DNA of 64,000 bases from Isoetes taiwanensis (lineage: Eukaryota > Streptophyta > Lycopodiopsida > Isoetales > Isoetaceae): positions 1,625,787-1,689,786 of the forward strand of contig JAJEKV010000013.1 in assembly GCA_021234155.1 (NCBI GenBank). Reading direction: 5' to 3'. The notes beneath the pieces are model-generated. The model was not told the origin of the DNA, searched no databases, and saw only the letters and a list, made by a program, of their open reading frames with translations. Made by a program: the position numbers and the translations under genes. Positions within the stretch are counted from its first letter, which is position 1; each line of letters opens with the position of its first letter. Positions 1 through 64,000 of this stretch are shown here, in pieces.

Positions 1-1430
1 TCCTGCTACCTCGAAGGGTAGCCCATCCCCTCATCCATAGCTACAACAGAAATAAACATATGCCATAAAACACGAGAGCTCCTACCCCGGGCTCAGACTC
101 ATGGGAAAAGTAGACTGACGGCTAGGCCTCAAAATAGAGCAGACCAAGTCATAACAATGGCGGGGCTGGCTTGAGACAATGGCTAGGGTTGACCACTCCA
201 TCCGCCCCTCCTGTGCATACTTTGCAGATGGGCTAGATCGGGCTCTAGCATGACTCTAGCCTTCCGGATACGCAATCCCATGGCATCACCCATTGAGACT
301 ACTCCGGGTTGCATCTCCCCGGTCCATCGAGGCAGGAAGGGTTGCATCTCTCCTTCCTGGGGCCTAGAGGTTCCTTGGGCAGCTGGGGAGAATCATGGCG
401 ACACACCCATTGGGTCCCCAACTTAACCCCCTAAAACAAGAGCCAGGCCGTCACCTGCAGCTCTTGAGAGACAGGGCAACACCATTGCCCCAGGAGGTGT
501 CGGACCCATGCCCGGCGCACACGAAGTGACCGGCCATAAGCCTAGCCCGCTATGGGGTCCCCAGTAGCCGCGATCAGCAGGGACCCTCCGTCTCGCCTCT
601 AGCCCCGTTATGTAGTGCTGAGTCACATCATAGCCACCAAAGCCTGGTGGGTTCCTATGCACAGGCCGCATATAATAGGAACTAAAGGGTCTAACTAGTA
701 GCATTACTAAGTAATGGCTACTAGGTCTCTACCCCCCTTCCCAATACAAGAGGAGAAACATGATCAACCATCATCACATAACTTCATAACATGATAATCA
801 TCAGAATAATATCTAACCTAATCATACATATCTAACTTACAGTTAGGGTTCCTTGATTAGGGTTGAAGATGTTGAATAAGGGTTCTAGGATGGCTCTACT
901 CTAGATACGAAACACTAACTCATCTAGAGTGCTAACTTCCAGATGAACTACTAGGAACACTACTCCAAATACTCGCCTCCCCCAAGAGCTCCCCTCCTAT
1001 TCCCCGGCGTATCCATGATCTTCGCCGAGGTGGTCAAGTAGCGCCGCTTCCAAGATCGCGGCACGCATTCTCCGGGGCCGTTGCACCAGGCTATGCCACA
1101 AAGAACGACGCCAAAACGGAGTTTCGAAAAGTAAGAAGGTTCCGAGGGTGTTGGGTGGGAAAAAAAGGCCTAGGGTTAGGGTTTCGCTGAATATAGGTTA
1201 GGGTCCACATGGGATGCCACGTGGCTCCAATGGGGCATGGCCGTGTGGCGGTTGCCCAATAGGATAAGGCCATGTGGAAAATGGCCTTATCCTAAGGTTA
1301 TCTAAGTTATATACTTAACTTAGATATGCATGCCACTTTCTAAGGTATACAAGGCTATGAAGGTAGACTTGTATAGTGACGGACCCAAAAATATACGTAT
1401 TTATAGCGTATATTTCCCTAGAACATCACA
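1..1430 (-). mobile_element. Ty3/gypsy LTR, partial, minus orientation
   Basis: This stretch resembles, in reverse complement, the 1.6-kb LTR at 28792-30397. Shared blocks include the CTCCTGTGCA/CTTTGCAGAT segment near 210-230, the CTACTCCGGGTTGCATCTCCCCGG-like block near 300-325, and the terminus. On the minus strand it begins TGTGATGTTC at 1430, comparable to TGTGACATTC of the other copy. Nothing resembling a polypurine tract adjoins it at 1431, so the outside of the element is on the right. The element, or a solo LTR, continues beyond the left edge of the window. No coding sequence is supported here. Confidence 0.7.
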
Positions 1431-1639
1431 GTTTCAAGCCCAAAACCAACTGTTCTGGGGCATTTTTGGATCGATACGGCTCTATCTGAGCTCAAATCAC
1501 TTCTTCTCTTCATCAAACCAATGTTAAAAAGGCAAACAAAGTGATTAGAAGGGTTTTTGAAGCAGTTCAAGCCGCCCATGGAGCTGTAAGAACGATATGA
1601 CCAAAGATTTCAACTTCGCCGCACAATTTTGTGCTTAGT

Positions 1640-1776
1640 TTTTTTTGCCAAAAATACCACTTTTTGGTCGGAAATACCATTTTTTTAGCCGGAAATACCA
1701 CTCATTTTGGCCAGAAATATCACCTGGCTGATAATGGGTGGCCGGAAATACCACCCAAAAAGTCCGGAAATACCAC
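1640..1776. repeat. Degenerate minisatellite, GGCCGGAAATACCAC-type units
   Basis: About six imperfect copies of a 20-25 bp unit built around the core GGAAATACCAC follow each other. The spacer contains GGCC, TTGGCC or AGTCC. The first unit reads CCAAAAATACCAC and later ones CCGGAAATACCAC. The sequence is non-coding and flanked by unique AT-rich DNA. Confidence 0.75.
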
Positions 1777-2926
1777 ATCCCAGACTCTAAATATGAGCGT
1801 CCCATAAAAACAATGGACGTGTAGTGTTTTTAGACAAAGTTGCTCTCTTCACTGCATCAAAATAGGACCATGCATCACCCAATAACCATATGGGGTTACT
1901 TTTGGTCTTGGATTTATGGGAAGTCGAGAAGTTTATCCGGCAACTAAACATTTAAAACCTTTGAAAAATAGCTTAACATTCCAAAAAGTTTCCTAACAAA
2001 CCGAAAAATCCCAATTTAATAAGTTAGATTCACAAGATGATATGGAATGTAAGATGATTGGAGCAGGCCCATGGGCAATGTTGGTGCAATGTGTACATGT
2101 GATATCTCAAATGTTATCTCCTTCTCCTTCTCAAAACCTTATATTTCAATACCATATTATCTTGATATGGTCCATATTTTCTTCCCAAATTTCCATACCT
2201 TGTCAGAACTATAAAGCAAAATTTTGCTAAAGTTTTACATAAACATGCTCCTCTTTCTCTAAGACATGCATGACACCTAGATAGATTCCAAAAGATAATG
2301 CATGCATGGAAATGGGTTGGGTCCAACTAAGGATGGAAAGAAAAGGGAAAGGAAAGGTCTATTCAAACTGCAGGAAGAAAAATGAGGGGGAAAAACTTTT
2401 TTCGTTCCATCCAATAGATGAGATTCACTTGTAACAGTATTGCAGGTATTAATACACGAATTTAACTCATACACCTCGAGATGCAGAACCTTATCTTCTT
2501 TTTTCATCTTAGAACCAGATGATGTGAGCTAAATAGGTGAATGATGTAGTATTCCAGAGGCTGAAAAGTCGTTTCCAGCTCATACAAAGGGGATAAATGG
2601 AGGCATTGGACTGCTTTGAATTATTTACTAGGCAAAGCTTGAAGTTGATAGTCAATAATTGGGACCAGTTGTCATACCAAGGTCACCCATCTTTCAAAAA
2701 AAAAAAGAAAAAAAAGAAAAAAAGAAATCTATTTTATTCTACTCTTTCAAATTCAAGATTCAAGAGCCAAGAGTTTGAGTAAATATTGATATTGGGCGCT
2801 TGGGCTGACGTGTGTTAGAGTCCACACGTTTTTACGTGCCTAACCACCCAAAAACACACTATAGGAGAAATGCACAGCCTGCAAGCTATGGAGCCATTGC
2901 CCCGAACCCTAATCCTCATTTCGTAG
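1777..2926. other. Non-coding intergenic stretch
   Basis: No coding region with recognisable similarity is visible on either strand. An A-rich tract at 2695-2725 (runs of A broken by single G) could be a retroposon tail or simple sequence. The last 150 bases form the presumed promoter and 5' UTR of the E3 ligase gene; no unambiguous TATA box was found. Confidence 0.5.
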
Positions 2927-3857
2927 ATGGTTGCAGGCGGTGGTTCTAGCGCAGCGGCAACAGCATTTGCGGCAGCAGCAGCCGCTACCATAGCACTTGT
3001 CGGCCTCTGTTGGTGCAGATCACATCTATCCCAGGACGAAGCACGCCTCCAATCTGTCCCATTAATCCATCCATCTCGTCATCCCGCATCTCGGTCCCGA
3101 AGATCTCCTTCAAAGCTGGAGAAATTAACCTCGCAGTTTAAGGCTAAGGTGCGTAAGGTCTCAAAAATTGCAAAGGGGCGAAAATCTGTTTGTTTGGAAG
3201 TCGGTGATTCTGCTAGTATGTCAAGTGGGGTTTCTAGGGCTTCCAAAAAAACGTGCAGACGAGGAAGAATCGGCTTCTGCAGAGGCAAGCGGTAGTGAAA
3301 GTAGTCATTTCGATTGTAATATTTGTTTTGAGCTTGCTCAAGATCCAGTGGTGACTTTATGTGGGCATCTGTTTTGTTGGCCATGTCTGTATAAGTGGCT
3401 TCAGTATAGAACTTCTTCTAAAGAATGCCCTGTTTGTAAGGCTGGAGTTGAAGAGGAGAAAGTTATTCCTTTGTATGGTAGAGGCAAGGCATCTGCAGAT
3501 CCAAGAACTAAACCTATTCCTGAGACTGAAATCCCACACAGACCTGCCGGTCAAAGACCTAATACAGCTTATCGTGCAGAACATCAACAGCATTATTCAT
3601 TTAATTTCATGGGGGGCCACGGTACAGTACCTGTGGCACAGTTTGGAGCCTTTTCGTTTTCTGCTGGATTTGGATTATTCCCTTCTCTATTTGGGGTTCA
3701 CTGGCATGGTATTGGTGGCACAGGTCCTGCCTTTGGAAATTCTCAAGCTCAAAATGTGGCAGCTCAAGCTCAAGATCATCAAGAGGTGTACTTATCCAGG
3801 TTATTGTTTGTGGTTGGCTGTTTGGTTACATTATTTCTCACTTTTCTGAGTATTTGA
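2927..3857 (+). CDS. RMA-like (RNF5-type) membrane-anchored RING E3 ubiquitin ligase, with frameshift
   Basis: A C3HC4 RING finger (CNIC ... CGHLFCWPC ... CPVC, bases 3315-3440) closely fits the RMA/RNF5 family. Those are ER-anchored E3 ligases that ubiquitinate membrane cargo. A long Gly/Ala/Phe-rich linker follows. The C-terminal hydrophobic segment (RLLFVVGCLVTLFLTFL, stop at 3855-3857) fits the family's tail anchor. The RING frame has no ATG upstream. The candidate starts, ATG 2927 and ATG 3218, lie in another frame, joined across the A7 run at 3245-3251. With six A's the frames would fuse. From 2927 the protein would carry an unusual N-terminal extension of about 97 residues, with an Ala-rich hydrophobic stretch and then a basic Lys/Arg-rich stretch. 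From 3218 it would be a normal short RMA protein. The CDS shows no intron. Family call secure; start uncertain. Confidence 0.85.
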
Positions 3858-3952
3858 CCATTTCTGTAACTCCTCTGTCAGTGCTATGCTGGCATTTTTA
3901 TTTCCATATTTTTTAATCCCTAAGGCATTAGTGGAAAAGTGTTGGATGCGTT

Positions 3953-4055
3953 ATGCGGTTTTGATTGATTTCTTATCAAATCAATTGAACTTGGCAAGAC
4001 TATACTTGGTGTGTTCAAGCGCTATGCGGTTTTGATTGATTCCTTATCAATTGAA
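3953..4055. repeat. Imperfect tandem duplication downstream of E3 ligase
   Basis: Two copies of a segment containing TATGCGGTTTTGATTGATT, TTATCAA and AATTGAAC lie about 67 bases apart. They are in the 3' flank or UTR of the RMA-like gene and carry no coding sign. Confidence 0.7.
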
Positions 4056-4177
4056 CTCGGGAATATGATACTTGTACATACCATCATCTGAATCACAGGA
4101 ATGAAAACCTGTAACATGGTTCACTTATGTTATTTTATTTTAGTAATTTCAACCTCATAGTACATTGCTGCAAGTGG

Positions 4178-4375
4178 GAACCGTGGAAAGTTTGTGCCAT
4201 GTTATTTATGCAGGCAGAGTTCTTGGAATGCTTCTCTTTATGGATACATTTCGTACAAATGTTTTAATAAATGAATGAGAAACAGTATGCGACAGAACCA
4301 TGGAAAGCCTGTGCCATATTTAGTTTGTGCAAGTAGGGTCTTTATGGATGCCTCTTTTTACAGATACAAATTGTC
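4178..4375. repeat. Imperfect tandem duplication, about 110-120 bp period
   Basis: Two diverged copies share the ordered blocks CCGTGGAAAG/CCATGGAAAG, TGTGCCAT, TTGTGCA or ATGCAG, TTCTTGGAATGC/TCTTTATGGATGC and CAGATACA/GGATACA. They are non-coding. Together with the previous duplication they fill most of 3953-4375. The stretch from 4376 to 4935 shows nothing recognisable. Confidence 0.55.
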
Positions 4376-4935
4376 AGAAAAAAGAGCCCTAATTAAGTCC
4401 ATAGGTTTCGATATGACGATGGCATGCATCTTTGTTAGAAGATTTTGCAGTTTTGGAATGAAAGGGAATGAAAACTTTTGTTTATGTTACAGAAAGCTGA
4501 TATGAGCTGTCATTTAATAACGACTGAAAAGGTGGGCCGTCACAAAGTGTTTCAAAGAAAATAGCCATTTCCAGTTTTTAAAGAGGAATGATGCTTCACG
4601 TCATAAAACCTTTGTTGAAAAGTGAGCTGAGCTGAGTTTTTTTTCTTGATGCGAGGATAAACATTCACTAAATTAGTGGGAAAAAAGGGTGCCAAAACAG
4701 CCCCAATGCCATGGGGAATGGCGTATTTTTAGCACAAGCTTTTGAGAAAATAAACAGGTTAATGTTCTATGTGCTCATGCTAAAGCGGTAGCTGCTTTGA
4801 CCAAAGATTGTGGCTATACATGTAGCAAAAAATATCATGTTTTGAAGCACCAAAAGACATATATGCAAGCAAAATAGCATCAACCAATTAGTATTTGCAT
4901 TATAATTGACTCAAGCTTTCTTATGAGAGGAAGTG

Positions 4936-5156
4936 AATGTTACGATTCTAACTTAGAGCTTGAGGAATCTAGAGCAGGCGCTTGGTGAATTCTAATGAGG
5001 TGCAGTCCATAAGGGCCTAAAAGGGTAGAATAGTCGTATAAGGAGCAAGCCTTATATGCCAGGCACCTTTTTGAAAGGTCTTGGGAGGAAAGGGCAAAAG
5101 GGAGCTAGCTGTAGGAATATTGGAGAAAGGCATCCAATGGAGGATCATCTGGATCT
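4936..5156. repeat. Dispersed repeat, copy 1 (also at 13744)
   Basis: It starts TGTTACGATTCTAACTTAGA and is collinear with 13744-13975 over about 220 bases. The two copies share AAGGGCCTA.AAGGGTAGAATAG, GCAAGCCTTATATGCCA and GGAGCTAGCTGTA. The TGTTACG start resembles the LTR edge at 11422, so it may be an LTR fragment of a related family. No PBS or polypurine tract adjoins it. The minus-strand gypsy element begins directly at its right end. Confidence 0.6.
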
Positions 5157-5158
5157 CT

Positions 5159-6864
5159 AAAAAAATTTCGATTTGTATTCAAACCATCAGAGTACACAGA
5201 ACAAGTACTGCCTCCCACGAGGCTGTATACATGAAAACCACGTATACGGATAACAAGTTGACAACATAAGATAACTATACACACGCATGCTCCGCCAGCT
5301 ATCAAACAGCCTGCACAAGCTTCCACGTGTTAGTACATGCACAAGAGTTATCTAGTAAGGTCAACATGAAGCAACGACTGACGGATTGCAAGAACACACA
5401 TATGAAATCCACCACACGCACCATAGCATCTGCCAAGCAGACACACCCCACCATATCTAGATAGTACGTCGTCTAGAACCCCCGCGCTGGTGGATCCAGT
5501 GTAAGGGAGAACTGCAAGCACATAAGAACTTAGAACACTAGGCTGTTGACTACGTCCATCACCGTCCCATACCGGCGATAGATTTCATCTCACCAGTATC
5601 AGGAGTTCCTACACGATAGAACACATTTGTCTAATCATGTGCTTGCATAAACACTCCCTTATGATAAACAACACCCCGTGCTTATCTACTCTGCACGGAT
5701 GCTCATATAAAGCTCACGATAATAAATCGTATATGCAGAGTATAACGAGACACTCTTATAGCGCCAGACTGTTGACGTCTACTTAGTACCGTCCCATACC
5801 AGCACTAAGCATCCATCTCACTAGCAATAAGAGGCCTCCCAAAGGAACAAGCCTACACTTGTTCCAATACAGAGGAGAAGAGATTAGAAGAAAGAGGCCA
5901 AGGGCAGCACCCTCTCGTTGCTACTGCAACCTGCTGTCACAAACACTGGATAAGACACCCAGGCTTATCTCAGCTTACACTACAGAGCTTTCGGAGGGGG
6001 AGGAGTCAACAACCCGGGGGTATTGGTTTTAGAGTGTTTCCGGTTCTGTCCACAAACCTACACTCATCACCACGAAGCATACAATTATGGTAGTCTTTAT
6101 ATCTCCATATTCATTACCGTAGATATTGCCCAAAGGGCATGCCGGTTAGCCCAGCACAAGACTCACCAGGATAAAGCTTCTCTGCTGCAACACGCAGTCC
6201 AGCAGGTACCAATACCTCCTCCTTTAGATTGCTAATGCTTTCTTCAATTAGTTAACTCCTTCCTGCTCCAAATTCCGATTCTCTGTAGCTTTCCCCAGCC
6301 TCCAGCCTTCCGGGCTTGTTGCTTGGTTCTCTCCCCAAACCGGCCTTCTCTTCCTTTTCTTCATGTAACCGTTCCGGCCTTCAGAACCTAGGCTCTCCAA
6401 TCGTGGCTAAGCCACGTGGCACTGCCCTAGAAGGGCAGGTGATCTTGCCGGATTACAATTCCGGCCCCATCCGAGCCTGATTCTGCTGCCCCATCCACTG
6501 TTACAGGCCGTGGCCCAGCCACGTCCAACCAGCCCCGATTTTCGGGTGCTTACATATTAATGTCCAATGGTTTTTAAACCATTATAAGGTATTTTAATCC
6601 TTTAACATAACTATTGCCTTGTTATCATTTATTCAAAGGAATAAATCTTAATGGTCCAAGTTATTCCATAACCATTACAACAAGCCACACCGTTCCCTAG
6701 TGTCCCAGGCCATGTGTACCACACCGCCTTAAGCTAGACTAGGGGCGTATGTGACCACAACCCATCTATGGCCATAAATACCATATAACATTTCGTTATG
6801 CCAAACTTTCAAATGCATGCATAATATTTCAAACAATGGTCTGTAAAAATATTTAGGCATAACA
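5159..6864 (-). repeat. 3' LTR of the minus-strand gypsy element
   Basis: It matches the right-hand LTR over its length and ends on the plus strand in GGCATAACA, so on the minus strand it starts TGTTATGCC. The outer end is truncated and begins AAAAATTTCG instead of TGTTACGAACC. Many differences from the other LTR fall at CAG/CTG or CCGG-like positions, for example CCAGCTATCAAACAGCC against CCGGCTATCAAACGGC. Confidence 0.88.
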
Positions 6865-6890
6865 TTACTCCCCCCCCAGATTCTTGTCCT
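6865..6890 (-). promoter_or_regulatory. Polypurine tract of the minus-strand gypsy element
   Basis: Directly inside the left LTR, the plus strand reads TTACTCCCCCCCCAGATTC. On the minus strand this is a purine-rich CTGGGGGGGGAGTAA preceding TGTTATG. This is the expected plus-strand primer site next to a 3' LTR. Confidence 0.75.
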
Positions 6891-6936
6891 CAAGAATCAG
6901 CTCCAGACCATTGAGCCATAACATCCGGATATTGAG

Positions 6937-7610
6937 TCATGCAACGACGACTCTCCCCGTCGCCGCGGGGAGATGTCTATGCTTCCATTTCACCGTAAAT
7001 TTATCTCGGTCTCTTTGGCGGATCCGGTGACTATTCGGGAATTCCGCGACAACATTCGCAGCTTTTCCCCGTGAGCGGGTCGTGAATCGCTCACATGGAA
7101 AACTAGATGAATGTCCACATTGATGGAAGTTGCAACTTGAAGGCAACATCACTATATTTCTTCAAAATCTTATAAGGACCATTGTATCTTTGGGAGAGCT
7201 TTTGGTTTCTTCCCCCAAGCAATGGCAATATTGCTTTCTTTTTCAGATTTAAGGGAAGACTACCACTAAGGTCGCTTATCGACCCTCATGCGGCTTCGAC
7301 GGGGCTCTCGACAAATTGGCACGTGCCCTTGCCCGATCCTCGGGCCCGTCTCATATGCAATTGACACAACCCAAGTGTCACATCCATGCCTTCAAGCATA
7401 CTTATAGCAAAGACATCGTTTTCAGCCCTTCAAAACCAAGCGATGCGGGTCCTCACGGGATTTCTCCCAAACATAGCCACAAACGGGCTAGTCTTGATGC
7501 TCTGTTGGAACCCATTATTGTAAGCAAAACTCTACAATTGGCAAATAGTCCTCCCATCCGATTGTCGAAAGGGCCACATAAGATCTCAAAGATATCCTCC
7601 GTAATTTGAT
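6937..7610 (-). pseudogene. Integrase C-terminus and chromodomain-like end, degraded
   Basis: The minus-strand segment continues downstream of the integrase core with broken frames. Near 6950-7010 a frame shows KFTVKWKHR followed by HLPAAT, resembling the VKWKGLP..ATWE core of chromovirus chromodomains. That domain directs integration to modified chromatin in the family. Upstream of it, several frame changes prevent a continuous reading. Confidence 0.5.
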
Positions 7611-8816
7611 TCACTTTTTTCCGGTTTGCCCATCCGTTTCCGGATGATCTCCACTAGAGAACTGAAGAGTGCATTTTAATGCAGAGAACAATTCGCGCCA
7701 GAAATTCCCAGTGAATTTCACATCTCGATCGCTTACAATAGCTTTGGGTAATCCAAAAATAGGAAATACATGCTGCATATAAGCCTCGGCCACCGCCAAG
7801 CCATCAACATTCTTTGTCAGAGGTATAAAACGTGCAAACTTCGTCAACCTATCCACAATGACAAGTATCTGAGTATAGTGATGCACAGTACGAGACAACT
7901 TTACAATGAAATCCATAGAGATTTCACTCGATCTCTCCTCTGGCACAGGCAGAGGTTGCAAAAGCCCTGGAGTCTTGCCTCGACTCGCTTTAACCTGCTG
8001 ACAAGTCTAACAAACTTTTACATATTCCCGCACATCCTCTTTCAAGCTAGGCCAATAAAACATTCTTTTGAGCGATTCATATGTTTTCCATTCACCTCCA
8101 TGCCCAACATAAGGTGCATCATGAAATTCGCTCAATAATTGCTTTCTCAAAGTGTCCACAACAGGAATATAAATACGTCCCTTATGATACCAGAGTCCAT
8201 TCTGGATATCCCAAGCATCTGGTAACTTGGATATATGCTGCATACTCAAAATATAGGCATCCAAGGCATATGCTTGCTTAATCTGTGACACCAATGCAAT
8301 TTCACATTGAACCATCAGATTTACTTCCCGAACCCTAGAGAGAGCATCAGCAACATGATTCTTTTTCCCGGGAAGATGTTCAACATGAAAATGAAATTGA
8401 GAAAGAAAGTCCAACCCGTCCAACCATCTTGCTTGCCTTGGACTTACCTCGACCTGGCTTTGCAGGAATTTCAATGGTTTATGATCGGTGTAGACCACAA
8501 ACTCACACTTATTACGGAGATAATGTTTCCAGACTTTGAGCGCATGAACCATGGCCAGTAACTCCTGCTCATAAGTGGAATAGTTCTTCTCAGCAGCATT
8601 GAGTTGGCGACTTTCATACGCCACTACTCTACCATCCTGCATGAGAACAGCACCAATGGCATAACCACAAGCATCTATGTAAACCTCATAAGGTCTACTC
8701 ATGTCTGGAATCAACAAAATAGGCGCTGAGGTCAGCAACCTCTTCAGCATATCCATTGCCTGCTGCTGCTTCACTGTCCATTGCCACTGGACGTTAATTT
8801 TCAACAATATAGTCAA
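7611..8816 (-). pseudogene. gypsy pol: RNase H and integrase core
   Basis: Reading down from 8816, the RT thumb (SAPILLIPD) leads into RNase H with YIDACGYAIGAVLMQ, YSTYEQELLAMVHALK and TDHKPL. Next is the integrase zinc region with FHD...GHGG and a Cys pair split by one in-frame TAG at 8004-8006 (VC stop TC). The same frame then continues into the catalytic core with MDFIVKL and SDRDVKF, the first two acids of the DDE triad. It breaks near HPETDGQTGKK, where the third acid is expected. The TAG probably replaces a glutamine codon. Confidence 0.9.
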
Positions 8817-9490
8817 AGCAGCTGCAATCTTGGCAAAATCCAGACAAATCTGCGATAATAACAGGCCAACTCCAAGAAACTACGCAACTCAGATACATTC
8901 TTTGGCACAGGCCAAGAGCCGAATGTTTTTCTTAGGATCTACGCTTTACACCTTCAGCATATACAATGTGGCCCCAAATATTCCACATTGCTTTCAAAAT
9001 TAGCACTTTGACATCTTTGCATACAACTTATGTCATGCGGCGAAGTTAGCACAAACGCAAATGATTCAAACGGCTCATCAAGGTTTTGCTATAAATTGGG
9101 ATATCATCTAGAAATACTTCAACAAAAAAATATCAAGACATCCTGCAAAAACCTCATTCATCATTCGGAAAAAGTAGCGGGGAGCATTCGTTAGTCCAAA
9201 AGGCATCACCAAAAATTCAAAATGACCAAAAAGTGGTCACGAAAAGTCTTATGGACATCCGACTCCTTCACCCTTATCGGTGATAACTGCTGCGTAAATC
9301 AACTTAGAAAAATATTTAGCTCGTTAATCTATCCATAATCTCGTTAATTTCTAGGCAAAGGGTACCTATTCTTGATCATTGATCTTATTCAAGGCCACGA
9401 TAATCAATGCACATCCGCATTGATCCGTCCTTCTTGACTAGAATGCGGGAGCACCATAAGGGGATTTGCTAGGTCTTACAAACCCTTTGG
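8817..9490 (-). pseudogene. gypsy reverse transcriptase region, heavily degraded
   Basis: The interval between protease/RT-start and RNase H should hold the RT fingers and palm. Only short fragments remain, such as plus-strand bases whose complement recalls the phrases preceding FL.DDIL. No frame runs through it. It is assigned by position within the element and by those fragments. Confidence 0.6.
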
Positions 9491-10285
9491 CTAATGACTC
9501 ATGAACACCTTCTTTACCTCCTCTTGTTCCAATATGGACAATCTATAAGGGCTACGAAACACATATTTGGATCCAGGCTCTAAATCAATCTCATGTTCAA
9601 TCTCTCTAGGTGGAAGGCCTTCAGGCAGTTCCTCTGGGAACACATCCTGAAATTCATACAACAGATCCTGCAACTCTTTTTGGCCTTTTGAATTCTCCAT
9701 GACCTCATTATCAGCACTCATATGACAACACTCAAAGGCAGGATAACATTCATCAATAAATAGAAGAAAACATTGATTGGAAGATTTACGTACCAGTTTC
9801 TTGACCTGAAGCGACGACACGATCTTGGAAGCTCCCGTCAAAGGACTCCCCTGCAGATAGATCTCACGTCCATCGTGCTTCAGCGTCACCTGGTGAGTAT
9901 TCCAATCTATTGCAGTAGGTTTAACCCGCTGCAACCATGTTATCCCCAGCACCACATCATACCGACCAACATCCAAGAGGTCAAAATCAAGCTTTTCCTG
10001 GTATCCTTGAATACACAAGAGCACCCCAACAGCTTTACGATCCTCCACTTGAGAATCGTTCACAAAAGGCCCATCTACCTTGTACTTATTGGTCTTTACA
10101 CAAGGTAGGTGCAGTTCTTCCACCAACCTAGAAGAGATAAACATGTCAGAAGAGCCACAATCCAATAACACAACAACGTTTCGGCCCATGATTTTGCCCA
10201 AGAATCTAATCACACGCCCAACAAACATGTCCATGATGTCCTTGCTCATGGGCTTATCCGGTATACCACGGCTCTTCCATGGCAA
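9491..10285 (-). pseudogene. gypsy aspartic protease and start of RT
   Basis: A long open stretch of 264 codons carries the retropepsin active-site block as LLDCGSSDMFIS, where D-S/T-G is expected; here D-C-G-S-S. VVLGITWL follows, then a linker and the typical RT entry (FPEELPEGLPP.REIEHEIDLEPGSK). Protease processes the polyprotein. The D-C-G variant is seen in some plant gypsy copies; activity is not implied. Confidence 0.85.
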
Positions 10286-10348
10286 TGGTGGACCTATCTT
10301 AGATTCAATACTTCTTCACCTTTTTCGATCACGTTTGCTTTCTTGTTA

Positions 10349-11376
10349 TCAGCTTTCTTGTTCATGGCTGAGAGCATTCACGACCAATGTGCCGGGCTCC
10401 CCACACCTATAGCAGAAAAATCCCCTTTTCGGGACCACCGGACTTAGAGGTAGCTTACGCTTCTTGGACTCTCCACACTGCAGACTTAGACTTAGGTCGC
10501 TTTCGGATTTTCGGACTTTTCTTCTTGAAAAACCTATTTTTCTTCTTCGAGAACTTTCGAGACGTCCTCTTGAAGGATTCATCCTCTTCCCCAAGCTGAC
10601 AAGCCAACATCGTTGCCCTCTCAAAATCCTCGGGCTTGAACCCGATTATCTGCTTCTTGAGAGCAACACTGGATAGACCACCTAGAAAGAAATCAACATG
10701 TTGAGCCTCGGACAAGTCTCCAACCCTGTGGATATAACCCTGTACCTTATTGATATAAGCACTAAGAGAACTGCTTACAGTACCGCAGCTTCTCAAGCGC
10801 ATCACGAGCATCATGCTAAGGTGCATACTCCCCAATAAAAAATCAGACCAGATATTCACCTCCTTCAGCCGCATCTGCGCAATAAACAACCGCGCCTTGT
10901 CACCTTTATTAGTAGCCTCAAAAAAGGTCTCAAGCTTGTCAATCCAAGCCATCGCCTCCTCAGCAGTGCCTTTCCCAACCCAATCCGGGATCTTTGTGCG
11001 CTCGAGACTGTGGATGTCCTCCTTGCTCGATCCGGAACTCTTCAGTAACTGCTCCACAGCAGCACTAGCATCAGGTACATCCGGGTCCACCACCACCACC
11101 ACCGCCGCCGGAGACTTCCCTTTCTCCACAGACTTCCCTAGGCCATCCGTGCCAACAAGGTCTCCAATACAGTTCTCATAGCAGTTTGTCTAATACAGCC
11201 TTGAGGCTCTGCTGCACCCCCAGCAAGCCCTCGCCCCACTTCGTCTGCATGGTCTCCAAGTTCTTCTGGGTTTCCTGTACGCGAGCAGCTAGCCCTCGTA
11301 CATCAGGTTCCTCCTCCATAGGAGTCACATGTCCCGCTATAGGATGTGTGCCTACACTAGTCTCGCCGTGCTCCAT
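10349..11376 (-). pseudogene. gypsy gag with zinc-knuckle remnant
   Basis: The first ATG after the PBS is at 11376 and opens a short glutamine-rich, coiled-coil-like stretch ending at 11176. After a frame change, 11129-10455 encodes a retrotransposon gag core (WVGKGTAEEAMAWIDKLETFF, ARLFIAQMRL, VDFFLGGLS). Another frame change leads to a CYRCGEPG nucleocapsid knuckle whose histidine and last cysteine are lost. Gag packages element RNA. Confidence 0.8.
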
Positions 11377-11407
11377 CTCAGCTACTCAAGGTCCAAGCCG
11401 CAACTCA

Positions 11408-11420
11408 GGTTCTGATACCA
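11408..11420 (-). other. Primer-binding site (initiator tRNA-Met type)
   Basis: The plus strand reads GGTTCTGATACCA, i.e. TGGTATCAGAACC on the minus strand, one base inside the LTR edge at 11422. This matches the usual plant initiator-Met PBS TGGTATCAGAGCC except near its end. It fixes the element's orientation. Confidence 0.9.
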
Positions 11421-11421
11421 C

Positions 11422-13156
11422 TGTTACGAACCAAAATTTTAGTACCAAAAATTTCGCTTTGTATTCACATAAAACCATCGTAGTACACAAGATAACAAAT
11501 CGCGCCCCCACGAGGCTATATACATGAAAACCATTATACGGATAACAAGTTGACAACATAAAGATAACTATACATACGCATGCTCGGGCCGGCTATCAAA
11601 CGGCGCACAAGCTTCCACGTGTTAGTACATACACAAGAGTTATCTAGTAAGGTCAACATGAAGCAACGGTGACGGACCGAAGAAGAACACACATATGGAA
11701 TCCACCACACGCACCATAGCATCTGCCAAGCAGACGCTAACCCCACCATATCTAGACAATACGCCGCCTAGAACCCCCGCTATTTGGTGGATCCGGTGTA
11801 AGGGAGAACTGCAAGCACATAAGAACTTAGAACACTAGGGTTGACTACGTCCATCACCAGTCCCATACCGGCGATAGATTTCATCTCACCCATTATCGGG
11901 AGTTCCTGCTAACGATAGAACACATTTGTCTAATCATGTGCTTGCATAAACTCCCTTATGATAAACAACACCCAGGTGCTTATACGCTCCGCGCGAATGC
12001 TCATATAAAGCTCACGATAGTAAATCATTATATGCAAAGTATAACGAAACACTCTTATAGCGCCAGGTTGTTGGCGTCTACTTCTAGTACCGCCCCATAC
12101 CAAGCACTAAGCATCCATCTCACTAGCAATAAGAGGCCTCCCAAAGGAACAAGCCTACACTTGTTCCAATCTGAGGAGAAGAGATTAGAAGAAAGAGGCC
12201 AAGGGCAAGACCTTCTCAAGTTACTCTTGCAACTTCTTGTCACAAACACCGGATAAGACACCCAGGCTTATCTCAGCTTACACTATAGAGCTTTGAAGGG
12301 GAAGGAGTCAACAACCGGGGGTATTGGTTTTAGAGTGTTTCAGTTCTGTCCACAAACCTACACTCATCAACACGAAGCATACAATTATGGTAGTCTTTAT
12401 ATCTCCATATTCATTACAGTAGATATTGCGGGAGGGCATGCCGGTTAGCCGGGACAAGACTCATCGGGGATAAAGCTTCTGTCACGCAACACGCAGTCGG
12501 CCCGGTACCAATACCTCCTCCTTTAGATTGCTAATGCTTTCTTCAATTAGTTAACTCCTTCCGCTCCAAATTCGATTCTCTGTAGCTTTCCCCGACCTCC
12601 GGCCTTAGGGCTTGTTGCTTGGTTCTCTCCCCAAACCGGCCTTCTCTTCCTTTTCTTCATGTAATCGTTTCCGGCCTTGAACCTAGGCTCTCCAATCGTT
12701 GGCTAAAGCCGACCGCACTTTACCCTAGAAGGGCAAGGGTGATCTGCGGATTACAATTCCGCCCCATCCGGCCCGATTCGTTGCCCCATCCATTTATATA
12801 GGGCGTGGCCCACCACGTCCAACCAGCCCCCGATTTTGGTGCTTACATATTAATGTCCAATGGTTTTAAACCATTATAAGGTATTTTAATCCTTTAACAT
12901 AACTATTGCCTTGTTATCATTTATTCAAAGGAATAAATCTTAATGGTCCAAGTTATTCCATAACCATTACAACAAGCCACAATTGTTCCCTAGTGTCCCG
13001 GGCCATGTGTACCACAAGCCTTAAGCTAGACTAGGCATTATGTGACCACAACCCATCTATGGCCATAAATACCATATAACATTTCGTTATGCCAAACTTT
13101 CAAATGCATGCATAATATTTCAAACAATGGTGCGTAAAAAATATTTAGGCATAACA
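11422..13156 (-). repeat. 5' LTR of the minus-strand gypsy element
   Basis: It runs from TGTTACGAACC at the internal edge to GGCATAACA at the outer edge, giving TG...CA ends on the minus strand (TGTTATGCC ... GTAACA). Length is 1735 bp. It is collinear with 5159-6864. It should contain the element promoter; no core motif was singled out. Confidence 0.9.
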
Positions 13157-13743
13157 CTAAATCTCTCAAATTTGGATCGAAGTAATTATTCATTATAAGG
13201 GGAAGGGACAAGACATGCGCATTTGGTTTAAAGCTTATAAGAAAGTTTATCTCTAATCTGAATTGGCCTATTCTATATAAAGCAAGTCCATTTGGAACGA
13301 TTGAGAGTTCCGACATCTAAGAAGAGTTGTCTTTACCTTGGTGGGCTGTTTCTTTTCTGGTCTAAGACACAGTCATCAATCTGATCTAAGATATAGTCAT
13401 CAAGGATGAACTTATTTTATGTAGACAAACCAAGGAACCTATGTGGCCAAGACCTATATGGTCAGGTGATCTGTGTGATCAATCTGAGTGAGCTTTGTGC
13501 ACTCAGAGGGCGTCATATATAAGGCCATATACACAAGTAAGGCATTAGGATAATTAATGCCCTAGTACACCATATGGATTGGGAGTCATGACCCCAATCA
13601 TGTGCTGCCTTTCATACATCATCTTTTAGCAACGGCGATGGGTGGCGAATCTAGTCACTTTTCTTTGCAGTTTATCTAAAGTTTGGGGAATTTAAGGGCC
13701 TATATGGTCATTAAAACTGTCAATTTTCTTCTACTCGATGGAT
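13157..13743. other. Non-coding stretch between repeats
   Basis: AT-rich sequence without a supported gene. Its first bases (CTAAATCTCTCAAATTTGG) partly resemble the sequence at the end of dispersed repeat copy 2 (GGATCTCTCAAGCTGGG). This may mark the far side of the insertion that split copy 1. Confidence 0.4.
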
Positions 13744-14135
13744 TGTTACGATTCTGACTTAGAACTTGAGGAACTTAAGCGAGGCGGCTTGGTGAGTTCT
13801 TATGAGGCATAATCCATAAGGGCCTAGAAGGGTAGAATAGACATATGAAGAGCAAGCCTTATATGCCAAGCATCTTTCTGAAAGATCATGAGAGGAAAGG
13901 AAAAACGGGAGCTAGCTGTAAAAATATAGGAGAAAGGCGTCCAATGGAGGATCGTCTGGATCTCTGGATCTCTCAAGCTGGGTGCCGGGATCATTCAAAC
14001 TGTAGCCTTCTCTGAAGCTAGCTCTCAGCTCAGTGGGGAACTCAGATTCGTTTAAGTTTATAGGTTGGGTGGCGAGTTCTATCCCTTTCCTTGCAATCTC
14101 CATAGTCTTTTGTGGACTTAGCCTGATTTTACTTG
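13744..14135. repeat. Dispersed repeat, copy 2
   Basis: It starts TGTTACGATTCTGACTTAGA and matches 4936-5156 for about 230 bases, then continues beyond the point where copy 1 is interrupted. On the minus strand its right part contains a short open stretch (63 codons, ATG at 14103) resembling nothing I recognise. Its class is undetermined. Confidence 0.5.
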
Positions 14136-14741
14136 TGGGTTAAAGCACATTATAATATCTCAAAATGTTTGTTTTCCAACTATTAAAAATAGCTCCTAAA
14201 TAGCAAGATTATTAGTTCAATTTCAAACCCGATAATAGTGGAAAAGAAGGAGGAAATTATTTTCGACCATCCCACTGATTCTTGATGCCGGACTTAAGCC
14301 AAAGAAGATACGAGTTTGCCACAGGGTTTTTGATTTTGATCGGGCTATCTTTGACAGCAGAACTTCGTATTTTGGCAGATAAATTTGCTCTCCAAATTGT
14401 GAGGCTACTTGTAATTTCGATTAAGCAATTTTGTCTCTTTCTCTGGTCTTATGCGATTATACTTTCTAAAGACCTTCAATTCATTTGTTTCATGGCAATA
14501 ATCAGTTTTTTTCTGTGCAGAAGCAAAGTATCTAGAGAACAGTTACGTTGGTGAAACCAATCTTAAAGTTGCCTCCCACCGAGATTAACCCTAAACATAT
14601 GAATTTGTTTCAATGGTCTTCACAATATAAAATTCACAATAAACCTATATTATATAAACCATAGGTTTAATTAATCTGTACTCCTCCCAATGTCTAATCA
14701 TGAACCCCTCAACCTCTGATATAGATTTGAAAGAACTTTTC
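14136..14741. other. Non-coding stretch
   Basis: No recognisable gene or repeat on either strand. It ends where similarity to the gypsy LTR begins. Confidence 0.4.
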
Positions 14742-15134
14742 CTTTCACTGTCTGCTGATATCTTGAGGTTCTGGCCGTCAGTTGTCCCCAGGGAGTCTGA
14801 GCCAAGGTAGAGCCGTACTTATGGTATATTGCCTATGTTATCTTGTGGTTGTATTGTTATTTAGTTGATGATGATGGATGGGCTATCCTTCGTGGTGGTA
14901 TATTATTTTGGGCATGATTGATGTGTGCTAACATGTATGTACGCTTCCGCTGCATAGGATTCCCATAGAGGACGTGGGACAAATGACATCTCCGTGTTTC
15001 TCGCCCGGACGCTTGGCCATCCCGAGTGATCCGAGTTAGACGGAGGGCCCTTCCATGGTGATGTAGTCGCCACGAGGAGGGTAATTCTCGTATTTATATG
15101 ATGAAAGCATCATATAGATTCAGGGAGCATCACA
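14742..15134 (+). repeat. 5' LTR, 3'-terminal part only
   Basis: From CTGTCTGCTGATATCTTGAGG to GCATCACA it matches the end of the 3' LTR (about 29940-30397). The first 1.2 kb or so of the LTR is missing. It has a single copy of the segment that is tandemly duplicated in the 3' LTR. Confidence 0.8.
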
Positions 15135-15135
15135 G

Positions 15136-15147
15136 TGGCATCAGAGC
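15136..15147 (+). other. Primer-binding site
   Basis: TGGCATCAGAGC lies one base after the LTR end (CATCACA-G). It differs at one base from the initiator tRNA-Met site TGGTATCAGAGC. The leader to the first ORF, 15148-15709, is AT-rich and non-coding. Confidence 0.85.
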
Positions 15148-15709
15148 ATGATTTTGGTAAACCAAATCATTGCACTTGCCATAGTCCTAGATATGAGAGG
15201 ACTAAACTAATTAGGTAGGAAGGTGCAAACTAGTAGGGTTTAGTATGTTAAGTTGTGGAGGAAAGAGGTCTCTTATTTTCAAGGGCCATAACTTTTTCTA
15301 GGTAACTCGGATGGACGCGATTTTTGCATCAATATGTTCGGCACGGTTCAACTACCCTAGAAGCACTAGCATTTGGCATCAAAATGGCAATAGGAAGGGC
15401 CAGGAGCACAGAATGAGCCGCTTGCATTTTGGTGTCTTAGAATAAAAAAAGAAACGTGCATTTTGGAAGCATCCATGTAAAAACACGTATTTTTGCCATA
15501 TAATTTTTTTTTATTAAAAAAAAAGTTTTAAAAAAGTTTTTGAATATTAAAGTGACGGTTACTTTTCTTTTTTCCTTTCTTTCTGTCTAGTGCCTCGCCT
15601 CGTCCGTCTGCCATAGCCGCCGGAGAAAAAACTTACACCCTTGACTTCGCGTTTGACCTCTGCCACCACCGCCCTAACAGTGCTTTCTTTCCAACCTTCT
15701 CTCACATCC

Positions 15710-16975
15710 ATGAACATGGGCCGTACCCGCGGTATCCTTAGCTACGGTAACCTCAGTGCGCCACATATATTCGCCGAGCTCGGCGAACAACTTGTTAGTA
15801 ACCCCGACAAGGTGGAGCTGCTTTTGATCGAGCTCGTGCAACGGTTTGTCGCCGGACGTAGGGTCCCTTACCCTAATTTCTATTTGTCCGAGCGCTTTCT
15901 GCTGAATTTCAACCTCCTACGACAACCCTACATATTGGTCGAACAGCCTGACCAAGTCCTGATGCACGTCAAGTTCTACCCTCCCTCGTGTATGGAGGTT
16001 CCGAGGATGAGGCCATCTGGGTAGAGGCCGAGAGGATTAGAGAACTCGCCCGAGGGACGACACCCGGGAGATGGAGAGGGGAGACCCGAAGGTCCGGGGT
16101 AAAGAGTACGTCTACCTGGGGGATGGGCGAGCCATCATAGATGGGAAGCCTTTTGACCTTCCCCCCTACCAGTATGACGAGGCCACCCAGAGTTTCGTTT
16201 GGAGTGAAGTCCCATCATACCTCGCGGTGGATTACCTGATAGCCATTCAGTTGGATATGCAGGCCAGTCCAGACAGCTATCATGTTGAGCTGCTGAAAAG
16301 GGTCACTGCTCGCCGCCTCGCGGAGGTGGAAGAGCGCATGGAAGCTGCCTATGCTGTGCAGCAAGAGGCAGAGCGGGCCGAGCAGCAATGGCAAGCAGAG
16401 GAGCTTGCCAAGCAAAATTAGGACCAGCAGCAACCCCAACCAAAACCAGAGCAGAATACGCAGTGGGGCCCTGACCAGACTGAGACCCCTGTTGTGAAAC
16501 GAAGGCAAAAGTCTACCGCCCATAAGTCAGGACACGCCTACAAAGAGAAGCTTAAGACGGTTGGGGGCATCGAAAAGGCCACGAGCTTCAACCATCGGCA
16601 GGATCGAGTGGATGCAGCCCAACCTCGGCCGGTGTCAGGGGGCAGGACCCTGCCCAAGAAGCCGACGCAGCCAAAGAAGTTGCACCGGTATAGGCCTGGC
16701 ACCATGGCATTGAGGGAGATTCGGAAGTACCAGAAGACAACTGAGCTTCTGCTACGGAAGCTCCCCTTCTAGAGCTTGGTCCAGAGTTAGCACAAGACTA
16801 CTGGACCGATCTTCGGTTCCAGACTTTTGCTATGCTCGCCCTATAGAAGGCCGCCAAAGATTATCTGGTAGCCCTTTTTGGGGATACCAACCTCTATGCT
16901 ATTCATGCCAAGAGGGTCACGATCATGACCAAGGATCTGGCTCTTGACCGAAGGATTCGGGGACACTATAATTAG
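15710..16975 (+). CDS. Element ORF1: unknown N-terminal region fused to a histone H3 domain
   Basis: From ATG 15710 an unrecognised protein runs through two frame changes (near 15985 and 16065). A Gln/Glu-rich, probably coiled-coil stretch follows (16320-16420), ending in an H3-like domain. From about 16503, RQKSTAHKS recalls the H3 tail RTKQTARKS (K4, K9 and S10 positions kept). A longer basic spacer leads to LHRYRPGT at 16680, then [48 protein letters not shown] and RRIRG, ending TAG 16973-16975. The fold is complete, with no loop-1 insertion, so it is like canonical H3 rather than CENH3. Breaks are TAG at 16419, 16770 and 16844 (the last two at H3 Gln68 and Gln93) and one frameshift near 16782-16795. 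H3 identity secure; role as chromatin mimic or tether is inference. Confidence 0.88.
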
Positions 16976-17052
16976 CTTGCTTGTCAAGCATTTTCTTGTA
17001 CAAATTTTGTATAGAAATATAAGAAATTTTGACTGTCTAATTTCTTTGTAAA

Positions 17053-17058
17053 AATAAA
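17053..17058 (+). terminator. Possible poly(A) signal after ORF1
   Basis: AATAAA lies 78 bases after the H3 stop codon in a T-rich context, before the pyrimidine-rich leader of the next ORF. It suggests that ORF1 and ORF2 may be separate transcription units. Confidence 0.45.
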
Positions 17059-17200
17059 GTTTTTATTTAATTAGTATTAATGACTGACGCTGACATCAGC
17101 ATAAAAAGTTTAAGATAAAGTACACTCAATAGTATTTAGGGTTTCACTTCCTTCTTTGCTCCTCTTGCTTCTTGCTCCTCCTCCACGATTCGCCTCTGCA

Positions 17201-18327
17201 ATGGAGACCCCTAGCCTCCTCCAATGGTACCAAGATGGAGAACACTGGGATCCTCAAGTCCCATTCAACCTTCTTTAGCCCTTTTTGCTCCAAAAGGTGG
17301 ACCTTATCACTAACATGCAGGCCCACCTGGATTATGCAGCTTTCTTGAGTTCTATATTCAAGAGATGGTACCCTATGTATCCCCATAGGGGATCCATCCC
17401 AGCTTTACTTAGAAAGGGCCGTTGTGAGAGAGATATTAGGAGGCGGCTCCCATGCCTCTCATATTCTCACGGGGAAGCTCGGATGGGGTAGGAATCTGCC
17501 TGTCTTGATGCATCAGGGCCAGCAGTACTTTGAAATGAATTTTGCGCTGGCTATACTCATGGATCAATACGTGAATGATGAAAATTTGCCAGCAGAGAAG
17601 GGCAAGGTGCCAGTACTCTCTGATGACAACGATGATGAGTACACCCAAGAGGTTGACTTCGCTGGGTGGAGGCAGCTAGCAGAGCAGATGCCCCTACACC
17701 GAGATCAGGGGGCCAGGCTTACTGGCTTGGATGCTTCCCGATTATCCACCATCAGGGCTAGGAATACCTCCTATTGGAGGATATCATGTGGACATACCAT
17801 GTGGTTGCTGACCTTAAGGCCAAGAGGAAGGCACGTGTGTTATATAGGAGACCATCAAGCCAGCTGACACCCTCTTGAGGCTGCGAGACCTTATGTTACA
17901 AGAACCACCATCCCAGCCACCTGACGAAGCTTTTGTTGCTATGAGACCCCACGTCCCAAACATTAACATGGTAGATATCCCTTCAGAATCTGATGAAGAA
18001 GGGGAAGATCTTTATAACAACAGGGATCATCTGAAGGAAGAGAAGCAGGAACTTAAAGAGGAAGATGTCACCATGGACCTCGACAAGGAAGTAGCTACCT
18101 CTGTCATCTTAGAGGTTAGTGCTTTGGGAAATCACTTTACTTGCTTCTTCCTTTCATCTCTAAAGCAGGGCCAGGTCCTCTTTGTGACATGGGACCTAGC
18201 CCCAGAGGCAGAAGCATCATGGTGGGTCCGTGCATTGTCCACCTTGGCAGGCCATAAGAAGCTCCCATATCGCACATTCACATATGTGCTTGTGCGGCGG
18301 GACTTTGCTTTGACCGCCCTAGGGTAG
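17201..18327 (+). pseudogene. Element ORF2, unknown protein
   Basis: An ATG at 17201 follows a CT-rich leader (TTCCTTCTTTGCTCC...). The reading (LLQWYQDGEHWDPQVPF, MHQGQQYFEMNFALAIL, an acidic DDNDDEY patch, later a Glu/Asp/Lys-rich stretch near 17990-18090) continues across one stop and two or three frame changes to TAG 18325-18327. I do not recognise the family. The acidic and charged region could bind basic proteins such as histones, but this is speculation. GTTAGT at 18115 and CAG at 18168 could bound a 55-bp in-frame intron. Confidence 0.5.
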
Positions 18328-18701
18328 GATATAGCGCCATGGATGAGCATGAAGCTCCTTGTGGCCGCTCCTTTGGCCACACGCCTTATCCTTCCGAGAT
18401 TGCTTCTATTGCGGCACGTACCATCAGCCCCGGAATTACTCTACTTCGACACCGTCATCCACCTCCTATGCCAATGGATCATGATGGAGGACGTAGTTCG
18501 TGAACATAGTTCTTTTGAGTTATAATGTGTGGCCTTCGGCCATTATGATATATGTATTATTTATATATGCATTTGTATGCCATTTTAATACAAATTTTGG
18601 GTATTTTTAGATTGATTGTCTCTCTCTTTGATAAATCCCTTATGCATAGATTATAAGTCATTGATTGTGCATCTACTGCGCGGTCTATTACAGGGACAAG
18701 C

Positions 18702-19043
18702 ATGTCACATTACACCACTAAGGGGTGGAAAATTGTCATGTTTTTTCGGGATAAACCTATCCACAAGTTGCGACGCACTATGCGAAAGAGTTGGTCCTAC
18801 TGGAATAACACATATGAAGAAGCATTCCTCAATGTGGATGATCACCTTTGGGAACTTTATCGAGCAAGGAACAATTTGTTCAATCTCTTGATCATAAGCC
18901 CGACCATGGAATATCAGGATCTCATCCTCCGGGCTTGGCACAAGTATAATTTACTATGGGCTGTAAGGGATAGTACCTGTCATTCGATACTGAATCACTT
19001 ACATCTCCAGTTGACAATACTTATGTATAAACATCTTGTGTAA
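18702..19043 (+). CDS. Element ORF3, small unknown protein
   Basis: An uninterrupted ATG-to-stop frame of 113 residues lies after a possible splice acceptor (TATTACAG at 18685-18693). It is rich in aromatic and basic residues (RRTMRKSWSYWNNTYEEAF, DDHLWELYRARNNLF) and shows no membrane segment or known motif. It shares strand and spacing with ORF1 and ORF2. It could be an exon of the same gene as ORF2 or spurious. Confidence 0.4.
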   Translation: MSHYTTKGWKIVMFFRDKPIHKLRRTMRKSWSYWNNTYEEAFLNVDDHLWELYRARNNLFNLLIISPTMEYQDLILRAWHKYNLLWAVRDSTCHSILNHLHLQLTILMYKHLV

Positions 19044-22000
19044 ATTAAAATTTCACATTCTGTTTGTCCGTTCGGGCATTATATTAAATGTAGCATTAAG
19101 TTTTACGTTAATATCAAGCATTTCCTTCTTAATGGTCTTATCTATCTTATTAATTTGGGTTTTTCTGGTTTGAAGGAAAACATTTTTGGAATTTTTTTTA
19201 AGTCATTTTCTAAAGGTATTGGAGAGCTTAAACGCCGGAAAAAATTCTCGATTATCCAAAAATCGAAGAATTTTCTTTCCTATGATTTTGAGTTTTGGGT
19301 TGGGCTCTTTCTATCGGATTGCAGGTGGCGAGGCGGAGGTGCATGCTGATTCGTCGCCTGCCTACTTGGTTATCGTCATTCTCAGCCTATGGCAGACGTG
19401 GATACTACTTATGATGCGCCAGAGGGTTTAGAAGAGATGATTTTTAGAATGCATGCATTACAATTTCGGCCCATAGCTTCAGAGCTACCTCTCCGGTAAT
19501 TCGTGTCAAGTAATTTCGTTTTTGCCTTCTTCGTCTTTGAGTCGAATGCATTCTTCTGTCATTTTTAGAACTTGCTACTTGAATGTGAACTGGAGTGTAG
19601 CATCGCTGAAGTTTTTCTTTACTTGGAGCATGAGCATGAAAACCCAGCTTATTCCTCTTTGGCTGCTTCTGTGTGAAAGATTTGTCTCTCTCTTGGCAAG
19701 AAGGCAACATCTGATTCTAAGCTACAAAGAACTCAGGCTTACTTTGAAAAATGCTCCTCTATTTTTCTAACAATAATGTACTCTAGAACATGTTTCAAAT
19801 TATGCCAAAAGATTTGCTTCACATTACTGCACATTAGTATTCAAGTCTGAAGTTTTAACTGGCTTTGGCTTTGATGTATCTGCATTTCTAGGAATTTATA
19901 CAGAGACGTGCAACGGGGCTTTGCAAGCATTATTGCAGGCGAATCTTAAGCTTCATTTTTAACTTTAAATTTATTTTGTTGTTGAAGCAATCTATCTAGA
20001 TGGAGGCCATATAGGCGTCTATTTCTTATTCTTACTTATTTGATGCTTATTCTTTTTCTTTGATCTCTTCCTTATTCTCATGATGCATAGTTTAAGAAGT
20101 AGATGGCTAGGTATACTTCCACGATTGGAGATGCATAATTTGATGAAGGGTTTTCTACTCTTCCACTTCCTGTTGTATTGTTGTTAGATACTGACCCATA
20201 GCCAATAGCACAATAACTTTTAAACCTCTGGTAGATATCTCTCTGTTCTTATGTGTTCCAGCTTAGTGTCTGCAGATTGTTCTTATGATGAGTTCTAGAT
20301 TAATGTAATAGGGAATATTTCAAGCTTAGTTGCATTTGCAAAAGCATAAATGATATTCCAAAGGATGTGGTTAGTGCTTTCAGCTTGCAGAGCATATCAG
20401 ATTATTAATGATACAAACATATTCATGCTATTTGTTTTTTCTTGCATGTGAAGGTAAATTCCTTTCGCAGAAGGATCTCTCTCGCTAAGTACTCAAAATG
20501 GATCTGAGAATGTTTTAGGGTTTCTTTGCCACAGGTGCAAATATCATTTCATGTATGTTTGATCTCTAGGAACAAGACTCGCGTTTTTGTATAGATATGC
20601 AGTTCACTATCAGAAATTTGAGCTTATTTTGCCGTGGAGTCTCAGCAATAGGGTTTATTCAGGAGCTTTAGGTATTTGCATGGATACCTGTATCCGCCGC
20701 CGATGGTAGTGAGAAACATGGTAAATCTCTAACTTCCTTAATGTTTCTGATCCTACATGTTTTGCCTGGGATCCGAACTCCAAAGGAGGAATTGGAGAAA
20801 CAATATCCTCAGTCATGGAGGTATTTATGACTGCATGTCTTTGCAAATTTGTGATGCTATTTGAAGGATGAGCAGGCAATTATTTGTTCTTTGCATTTGC
20901 CAGGTGTAGCAGAACAACACAATCTCTTAACAATAGAGGTAATTATTATATTATCCCCCCTAGATGATGAGCTCATGCTGCCACTGTTGAAGCCCAGGAT
21001 GTGGATGTTTTTTTCGCCATTGTTTTGTGTTTAGTTTTCTAATCCGTTGCGGTAGTTCTATTCTTCCATTTTTGCTGCTTCTATTCTTTTATTGGTATCT
21101 CCGCTCTGGATATTCTCATTCAACTCCAGCCATATTGGCTTCTTAGTCTATTTGTGAGCCTGCAGAAGAGCTTGAGCATACAAGGTCAGTGCCAAGATTC
21201 TCTTAGAATATTCTTATTTAGATATTTGCATCCAGGGTTCATTTGGGGTTTTTGTGTAATGGTCATGTTGTAAACAAGTACAACAATAAGTGCGGCTGGA
21301 AGAAGTTAAGTTATGAATAAAACCATCTGTAATTGCACTCCCTTTTGAATATTGATCTTGAACTTTTCAAGATATAACCTTATTGCCCTGGTATGTTTTC
21401 CTTTGCTTGCTTCCTCAAAAATTAAGTTCTTGAGGTTCTTAATGTTATTCTCTTGAAATTGCAAGCCGCAAGTCAATAAAGCTTAAGGTGGGTGATGTTG
21501 CTTCTGATTTGTAGCCCAGATGTTTAAACTTGATTCTAATTTTCAGTTACATGCAATTATGTTGATTTGGTTGTGATTATTCTAGGAAGTAGTTAACTGC
21601 ACAAATTTAGTTGAGATGCATGGGCATGATGGACTGATAATTGTTTTGTTGGTGTGCATGCAGCACAATCTTTTGTGCTGAAGGATAGCCCAGAATGCAG
21701 AGCTCCATGCAACAAGCATCCAAATTGAGACATTATTATTCGTGATGGAAGTGAGAAGGTATAAGATGTAAGTCTATTTCCCAGTAAATTGCAAGGATAT
21801 TGGTATAGATGCGGTAGACTAAGAAATCAAAGTTATTTCTATGTGTCTAAACTAGCTTTGCTATGCAGACTCAGAGGATACAGTGCAAGATGTTACAAAC
21901 ATGTTGTCAACACACATTGTGAGGTAGTGCTTGATGATTTTAAAGAACTTCACGTCATGGGCATCAAATGTCACGTATATAGTTATGAGCACATCCAATA

Positions 22001-23278
22001 GTTTCTTCCTTTCTAAACGAATATTGTTATTTAGTTGAACTGCAGGACTGAGTTCATTAATTATGCAGACCTCAGGGAACATGCATTCTTGCAGGTTCAT
22101 ATACTGTATAGACTATAGCAAGAAGAGCCAAAGTTCTATTGAATTCGTGACATGTATGGGTATATTCGAAAATAGAAGTGCAAGTTTAGTGCTAGCTTCA
22201 AGACTTGAAATCGAACGAGTTTGGACCTTACATAATACACAAGGCCAACACACTTTCCACTGGCTGAAATTTGTCTATGCATTAGACAATGAAAAAATAT
22301 GATTTACATGAATGACATTTCTCAATAGAAGTAAAAAATGGTGTATGCAAATACAAGGACTTGACAAAACATAGGCAACGGACTTAAAGCAGAATGGTTA
22401 TCCTATTGATAGGTTTTTAAACAAGGTTTATATCAGTATGTATGCATAGAACACATTTCATGAAGTAGAACTTTGCTTGGAATCCAAATTTAGCTTCATT
22501 TTTTTGTTGCAGTTGTTTAGAGTTGCTCTCTGGCTGCGTTGTGCGCTCGACTCTGTACTCTGTACAAAATTCTATACTCTGCACTCTAGAAAGTTACATT
22601 ATAGCAACGAGTGGTCCATTAAGTTTCCATTACTTTCGTAATAATAAATGCATCTATTATAACTGACTTTACGCATTGCCCCATGCAAACTTCATCTTGC
22701 ATGTGAATGTTGTTGCACGTGAATGTTGTTACTGCAAATGTTAGTGAAAAGTGTAGGGTTGATGACCTTTGCTGTAGCTCCCATAGGGCTCATGTTATGA
22801 CTCTTCACCGTCTGGAAGTGGATGGGCTCTATTCATCTATATGCACTATTCTCTAAATAAAAAAAATAAACAGAGATGTCTTGTGATTGTGAAGGATGCA
22901 TATCCATCTTTTATGCAATGGACATCTGTGTATGACAGCCATGTATTGTGAGAGCTATTCCATGGTTCAAAGGGATATCTTATAATGCTTGAATTATGTC
23001 AAATATTAATGGGCGTCATTAGCAAATTCAATATGTAACACGATGGACGCAACAATGAAGCAACATTTTCTACCATACAATGCCCATATCAGTTTTAATA
23101 AACAATTCAGGGTAGCCCAATCGTCTTATAAAATGGAGTATTCCTCCTTTCTATAAAGTGAGAGTCCAACTTGATAACTATATAGAGAGAGCCGTATAAG
23201 CAACCACGATAAAACAAACACCCCAGCCCTCCCCGCGTTAAAACACTCACTTCATCTTTGTATAAATCCAGCACTAAA
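19044..23278 (+). other. Non-coding stretch with intron/exon-like remnants
   Basis: About 4.2 kb without a long ORF. A short exon-like frame begins at ATG 19393 (MADVDTTYDAPEGLEE...) and ends at a GTAATT donor near 19498. After TTTTTAG at 19569 comes another exon-like stretch (LLLECELECSIAEVF...EHENPAYSS), broken by one TGA. More TTGCAG/TTTCTAG acceptors followed by short open stretches occur near 19891 and 20905. This looks like a decayed fragment of an intron-containing gene I cannot name, perhaps captured by a transposon. The rest is AT-rich with no identified feature. Confidence 0.35.
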
Positions 23279-23306
23279 GCCCGGCAACGCCGGGCACCAT
23301 TACTAG
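23279..23306 (+). mobile_element. Helitron 3' terminus
   Basis: A perfect 7-bp stem with AAC loop (GCCCGGC-AAC-GCCGGGC, 23279-23295) is followed seven bases later by CTAG (23303-23306), then T. This is the diagnostic 3' end of plant Helitrons, which insert between A and T. The 5' end (TC after A) is unresolved. TATAAAGTGAGAGTCC near 23150 looks like a Helitron 5' region and would give an element under 200 bp, but a start many kilobases upstream cannot be excluded. Confidence 0.65.
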
Positions 23307-23328
23307 TTATAACAATGTTGGAAATGTT

Positions 23329-24480
23329 GTGCTTATCTCGATCTTATCTATTTTAGACGGTGCATGTCCCCCTCCATGGGCGACATTCGTGCAACCTGGT
23401 CGTCTCATTCCAGAGCAGGAGCTCATACTTATGAATCGTCAGCTTACTGAGCTCCAAGCATATGTACTTCATAGTAATCCACCACTAGCACCGCAGGAGT
23501 ATGGCCCTGAGATTCACACCTGCACCACCTGCAAATCAACAGCCACCACCACCTGCACCAGTACCTGTTTCAACTATATCCACCTGCGCAAAGCGTACAT
23601 GGAGCAGTTCATCATCTGATGCCAATTCTGAACCATTTGACTCGTCAGAGTCCTCTGATTCAACAGATGACCATGCTAAGACCAAGAAGAAGGACTATCA
23701 TAAGACCGTAGACTCTGCCATTACCACCATTTGGAAGAACCGTAAATTGGCTCAGTTCTCGGGTAAAACCATATCGGGTGTGGATGTCGAATCCTGGTTA
23801 GATGAGATGCATGAGTTTGGAAAAGAAAAGGATATCGGCAAGGTTGCCACCACTAACCTCATAGGGTCAGCCCGCATTTGGTAGAAGGGATATGCCCACT
23901 CTCATGGACTGCTCGAGGTAGATGCCGATACAAGATTTTTGCCAAAGCCTTCAAATCTCACTATGTACCCAGAGCTCATCACTGCCAATAAATCCAAACT
24001 TTTTACTGCCTGGAACTAAGGAATATGATAGTCCAAGTATACACGGATGAGTTCGTGCGGTTACGATTATATGTCTCTGGGATAAATGAACGCAAAGCAG
24101 TTAAGGGGTATATTGAGGGGTTATCCCCTACTCTCAGGAAGATGGTTCGAGCCATAGACCCCAAAACAGTAGCAGAAACCGAGGCTAAGGCTCTTAGCTT
24201 GGAGGAGGATAACCCTAAGTATCAACCGCCACGTCAACAAGGGCTATACACCATATCGGGGATGCTCGCCTAGCCCAGGACCTCCAATCCTCGGCCGAGT
24301 ATCAGAAGCAGGATAAAAATGTGTCCTTCACTCTACTAGATAAGTCCTCATATACCGCAGGAGCTTTTTGAGACATTTTGGAAGCCATTCCGAAGGAAGC
24401 TCGCAACCAGTTACGAAAGGACAGAGCTTATTTTCGGTGCTTTCGACCGGGACACTGTATGTAGGAGTGTCCCTATGTCA
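23329..24480 (+). pseudogene. gypsy gag with zinc knuckle
   Basis: A frame with a proline-rich N-terminus (PPANQQPPPPAPVPV) leads through a Ser/Asp-rich linker into a gag core (TTIWKNRKLAQFSGKT, VESWLDEMHEF, stop at 23882). The core continues after a gap with a capsid segment (VQVYTDEFVRL, YIEGLSPTLRKMV, TVAETEAKALSLEED). The nucleocapsid knuckle FRCFRPGHCM-stop-EC at 24430-24470 has lost its first cysteine. Gag would package element RNA; at least three breaks make this copy inactive. Confidence 0.85.
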
Positions 24481-24509
24481 CACAGGCTGCTCAAGTTGCT
24501 CTTGCCGAA

Positions 24510-25014
24510 GTGGATTGGGATGAAGCCATGGGTCCAACTGAACCAGAGAACGTTGCTGATGACAAGGCACCAGACTATATACAAGGTGAGTCTCACATTT
24601 ATGCCGCTATTGAGACAGGTCAAGCAGATAGTCAAGCTTCTATCATATCTACGGTTGGCCAAGTAGACCATAAACCCTTTATCATTCATATGGACATGGG
24701 TAGTACGCACAATTTTGCTTTCCCTAGAATGGCAGAAGCTTTACAGCTTACTCTTTTGAAGTCGAACACTGGCTAGTGGGGCCGTGCGCCATACACAAGG
24801 TCGACGTATCAATCTGAATATTCAGTTGCCAGAAGCACCCATTGCTCTAGGAGCCAAGATCATGGATATTGGTCATTATGACCTTATTTGGGCATGGAAT
24901 TCTTGGCTGCTGCAAAAGGCAAACATTGATTGTGAAAAGCGAGAAGTCACCTTTAATGCAGCTAATGGAGCTTGGGTAACCATAGCAGGTAAACCAATTA
25001 TTCCAATTATGTAG
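24510..25014 (+). pseudogene. gypsy aspartic protease
   Basis: The frame starting 24510 reaches MDMGSTHNF, the retropepsin motif normally D-S-G-S-T-H-N-F (serine here methionine), then stops at 24774-24776. The next frame from 24784 carries the flap and LG..WL-equivalent part (IGHYDLIWAWNSWLL). The two parts are separated by a frame change. Confidence 0.8.
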
Positions 25015-25023
25015 TGTATTTCA

Positions 25024-25850
25024 TTGCATCAGTTGGATAAAGCCATCAATAAGCATCAAGTTGCTTGTATTCTTAAGCTTGCATCAGTAGACACCAAATC
25101 TAAATATGAGAAAGTTATTGACAGCTTGCCTCAGGCTATAGCAGCTGTTCTTCGAGAATACCACGACCTCTTTCTAGATGAGATTCATAGGTTGCCACCT
25201 TTGCGAGGCGTGGAATGTGAAATTACCTTAGAACCAGGCACTAAGCCTACTAGTAAGGCTCCATACAGAATGAGTACACCTGAATTAACGGAGCTTAAGA
25301 AGCAGTTGCAAGAGCTTCTTAAGTTGGGGTTCATCCGACCGAGTGTATCACCCTTTGATGCCCCTATTTTATTTGTAAAGAAGAAGGATGGTACTTTAAG
25401 GATGTGCATTGATTATAGGCAACTGAACAAGCACACGATTAAGAATTGGTATGCTTTACCGCATGCCGATGATTTGGTGGATCAATTGCAAGGAGCTAAG
25501 TATTTTACAAAGATTGATCTTCGCTCAGGATATCACCAGATAAGAATTAAGGAGGATGACATCCATAAGTCCTGCTTTCCAGACACGCTATGGGCATTAC
25601 GAATTCACTGTTATGCCATTTGGACTAAATAATGCCTGCCACATTCATGAGGTTGATGAACGATGTTTTTCGCAAATATCTTGATGACTTTGTCATCATT
25701 TTCTTCGATGATATCCTCATATACAGCAAAACTTTAGAGGACCATGAGCGTTATCTTTGCTTGGCCTTGCAAAAATTGAGACGTCATGAATTTTATGCCA
25801 AGTTCTCCAAGTGTAGGTTTGCAACCACCAAGATTAATTATTTAGGATAA
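25024..25850 (+). pseudogene. gypsy reverse transcriptase
   Basis: It opens with the RT entry ([18 protein letters not shown]) and fingers ([37 protein letters not shown]), and palm motif A is present ([16 protein letters not shown]). A frameshift near 25575-25630 is followed by the catalytic aspartates in FFDDILIYSK at about 25700 and a TAA at 25848. RT copies element RNA into DNA. Confidence 0.92.
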
Positions 25851-26820
25851 ATTGTTTCTGCAGAGGGAATAGCCACAGATTTAGCCAAGATTGAAGCAAT
25901 AAAAGATTGGCTGATCCCAACAAATGTGTTAGAGGTCCGCAGCTTTCTCGGGTTGGCGGGATATTATCGCAAATTTGTTAAAGACTTTGCTAAGCTTGTC
26001 GCACCTCTTACGGACCTTATGAAACATGGGTTAGGGATTGGATGGCACACTGGAAAGACAAGATCCAGGCCAGATTTCAATAATTGAAGGATGCATTGAT
26101 GACCGCTCCAGTTCTCATCTTGCCTGATCCTCAGAAGGATAAGTGGGTTGGGTAAAAGCATGCTACGGTGTACCACTTTTGGAACCCTCAAAAGTACCTT
26201 CACTGGGTACTTTTAAAACTGGTACTTTCTGTTTTATCTTCCCATTAAAATCAATTCAAAACTTTTGAATTGAAGGTCAATAACATGTCAACCTATAGTA
26301 TAAGAGGATAACAATACTATTAGAGAATAAATTAATGAATCAACTCTCAAATTTATTGTTTATTGAGACAATTATGCAAGCTCCCAGTACCCAGTGCTGG
26401 GTACTTTTTTGGGTAGTTTCGCACTCCCTAAAAAGTCATTTAGATGGTACACCCTAGCATGCTTTCACCCGGTTGCCACAGATGCTAGTAAGATTGCTAC
26501 CGGTGGAGTACTAATGCAGGAGGGTAGGGTGATCACCTATGATTCCAGGAAGATGAATGATGCAGAACAACGTTACTCCACACATGACCAAGGATTGCTT
26601 GCCGTCGTGCGTGCCCTGCGCATGGCATTACTTACTTGGGAGACGATTCCGGTTGGATACAAATCACCAAAGCCTCCAATATATCTTTACACAAACCCAT
26701 CTCAATCTGAGACATCGATAATGGATGGAGTTTCTGGAAGAGTATGCTTTTGAAGTAGTCTATAAGCCGGGCAAGCATAATGTACTTGCTGACGCACTTT
26801 TCAGGTATCCATTGATCACC
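25851..26820 (+). pseudogene. gypsy RT thumb and RNase H, split by a MITE
   Basis: After the RT stop, [18 protein letters not shown] and LPDPQKDKW are readable up to 26149. The MITE occupies 26150-26470. RNase H resumes at VATDASKIATGGVLMQ (26475), with YSTHDQGLLAVVRALR, then passes frame changes to YKPGKHNVLADAL at 26760-26800. The codons on each side show the target was within the V of W-V-A-T-D-A-S. Confidence 0.88.
26150..26470. mobile_element. MITE, 321 bp, with 26-bp TIRs and 4-bp TSD
   Basis: The ends are GGGTAAAAGCATGCTACGGT... and ...CACCCTAGCATGCTTTCACCC. Over 26 bases the left end and the complement of the right end differ at two positions. The 4-bp direct repeat GGTT flanks it (26146-26149 and 26471-26474). 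Removing it restores the RNase H reading. There is no coding capacity. A 4-bp duplication is not that of hAT (8), Mutator (about 9), Tourist/PIF or CACTA (3) or Stowaway (TA), so the superfamily is open. Confidence 0.9.
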
Positions 26821-27890
26821 AAAACACATTGTATTGCTATTTCCACGCTCTTTAGCGAGTTTGGTAATCCAGCAGATCATGAATTTCAGGAGATATGGCA
26901 AAGTCTATCTGAGGAAGCCAGAACGGATAAGGAGAGGGAGGCTTTCCGCCATTATAAAAAGGAAGGTAATCTTCTTTATTACAAGGATAAGTTATGTGTT
27001 CTCGAGACATCAGGGGTTCCCAAGCTCATTTTCCACGATACACATAACAGTCCTATAGCGGGGCATGCAGGATTTATGAAGACATATTTCAAGATCCGCT
27101 CCAGCTATTTTTGGCCAGGCATGAAGAAACACATTGCCCGATACATTAAGCAATATCAAGTGTGTCAGCAAACAAAGGCAGAACAGTTATGCATCCCAGG
27201 GGAATTGCAACCCTTAGATGTCCCTAATGCAAAATGGGAAGTTATTACCATGGATTTCATCGTGGGGCTTTCGCACACCTTGAGGGGCTTTGATGCCTTA
27301 ATGGTGGTGGTCGATAAGCTTTCCAAAATGGCACACTTTTTGCCATGTCAAACCACAGATACTCATTAAATACTGCCTTGTTGTTCACAAAGGAGGTGTT
27401 TTGCCTTCATGGGATGCCCCATACCATTATATTGGACTGGGATCCTAAGTTTGTTAGTGCATTATGGAAGGATTTGTTTAGCACTATTACTAAGCTTGCT
27501 ATGAGCACTGCTTACCACCCCCAGACAGATGGCCAAACAGAGCATACCAATCGCGTAATTGAGAACATGTTACGTAATTATGTCTGGACTAAACAATCAC
27601 AATGGGCAGACTATAACCATTTAGTGGAGTTTGCCTATAACAGTACTAGGCAGGAGTCTTCAATGATGTTCTCCTTTTATGATCAATTATGGCTACCAAT
27701 GCATTACTCCAGACACGTGGCATAATCCAGTTTCCAAGGTGGAAATGTCTCAACAACTGCTTACAAATATGCAGGCCCTAGTCGAAGGAGTTCAATGGTA
27801 TTTGTTAGCTGCTAGCGCCTGCCAAAAGAGCCTTGCAGACCGACATCGGACACCGCGGGAATTTCAAGTTGGTGAGTCCATATAGCAAAA
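26821..27890 (+). pseudogene. gypsy integrase
   Basis: The zinc region (FHDTHNSPIAGHAGF ... YQVCQQTKAE) has lost the first Cys of the HHCC set (Tyr instead). The core has MDFIVGL (first D) and, after a frameshift near 27365, DWDPKFV (second D) with TAYHPQTDGQTEHTNRVIE (third acid). A further break near 27720 precedes FQVGESI. Integrase inserts the element DNA. Confidence 0.9.
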
Positions 27891-27897
27891 AATCAAG

Positions 27898-28359
27898 GTG
27901 AAGCAAGCCAAACTCAAAATTGGCAATTATAAGAAGCTTGCACCTAAATGGGCGGGACCCTTTGAGATAACCGAAAGGATAGGTTCTCAAGCCTACCGGT
28001 TGAATCTACCTGCGCATTTGAAGGTCCATAAAGTCTTCCATGTGAGCCTTCTCGAGAAGCATAACCCCGATCCAGAAGAGATTCTTGACACGCCAACACT
28101 TCTGGAGATGATGGAAGATCAATTGGAGATAATACCTGAGGCTCTCATTGATCGTGCATATAAGCAAATCCGCAGAACTCAAATCTTACAGTATTTACAT
28201 TTACCGACGGCGGATGCAACCTGGATTCTTAGAGCGGATTTGAACAAGACTTACCCAAACTTTATGCGAGAATGCCCGGGCCAAACCAAGATGCGATCAA
28301 CTAAAACTGTAATGGTAAGCGTCATGTTAGGAGTCCGGCAGGGATCATATGATAGTTAA
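27898..28359 (+). pseudogene. gypsy integrase C-terminus with chromodomain-like tail
   Basis: LAPKWAGPFEITERIG, AYRLNLPAHLKVHKVFHVSLL is the conserved integrase C-terminal (GPF/Y) module of gypsy elements. The downstream stretch PEALIDRAYKQIRRTQILQYL..LPTADATWILRADL resembles a chromodomain-type tail with the W..L/ATWE pattern weakened. The frame stays open to 28359. Confidence 0.82.
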
Positions 28360-28778
28360 TCCGACGGGGATCATTTCCGTTGGGTTGCGTGCATCCTAGA
28401 TGGAGAGTTGGCCATATAGGCATTCATGATAGGACGCATCCGTCTACGGCTATAATGGGAATATGGCCATTCCTTATGCCGAGACGATATGCAAGCCTTA
28501 GGCATGAAAGGATTCCTTCATTCATATTCTTTTTTTTTTAAGGGGGTGGTCTCTTCAACCACACTACTTAAATTATTTCGTAAGTACTGATGTACTGTTA
28601 TTTTGGATGTCTGCTCCTATCTAAGTTTGTTGATATGGTATTTCTCCTCTACTGCTAAAGGACTTTGTCCTACAACAACTTTATGTAATCCTATATTATT
28701 TAAGCAAATAGAATTATCTTTTGTAACTTAGCTGTTTCTAGCTAGACTAACCCTAATGCTGAGGGACAGCATTATTCC

Positions 28779-28791
28779 AAGGGCGGGAGAA
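28779..28791 (+). promoter_or_regulatory. Polypurine tract
   Basis: AAGGGCGGGAGAA directly precedes TGTGACATTC of the 3' LTR. It is the expected plus-strand priming site, interrupted by one pyrimidine. Confidence 0.8.
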
Positions 28792-30397
28792 TGTGACATT
28801 CCAGGTATTTATATGGTATACGTATACATGCTACACGTCACCAGGATATAATTAGCCCTTAGAGGTCAATAGGGGATCACTTGGGCTAACCTAAAAGGGT
28901 TTTCTTTAGCTATGTTAAAATATTAGGGGATAATTAACCTAGTTAAGATAATTAGATTATTAATTAGTTAAAGTCTACCAATAGGGCAGAGCCACCTGGC
29001 CCAACTCGATTGGCCAAGGGGAACTTGCCAAGTTTAGAGGGCAAATTGGGGTCCTACCCCCAATTCTGCCCCAAATCGATTTGGGAGAGAGTGGAGGAAG
29101 GAGGAGCCACCAGCTGCTGTGACCAGACTTGAAGAATGGAAGCCGTTCGTGACAATGGCTCTATCCAAGAGACCGGTTAGTCTCTAGATAGTTTGTGCTA
29201 AAGCTAACACTTCTTTGAGTAGATGGAATGGTTAATTTCTCTCTTGTGTGTTACTATGATGATGATGGATACTTTGATGGTGATTGTATTCTCTCTTTCT
29301 GTTCCTCCTGTGCATCTAGGGTTAAGGGGAGGGTAGAGATATGAAAGCTTCCTAGAAGTAGAGATGTTTCTAGCTAGAACCCTTAAGAGCCAGTAAATGC
29401 AGCCTGTGCACAAGAGCCCACCTAGCTGTGGATGCTATCTTGTGATTCAGCACCAGATAATGGGTATGATGGTGAAACGGGGGTGAGATCCTGCCTAGCC
29501 TGGCTACAGGATTCCTATAGTGTGCTAGGCTTATAGTCGGTCACGAAAGAGGCCAGGTATGGGCCTGACACTTCCTGGGTCGCAGGAAACGTGCCTATAT
29601 AGACGTTCTGGACTCGATTGAGCTCAGAGAGCCGACCTTTAGATTTAGGGGAGTAAGTCGGGTACGGATGTGGGGGCTACAAATGTGGCACATGTCCTCT
29701 AGCATACCCAACGATCTGTCATGCTCAGGGAGGGGACGCCTCCCTGACCTGCCTCATCGGACCGGGGAGATGTAACCCGGAGTAATCTCATAGGGTGTTT
29801 CCATGGGATTGCGTCTACAGAGGGTTACAATTATGCCAGAGCATGTTTCAGCCTATCTGCAAAGTGTGCACAGGAGGGGCGAATGGAGTGGACTACCCGA
29901 GCCAGTGTTCTATGTCAGCCAACCATGTTATACCTCTGTCTGTTGATATCTTGAGGCCATGACCGTCAGTTGTCCCCAGGGAGTCTGAGCCAGGGTAGAG
30001 CCGTGCTTACGGTATATTTCCTATGTTATTTTATGGTTGTATTGTTGTCAGTTGTCCCCAAGGAGTCTGAGCCAGGGTAGAGCCGTACCTATGGTATATT
30101 GCATATGTTATTTTGTGGTTGTATTGTTATTTAGTTGATGATGATAGATGAGCCACCCTTCATGGTAGTATATTATTTCAAGCATGATTGATATGTGCTA
30201 ACATGTATGTACGCTGCATAGGATTCCCATAGAGGACGTGGGACGAAAGACACTTCCGTGTTCCTCGCCCGGATGCTTGGCCATCCCAAGTGGTCCGAGT
30301 TAGACGGAGGGCCATTCCATGGTGATGTAGTCGCCACGGGATGGGAATTCCCGTATTTATACGATGGGAGCATTGTATAGATTCTAGGAGAGTCACA
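28792..30397 (+). repeat. 3' LTR with internal tandem duplication
   Basis: It runs from TGTGAC to GTCACA, 1606 bp, with inverted 6-bp termini. An approximately 80-bp segment (GTCAGTTGTCCCCAGGGAG...TGGTTGTATTGTT) is present twice in tandem at about 29968-30130; the 5' LTR fragment has it once. It ends 543 bp before the first readable exon of the NPF pseudogene. Confidence 0.88.
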
Positions 30398-30939
30398 GGC
30401 ATATTCTTGCAGTTCTGCTCCGAGCTCAACAAATTCATATCCAGGACAAGCTAATAATACAGCTCCATGCTGTTGTGGGGAAAGCAATTCCTTGCACCAT
30501 ATGGCATTCTACCTCTGTAAGGGAATTTTACAAGGATTATATTTTTCTAGTCCAAAAGAAGATGATATTGTAGAACCTTCATTTTCCTTTTGCGTTGAAG
30601 TAATCATAATCATAATAATCATGTTTCTTATGAACAATAGAACTTTAAGTGTGTATTTTGGATGTTTCATGCTGACAGTAGGGCTTTAAATGCACATGTT
30701 GATTAACAATATAGAGCCCAACAAATAGATCAGGACAAGGTTATAAGTCTTTCACACTTTTGCATGGGCCAGCGGCACAAAAAGAACCCAACCAACCCGC
30801 CATTCATAACCATCAAGCAGTAACAAAGCAAAGACTAAACACTCATCCATCCAATGGTAAGAACTCATACCTTTCTAACATATTGTAAGACCGATTCGAG
30901 CTTCCGTTCTTTTTCTGATCTTTTGGGTTGTTAAAGCAG
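30398..30939. other. Non-coding stretch before the NPF exons
   Basis: No sequence resembling the first NPF exon (start codon, first helices, ExxER-type motif) is recognisable here. The stretch holds intron-like AT-rich sequence and ends with a pyrimidine tract and TTAAAGCAG acceptor. Confidence 0.4.
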
Positions 30940-32490
30940 GAGGTTGAAGCTCCTGTGAAGAAGCATTTACATGGCTAGAAGACTTCCAAGTTCATCGGTT
31001 ACAGCAGCAAGTTCCTACAACTATTTTCTTGGTACAACATACATGCTTGCATTGGCAGTAGGATACATTACAGACAGTTACTTGGGCAAATTTACCACCA
31101 TAATCATTGCAGGCCTCCTAGAAATACTGGTAAGAAGTCCTGTGATTTTTCTGAGAAGAAAAGAAAAAACATAAGATAACGCTGCTTGTTTTCTGATGTG
31201 CAAGATTATGCTATGATGACCATCTCAAGCATAGTTTCCAAGCTTCATCCTCCTGCTTGCCCTCCTTATAGTTACCTATGCAAAAAGACAATCATGGGAC
31301 ATAAGGCATTCTTTTTTCAGGTCTTTATATCTTTGCAGCTGGAATGTGAGGTCTCAGACCAAACTTGCCTACTCTTGGCGCAGATCAATTCGATGAAAAT
31401 GACCCTGAGCAAAGGAAGTGTCTTCCTTCATATTTCAACTGGTTCTACTTCTATGTCTACTTTGGCGGGATGTTTGGTGCAACTTTGCTTGCATACCTCT
31501 TTGAAGAAGTTTCTTGGGCATGGGGTTTTGGTGTTTGCACTGCTGTAATAGCCGTTGGACTGATTATTATCTTCAGCGGCTACAAGCAACACAAAATCAG
31601 GACATTCACTGTAAGCCCACTCACAAAGATAGCACAAGTGCGTGTTGCATCGTTTTACAACAGAAAGCTACCAAAATCATCATCTGATATACTCTATGGA
31701 AAAGACCAAGAATCATGGGACAAAACTCTTTACACTGCTCAATTCAGGTAATACATGCCACATGCTAGTTTAGAATACTTTTCAAAGAAATGGAAAGAAA
31801 TGCCAATTTGTGGCTAGACTAAGCTCAACATAATGGCTGGATATTATGAAACGAAAATGCTCATCTGTCTGTGTTATTTTGCAGATGTTTGGACAAAGCT
31901 GCGATGGGTCCATCTAAAACATCAGATAAGAATACAATTTCTGATCCATGGAGGCTATGTCAAATAAGCATAGTCGAAGAAACAAAAGCCATCTTCAGCG
32001 TAATACCAATGTTTGCAGCAACAATAATGCAAAATTGTGTATTTACTCAGTTATAAACATTCACAATGCAAAGAGAAGAAAACGCTAGACAAAAGACTAC
32101 CCAGCGACTTCAAGGTTCCACCAGCATCAATATCCATCATTTGCATAACCACATCTCTAATCCTACTGCAATTCTACGACCGCTGCTTGTGCCCTTTGTG
32201 CGCTGGATTACAGGCCATGAGAGAGGCATAACACATTATAAAGATTAGGGTCAGCGATATTTCTTACAGTAACACACGGTTGTAGCGACCTTAGTGGAAA
32301 GCAAAAGGATAGCCATAGCCAAGAGGCACTATCTTCTGGATAATCCGAGAGCAACTATTCCGATGAGTGTTTTCTGCCTAGCTCTATAAGGGACAATTTT
32401 TGGAGTTTCTAAGCTCTTTACAAATGTTGGCTTAGCAGGGTCACCTGCATCGAGACTCAAATCTTCTGACCAAATTTTTGTCATTAGCTC
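30940..32490 (+). pseudogene. NPF (NRT1/PTR) family transporter, 5'- and 3'-truncated
   Basis: NPF proteins are 12-helix proton-coupled nitrate/peptide/hormone transporters of the plasma membrane or tonoplast. Three exon-like blocks remain. Block 30940-31129 reads YFLGTTYMLALAVGYITDSYLGKF. Block 31205-31747 reads MMTISSIVSKLHPPAC, GADQFDENDPEQRK and FNWFYFYVYFGGMFG. Block 31885-about 32490 reads RCLDKAAMG, EETKAIFSVIPMF, GHERGITHYKD and NPRATIPMSVF. Splice sites GTAAGA (31130) and CAG|GTAATA (31748) fit. Stops (TGA near 31348, TAA 32054) and frame changes occur, and both the first helices and the C-terminus are missing. The 3' LTR ends 543 bp upstream, so the insertion may have removed the 5' exon. 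Confidence 0.88.
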
Positions 32491-33630
32491 TAGTAAGAAT
32501 CAAATGTATCTTGCAGTTCCGTAGCATCATGCTAGTTGCAGAATTCGTCAATAGCCTTTGACAATTTTTCACAAAAGAGCATTAGATTTATTCAAGGCGA
32601 TTAGAGCTTTAGGAACCCTGGCACAGAGGGCCTTCAAATCCTTAAACCGATTACAGATGATTACAGATGCGCCAAACTCTGTTACACGAATAAATGATGC
32701 CAGCGGACTCGCAGTACTGAAAGAAAGGTAAGAAAGACCTGCAAAATAACTCGAGAGGCATGTCCTATTCCATAGAACATAGAACATGGGCATAGCATCT
32801 TCGATTTTCTGGCGAAGCTTCTTCAGGCCATAGCGTCATAGCAACTGGGAACAAGAAACAGGGGGCCAGAATGGATGTGACAATCAGTTAGCCCGTTTCC
32901 AAAGTGGCTGCCCAACAACAGCGAATACAATACAATAGGCATTATGCCAATGATTATGTTTGCAAATGTTTTTTTATAAATTTTTGGTTGGAAAAAAAAA
33001 AATTTAATCAAAAATAAGATTTTTATGAGAGGTTCTTCTTTTACCAAACAGATCATTGTATGTAATATCTAAGTCACTAAAACTAAATAAAAAAGAGAAG
33101 CACTAGAGAGAGAATGTCAAAATTGTTTCCTTGCTTATAACTTGAGCTACGGAGGTCAGATTCAGATGATCTTAGGCTATTGGAAACTTATATAGAGAGC
33201 TTTCTGTTGACATATAATTCGACCTAGATCTATCAAGATAGATACCTGGTTTTAGTAGTCTTCATTCTTGATACCTTTTTATAAAGTGCAGGTTTGATGG
33301 TAGTATGCTTTTTATCATAACTTTTGAATTCAGACTTCATTTTATGTGTTTTTTATTGCATTGAAAAGCTCTCTTTGGGATCTTTCTGATGATGTATCAT
33401 ATGCTCATATTTGATTAAGTTTTTTGGAACAAAACAACAAATTTCTGTATGAATTTGATAGGGTTTCACATTTGATTAATATATGAATTGCACAATAACA
33501 AATTATACTCTCTATCTAGCTGATCATTCTAGTCATTTCTTTTATCCTATATCATTGTAGTGCAGTAAGCTTTTATGAAGATATTGAAGAGATGATGTTA
33601 TCGTGGCCAGGTTTTTTATCGAGAAAAAAT
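32491..33630. other. Non-coding; decayed NPF downstream sequence then AT-rich DNA
   Basis: Up to about 32800 weak plus-strand echoes of NPF C-terminal exons may exist, but I cannot align them convincingly. The rest is AT-rich with no gene. Confidence 0.35.
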
Positions 33631-33778
33631 GAAACTTTTTGTTTTGATATGTTATGGGATTTGTGTTATTTGATGGTTTATATGTTATTTATGAACTTGA
33701 CAATGTTCTTTGAATTTTTATTTCTTTTTCAAACCAAAAAAACATCATCTCCCATAACACATCAAAACAAAAAGTTTC
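33631..33778. repeat. Foldback: 29-bp inverted repeat, 90-bp loop
   Basis: GAAACTTTTTGTTTTGATAT... at 33631-33659 and its complement at 33750-33778 pair over 29 bases with one mismatch (GATATGT against GATGTGT). AT-rich bases outside the arms add weaker pairing. It could be a foldback MITE or a small-RNA hairpin. No TSD was identified. From 33779 to 34124 nothing else is seen. Confidence 0.75.
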
Positions 33779-34124
33779 AGTTTTTATTTCTTTTCTTTTT
33801 CAATATAGAAATAGTTGAATGACACACAATACCATAAAATCATCAAATACTTTGATTGGCAACAATTTCAATGATAACATGCATGTTCTGAATCTACATC
33901 ATACAAATCCAAATATACAACTCCAAACTCGCAAACATGACATATGCTTTAATAATTTTTAACATGCATAAGCGAGTTCTTTTTAGAAACTATTACATAA
34001 GCATTCAAACATCTACTATGCACACAGTTATTGTTGCTGGATCAAGATTTGTACAAAATGTTAGTTGGTCTAATATAATAAAAAATTTTGGACGAGCAAT
34101 ATGAAAATAGTCACAAATTAAATA

Positions 34125-34170
34125 AGAATAGAATAAAATAGAATAGAACAATTTTTATCGTCCACGAAGA
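34125..34170 (-). mobile_element. Relic 3' tip of a (TTCTA)n-tailed LINE
   Basis: AAGAATAGAATAAAATAGAA followed by TAGAACAATTTTTATCGTCCACG resembles the tail and last 3' UTR bases of the copy at 49683 (GAATAGAATAG..., TTTTTTTAACGTCCACGG). Only the extreme 3' end remains, in the 3' flank of the beta-glucosidase gene. Confidence 0.5.
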
Positions 34171-34224
34171 ACTGATTAAAATGTCAATGAGGATAACTTG
34201 TTCGGCTTCAAATACATATTTCTA

Positions 34225-37959
<3,735 letters not shown>

Positions 37960-38960
37960 TACTCAGCTCTCTCTTTTTGCATTATCTTAAACTCTGAACA
38001 TTTTAGATCTTGGTCGTCCACGTGTCAAACACTATACAATTAGAGGTTGTGGTCCCTGTTCAGTAGTTGGGCTTAAAATTTTGGCAGGTAGAAAAGCAAA
38101 AAAGCCCATTCAATATTTCCGCTTTAAAGTTTTGGCACTGAACCAATAATGTTCCCATTTGAATAGTTTAATATTGATTGCACTAGACAAACCACTGCCA
38201 ATCCTGACATGGTATGGTGTAAGAGACTGATGGCATAAGATGACTTGATGCCACATGAGCGTCCCTATTGGACAATATCAATTATATATGTTTATTATAA
38301 TATAGTGCCACATGGTGGAAAAAACATAACATGTCCTGCTAAGGTCATGCCCTTAAAATAAAATTGCAGAGGAACAGAGCAATATGTAGACACCAAATGT
38401 TGGTAAAGACTTATATTGTTTGTATACAAGCATTTTTGTTACTTGAAAAACACTTACATTACATTTGTGAGTAGAATGTGGAGTAAATGTGTAGAATATT
38501 GGGTAAATGCCTAGAAATATTGAATGCAAAATTTGCTAAACAGCTAAACATTCCTTAAATAAATCACTACCACACGATTAGACTAAGAGGCAGAATGTAA
38601 TGTAAGTTGCTTTTACGTGAAAGGTAAAGGGTTCAAATCCAAATCCAAGGAAGGACAAAACATGTCATGTATATACACGAAAGGACAAAACATGTTACTA
38701 TATACTTTATACATGTGGAATCATAAATATGGACCCAAAGTCCATAACTTTAAAGCATAACATGGAGTCTAGCTAGACAATCCCCGAATCCCCGAAGATA
38801 CAGTTCATAAACTTGTAGACATTAAATGTTTATAAGAAGTGTTATACATGCCTAATGTGTTTTTATATTAAAATAGTCTACGGTTTGCTACACTTAGGCT
38901 CTCATATTGGTGGATGAATAATATAAATCTACATTGTGTGGAGAGCAAACATAAGGAACG
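37960..38960. other. Divergent intergenic region between GH1 and terpene synthase
   Basis: About 1 kb separates the two divergent start codons. It should contain both promoters. TATAAAT at 38922-38928 lies only 33 bp before the terpene synthase ATG, so it is a weak TATA candidate. No repeats or ORFs are supported. A GGTTCAAATCC box at 38630-38640 recalls a tRNA/SINE B-box, but no tRNA fold is evident. Confidence 0.45.
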
Positions 38961-40208
38961 ATGCTCTCAAATTTGGCATGCCATCCATGCTATGGGGTAG
39001 CAAGGAAGCATATTTTGCATAGACCCATAGGGGCAGCAATACGAAGTGAACCTGCAATAGAAATATGCATGAATAGAATTGCAATCTCTACGATGTGGAA
39101 GAATGCACATCAAGTTAGTTGCTCTAGATCCCGCAATCCTTCATGTGTTGCATTTTTTGAGGATTCTGAGATGGATCTATTGCAAGTGTCATGCAATAAA
39201 CCTAAGGTATGTCATCCGTGTTCTAATGACATCATCAAGAATATGGAGCAATATGCACATAATCTATCTATCCATGATGGTGTCTCTATCAAGCATCTCT
39301 TGGCTGCCAAAAGTACACTACTCACTTGCAATCTCTTTCCAATGAGTGATGCAAAGAGAGTGCACATTTGTGCCATGGGGTGTTTGTGGGGTTGGTTACT
39401 TGACATCATAGTGGATGGTGAGGAGTCTTTATATGATGCACATTGCTATCAAAAGCTTCTAGATCAGCATTTGCAAATAATGGAGGGAGGTTTGAGTTTA
39501 GATGATATTGGTGGAGGATCAGAAGTTCAGTGCTTACAAGTATTCTCTGATTTTTGGAAAGGAGTGTGCTCTCATTCGTCTAACCATGGCCACATAGCTT
39601 CATCTATCAAGAACTTATTAACTGCAATTGCTGATGAGTTCACTCTTCGTGGTCTACCAAAAGCATTGACTTTGGATTCCTTTCTTGATGTGCGCAAGAG
39701 GACCACCAGTGTATGTGTTTTTCTGGCCTTCTTGGAATTTGTGATGGGAGTTGAAATCAGTGACCAAGTTTGGGAAGATGTCGCTTTTCAACAATTTCGT
39801 CACCATCTTAGCCTTTATCAGTCTTTCTGCAACGACCTCTTCTCATTTTGCAAGGAGAGAGAAATTGGAGATGTTATGAATACACCATCTATTATAATGA
39901 TAGAGAGGGGTTGCGGCCTAAGAGAGGCTGTAAAGGAAGTATGTAGAATGGTTGAGGAGGAAGAACTCAAGTGCAGATATTTGTTAAACGAAATGATTAG
40001 TTCGATAAAAGATGCAAGACTTTTGGAATTCCTGCATTGTTGTGAATATCTGGCAACGGGTTACTTCCATTGGTCCTATGAAACTAGTCGATACAAGACT
40101 GCAAGTATATCTTTTCAACCTTCAACTTTGGGTGACAAGACTACTATCACAATAATACCCTCTTGGGGCGAGCATATGGAGTGGTCCACGTTAGATAATG
40201 AGATTTAG
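38961..40208 (+). CDS. Microbial-type terpene synthase-like (MTPSL) class I terpene synthase
   Basis: A single uninterrupted ORF of 415 residues. Class I terpene synthases ionise prenyl diphosphates and cyclise them with three Mg ions. The NSE triad is complete (NDLFSFCKE, residues 291-299). The pyrophosphate-sensor Arg (R245 in VRKRT) lies 46 residues before it, and the C-terminal RY pair (WSYETSRY, R377-Y378) about 86 after. All are hallmarks of bacterial/fungal-type enzymes. The first metal motif is atypical: LDIIVDGEE at 147-155, so D148...D152 instead of DDxxD. There is no plant TPS alpha/beta architecture and no intron, and a poly(A) signal AATAAA sits at 40404. The first 50 or so residues precede the conserved fold and could be targeting sequence or a mis-set start. 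Land-plant members are known from non-seed plants. Product unknown. Confidence 0.9.
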   Translation: MLSNLACHPCYGVARKHILHRPIGAAIRSEPAIEICMNRIAISTMWKNAHQVSCSRSRNPSCVAFFEDSEMDLLQVSCNKPKVCHPCSNDIIKNMEQYAHNLSIHDGVSIKHLLAAKSTLLTCNLFPMSDAKRVHICAMGCLWGWLLDIIVDGEESLYDAHCYQKLLDQHLQIMEGGLSLDDIGGGSEVQCLQVFSDFWKGVCSHSSNHGHIASSIKNLLTAIADEFTLRGLPKALTLDSFLDVRKRTTSVCVFLAFLEFVMGVEISDQVWEDVAFQQFRHHLSLYQSFCNDLFSFCKEREIGDVMNTPSIIMIERGCGLREAVKEVCRMVEEEELKCRYLLNEMISSIKDARLLEFLHCCEYLATGYFHWSYETSRYKTASISFQPSTLGDKTTITIIPSWGEHMEWSTLDNEI

Positions 40209-40715
40209 ATCTTTATAAAGTCATGAATTGGCCTAGTTATAGCATTAGCTAATAGCTTATGTCATCATCAATGTCGTCATCATTATTGTTGTCAGCATTA
40301 TCTCATCACTTTTTTGTTCTGCAAACTCTCACCTATGCGATCGCATTTCTATTGCGTGTAGGATCACAGTCCTGTAATTGAAATTCTTCTTCAGTGGACA
40401 CAGAATAAAAATTTATGGCTTATAATTGTTCTATGTTAAGAAAATGGTATTGATTTGAGAAGTTTACTTTCAGAATCATTCTTACGCATAAACAGGTGGT
40501 TGTGCTCAGTTGAATCATTTTATTCACTGGGGTTATAGTCATGCCTTTGCTTTTATTTTGTTATAATTTTTTTGTATTGATGAAAAAAGTTTGCCCAGGC
40601 CTCTGCAGTTCACTTTTTGGGTGAGAAATGGGATTCCAATCTTCTAATGGAAGATGAGACCTTCAGAGGAGGAGTGGAGAGGAGGGGAGGAAATATGGCG
40701 TAGCAGGGTAATAAA
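40209..40715. other. 3' flank of the terpene synthase
   Basis: AT-rich non-coding DNA with the likely poly(A) signal at 40404-40409. Nothing else is recognised. Confidence 0.4.
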
Positions 40716-40821
40716 GAGTGGCTAAAATTCGCCAAATGGCGATTTTTTAGACCTTTAGTCAAATTTCATGGCTAAAATTTATAAAGGCAATTCTTTTAGA
40801 AAAAGAATAATTTAGCCACTC
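40716..40821. mobile_element. Small foldback MITE, 106 bp
   Basis: GAGTGGCTAAAATT at the left is the complement of AATTTAGCCACTC at the right (13 of 14). Further inner pairing occurs between GGCTAAAATTTATA-like segments. The flanking bases are TAATAAA and AAAGGGG, so a short AAA target duplication is possible but not diagnostic. Non-coding. Confidence 0.65.
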
Positions 40822-41029
40822 AAAGGGGTAATTGCGAGCAGCTTAGAGTTTAGCGGGATTGTTTCTGCATGGTGTACTAAATTGCCTTTTCTAAAGTTGA
40901 TTAGGGGAACCCAAGTCAATTCAAAGAGCCATGTCAATTCTATTCAGGGACCTCTTTCATTTAGGAATTGCCATTAGCTACCTCAATCATATTTTGAATT
41001 TGTATCTATAAGTTGTTTAGTTGTTTTGT

Positions 41030-41757
41030 ATTTGGAAAGAGCATTGCACTACATGGTTTGCGGTTGATTATTGCAACCCGAAGCGCACGATGCTTGCCGA
41101 TCTGATCACGAGCTTTTGCAACAATATTTCAATGGTTGTTTTTTCTCAAAAGATATGGGGCCTTGATTACTTTGGCCCAAGTGGCCGGTCATTACCATGC
41201 ACACATAAATCCCACCTTGGCACCAGGGCCCCAAGCTTATTTGCTTGCTTCATTGTCCAGGAACAAGCTTGTAGCTATTGCATCAATTCTCACGGGGTCC
41301 CACAGGCTACGGATTGAGACAGGTAGATGGGAGCGGCCGCAATTGCCACGAGAAGCGAGACTATGTGCCTGTTGCCAGTTACAGGTTATTGAAGATGAAA
41401 GCCATACTCTTCTGAGTTGCCCTGCTTTTGAGATAGTCCGGAATCATTTTTGACATTAGCATTCCATTCCACGCTTCCACAACTTCGAGGAGCACCATCG
41501 TGCATGACTTGGCATTATACATACTTGAGGTTCTAGATAAGCGTCGACAATTCTTTGAGCCCTCGGTAGTCATTATCTCCGCTTGTCTAGTATCATCATT
41601 TCGCAAAGGTTTTTCCTTGAAAACCTTTGGTGAGGGTTTTTTAATCTAGTAGTAATGATTGTACCAAGCCCATTGTATGGGTCCCATGACCTATTGGATT
41701 CTAAAGGTGGGCGTTAAAAAAACTATTCTATTCTATTCTATTCTATTCTATGAAGAA
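41030..41757 (+). mobile_element. 5'-truncated LINE copy A with zf-RVT end and (TTCTA)n tail
   Basis: The frame from 41136 encodes the C-terminal end of a LINE ORF2: LRIETGRWERPQLPREARLC, then ACCQ...IEDESHTLLSCPAF, i.e. a Cys/His zf-RVT knuckle. Related LINE 3' UTR follows (ATTGTATGGGTCCCATGACC) and then TTCTA repeats at 41731-41757. It is over 90 percent alike by eye to the inverted copy at 49683-50183. It is only the last part of the element, as expected for incomplete reverse transcription. Confidence 0.85.
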
Positions 41758-42232
41758 TGTTATATGATGCGCATTTTAAGCTTTAAATAGTAGTGATCTC
41801 TTCTTACAATTGTTGACCCTAAAGGGGCTTCATCACTAAATTCACCATTTGGACGCATTTGACCCCAACTTAAACATGCATGTTCCTCAAGCGATATTGT
41901 TTGTTCCTTATAAATTGTACTTTGAACAACTTTTATTATCATTTTGTAAAAGAAGCATATCGAATCAATGTCATTCATGTACTAATCAGTGCTCAAAGTT
42001 TGAAGTTAAATAGTTGCACTGTAGCTGGGGACAAGAAAAATTCGCCATCATCAGAATTTCATGTCATATAAATTTTACATTTTAGCCAAGTGGGAAGATA
42101 ACTAAAGGGCTTTATTTTATCAAATTTCGCCAAGAAAAAAATCTAAGAACTTTTGTTTTTCATAGGTTTAGCCAACCTTAATTTGAATAGAAAAACATTT
42201 AGGGCCGTTAAAATTTACCCTGATGGCGTAGA
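41758..42232. other. Non-coding stretch
   Basis: AT-rich DNA. No gene or repeat is supported on either strand. Confidence 0.35.
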
Positions 42233-42649
42233 GATGAGAATGGCAAGCCTATGATATCTCCAGGTCAACCAAAAGCTCTAAAACCTACTAAAGAAGTGAA
42301 ACAATTGGGATTGACTAAGGAAGGAATTTAGGACTATATAAAGCATTGGCAAACCAACCCTGATGACACCAACCGTGTCTTGGTGGCTTATTGGAAGAAG
42401 GTGATTAACCTGTTGGGGGAGATAGACACATCCTCAGATGAATTGAAAGAAGGGCGTTTGCCTAAAACTAGGTGGAAGACCTTAGCAGGTGCTGAGGATG
42501 TTGATGACACTGTTAGTAGCATTCGTAAGCATTATGCTCCTCCTCCTTCTGACAAACACTATGTTGGTCCTAAGAACAATAGGCCAAAGTTTCTAGGCAT
42601 GGATGCTTATGAACCTTCCAATGACTTGAATGCCACCAATTCGTGGTAG
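42233..42649 (+). pseudogene. Unidentified coding-like fragment
   Basis: One frame reads DENGKPMISPGQPKALKP to DLNATNSW with a single in-frame TAG near 42329, ending at a TAG at 42647. The composition is protein-like: charged, with the phrase LPKTRWKTLAGAEDVDD and a PPPSDKHYVGPKNNRP stretch. There is no credible start codon. It may be a gag-type fragment of the neighbouring retroelement in the opposite orientation, but I do not recognise it. Confidence 0.4.
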
Positions 42650-43219
42650 TAAAGCCCGTGATTTAGATATCTATCTAGTGTGGTTGGGGTTCACCATCTC
42701 GATATTTGCAAAAGAAGAAGGTAATATTAACTTGTTAGAGCCTAAACTCTAACCTTGCAAGAAGGATGAAAAACCCAATAATCTAAGCTCAATGTATCAG
42801 ATCTATACAATGCACAACATAAAGATTCATCATCTCCATACTTAGATCAAGCAAAATACTCTCTCTCAATACACCGAGTCCCTACGTTCTTCTATCTCTG
42901 CTTTCGAGATAACACAGTTGATGATAATGGCTCACACACCACAATGCATATCTCCTCCGCAGCGTGCGTAATGCGTATATCCCTCCATATATGGTATACA
43001 ATCTCCTATACCACCTCAATAGTGGTGAATATGGTGAGTGGTATTTGTGGTGGCTGTGGTGATGAGTGTGGTGAGTGGTGACCACCCCAGTGATGGCGAA
43101 CACGGTGGGAAAATGTGCCCTCTCAGGTGGCGGGAGAACCCACAACAAAAATATACTAATATGGTCCTTGGGACATGTCCCTAAATGACACATTTACATG
43201 TATGTTTAGAAAAAAAATT
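42650..43219. other. Non-coding with GTG-rich tract
   Basis: Includes a simple GTGGTGA-type tract at 43020-43085. It adjoins a polypurine-tract-like complement (TTACCCTCCTC, 43220-43230) and so could be LTR of the Tat-like element, but the ends were not found. Confidence 0.35.
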
Positions 43220-43513
43220 ACCCTCCTCAAATCCAAATGACTAGTACAAAACAAATTGGTCCAAAATGACAGTGACAAAACAGAACCTCTGTAATTGTGG
43301 CAAACTTTGAAAGCTGATATCTTGAGTTTCAGAACTCTGTTTGACCTGCACCATAGCTCGTTGGATTCGTATCTCCGAAATACATCGTTTGATATAGGAT
43401 AGATGAAGTATTATTGAACTGTCACCATCTATTTTTACAGAAAAATGACCTGTTGTAACCCAAAAGTTCTCCACAAATTCTCTGTAATTGGAGCTATGCC
43501 AAATCTGAATCCC

Positions 43514-44434
43514 TTAGAATAGCACTTCTCTTTCAAAATAAGGCCTGAGATCCTTGCCATTTCTGGGATTAGGCAACAACTCCCCTTCTGGAGTCATCAA
43601 ATAGAAAGACCCACCTGGTACCTCTTTATCAATCAGAAATGGGCCTTCCCATGGGTTTTGAAATTTGGATAGATGCTTTTTAGTGGTCTTGCACAACACC
43701 AATTGCCCTTTCTCAAATGGATTGACAACCTGTAACTTGTCTTTGATAAGCTTTACTTTTTGTTTATGCCTCATATTGAAGTCTGCTGCTTCTTGTCTCA
43801 TCTTTTGCAATTGCAGCAAATCATCCATCCTATTATGCACTTGATTTGGAGTTGGAACTTCTCCTAAATTATCATAATAAGGTAGCTCCACAAATGAACA
43901 CAAAAGAATGTCCAAATGAATAGGCATTACAGCTTGCACTCCATAGACCAATTCAAATGGTGTAAATCCCGTGGCCAACTTGTAAATACACCTGAAACTC
44001 CATAAGGCACCAGTCAAGGCTTCATGCCAATTTCTTTGATTATCCTTCACCGTTTTAGCCAAGATAACTTTCAAAATTTTGTTAGTAGACTCAGCTTGCC
44101 CATTTCCCTGTGGATAATAAGCAGAAGCTTGCACATATTGAACACCAATCTTTTCTGTTAACTGAGCTACTACTTTTCTCATGAAATGAGTTCCCCGATC
44201 AGATAAAAGAATGGTTGGAGCACCAAACTGAGAAATCAAATTGTGATAAAGAAAGTTTACTGTGGTATTTTCTGTATCATGCTTTGCTGGAATTGCTTCT
44301 ACCCACTTCGTAAACAGACATGTGGCTGCCAAAATATACTTATGACCTTTGGAAGATGGAGGATTGATAGACCCAATGTAATCCAATCCCCACATATGAA
44401 ATGGCCCAACACTCAAAATAGGATGGAATGGCAT
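43514..44434 (-). CDS. Tat-like integrase core and C-terminus
   Basis: An open frame of 306 residues ends at 43514. The catalytic D-D-E is intact: D in WGLDYIG, D in LLSDRGTHF, E in GNGQAESTNKILK. The C-terminal module (GPFLIDKEVPGGSFYL) completes the domain. An in-frame or shifted continuation upstream to 44650 holds the Cys/His zinc region. Catalytic residues being intact suggests relatively recent activity, though other domains are broken. Confidence 0.88.
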   Translation of the reverse strand: MPFHPILSVGPFHMWGLDYIGSINPPSSKGHKYILAATCLFTKWVEAIPAKHDTENTTVNFLYHNLISQFGAPTILLSDRGTHFMRKVVAQLTEKIGVQYVQASAYYPQGNGQAESTNKILKVILAKTVKDNQRNWHEALTGALWSFRCIYKLATGFTPFELVYGVQAVMPIHLDILLCSFVELPYYDNLGEVPTPNQVHNRMDDLLQLQKMRQEAADFNMRHKQKVKLIKDKLQVVNPFEKGQLVLCKTTKKHLSKFQNPWEGPFLIDKEVPGGSFYLMTPEGELLPNPRNGKDLRPYFEREVLF

Positions 44435-44713
44435 ATTATTATGGCCTGCTTGCTTGGGCCTTTGACGCTTCTCACATTTGCTAACAAAGTCTCTAGTATC
44501 CTTGTAAAGAGTTGGCCAATAATATCCCCAATGAAGGATCTTTCTAGCTGTTGTTCTGGCTGCAAAATGCCCCTGACAATCATGTGCTTACTGCAACAAA
44601 TCATGAGTTTGCTGACCAGCAACACACCTTAATAAGAGACCTTCCATAGTCCTCTTATAAAGAATAGCGTCATGCACCACATAACCAGTTGCTTGTACTC
44701 TAATAGTATGCTT

Positions 44714-45590
44714 TTATTGCTTTGAAAATGATGAAGGATAAGTCTGATCTTGTAAATACCTGTATATGTTAGCATACCAAAGATCCACCGTCTCAATGAA
44801 CCTTTGTAATACTCCATTATCCTGAAATGCGACTTGCTGGTCTGTTTCTGGTTCTATTTCAGCACCACTACTCAAATAGGCACTTGGATTATGAGCTCCT
44901 TGAGCCATCTTAACATACTTCAACTCAAATTCTTGTATGATAAGAGATCTTGTAAACTTAGGATCTTGGACAGTCTTGTTGTAAATGCATGGCAATGGGT
45001 TCACATCCATATGAATATAAACATCTTGTACATTTCTTTGAGTTCCATTGTGAAGGAAGAAGATAATATCTAAATTTGTTCAAGGCCCACTTCAATCCAA
45101 CCCAAGATGCTCCACATGGGTCCATCTCTGCCCTTGTAGAGTTAACAACCTGCTAGCATAGTAATTCACATCATAATACTTTTGCTGATTTTTCTGACAT
45201 AGTGTAACAGCCAAAGCTTGCTCCCAAACTATAAAGAATAAATGAAATGGCTCACTCATTCTTGGAGAAATCAGCAAAGTTCTCCCTTTCATTTGTCCAA
45301 GGCACCACTCAAATGCTTCTTGAGCGTCCTCCTTCCATTTAAAATTCTGCCCTTGCTTCATATAATTCACAAGTGTTTGGGTTACTTTAACAAATTGTGC
45401 AAATATCTCCTACTAAAACCGAATTGGCCATATAAGCTTCTCACCTGTGATACATTTGTAGGTGGTTTCACCTTCTCCAAATCTGCAATCTTACCATGCT
45501 CCACTGGTAACCCATTTTCTGAAACATAATTCCCCAATAGTTTCCCTCCTCTATTGAAGAAAATACACAGCAGGATTCAAACTTATGCAA
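44714..45590 (-). pseudogene. Tat-like RNase H and connection region
   Basis: Frames 45370-45092 (FKWKEDAQEAFEWCLGQM, MSEPFHLFF, QKYYDVNYYASRLL) and 45010-44714 (IQEFELKYVK) are separated by frame changes. They carry the thumb/RNase H signature of gypsy pol. Some catalytic acids are not visible because of breaks. Confidence 0.7.
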
Positions 45591-45724
45591 TATAATCGGC
45601 ATCTTTCAAGAACTTTTCTGAGATGGTCCAAGTTGATTCCTTCTTGGATTAGAAAATCTTTTGTTAAGTCATCTATAAAGACTCTCAAAAAGTCTAAAAT
45701 GTCATGAAAACATATGTCATAGCT

Positions 45725-46290
45725 TCATTTGAAATGTGGCCGGAGCATTTGTGAGACCAAAAGGTATACCTTATAAGCATAGATGCAAAAAGATGTTCGA
45801 AAAGCCGTCATTGCTTGATGTGGTGGATAGATATGGATCTGATTATATCTTGAGTAACCATCCAAGAAAGAATAGGCCTGATTTCCTGCAACAATATCCA
45901 ACAAGGTGTCTATGAATGGTGTAGAAAAATGATCTCTTTTGGTAGCTTTATTGAGATCCCTGTAATCAATGCATACTCGGATTGAGTTATTTGGCTTTGT
46001 CACTGGTACAATAGAACTGATCCAATCTGAATTTGGCACTAGTACAATAAATCCCGCCTTCAAAAGCTTCATGACTTCAGCCTTTACTTGCTCCTCTATG
46101 GCTGGACTCATTCTCCTTTGAGCTTGTTGAATTTGGTTTTGATCCTTGCTTCAAATCAATGGTATGAACCACAACCTACGGTGGAATGCCTTTCAATTCT
46201 TTGTAATTTTTTGCCAAAACATCTTTGAATTCTCTTAATAAAGATATCAAATCACGTTCCTCCTCTTGAGTAAGAGACATTATTATTTTA
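45725..46290 (-). pseudogene. Tat-like reverse transcriptase, N-terminal half
   Basis: From 46290 the RT entry reads DVLAKNYKELKGIPP, then after a frame change VMKLLKAGFIV, NNSIRVCIDYRDLNKATKRDHF and SFLDGYSRYNQI, palm motif A with its catalytic Asp. The FxDD motif lies in the degraded 45590-45725 interval. The frame is closed at 45725. Confidence 0.85.
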
Positions 46291-49200
46291 ACACAACATG
46301 CAAAAAAATTCTACTTGTTACGCTCAGTCCATTCTTAGACCAGGTATTGCACTTATTAATTTCATAGATTTCTTTAGGATTCGTCCGTCTAACATTTTGG
46401 TTTCCAATGGTACCTAAATCACGCTGGATCCAAACAAGTTCTCATTAAGATCCATAGAAAATACTTGTTTGCTGATACTTATCAATCATGATATCCCTTA
46501 CAATCATCAAAGCCTTGTGATTTTGTACTTGATGTTCAATCTGCTAAGTTATCCTTTGGCCAGAAATGGGGTCTTTGTTAAGGGAATGAACGTATACAGG
46601 AAACATTAGAGTTGAGATAGCTTGAAGACATCCAGAACAACACAAAAGGCTAAGGTACATAGTTCTACTATTTTCTCTTAGTATTAAGTCTGATTCAAAA
46701 GTTGCTAAATTAGATAGGTCTGATCTTATTTTGTATTTTACATGAGATGCTTGTAAGATGCTTTCTAAATATTAAACATGATTTCATTGTCAATGGCTTG
46801 GCCTTGTACTAGTAATGTTAATAGGTTAGTTTACAAATATGTTTTGCACGGTTAGAGGTAGATTCTTTGCATGTATTAGATCTGTACACAGGTCTGTGCT
46901 TTTGTCAGGGTTTTTACATGAATTATGCGCAGTAGAATAGGTTGGTCGGCTAGTTTAATGGTGCATGGTTGTATTGGCTGAAATAATAGTTAGATTGTGT
47001 TCAGGATGGCTGCTAGTATTGGGGCTACAATGGTCTCCCTTCGATGGTTATGTAGGTGTTAGTAGTATAAGTGATCGCTACTAGCTTTGCCTACACCAGT
47101 TAATAATTATATCTTTTTTCATTTCATATTTCAGGTTTCCTTATGATGAAAGGCGACCAAACTTTGAGCAATATAGGGGTGACCTTTAAGGATTTGTATA
47201 AATCCGAGGAGAGGGTCGAGGATGTGGGGGAGAAAGTGAAGGGTAGAAGCTTATTCTGAGGATATAAGCTTTTACAAGAAAAGAAGAAAGAAAAGAATTT
47301 TAGCTCTCTATAAGAAAATACATAATAGAGAAAGTTCTAGGTGGGAAGGTGCCTCAAGCTTTAGCCATGGCTTTTGTCTTACATTGCAATGGTGCGAAAG
47401 TAAATTGGTTAAGCTTTTACAAGCATGCTTCTTGACCTCATGAAGTAAGAGAATGAGTAATGGTAATGAAGATCTTGATACTAATGATGAAGAAGAGGAC
47501 ACGAGGTACATAAAAGTACCATCATCCCCAAAGGCATCAAGCTATAAACTTCCACTGTAACTGACTATGACAAGAACAATCCAAACTACAAACTAACTTT
47601 CTGCAACTAATGGCTATAACTGCAACTGTAACTAAAATACTTGCATCTGCAACCAGTGACATAACTTGAACATTAACAACATCAAGTGTATTCTAAGTAT
47701 GTAACTTGAATCTGCAACACAAACTGCAGCTGTAGCTATTTAATGGATGACCATACCTCGAACACTAGACGCAACACCAACTGCATTCTAACTACCTAAG
47801 TTGAATCTCAACTAATGACCACCAACTACAACTGGAAATGTTAAAGTTGCATATTAATAACTATACTTGCAACATTAGCTGCAACACCAACTACATCTAC
47901 ATAAGCTGCAACAATAACTACATCTACAAGTAATTTAATCATCATAATTTTAATTTAATACATCAAGATAGGATAATTTGCACCTGAGTATCCTCCAAAT
48001 AATGTGATGCATTTACCTCCTTCACATTTCCTTCCAGTCTTCTGAACTTCACGTGCTTCACATTAAGGGAGACTCTTGTATTTGTGTTCCAAAAGCTTTG
48101 AACCAGCTCAATTACACATTTTTTGTCAATTGAATCAAACCTCTGTGACCTTCTAAAAAAGACCCACCCTTCTTTATTAAACTTCACTTCTTTACGTTTT
48201 TTCTTGGCTACTGCAATACATCTAGAATGAACTCCAAAACTTTTCCCAGGCTTCTCTTGCTAATAGCTTGATTTAAACTCTCCTTCCCAATAGATGTGTC
48301 AAGTACGTTGAATAGATTTTCGATACTTAATTTTGTAGAGTAATATATTCTGGTTTATTATTTAAAACTTGTTCAATCGTTATTACAACTATTCTAATTG
48401 TAATACAAAAAGTAATAATTTCAAAAAATTACAGGAAGTACTTAATATATTATACGTAAAGTACATATTTTACGTATTTAATGAGTATTTTATACTTTAA
48501 AAAAACATACTTAAAGTACTTTTTAAATGAGAGGTACGCATATAGTATTAATATGTTAAGTACGTATAATACCCATACCATACTAAGCATTGCCCGACAC
48601 CACGACAAAAGCCAGGTGACCATGATTGTTCTATAGTTGGCTAGGCTATCTGGGTCCCCCGCTTTATAGATGGGGAAGTTCAACTAGATGTTCTACATTG
48701 GAAGAAATGTTTCAGGAGGAATGTGTCTCTAACATCATCACATGTATAACAGTTTGATTGATAGGCATTTGCTAAGATAATTGAATGGGGAGCAACATGC
48801 GTCATCCTCCAAATGCACAACCAATGGAATCCTAGGGCAATGAATGCTAGTAGTTCTTGGCATCTTATTGCTTTGGATTCTAGAAATGCAATTTGCATTT
48901 CTTTCTTCAATATTCCATTTCAATCACAGTTCTAAATCTTAATTCAGGCCTTAGTGATTGAAGATAATTTCTACAAGTTGATAGTGAGTTAGAAAGGTTA
49001 GTCCAAGTGAGCCAAAAAATAAATGCAACTAGTATTAATGCAAATATACTGGCAAAAGAAATTTGACATTTACTAATGCAAGCATGCTATTATTGCAAGC
49101 TTGTTCCCATCAACTTATTGCAGATTACCAGCAGAGAACAACTGAGTTAAACTATATAGAATACCTATTCATCAATAGTCATTAACAAATAATTGTAGAG

Positions 49201-49682
49201 GAGATTAAGTATTGCCCAATAACAAACCATAGAGAGTTTTGAATGAGAATTATGATATGGAATTGTATTGAGATAGCAAATAGCTATTATTTGAGAGCAA
49301 AATATGTAATGTGGAAGAAAGTATAGAGATGTAATAATGAAACCAAATTGCTTGAAGCATGGAAACTACACGAACGTATATAGTGGACAAGCATGGAAGA
49401 AAATCATCGAGCCTTGAACCCGATTCTCTTGAGTGCTTTGAAACAATATCTAAAGTTTTGAGAATGACCAAAATATTCACACAAGGGTTACTCAAGAAAT
49501 ATAGTAGTACATGCCTATGGCATGTTCCCATATAAAGTGCCACATGTGTAAAAGCGAGACCAAACATAAGGGTAGCCATTTGAGGTGACTAGATTAATAA
49601 AAAAGTTATGAGCGTTGAATAAGCAAGGCAAGTCTGGTGGCAAATCAGCAAACTAGTTGTCTCTATTAATAAGTAATGCGTA
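46291..49682. other. Long non-coding stretch
   Basis: About 3.4 kb without a confident gene. At 47134-47170 a TTTCAG is followed by an exon-like phrase (FPYDERRPNFEQYRGD), then a Gly/Arg-rich reading, perhaps a lost exon of an RGG-type protein. At 47560-47930, degenerate repeats of AACTGCAAC/ACATCTACAA type occur. Short ORFs on the minus strand (47963-48187, 48680-48910) have no recognisable motif. Confidence 0.35.
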
Positions 49683-50183
49683 TGTAGGAATAGAATAGAA
49701 TAGAATAGTTTTTTTAACGTCCACGGAGACCAATAGGTCATGGGACCCATACAATGGGCTAGTACAATCATTACTACTAGGATTAAAAACCCACCTTTTC
49801 GAAAGGTTTTCAAGGGAAAAACCTTTGCAGTAATGATGATACTAGACAAACGGAGATAATGACTACTAAGGGCTCAGTAATTGCAGATGTTTATCTAGAA
49901 CCTCAAGTATGTATAATGCCAAGTCATGCACAGATGGTGCTCTGAGAAGTTGTGGAAGCGTGGAATGAAATGCTAATGTCAAAAAATGATTCCGAACTAT
50001 CTCAAAAGCGGGGAACAACTCAGGAAAAGTATGGCTTTCATCTTCAATAACACAATGGCGGCGGGCACATAGTCTCGCTTCTCGCGGCAATTGCGGCCGC
50101 TCCCATCTACCTGTCTCAATCCGTAGCCTGTGGGACCCCGTGCGAATTGATGCAATAGCTACAAGCTTGTTCCCGGACAATGA
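49683..50183 (-). mobile_element. 5'-truncated LINE copy B with (TTCTA)n tail
   Basis: The reverse complement repeats copy A: LRIETGRWERPQLPREARLC, VIEDESHTF, then the same 3' UTR and a pentanucleotide tail (plus strand GAATAGAATAGAATAGAATA at 49689-49708). The last knuckle cysteines are altered. It inserted independently and is shorter than copy A at the 5' side. Confidence 0.85.
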
Positions 50184-51124
50184 TGGTAAAAGACCTTATT
50201 TGTAATTGCAAATTAAAAGATAATATTTGTGCTTATATACCTAGAAAACAAACTAGAAGAGCTTCAAGCATAATTTGTTAGGTCATGAACATAAATGTAT
50301 ATAAAATTCACGTTGAATACTGGCACTCCACTTTAACAAGTTAGAAACCAAGTTTAACAATATTAACCCATTGGAAGTGGTCGAGGAGTCTAAGAAAGTA
50401 TATTACCACAATGATTATTTCAAAATGTGCAACATCCTGGATTCAAGCTTAGAGTCTAAGCATGCATCTATAGGTTTCACTCCATGTGGGAGATGGATTG
50501 AAAGGACGACAAAATCAATGTCAAGCCAAAGCAAGTATCTTGAGTCTTGGTGACATAAAATGTATATAGAGATACTATTATATGTCAAAATTTAGGAAAT
50601 TCGAAGTAAATTTCTACCATGTATTTCTTGTAGGCAAGTTAATCTCCATGCAATGATGTTGTAAAACATAAATTAGGTGGTCAATTGAAAATGTGGAATG
50701 GACCGGCCGACTTACCTTTGAAGCAATTAACGCATCAACCACACCTCCCACCTCTTCCCTCAAAATGCGGATTCCCCATGGTGTTTTGAATATCGACTTA
50801 GATTGATGCACGAAATCCAAGGAATGGTCAATTCGAAAGCTCCTACACAAAAATAATTTTGGCTTGAAAATTGGGTTTCTTAAGCTAGCGATTAGTCTGG
50901 TGATTCTCTAGGAGCCCAAAGGGTGAAATGATGATTAATTTTGCCTTTGCGAAAATTGGCGGATAACAAAGTGGATGCTTCGCTCCCTCTTGGAACAATT
51001 AGCAATTGACGCCTTTGGGCCTCTCAAGGTTGCAAGATGCAACATTATGTGCAACATGTCAATCGGCCGGTGATCATAAGAGCCAAAGGGTACCTCAATG
51101 CGAATATCCTAGGTACTTGAAAAA
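50184..51124. other. Non-coding stretch
   Basis: No recognised gene. A minus-strand 78-codon frame at 50614-50850 has no known motif. No repeats were seen. Confidence 0.35.
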
Positions 51125-51495
51125 GCTAATGGCAAGATCTGAGGACCAGCTCACACAAGCTTGAGCTAGAGGCTGGCGGATGGTATAAGATACCAGCCAC
51201 GGAGAGAATTCTGGGACTACGTGATATGCATTGCATAGAAGACGAGGACCACGTATTTACTGCATGCCCTGCATATGTGGATGTTCGGGAAAAGTTCAAC
51301 ATTCAGGCACATGATTTTTGTTCCTTATTTGCGGCACCGTACTCATCATACCTAGACATAGGATTATACATCAAGGCGGTGGACGCCCACCGTTCTTTTC
51401 TCTTGAAAATGTAAACAGTTTTGTACACAGGCTCCATAACCTCTTCAAGGCCCCAAGAGAGCAAGTTAATTTATTATTATTATTATTATTATATT
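51125..51495 (+). mobile_element. 5'-truncated LINE copy C, (TTA)n tail
   Basis: The frame 51163-51414 encodes GGWYKIPATERI and CIEDEDHVFTACPAYVDVREKF, a zf-RVT end related to but distinct from copies A and B; one cysteine pair is lost. A short 3' UTR leads to a TTA repeat at 51470-51492. This is a second LINE family or subfamily with a different microsatellite tail. Confidence 0.78.
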
Positions 51496-52249
51496 CTCCT
51501 TGGGATCTTTCGATTGGCTGGGCAGACCATCCGTCCACAGTCCTAAATGAAATTGAAGCCCTCGATGGCTTCAAGAGGTTCACCCAATTGAGTGATGCCA
51601 CGTCATCCCCTTTAAGGGGATTTAGTTATGTCTCCTTGGCGCTCCGCCTGCGTTTGTGGCTAGGGCGGCAATAGAGAGAGGAGGCCGCCCTCTTCTCTCT
51701 CTCTGTCCGGCACTGCTACAACCCTCTTGCAATTTCGAAACCATGCTTAGATGCTAGTGGGGTTTGCCGATGATTTAGGAGGTTCTTTTCTTCAAAGATT
51801 TTGCCCACTTTCATTCGAAGTAGCTTCAAGGCGGTCATTTTGGTTCAGACTGCAAATCACACTGTAAGGGCATATAGCCTATAAGGTGGAGCAAAAATGA
51901 AGCAAGAATAAGAAAGAAAGTTGTTTTGGGTTCTTGTAAGCAATCTTTCCAGTTGGATCTTCTGATTAGATGGTTTTTTCCCCTCCTCTTGCTCTTTCTT
52001 GCTAGCAGAAAGATTTAGGAATGTTTTCTTGGAAGGGCAGAGTAAGTTACGGATCATAATTTCTGGTTTTAAAAGCGAGGATGTAAGATTATTTGAGATT
52101 GCCGAACTAGGGATCTAATTGTGTCCAGGAAGATGCTTCCATATCAAGACTAGATATCATGAACCAAACTTTAGAGGGGCGTTTTGATGGCTGGGCTGTG
52201 TGTCTAGCTTATTGCAGGTAGGCTGACTGGCACATCCCGACAATGCAGC
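51496..52249. other. Non-coding stretch
   Basis: No supported gene. CT-rich CTCTTCTCTCTCTCTGTCC near 51690-51710 is simple sequence. Confidence 0.35.
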
Positions 52250-52667
52250 ATCTCCTTTTAATCTCACATTTGGTAGTAAAGTTGCAGAATTTGATCATAG
52301 TTTGAAGCATATTGGCTTCTCTGAGCAGTGCAGGAGATTGTTCAGGTTACTCTTCGTCTCTTTTATCTTCATTTCTAATTCTGCAAGAGGTTTTTGGAGC
52401 AATCAAGATTGTCTGCAGTTTGTGGAAAATGGGAATTTGACTTCTGCAGTATTCTATTTATCTGAGAAGACGTTGATATTGTAGTATTAGTTAGATAGAA
52501 GAAGAAGTTGAGAGAGACTCATGAGTACTATAACTGCTGAGATATAACTCAGTCCGTGTGGATCCTATGTACTTAAATTATTTCTGATGCATGAGAGATC
52601 TTTGTATTGTAATTCTTCCAATCTGATCAATACAAAAAGTTCTTACCTTCAAAAAAATAAAATAAGG
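52250..52667 (+). mobile_element. Probable LINE/retroposon 3' end with A-rich tail
   Basis: It ends TTTGTATTGTAATTCTTCCA followed by ATCTGATCAATACAAAAAGTTCTTACC and an A-rich tail (TTCAAAAAAATAAAAT, 52648-52665). That is the usual style of plant non-LTR 3' UTRs. No protein was recognised; the 5' limit is a guess. Confidence 0.45.
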
Positions 52668-52699
52668 GGATTTTTTATTCCTTAGGTTTCTTTTATTTA

Positions 52700-53755
52700 T
52701 CTTTTGGTCTGTTGTGCCCCTTTTCAATGTTCATAACATACTGCCTCCCTTCCAATCCTTGGTTCCCAAGGATCATGGAAGTATGTGTATTTGAAACCCA
52801 TTCCCCACATCAGCTCATGACTTGGATTTCACTGTCTAGTCTCTTCGGAAACATGTTTTCTAGATCACCCCATGATCATGGTTTCGTAGCTCATTCTTTT
52901 ATGGATGTCCTACTTGCCATCCCTGATGCAAGTTTTTAATTCTTTAGTTTTAGCTAGCTGATTTCATATTGACTCCACTAATCCTTCATGGTCTCCACGA
53001 GTTTTGAGTCAAGTGAGGATTGTGTTGCATGTACTCTACACTCTCCCATGTGGCCTTGGAGAGTGATTGACCTCGCCACAAGATCAAGTACTCCGCAATA
53101 TTCCCATTGCTGTGCAACTTTTAAACAGTAGGAGTTACCTTGAGCTAAGGGCTAGGGGTATTGTCTTGGGGAGCTATCATGTTGTCCATGGATAATATTG
53201 CTTTCTTGAGTTGGCGTACATGGAAAACAAGATGTACACCTATTCCATCAGGAAGTTCTAACTCATATGGTATCTTGTTGTTCCTTTTTAATACCTTAAG
53301 GGTCCAGCATATTGGGGCGTCAATTTGGAAAAAATTTCCTTGATTTCAAGGTCTCGACCTTGAGTGCCTAAGGAGTAAACAATTCGTAAAAATAAATATC
53401 GGCCTTCCTTTGAGGGTTAATTCTCTACGATGTTTGTTGGCACTTACCCAGGCTTCATCTTGAGCCTTCTTTAAGTTTGCCCTACACCAATATAATATGA
53501 CTTACATATCTTGAATACATGGATAGCTTCCAAACATGGATAGCTGAACCAATTTTAAGGCTTAGTTAGTCCCAACATAGGATCTTGGGTTTTACACATC
53601 ATTGCCATAAAGGGGCTCATTTTGGTATTTGTATGGTACGCATTATTATAAGCGAACTCTACACAAGACAAATATTCTTTCCACTTGCATTGTTTCTCAA
53701 ACATAAGACTTCTTAATATATCCTCTAGTATTTTGGCATGAAATCTTTCCAAAAG
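52700..53755 (-). mobile_element. Chromovirus-type gypsy fragment: integrase end and chromodomain
   Basis: On the minus strand, 53752-53555 reads WKEYLSCVEFAYNNAYHTNTKMSPF, the end of the integrase core. Next are NLKKAQDEAW and NKHRRELTLK, then PYELELPDGIGVHLVFHVRQLKK at about 53280-53180 (integrase C-terminus). Near 52860-52830 WGDLENMFPKRL is reminiscent of the chromodomain end. Frames are interrupted. No LTR was identified. Confidence 0.8.
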
Positions 53756-53918
53756 TGCCTTGTGAACTTAGAGTCTCGATCATTTACAATTCTTTGCAGC
53801 AGACCAAACGTAGGGTACACAACCCATAGGTACTCATTTACGACATCTTGTCTAGTAGCATCCCCTTATAATTTTAAGAACTTTATATACTTTGTCAAAC
53901 AGCCGACCATCACTAGTA

Positions 53919-54600
53919 GTTTTTTTTTTGTTGAAGGACGTCAGACTTTATTTAATCAAAGAAATCAAGTACAAGTATAAGTGCAAAGATAGGAATAAAA
54001 TCTCGTGAGATAGATGAGAGATCCTTAGAGTGAAACAACACGCCTAAGCATAAGAGCGCACAACCAGATACTCCTCAAAGATTAATCGCCTCTTATAAGG
54101 AGCAAATGAAGAACATTGGTACGACTTAGCAATGTGACCTTGAGCTTCTTGGAGAACACGACTATCTGCCACATCCAAATCTTTAAAGATTAACAGTCTT
54201 CGTCTTTTCTAGATAGTCCAAAGCAACCACCCTGCTGCAAGATGAAAAGCCTGGCTTTGTAACTCCGTCCAAGTACTTGGGTAAGTTGCCAAGAGCACTT
54301 GTTAACTTGTTAAGAAAGCTTGAAAAGAGAACAACCAGCCCCATACACATGCGAGGTTATCACATATAAAAAGCGGGTGTTTCAAGAGTCTGATTCATGC
54401 TTGCATACAAGACAACGTCGATATTCTAGGGTTAAACTTGTGGACAAACACGTTAACCGAAGACATCGCCGCCACCAAAGAAGCGCCACTTTAGGATGAA
54501 GTGAAAGCTTATCCCATGCCCAAGACCACATCACGCCATTGAGGGGAGGAAGGAGTTGAAGGGGCCACTTATTAGAAGGAGGAAGGATATCGATTATCAA
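53919..54600 (-). mobile_element. 5'-truncated LINE, minus strand
   Basis: A T10 run at 53919-53928 is the complement of a poly(A) tail. Upstream on the minus strand, 54600-54382 encodes WDKLSLHPKVALLWWRRCLRLT and CLVCKH, the zf-RVT region of a LINE ORF2. This copy has a poly(A) tail, unlike copies A to C. Confidence 0.75.
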
Positions 54601-54984
54601 GCAATAACTTGTACATAGAGTTCACAAGTTTGCACTCCTTAACCTCCTCATGACAACCCCATATCAACATATGCTTGGTGTGGAAGAATAGGTTGTAGAT
54701 AGTCAACAACTTTTTGCCAAAGAGCTCTATTCCATCGCCCCAACAAAAACTTTGTTAAAAGCGCCTCCCATGGCGGCAAGCGGCATGAGTCATACTATCT
54801 TTGCAATTGTGAAGATTCCGCCATTTTCCAGCGTGGTTGAGTCAATGGGTGCACTATAGCACAAAGTGGTGCATTCTCTATCGGGGGTCCACCAACAAAA
54901 AGCATTTAATTGAGCACAATATTTGGACTGATGTAAAATAATGTTTTAATTGTGTGCCAAGAATCTAACAACTGTCTACCTCCA
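54601..54984. other. Stretch before the LINE array
   Basis: Possibly further LINE ORF2 sequence on the minus strand (fragments such as the complement of CTTCCACACCAAGCATATG), but no frame is convincing. Confidence 0.35.
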
Positions 54985-56753
54985 TTTTCGATACCCTCGG
55001 GTTTTGTCGGTCGGGGTGTGGTTGCCTCTCGGCCCTCTAGGGCGGTGTTCGTTTGAACACCCGGCTTACGGCGATGCGGTTTCTCGCCCGGTGCGGGAGT
55101 TGTGGCTTGATACCTTTTCATCTCTGAAGGGTATGTCTGGTATGGTGACTGCGTTGGCCAGGGTGAAGCATTTTGCCAAGGTCTTTGGTAGGCGGCGTGT
55201 CGGCGGGGAGGCGAGGAGTTGCATGGTCTCTGCTCGGGGAGTTGGAGAAGATTGGTATGGCGACCTTCGATGGCATTAGGGAGAATGCGATGTTGCAGCG
55301 TATTGTTGCTTTCTGGAGCGGGTTAAAGTCAGGCGAGAGGCGTGTGAAGGCGGCCCTTACCTAGTTGAAGGGAGGGACACAAGTTCGTGGCGTTCTTGAG
55401 CGTGGCGGCGCGGTGATATGCAGCATCTATGGCGTCCCTTGCTTTGCCTGATGGCGGACTTTGGAGGATCCCGCTGATTTTGCGAGGTATGTGCATGCTC
55501 ATTTCTCGGGGTTTTTCGCCCGAGTGCACTCTTCCCTATGGCGGGGAGATCACGGGGAGCTTGTTTTGGGGGTTGTTAAGCCATCTATTACGCCTCACCG
55601 GTGAGAGCTTGGAGCGGGGAGCTCTCGAGAGGATTTAAGCGGAGGCATGTATGTGCATAGCCAAGGATAAATGTCTGGGCTGGATGGCATCCCTGTGGAG
55701 TTCTTTGGACTTATTGGGAGTGGGCTGGTGAGTGCATTGTACAGGTGTATCTTGAGTTCTTTGCGGTCTTCTCAAATGGATAGGATCTTGAATACCGCAT
55801 GCATTTCCTTGATTCTTAAGGTTAAGCGACCTTCTCTCATTAATGATTGAGGCCTATCTCCTTGTTGTCCTCTGTGTACAAGATTATTTGAAGCCACGGC
55901 GGAGAAGTTGAAGTAGGGTGTTGACTTCTTCCATTAATAAGGTGCGATCGAGGGGTTTGTTCTGGGGAGGAACATTTTGACTAATGTTGTCGCTTGACTT
56001 ATGAGGGGCCTTTATTGGGCGGAGAAGCAGGTCAAGGCATTGCCTATCTTAAGCTTGACTTTGCCAAAGCCTCACGATAGTGTCGGGTTGGGAGTTCTTG
56101 TTCTGCGTGATGTTAGCATTGGCTGTGGTCCTAAACTACTGAGAGGCGACCATGAAGGCGCATAGGTCAACCACGGGCTACGGTGGTATGCGGGGTGAAC
56201 CCTCGCCTTTTCTCCTTAGGCGAGAGGGTGCATCGGGGGTGCCCTTTGCCTTGGATTTATGTTCACGATTGTGGCGAAAACCTTTGTCTCGATTGTTTTA
56301 GGCTGCGGTGGAGAGAGGGTGGTGGATGGGCTTGGGATGCGGGATGGTAGCCGATGAGATTATTAACAGTTCGCCGATGACACTTTCCTCTTCTTGATGG
56401 CGAAGAGGAATTTGCGAGAATGTGAAGGGTTTCTTTGGATACTTTCTCCTTGGCCTCGGGCATTCTTGAATTGGGGTAAATGCTCGCATTATGGGCCAGT
56501 GACTCGCCTCCCCTTGTTTGGCTCTATTCCCTTGGAAGGTGCTTCCAGGTAATGTACTAAGCTGTTGGGTATTCCCTTTGGAGGGGATGTTTCCATGGGG
56601 AGGGTGTGGGATGAGATTTTGCAGGGGTTGCAGAAACACCTCAATTGGTGGAAGGGTAGCAAGTTGTCCATGGTAGGTAGGATCACTATTGCCAAGTCGA
56701 TTACTTTGTAGCACTCATGTGTATCTGGCATCTGCGATGTTAGCTCGAGGGTA
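54985..56753 (+). pseudogene. LINE array unit 1: pre-RT and RT, degraded
   Basis: It starts with ORF2 sequence between endonuclease and RT (AYGDAVSRPVRELWLDTFSSL, ALARVKHFAKVF) that units 2 and 3 lack. It continues through IRENAMLQRIVAF into the RT palm (DFAK-like region near 56050, FADD codons near 56367). Many frameshifts relative to unit 2 occur. The LTR element interrupts it at 56754. Confidence 0.8.
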
Positions 56754-57230
56754 TGTTGAACCACAAGTGGTTCAACATGTTTTAATAGACCATTTGAGCA
56801 TATTTGGGGCATATTATAATGGTTAGGTCTTAAGGGCTTGGATTAAGTGGTGGAAGTGGATGGTTAAGGTGAAGAGGCAAAATTTATGGTTGTGATGAAG
56901 AGGTGGAAAACAATGGTGGGGATTAATAGGTGTAAAGCGTAAATAATTTGAGGAGATACTCTCTCCTCCTCTTCCTTCACGTTTAGAAATGGAGTAGTGG
57001 CAGTGCTCTAAGAGGAGGGTGGCAGCCTTCTCTTCATTAGATTGAAGGCCCTTGCAAGGGGATTTCTGTTGTATTTTGATCATGTTTTATTGAAGAAAAT
57101 ATTTATCTCTGTGCAAATTTTGATGTCTCATTCAGTTGATATTCAATTGATCTTTAGTTGATATTCAATTGATCTTTTCTTGAGATGAGATTTTATGGGT
57201 GTTGGCTTGGATGGAGAACCAGGTTCAACA
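56754..57230 (+). repeat. 5' LTR of the non-autonomous element
   Basis: TG at 56754 and CA at 57230. The terminal palindrome TGAACCACAAGTGGTTCA sits at its left edge. Internal repeats TTGATATTCAATTGATCTT occur twice near 57140-57180. Confidence 0.92.
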
Positions 57231-57233
57231 TTA

Positions 57234-57253
57234 TGGCACTCCGGGTGGGACTC
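57234..57253 (+). other. Primer-binding site
   Basis: TGGCACTCCGGGTGGGACTC starts three bases after the LTR. Its complement ends ...GAGTCCCACCCGGAGTGCCA, which has the form of a tRNA T-arm, acceptor and CCA. The tRNA species was not identified; it is not the Met primer used by the two gypsy elements. Confidence 0.75.
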
Positions 57254-58455
57254 AAAATTTCCCCAACTATTCATTGGTTCACTGTTCTATCAACAATCAC
57301 GTTGCAGCAGAGTTTGCCTTAATATTTTCTCTGCATCTAGCTCTGGCTTTTGCGCTCTTGGTTTATCATAAAAGCTACTTACCTGGATGCAGAACAGAAG
57401 TTGCAAATCAATGATCTTGACCGCAGATCTTGACCTCAAATCATTATGGCAAAGCAGAGTATTGCCTTGGCTTTAGGGATCGAAAAAGCGATATTAGAAA
57501 GAAGCCATCTAAGGCTTCCAAAATGTATGCAGTTTCTAACATCCGGATATCAGAATGGTTTTCTCTGTGTGTCATTCTTTGCTCGATTCGTACTCACGAG
57601 GAATCATGCATTTTCTCGATGCATGCTGCGGGGAATACCTAAATCTCTTTTTGTTACGATCTAATTGCCTTCTATCGAGGAATGCGCCTTCTATCGAGAA
57701 AACCGTCTTAGCATCAAGCGTCTCCTACTCCGGCAGTCATTTCTGATATGGTCAGAACCGGCTTTGCCCAGAACCTACTTTTCTAGTTCTGCCTCAAACA
57801 TACCACAATGCTTGCTGACTCTGCCGAAATCTAAGAACAACTTGCGGCCGATCTGTCAATCTTCAAAGACCGCCATAACTCTTTGTGGAAACTTTGCATC
57901 GCGATTTTGCATCCGCTTCAAATGTGCGGATTTTTACGCCTAGACCTCCGCGGCTTGTATTACGATGCATTTGAAATCGGTTCCATCTCTCATGCCCTAA
58001 CCCTAAAGATTCTTCTTTCTATTTTCCCGACCATTGCCTACGCAAATTATATAGCCAATTATTTTTGGGGCACCCGGTTTTGCAACACTTCAAACATTGC
58101 CCCCACCCTTCGTTTGCTATTATTTGATATTCCCCATGGTCTTGTTGGGACACCTAAGGTTTTGCCAGCGTGTGACATGCACTAATGATGCTATTTTATA
58201 GAACTTTATTACATTATTATTTTGCCAAGGAGTGTTACTTCAGCGTGGACGAACCACAATAGCTTGATCATGCGGGCGTTGGGAGTACCTTTCTTGGACT
58301 TGTTGAGTATGGTTATCCACCCGTGGTCGAGCCAAAGTAGCCGGTCTTGGGGCGTGTGGATGTGCTTGACTCATTTCTATGTACTTCATAATGTATCTTA
58401 AGTGCTATATTATGTGTTGGGCCGAGGGGACCGGCCCGCTTCTTTTGGGGCATAA
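57254..58455 (+). other. Internal region of the non-autonomous LTR element
   Basis: About 1.2 kb with only short unrelated ORFs (up to 100 codons) and no zinc knuckle, protease, RT or integrase motif. The bases before the 3' LTR (TTCTTTTGGGGCATAA) are only a weak polypurine tract. Confidence 0.8.
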
Positions 58456-58933
58456 TGTTGAACCACAAGTGGTTCAACATGTTTTTGTAGACCATTTGAG
58501 CATATTTGGGGCATATTATAATGGTTAGGTCTTAAGGGCTTGGATTAAGTGGTGGAAGTGGATGGTTAAGATGAAGAGGCAAAATTTATGGTTGTGATGA
58601 AGAGGTGGAAAACAATGGTAGGGATTAATAGGTGTAAAGCATAAATAATTTGAGGAGATACTCTCTCCTCCTCTTCCTTCACGTTTAGAAATGGGTAGTG
58701 GCGAGTGCTCTAAGAGGAGGGTGGCGAGCCTTCTCTTCATTAGATTGAAAGGCCCCTTGCAAGGGATTTTGTTGTATTTTGATCATGTTTTATTGAAGAA
58801 AATATTTATCTCTGTGCAAATTTTGATGTCTCATTTAGTTGATATTCAATTGATCTTTAGTTGATATTCAATTGATCTTTTCTTGAGATGAGATTTTATG
58901 GGTGTTGGCCTGGATGGAGAACCAGGTTCAACA
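58456..58933 (+). repeat. 3' LTR of the non-autonomous element
   Basis: TGTTGAACCACAAGTGGTTC at the start and GAACCAGGTTCAACA at the end. It is nearly identical to 56754-57230 over its whole length. Confidence 0.92.
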
Positions 58934-60055
58934 AAGTAAGATATAGGCTTTGGATAAGATTGTTCGAAATTTTGTGTGGGGCGGGGATGATGAAGGGGCG
59001 GTTGTTAAAGTGGCTTGGTGGAAGTGTCTCCACCCCCGAGAGGATGGGGGCTTGGCACTGCATAGTAAGGTGTTGGTCTCCAAGTTTGTTTGGAGCACTC
59101 TCCAGGATGGAGCATCTTCTCCTGGTGCGGTGCTGTTGTTGCAGTCTCTTCGCCATTGTGTGGCGTTTGGGAAGCCGTCTATATATGTGGAGTTGCCCTG
59201 GGCACTGTTGTATGGTCTCCGGCCTTTCCCACATGCATCCCCTTTTCTCACGGGGGTGTTGCGGGCTTGGGATCATGTGCGTATGCTCTTCTAGCTAGAT
59301 TATGCCTCAGTTTATCACCACTCTTCTCCTTTCTTGTGGGTTCCTCTACCCCCTGCGCACTTGCCCTTGGCGCCCAGCGTGCATGCCGGGCCTTGAGAGC
59401 CCGTTGGGGACTCTTTGTGTTCATCTTGGAGGATTGGTATTGGGGTGGTCAGCTAGCTTTATGGTAGTTCTTTCAAGCTCACTTTCGCCTGAGGGGCGTG
59501 TAGGGGCTATCACGGGAACAAGTGGCGGGGAGTATTAAGCTACACATACCTATAGTCCTTCGAGGATGATGTGGTGGTGCGAGGTTTGGAAGGTTCATCG
59601 ATGTTGTGTCTTCTTGTTTTGTGCGGTCTTGTTAGGGTGGCGGCTATTCATGACATTACGCCCCTTCCGGGCAAAGTGGTCTCTGCGCTTCCGGGTTCTC
59701 GATGGGCTCGTTTGGGCGATGGACATGGAGCTCACTTCCCCCAGAAGGTTAGTGTGCTTCTATGGCGGTGGTGCCTGTATGTCGAGGGTGAATGCCCTTG
59801 TGAGTCGGTTTGGGCGGTGTAGGCCCCTCTACGCCCTTGTTGTAGCCTTCATCATTGAGGCTGTGGGCATTATGCGGTTTTATGCCCTCATTTGCGGTAC
59901 GCACGGGATTGGGTCGGGGTTACTGTTTCAGGTGAGATTGACTAATAGCGATTCTTTGCTTCATGTGTATCTGCCCGCTCTTGCGGTGACAAGCCTTACA
60001 TATGTCGTGGCTGATTTGGCGGCGGCGGGTTGTGGAACTTTTCGGGGATTGGCTG
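58934..60055 (+). pseudogene. LINE array unit 1: C-terminal ORF2 region
   Basis: It continues unit 1 after the LTR insertion: IVRNFVWGGDDEGAVVKVAW, WKCLHPREDGGLALHSKVLV, PHASPFLTGVLRAWDHV, the post-RT region of L1-like ORF2. A zf-RVT-like zone follows near 59700-59820 with its cysteines disturbed. Several frame changes separate these blocks. Confidence 0.82.
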
Positions 60056-61600
60056 ACTGCAAGAGGCGGGGAGTTGCATGGTCTCTATCGGGAGTTGGAG
60101 AAGGGCGAGCGACCTTCGATGGCATTAGGGAGAATGCGGTGTTGCGGCGTGTTGTTGCTTTCACGGAGCATGTTAAAGTCAGAGGCGTGTGAAAGACCCT
60201 TACCTAGTTGAAGGAGAGGACACAAGTTCGTCCGGTGTTCTTGAGCAGCGACTAGGCGTGGCGATATGAAGCATCTATGGCATCCCTTGCTTTGCCTGAT
60301 GGCCGGACTTTGGAGGATCCCGCTGATTTGTAGAGGTTCTCAGGGTTTTTCGCACAACGCACTCTTCCCTATGAGCAGGAGATGCAGGAGCTTGTTTTGG
60401 GGCTGTTAAGCCATCTATTCTGCCTCACCGGCGTGAGAGCTTGGAGCAGGAGCTCTCCAGAGAGGATTTAGCGGAGGCATGTATGTGCATAGCCAAGGAT
60501 AAATGTCCTGGGCTGGATGGCATCCCTGTGGAGTTCTTTCAGACTTATTGGGAGTGGGCTGGTGAGTCTGTGTACCAGGTGTATCTTGAGTTGTTGCAGT
60601 CTTCTCAAATGGATAGGATCTTGAATACCGCATGCATTTCCTTGATTCTTAAGGTTAAGCAGCCTTCCCCCATTAATGATTGGAGGCCTATCTCCTTGTT
60701 GTCCTCTGTGTACAAGATTATTGCGAAAGCCCTGGCAGAGAAGTTGAAGCCGGTGTTGACTTCTTCCATTAGTAAGGTGCAGTCTGGGTTTGTTCCTGGT
60801 AGGAACATTTTGACTAATGTTGTCGCAGCTTATGAGGGCCTTTATTGGGCCAGGAGAACAGGTCAAGGCATTGTCTATCTTAAGCTTGACTTTGCCAAAG
60901 TCTACGATAGTGTCCGTTGGGAGTTCTTGTCTGCCGTGATGTTAGCATTGGGCTGTGGTCCTCGCTTTACAGAGACAGCCATGTAGCTGCATAGGTCAGG
61001 ATGAGCTACGGTGGTATGCCAGGGTGAACCCTCCGCCTTTTTCTCCTTATGCAGAGGGGTGCGTCAGGGGTGCCCTTTGACGCCGTTTGTATTTTACAAT
61101 TGTGGCGAAAGCACTGTCTCAGTTGTTTTTGGCTGCAGTGGAGGAGAGGGTGGTGGATGGGCTTCGGATGCAGGATGGTAGCCAGCAGATTATTAACCAT
61201 TTCGCCGATGACACTTTCCTCTTCTTGATGGCAGAAGAGAGGAATGTGCGGAATGTAAAGGGTTTGCTGGATACTTTCTCCTTGGCCTCGGGCATTCTTC
61301 TGAATTGGGGTAAATGCTCCGCATTATGGGCCCAGCTGACTCCGCCTCCCCCTTGTTTGGCTCTATTCCCTTGGAAGGTACTTCCAGGTAATGTGTGTAC
61401 TAAGCTATTGGGTATTCCCTTTGGAGGGGATGTTTCTATGGGGAGGGTGTGGGATGAGATTTTGCAGGGGTTGCAGAAACACCTCAATTGGTGGAAGGGT
61501 AGCAAGTTGTCCATGGTAGGTAGGATCACTATTGCCAAGTCAGTACTTTGTAGCACTCATGTGTATACAGCATCTGCGATGTTAGCTCTTGAGGGTAAGA
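60056..61600 (+). pseudogene. LINE array unit 2: pre-RT and reverse transcriptase, best preserved
   Basis: The frame 60441-60986 carries KCPGLDGIPVEFFQTYW, DWRPISLLSSVYKIIAKALA, QSGFVPGRNI and LDFAKVYDSVRWEFL (motif A). A frameshift is followed by GVRQGCPLTPFVF near 61045-61090. From 61087 the second frame holds the catalytic FADD (61201-61212), LNWGKCSALW and LLGIPFGGD, ending 61605. This is an L1-clade RT without its endonuclease. Only one or two breaks separate it from an open reading. Confidence 0.9.
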
Positions 61601-62740
61601 TATAGGCTTTGGATATGATTGTTGAAATTTTGTGTGGGGAGGGGGATGATGGAAGGGTTGTTAAAGTGGCTTGGTGGAAGTGTCTCCACCCGGGAGGATG
61701 GGGCTTAGCCATTACGGATTTGTATTTGCATAGTAAGGTGTTGGTCTCCAAGTTTGTTTGGAGCACTATCGAGGATGGAGCATCTTCTCTGGTCTTGTAT
61801 TTATTATTCGATCTCTTAAGCCATTGTGTGGCGTTTGGGAGGCGATCTATATATGTGGAGTTGCCACAGGCTTTGTTGTATGGTCTCAGGCCTTTCCCAC
61901 ATGCATCCCCTTTTCTCCACGGGGTGTGGCGGGCTTGGGATCATGCATTATGCTCTTCTAGCTAGATTATGCCTCGGTTTATCACCACTCTTCTCCTTTC
62001 TTGTGGGTTCCTCTACCCCCTGCGCACTTGCCCTTGGCTGCCAGCGTGCATGCTGGGCCTTGAGCCCGTTGGAGGCGAGCTGCTGTGATCACCTTGGAGG
62101 ATTGGTATTGGGGTGGTCAGCTAGCTTCATGGGAGTTCTTTCGAGCTCACTTTTCGCTGAGGGGTAGTGACAGGGCTATCACGGGAACAAGTGGCGGGGA
62201 AGTATTCCCTACACATACCTATAGTCCTTGAGGATGATGTGGTGGTGCGGGTTTGGAAGGTTCATCCGGGATGTTGTGTCTTCTTGTTTTGTGCGGGTCT
62301 TGTTAGGGTGCTGGCTATTCATGACATTACGCCGCCAGGGCAAGTGGTCTCTGCGACTTCGGGTTCTTGATGGCGCTCGTTTGGACATGGACATGGAGCT
62401 CACTTCCCCCACCAAGGTTAGGGTGCTTCTATGGCAGGTGGTGCACCGCTGTATCAGGGTGAATGCCCTTGTGAATCAGTTTCGGCCGGTGTGAGCCCTC
62501 TACCTTTGTTGTAGCCTTCATCATTGAGGCTGTGGAGCATTATGCGGTTTTATGCCCTCATTTGCGGGTTGCATGGGATTGGATCGAGGGGGTTACGTTT
62601 CATGTGAGATTGACTAATGTGATTCTTCATGTGTATCTGGTGCTTGGCGCTCTTGCGGCGGCAAGCCTTGCATCGTCGTGGCTTAGTTGGTGTGGCTGAT
62701 TTGGAAGCGGCGGCGGTTGTGGATCTTCGGGGGATTGACT
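61601..62740 (+). pseudogene. LINE array unit 2: C-terminal ORF2 region
   Basis: It repeats 58934-60055: VKVAWWKCLHPGG, KVLVSKFVWST, PHASPFLHGVWRAWDHA, then the zf-RVT-like zone near 62400-62490. It joins directly to pre-RT sequence near 62740. Confidence 0.82.
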
Positions 62741-64000
62741 GCAAAGAGGCCAGGAGTTGCATGGTCTCTATCGGGGAGTTGGAGAAAGATTGTGTATTCG
62801 TGTAGCATTAGGGAGAATCACGGTGTTGCGGCGTATTGTTGCTCTAGGCGGTTAAAAGTGCAGGGGAGGCGTGTGGCGACCCTTACCTAGTTGAAGAAGG
62901 AGGACACAAGTTCATCCCGGTGTTCTTGAGCTTGGAAGTGGCGGTATCTTAGCATCTATGGCGTCCGTTGCTTTGCCTGATGGCCGGACTTTGGAGGATC
63001 CCACTGATTTGCAGAGGTTCTCAGGATTTTTCGCACAGCGCACTCTTCCCTATGAGAAGGAGATGTAGGAGCTCGTTTTGGGGGCTGCTAAGCCATCTAT
63101 TCTGCCTCACCAGCATGAGAGCTTGGAAGCGGGGAGCTCTCGGAGAGGGATTTAAGCGGAGGCATGGCCACGGATAAATGTCACGGGTTGGATGGCATCC
63201 TGTGGAGTTCTTTCGGACTTATTGGGAGTGGGCTGGGTGAGTGCATTGTACCAGTGTATCTTGAGTTCTTTGCGGTCCTCTCAAATGGATAGGATCTTGA
63301 ATACCACATGCATTTCCTTGATTCCTAAGATTAAGCAGCCTTTCCCCATTAATGATTGGAGGCCTATATATCTCCTCGTTGTCCTCTGTGTACAAGATTA
63401 TTGCGAAAGCCCTGGCGAAAGTTGAAGCGGTGTTGACTTCTTCCATTAGTAAGGTGCGATGCGGGTTTGTTCTGGGAGGAACATTTTGACTAATGTTGTC
63501 GCGACTTATGAGGGCCTTTATTGGGCAGGAGAGCGAGTCAAGACATTGCCTATCTTAAGCTTGACTTTGCCAAAAGCCCTACGATAGTGTCGTTGGGAGT
63601 TCTTATGTAGTGATGTTAGCATTGGGCTGTGGTCCTCGCTTCTGAGAGGCGGCCATGGTGCATAGGTCGGGGCCAGACTACGGTGGTATGGGGGTGAACC
63701 CTCGCCTTTTTTCTCCTTAAGCGGAGAGGGTGCGTCGGGGGTGCCCTTTGGCGGTTTATGTTGTTACGATTGTGGCGAAGGCCTTTGTCTCGGTGTTTTT
63801 GGCTGCGGTGGAGAGGGTGGTGGATGGGCTTGGATGCGGGATGGTAGCAGTTATTAACAGTTCGTAGATGACATTCCTCTTCTTGATGGCGAGAAGAGAA
63901 TTGCGGAATGTGAAGGGTTTCTTTGGATACTTTCTCCTTGGCCTCGGGCATTCTTCTGAATTGGGGTAAATGCTCCGCATTATGGACCCAGCTGACTCTG
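62741..64000 (+). pseudogene. LINE array unit 3: pre-RT and RT, cut by the window edge
   Basis: It repeats unit 2 from GGAGTTGCATGGTCTCTATC onward, with the RT palm at 63190-63960. The catalytic motif reads FVDD near 63862. More indels than unit 2 disrupt it. It is open-ended at the right border. Confidence 0.8.

Follow-up and report, generated by a model that had tools for sequence, protein, structure and literature searches.

A histone H3 fold fused to the first open reading frame of an abundant chromovirus family in Isoetes taiwanensis

The window, the whole analysed stretch of 64,000 nucleotides from Isoetes taiwanensis, contains a member of a large chromovirus-type Ty3/gypsy family that consists, on the plus strand, of a truncated 5' LTR, primer-binding site (PBS), ORF1 with an H3 end, ORF2, ORF3, gag-pol and 3' LTR. 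Only the 3' part (~390 bp) of the 5' LTR is left (14748–15134); it resembles the LTRs of other family copies and is 88% identical (318/361) to positions 29936–30397, with a K2P divergence of 0.100 for the LTR pair. The 3' LTR (28991–30397, start uncertain at about 28850–29400) has an internal 82-bp duplication. No target-site duplication was matched by eye around the element, as would follow from the truncated 5' LTR. A PBS-like tggcatcagagc (15136–15147), read directly from the sequence, lies directly 3' of the LTR that recurs at the element's 3' end, and the motif TGG[CT]ATCAGAGC directly follows the LTR in five of ten other copies. ORF1 (15710–16975) starts 562 bp past the PBS, the distance already given by the first-pass annotation, which had rightly assigned an H3 fusion to an ORF that lies 3' of the PBS and 5' of gag in a long Ty3/gypsy element. 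By tblastn, ORF1 of the family copy L020 matches 15716–16963 in three pieces with 36%, 49% and 73% identity. ORF1 is followed by a decayed ORF2 (17201–18381; tblastn match to ORF2 of copy B1 at E 1.5e-76), an ORF3 homologue (18714–18992; tblastn E 2.9e-27 and alignment A3) and a decayed gag-pol with integrase and a degenerate chromodomain region (23326–28287), assigned with Pfam and mapped by using gag-pol of copy B1 and the integrase end of copy A2 as tblastn queries. The intervening 4.2-kb stretch at 19050–23250 has no counterpart in 20 fetched 10-kb pieces of family copies (blastn, E 1e-8) and is probably an insertion. ORF1 is broken by frameshifts and in-frame stops, and the window copy is thus a fossil.

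A second Gypsy element lies on the minus strand at 5161–13156, with pol matches at 7617–10213 (27–37% identity to the family gag-pol) flanked by direct repeats (5161–6864 and 11447–13156, 90% identical) that are likely its LTRs. Minus-strand Gypsy pol fragments (43589–46126) at 41250–50183 are enclosed by inverted repeats (41250–41743 and 49688–50183, 89.5% identical), and 55208–63998 holds several repeat copies with 84–87% identity and a spacing of ~2.66 and 4.8 kb. A PTR2 (peptide-transporter) exon-like frame is located at 31350–31751, ~1 kb downstream of the element.

The complete H3-like fold described by the first-pass annotation is present at 16683–16966 (HRYRPGT to RRIRG, in two frames), as supported by the Pfam Histone profile PF00125, solved H3 chains and tblastn. 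PF00125 matches 16422–16769 (E 2.5e-8) and 16847–16972 (E 4.3e-11), both above the curated cut-off. In tblastn, a plant H3 query matches over two frames with E 3e-33, in three pieces with 25/29, 13/20 and 29/42 identical residues. The preceding basic stretch (16497–16682) is loosely H3-tail-like in an alignment with 29 other copies and host H3. The tail-like RQKSTAHKS reported earlier accordingly stands as a loose tail homologue in the family alignment but is weak alone, with 195 of 2000 shuffles equalling the best local match and 11 of 3000 the ordered match. The proposal that H3 and a Gln/Glu-rich protein share the same overall reading is likewise true of the family but not of the frameshifted window copy.

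A Histone-profile search of the genome (1,658,258,908 bases, 1110 contigs) yielded 8704 first-look candidates, the best 150 of which were scored and were all above the cut-off. The first 15 of these 150 align to the profile from its position 2 onward and resemble host H3 (eight were read, all plain H3), while 36 of the remaining 135 have stop-free frames of at least 400 codons (hand count). Twenty of these 36, all among the best H3 matches, were picked for their long frames; in all of them the H3 fold ends one stop-free frame of 451–494 codons. From its N-terminus, the ORF1 protein (ORF1p) comprises a novel domain (N-domain), a linker rich in Gln and Glu, a loose homologue of the H3 tail and the full H3 fold. 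They split into subfamilies A (n = 7), B (n = 12) and C (n = 1), whose N-domains are only ~31–37% identical to each other's reference. The copy in the window stands apart, with 37% identity between its N-domain piece and that of the C copy L020. With the N-domain of L020 as query, 3431 first-look candidates were obtained, of which the best 150 were scored and every tenth from rank 5 to 145 was sampled (15 copies, subfamily C only). The fold adjoins the N-domain in 13 of these 15 copies picked by N-domain alone; in L050 and L063 no fold was found within 1.5 kb and homology ends before the tail. A degenerate pattern for IHAKRVTIM had 1397 exact genome matches (728 + 669), host H3 genes included (2 of the 50 matches printed with sequence), and its reversed control had none. 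The H3 segment is thus carried by many genome copies and not, as had been considered, by a single one.

Ten copies were fetched, in two 9.9-kb pieces each, for analysis of element structure. ORF1, ORF2, ORF3 and gag follow each other in this order in all ten. An LTR pair of ~1.0–1.4 kb with 90–96% identity brackets ORF1 in six copies (K2P 0.023–0.055 in the five measured), and no LTR pair was found within 20 kb in the other four. Protease, reverse transcriptase (RT), RNase H (RH), integrase and chromodomain are complete in six copies; C1 lacks RT and RH, and A1, B2 and B4 lack most of pol. One 1338-aa gag-pol frame contains Pfam capsid, protease, RT, RNase H and integrase domains, and PF00125 was detected in all three ORF1 proteins scanned (E 1e-41 to 1e-43). 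In the second piece of copy A3, repeats shared with the first piece at ~72–75% identity point to another related element within or next to A3. A chromodomain was matched by tblastn in seven of ten copies and by PF00385 at the integrase end of copy L032 (E 8.1e-10). The element is therefore a chromovirus; membership of the Ogre/Tat (OTA) elements is ruled out, and with it the comparison to Ogre-type elements drawn by the first-pass annotation. Judged by eye against an HP1 pattern, the chromodomain seems to be missing its first and third cage aromatics. Absence of the first and usually the third cage aromatic defines type II chromodomains in the excerpt of PMC3350952 used, and their binding partner is given as not known in that of PMC6317226.

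The element folds share 80–85 of 95 residues with the host H3 gene L004 (20 copies). Synonymous differences to eight host H3 loci are 0.78–0.99, so that the capture of H3 is old. A capture of recent date from the host H3 genes read, or gene conversion by them, is ruled out, as is the identity to a host H3 fragment that had been named as a possible outcome. In a fold tree, which had also been proposed, the element folds grouped apart from host H3 in a poorly resolved split (support 86/0) and far from the single CENH3 included, and a CENH3 origin was rejected on this basis. Most copies are changed at positions 86, 87, 89, 102, 105, 107 (29/29) and 124 (27/29), and A107 is common to all 29 element folds. 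The eight host loci comprise two isoforms at positions 87–90, SAVL (n = 5) and TAVL (n = 3), both with Y41. Relatives were also searched for in viral contigs, and none was confirmed.

The dN/dS comparison suggested for the copies was made by the Nei-Gojobori method on pairs within subfamilies; most pairs that span two subfamilies have saturated synonymous sites. In the copies measured, strong purifying selection acts on the fold, with a dN/dS of 0.013 in A (21 pairs) and 0.039 in B (66 pairs), both from the first 20 copies, whose choice for high H3 scores and long frames lowers dN. Nine in-frame C copies of the N-domain-picked sample gave 0.037 (36 pairs), after L055, L058, L061 and L062 were left out because part of their fold is out of frame; in the 13-copy set that includes frame-shifted stretches, the fold value (0.166) exceeds that of the N-domain (0.075). 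N-domain values in the same copies are 0.152 (A), 0.116 (B) and 0.075 (C), those of the tail 0.151 (A) and 0.142 (B), and those of the linker 0.107 and 0.263. Partly decayed copies gave 0.214, 0.171 and 0.132 for gag, RT and integrase.

Residues of the fold were compared with host H3 in 29 copies, using residue lists that we take to represent the H3-H3 bundle, the DNA contacts and, with residues 86–90, the alpha-2 chaperone site. All 203 cells of the H3-H3 bundle, 412 of 435 cells of the DNA contacts (95%) and 2397 of 2751 cells over all fold positions equal the host, as opposed to only 61 of 145 cells at positions 86–90. The chaperone site is altered in all 29 copies: residues 87–90 are SAVL in host L004 and TAVL in L001, and FAIL (n = 17), HAIL (n = 7), FAVL (n = 3), FASL (n = 1) or FAFL (n = 1) in the element. 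We read the element H3 as putatively nucleosome-competent and delivered by an altered route. Conservation is much lower in the tail than in the fold. The ARKS-like core of the tail differs between subfamilies: C and the window copy have ARKS, ARKT or AHKS, A has TP.KS or TP.RS, and B has KP.KGG or RP.RGG in its place. A strict H3K9 mimic is thus not supported across subfamilies, and the pattern favours a role of the fold, in nucleosome or H4 binding, over mimicry of tail marks.

Two further conserved ORFs precede gag (ORF2 and ORF3, e.g. at L035:4964-6373:- and L041:5215-5721:+). Neither had a Pfam match in the relatives, and profile searches against PDB sequences returned only weak matches for both and none for the N-domain. 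ORF3 has a dN/dS of ~0.12, which suggests that it is probably functional; the value for ORF2 (0.453) is inflated by broken copies. No H4, H2A or H2B was detected by sequence in ORF2 or ORF3. The ORF2 C-terminus, which has an H2A-like look, was compared with H2A, H2B and H4 and rejected as a histone, since between 109 and 789 out of 1000 shuffles did equally well in each comparison.

The H3 fusion in this chromovirus lineage is real, abundant and under selection, and its linkage to LTRs and gag-pol and its retained interface and DNA contacts are observed in the copies analysed. H4 pairing, nucleosome entry, delivery route and benefit are what we infer for ORF1p. In the explanation that we put forward, at roughly even confidence for and against, ORF1p pairs with host H4, enters nucleosomes and brings its N-domain to chromatin, perhaps as a tether for integration. 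The lineage would have captured a canonical H3 long ago, fused it behind its own N-terminal domain and kept it. Translation of ORF1, the first long frame of the genomic RNA, would yield a protein that pairs with host H4 through its H3 part, which thereby becomes a component of nucleosomes or H3-H4 tetramers; the changed chaperone-recognition site suggests that this incorporation is probably replication-independent. The N-domain would then sit on chromatin, and the most likely benefit to the element's own DNA would be a docking platform for the incoming complex of cDNA and chromodomain-bearing integrase; alternatively, new copies may gain a chromatin state that favours expression. As counterweights, the 340-residue N-terminal extension might hinder nucleosome entry, and the altered chaperone site could mean that ORF1p is not deposited. 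A bolder version, which we regard as quite improbable, has ORF1p as an element-encoded H3 variant deposited in a non-standard way, with the integrase chromodomain reading its tail, so that nucleosomes containing this histone would mark the landing sites of new copies or shield them from silencing.

Retroelement particles are thought to form in the cytoplasm, and this weighs against a packaging role, in which ORF1p, alone or together with host H4, would coat and compact the cDNA (or RNA) of the element inside virus-like particles or pre-integration complexes. Such a role would resemble that of the histone doublets of giant viruses and fits the largely kept DNA contacts, the basic tail and the position of ORF1 before gag on the genome. 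We still consider it unlikely, given that H3-H3 and other fold residues are kept at host level, beyond the need of a stand-alone DNA condenser, and that the other core histones were not detected in ORF2 or ORF3. The partly surviving tail motif and the chaperone site changed in 29 of 29 copies could instead point to a decoy that sequesters H4, the chaperones of H3 or silencing enzymes that act on H3 and so weakens host silencing. The weaker constraint on the tail than on the fold (0.14–0.15 versus 0.013–0.039) and the divergent motif of subfamily B make this doubtful. That the H3 part is an inert captured fragment multiplied by transposition is very improbable: a fold dN/dS of 0.013–0.039 with large dS contradicts a lack of function, and the same fusion recurs in three subfamilies with strongly diverged N-domains, even if LTR elements commonly capture fragments of host genes (PMC7264820, in part) and a fungal hAT transposon multiplied H3 copies that were later inactivated (PMC6710886, in part). 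Plain H3 genes do occur in this genome, yet an accident of assembly or a host gene family of H3 genes and pseudogenes lying near LTR elements is hardly credible in view of the shared N-domain fusion, the constant ORF order, the LTR pairs, the PBS and the synonymous distance from host loci.

The element is of a known kind, and its H3 component was without a description in the literature searched. Comparisons with published systems draw on portions of the sources cited. Plant chromoviruses (Tcn1, Galadriel, Tekay, Reina, CRM, Chlamyvir) share with the Isoetes family the Ty3/gypsy gag-pol order, an SH3-like domain and chromodomain at the integrase end and a PBS of the TGGTATCAGAGC kind, but in the Isoetes family gag is preceded by three additional ORFs, of which the first ends in H3. 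In the consulted part of a chromovirus survey, 'histone' occurs once, for chromodomains, and large eORFs are reported for non-chromovirus OTA elements (PMC6317226). Orchid Ty3/gypsy elements with an m6A demethylase domain also gained a host regulatory domain, theirs being an enzyme that acts on RNA and not a histone (PMC9289625). Fungal hAT DNA transposons of Pyrenophora and Pseudocercospora likewise captured and multiplied H3 (PMC3538342, PMC6710886); those move by cut-and-paste, whereas the Isoetes element is an LTR retrotransposon whose ancient N-terminal fusion has stayed intact in many copies. Single H3s encoded by DNA viruses (xenomavirus, Dishui Lake phycodnavirus, sylvanvirus) are 73–87% identical to host H3 in the fold and have in some cases longer N-terminal tails. 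Their altered alpha-2 site reads SAIL or TAIL, which places an isoleucine at 89, and they are believed to be incorporated into host nucleosomes (PMC9145170). The element H3 resembles them in its altered alpha-2 site and fold identity; those occur sporadically in DNA viruses, while ours belongs to a reverse-transcribing element of very high copy number and has a longer N-terminal domain. Orf1 of the nudivirus HzNV-1 also joins a long first part without known homology to a C-terminal histone region (PMC9145170). That region is an H4-H3 doublet of a DNA virus with 30–40% identity, whereas the element has a single H3 at ~87%. The terms 'retrotranspos' and 'retrovir' are absent from the part of that viral-histone review consulted (PMC9145170), and 'histone' is absent from the main texts of PMC7264820, PMC8566536 and PMC10541799. 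No description of a retrotransposon with a histone was found in the open-licence literature searched, and one may exist elsewhere.

Histones have been reported in DNA viruses and some DNA transposons, and none was found for a retroelement in the literature searched. In genomes of this type, transposon copies may distort counts of H3 genes and confound the use of H3 antibodies or the mapping of reads. Should ORF1p indeed enter nucleosomes, this would be a case of a selfish element that evolved an H3 variant of its own. This would offer a direct handle on site choice and silencing evasion of chromoviruses and a natural experiment on which surfaces of H3 are free to change (the chaperone site) and which are fixed (tetramer and DNA contacts).
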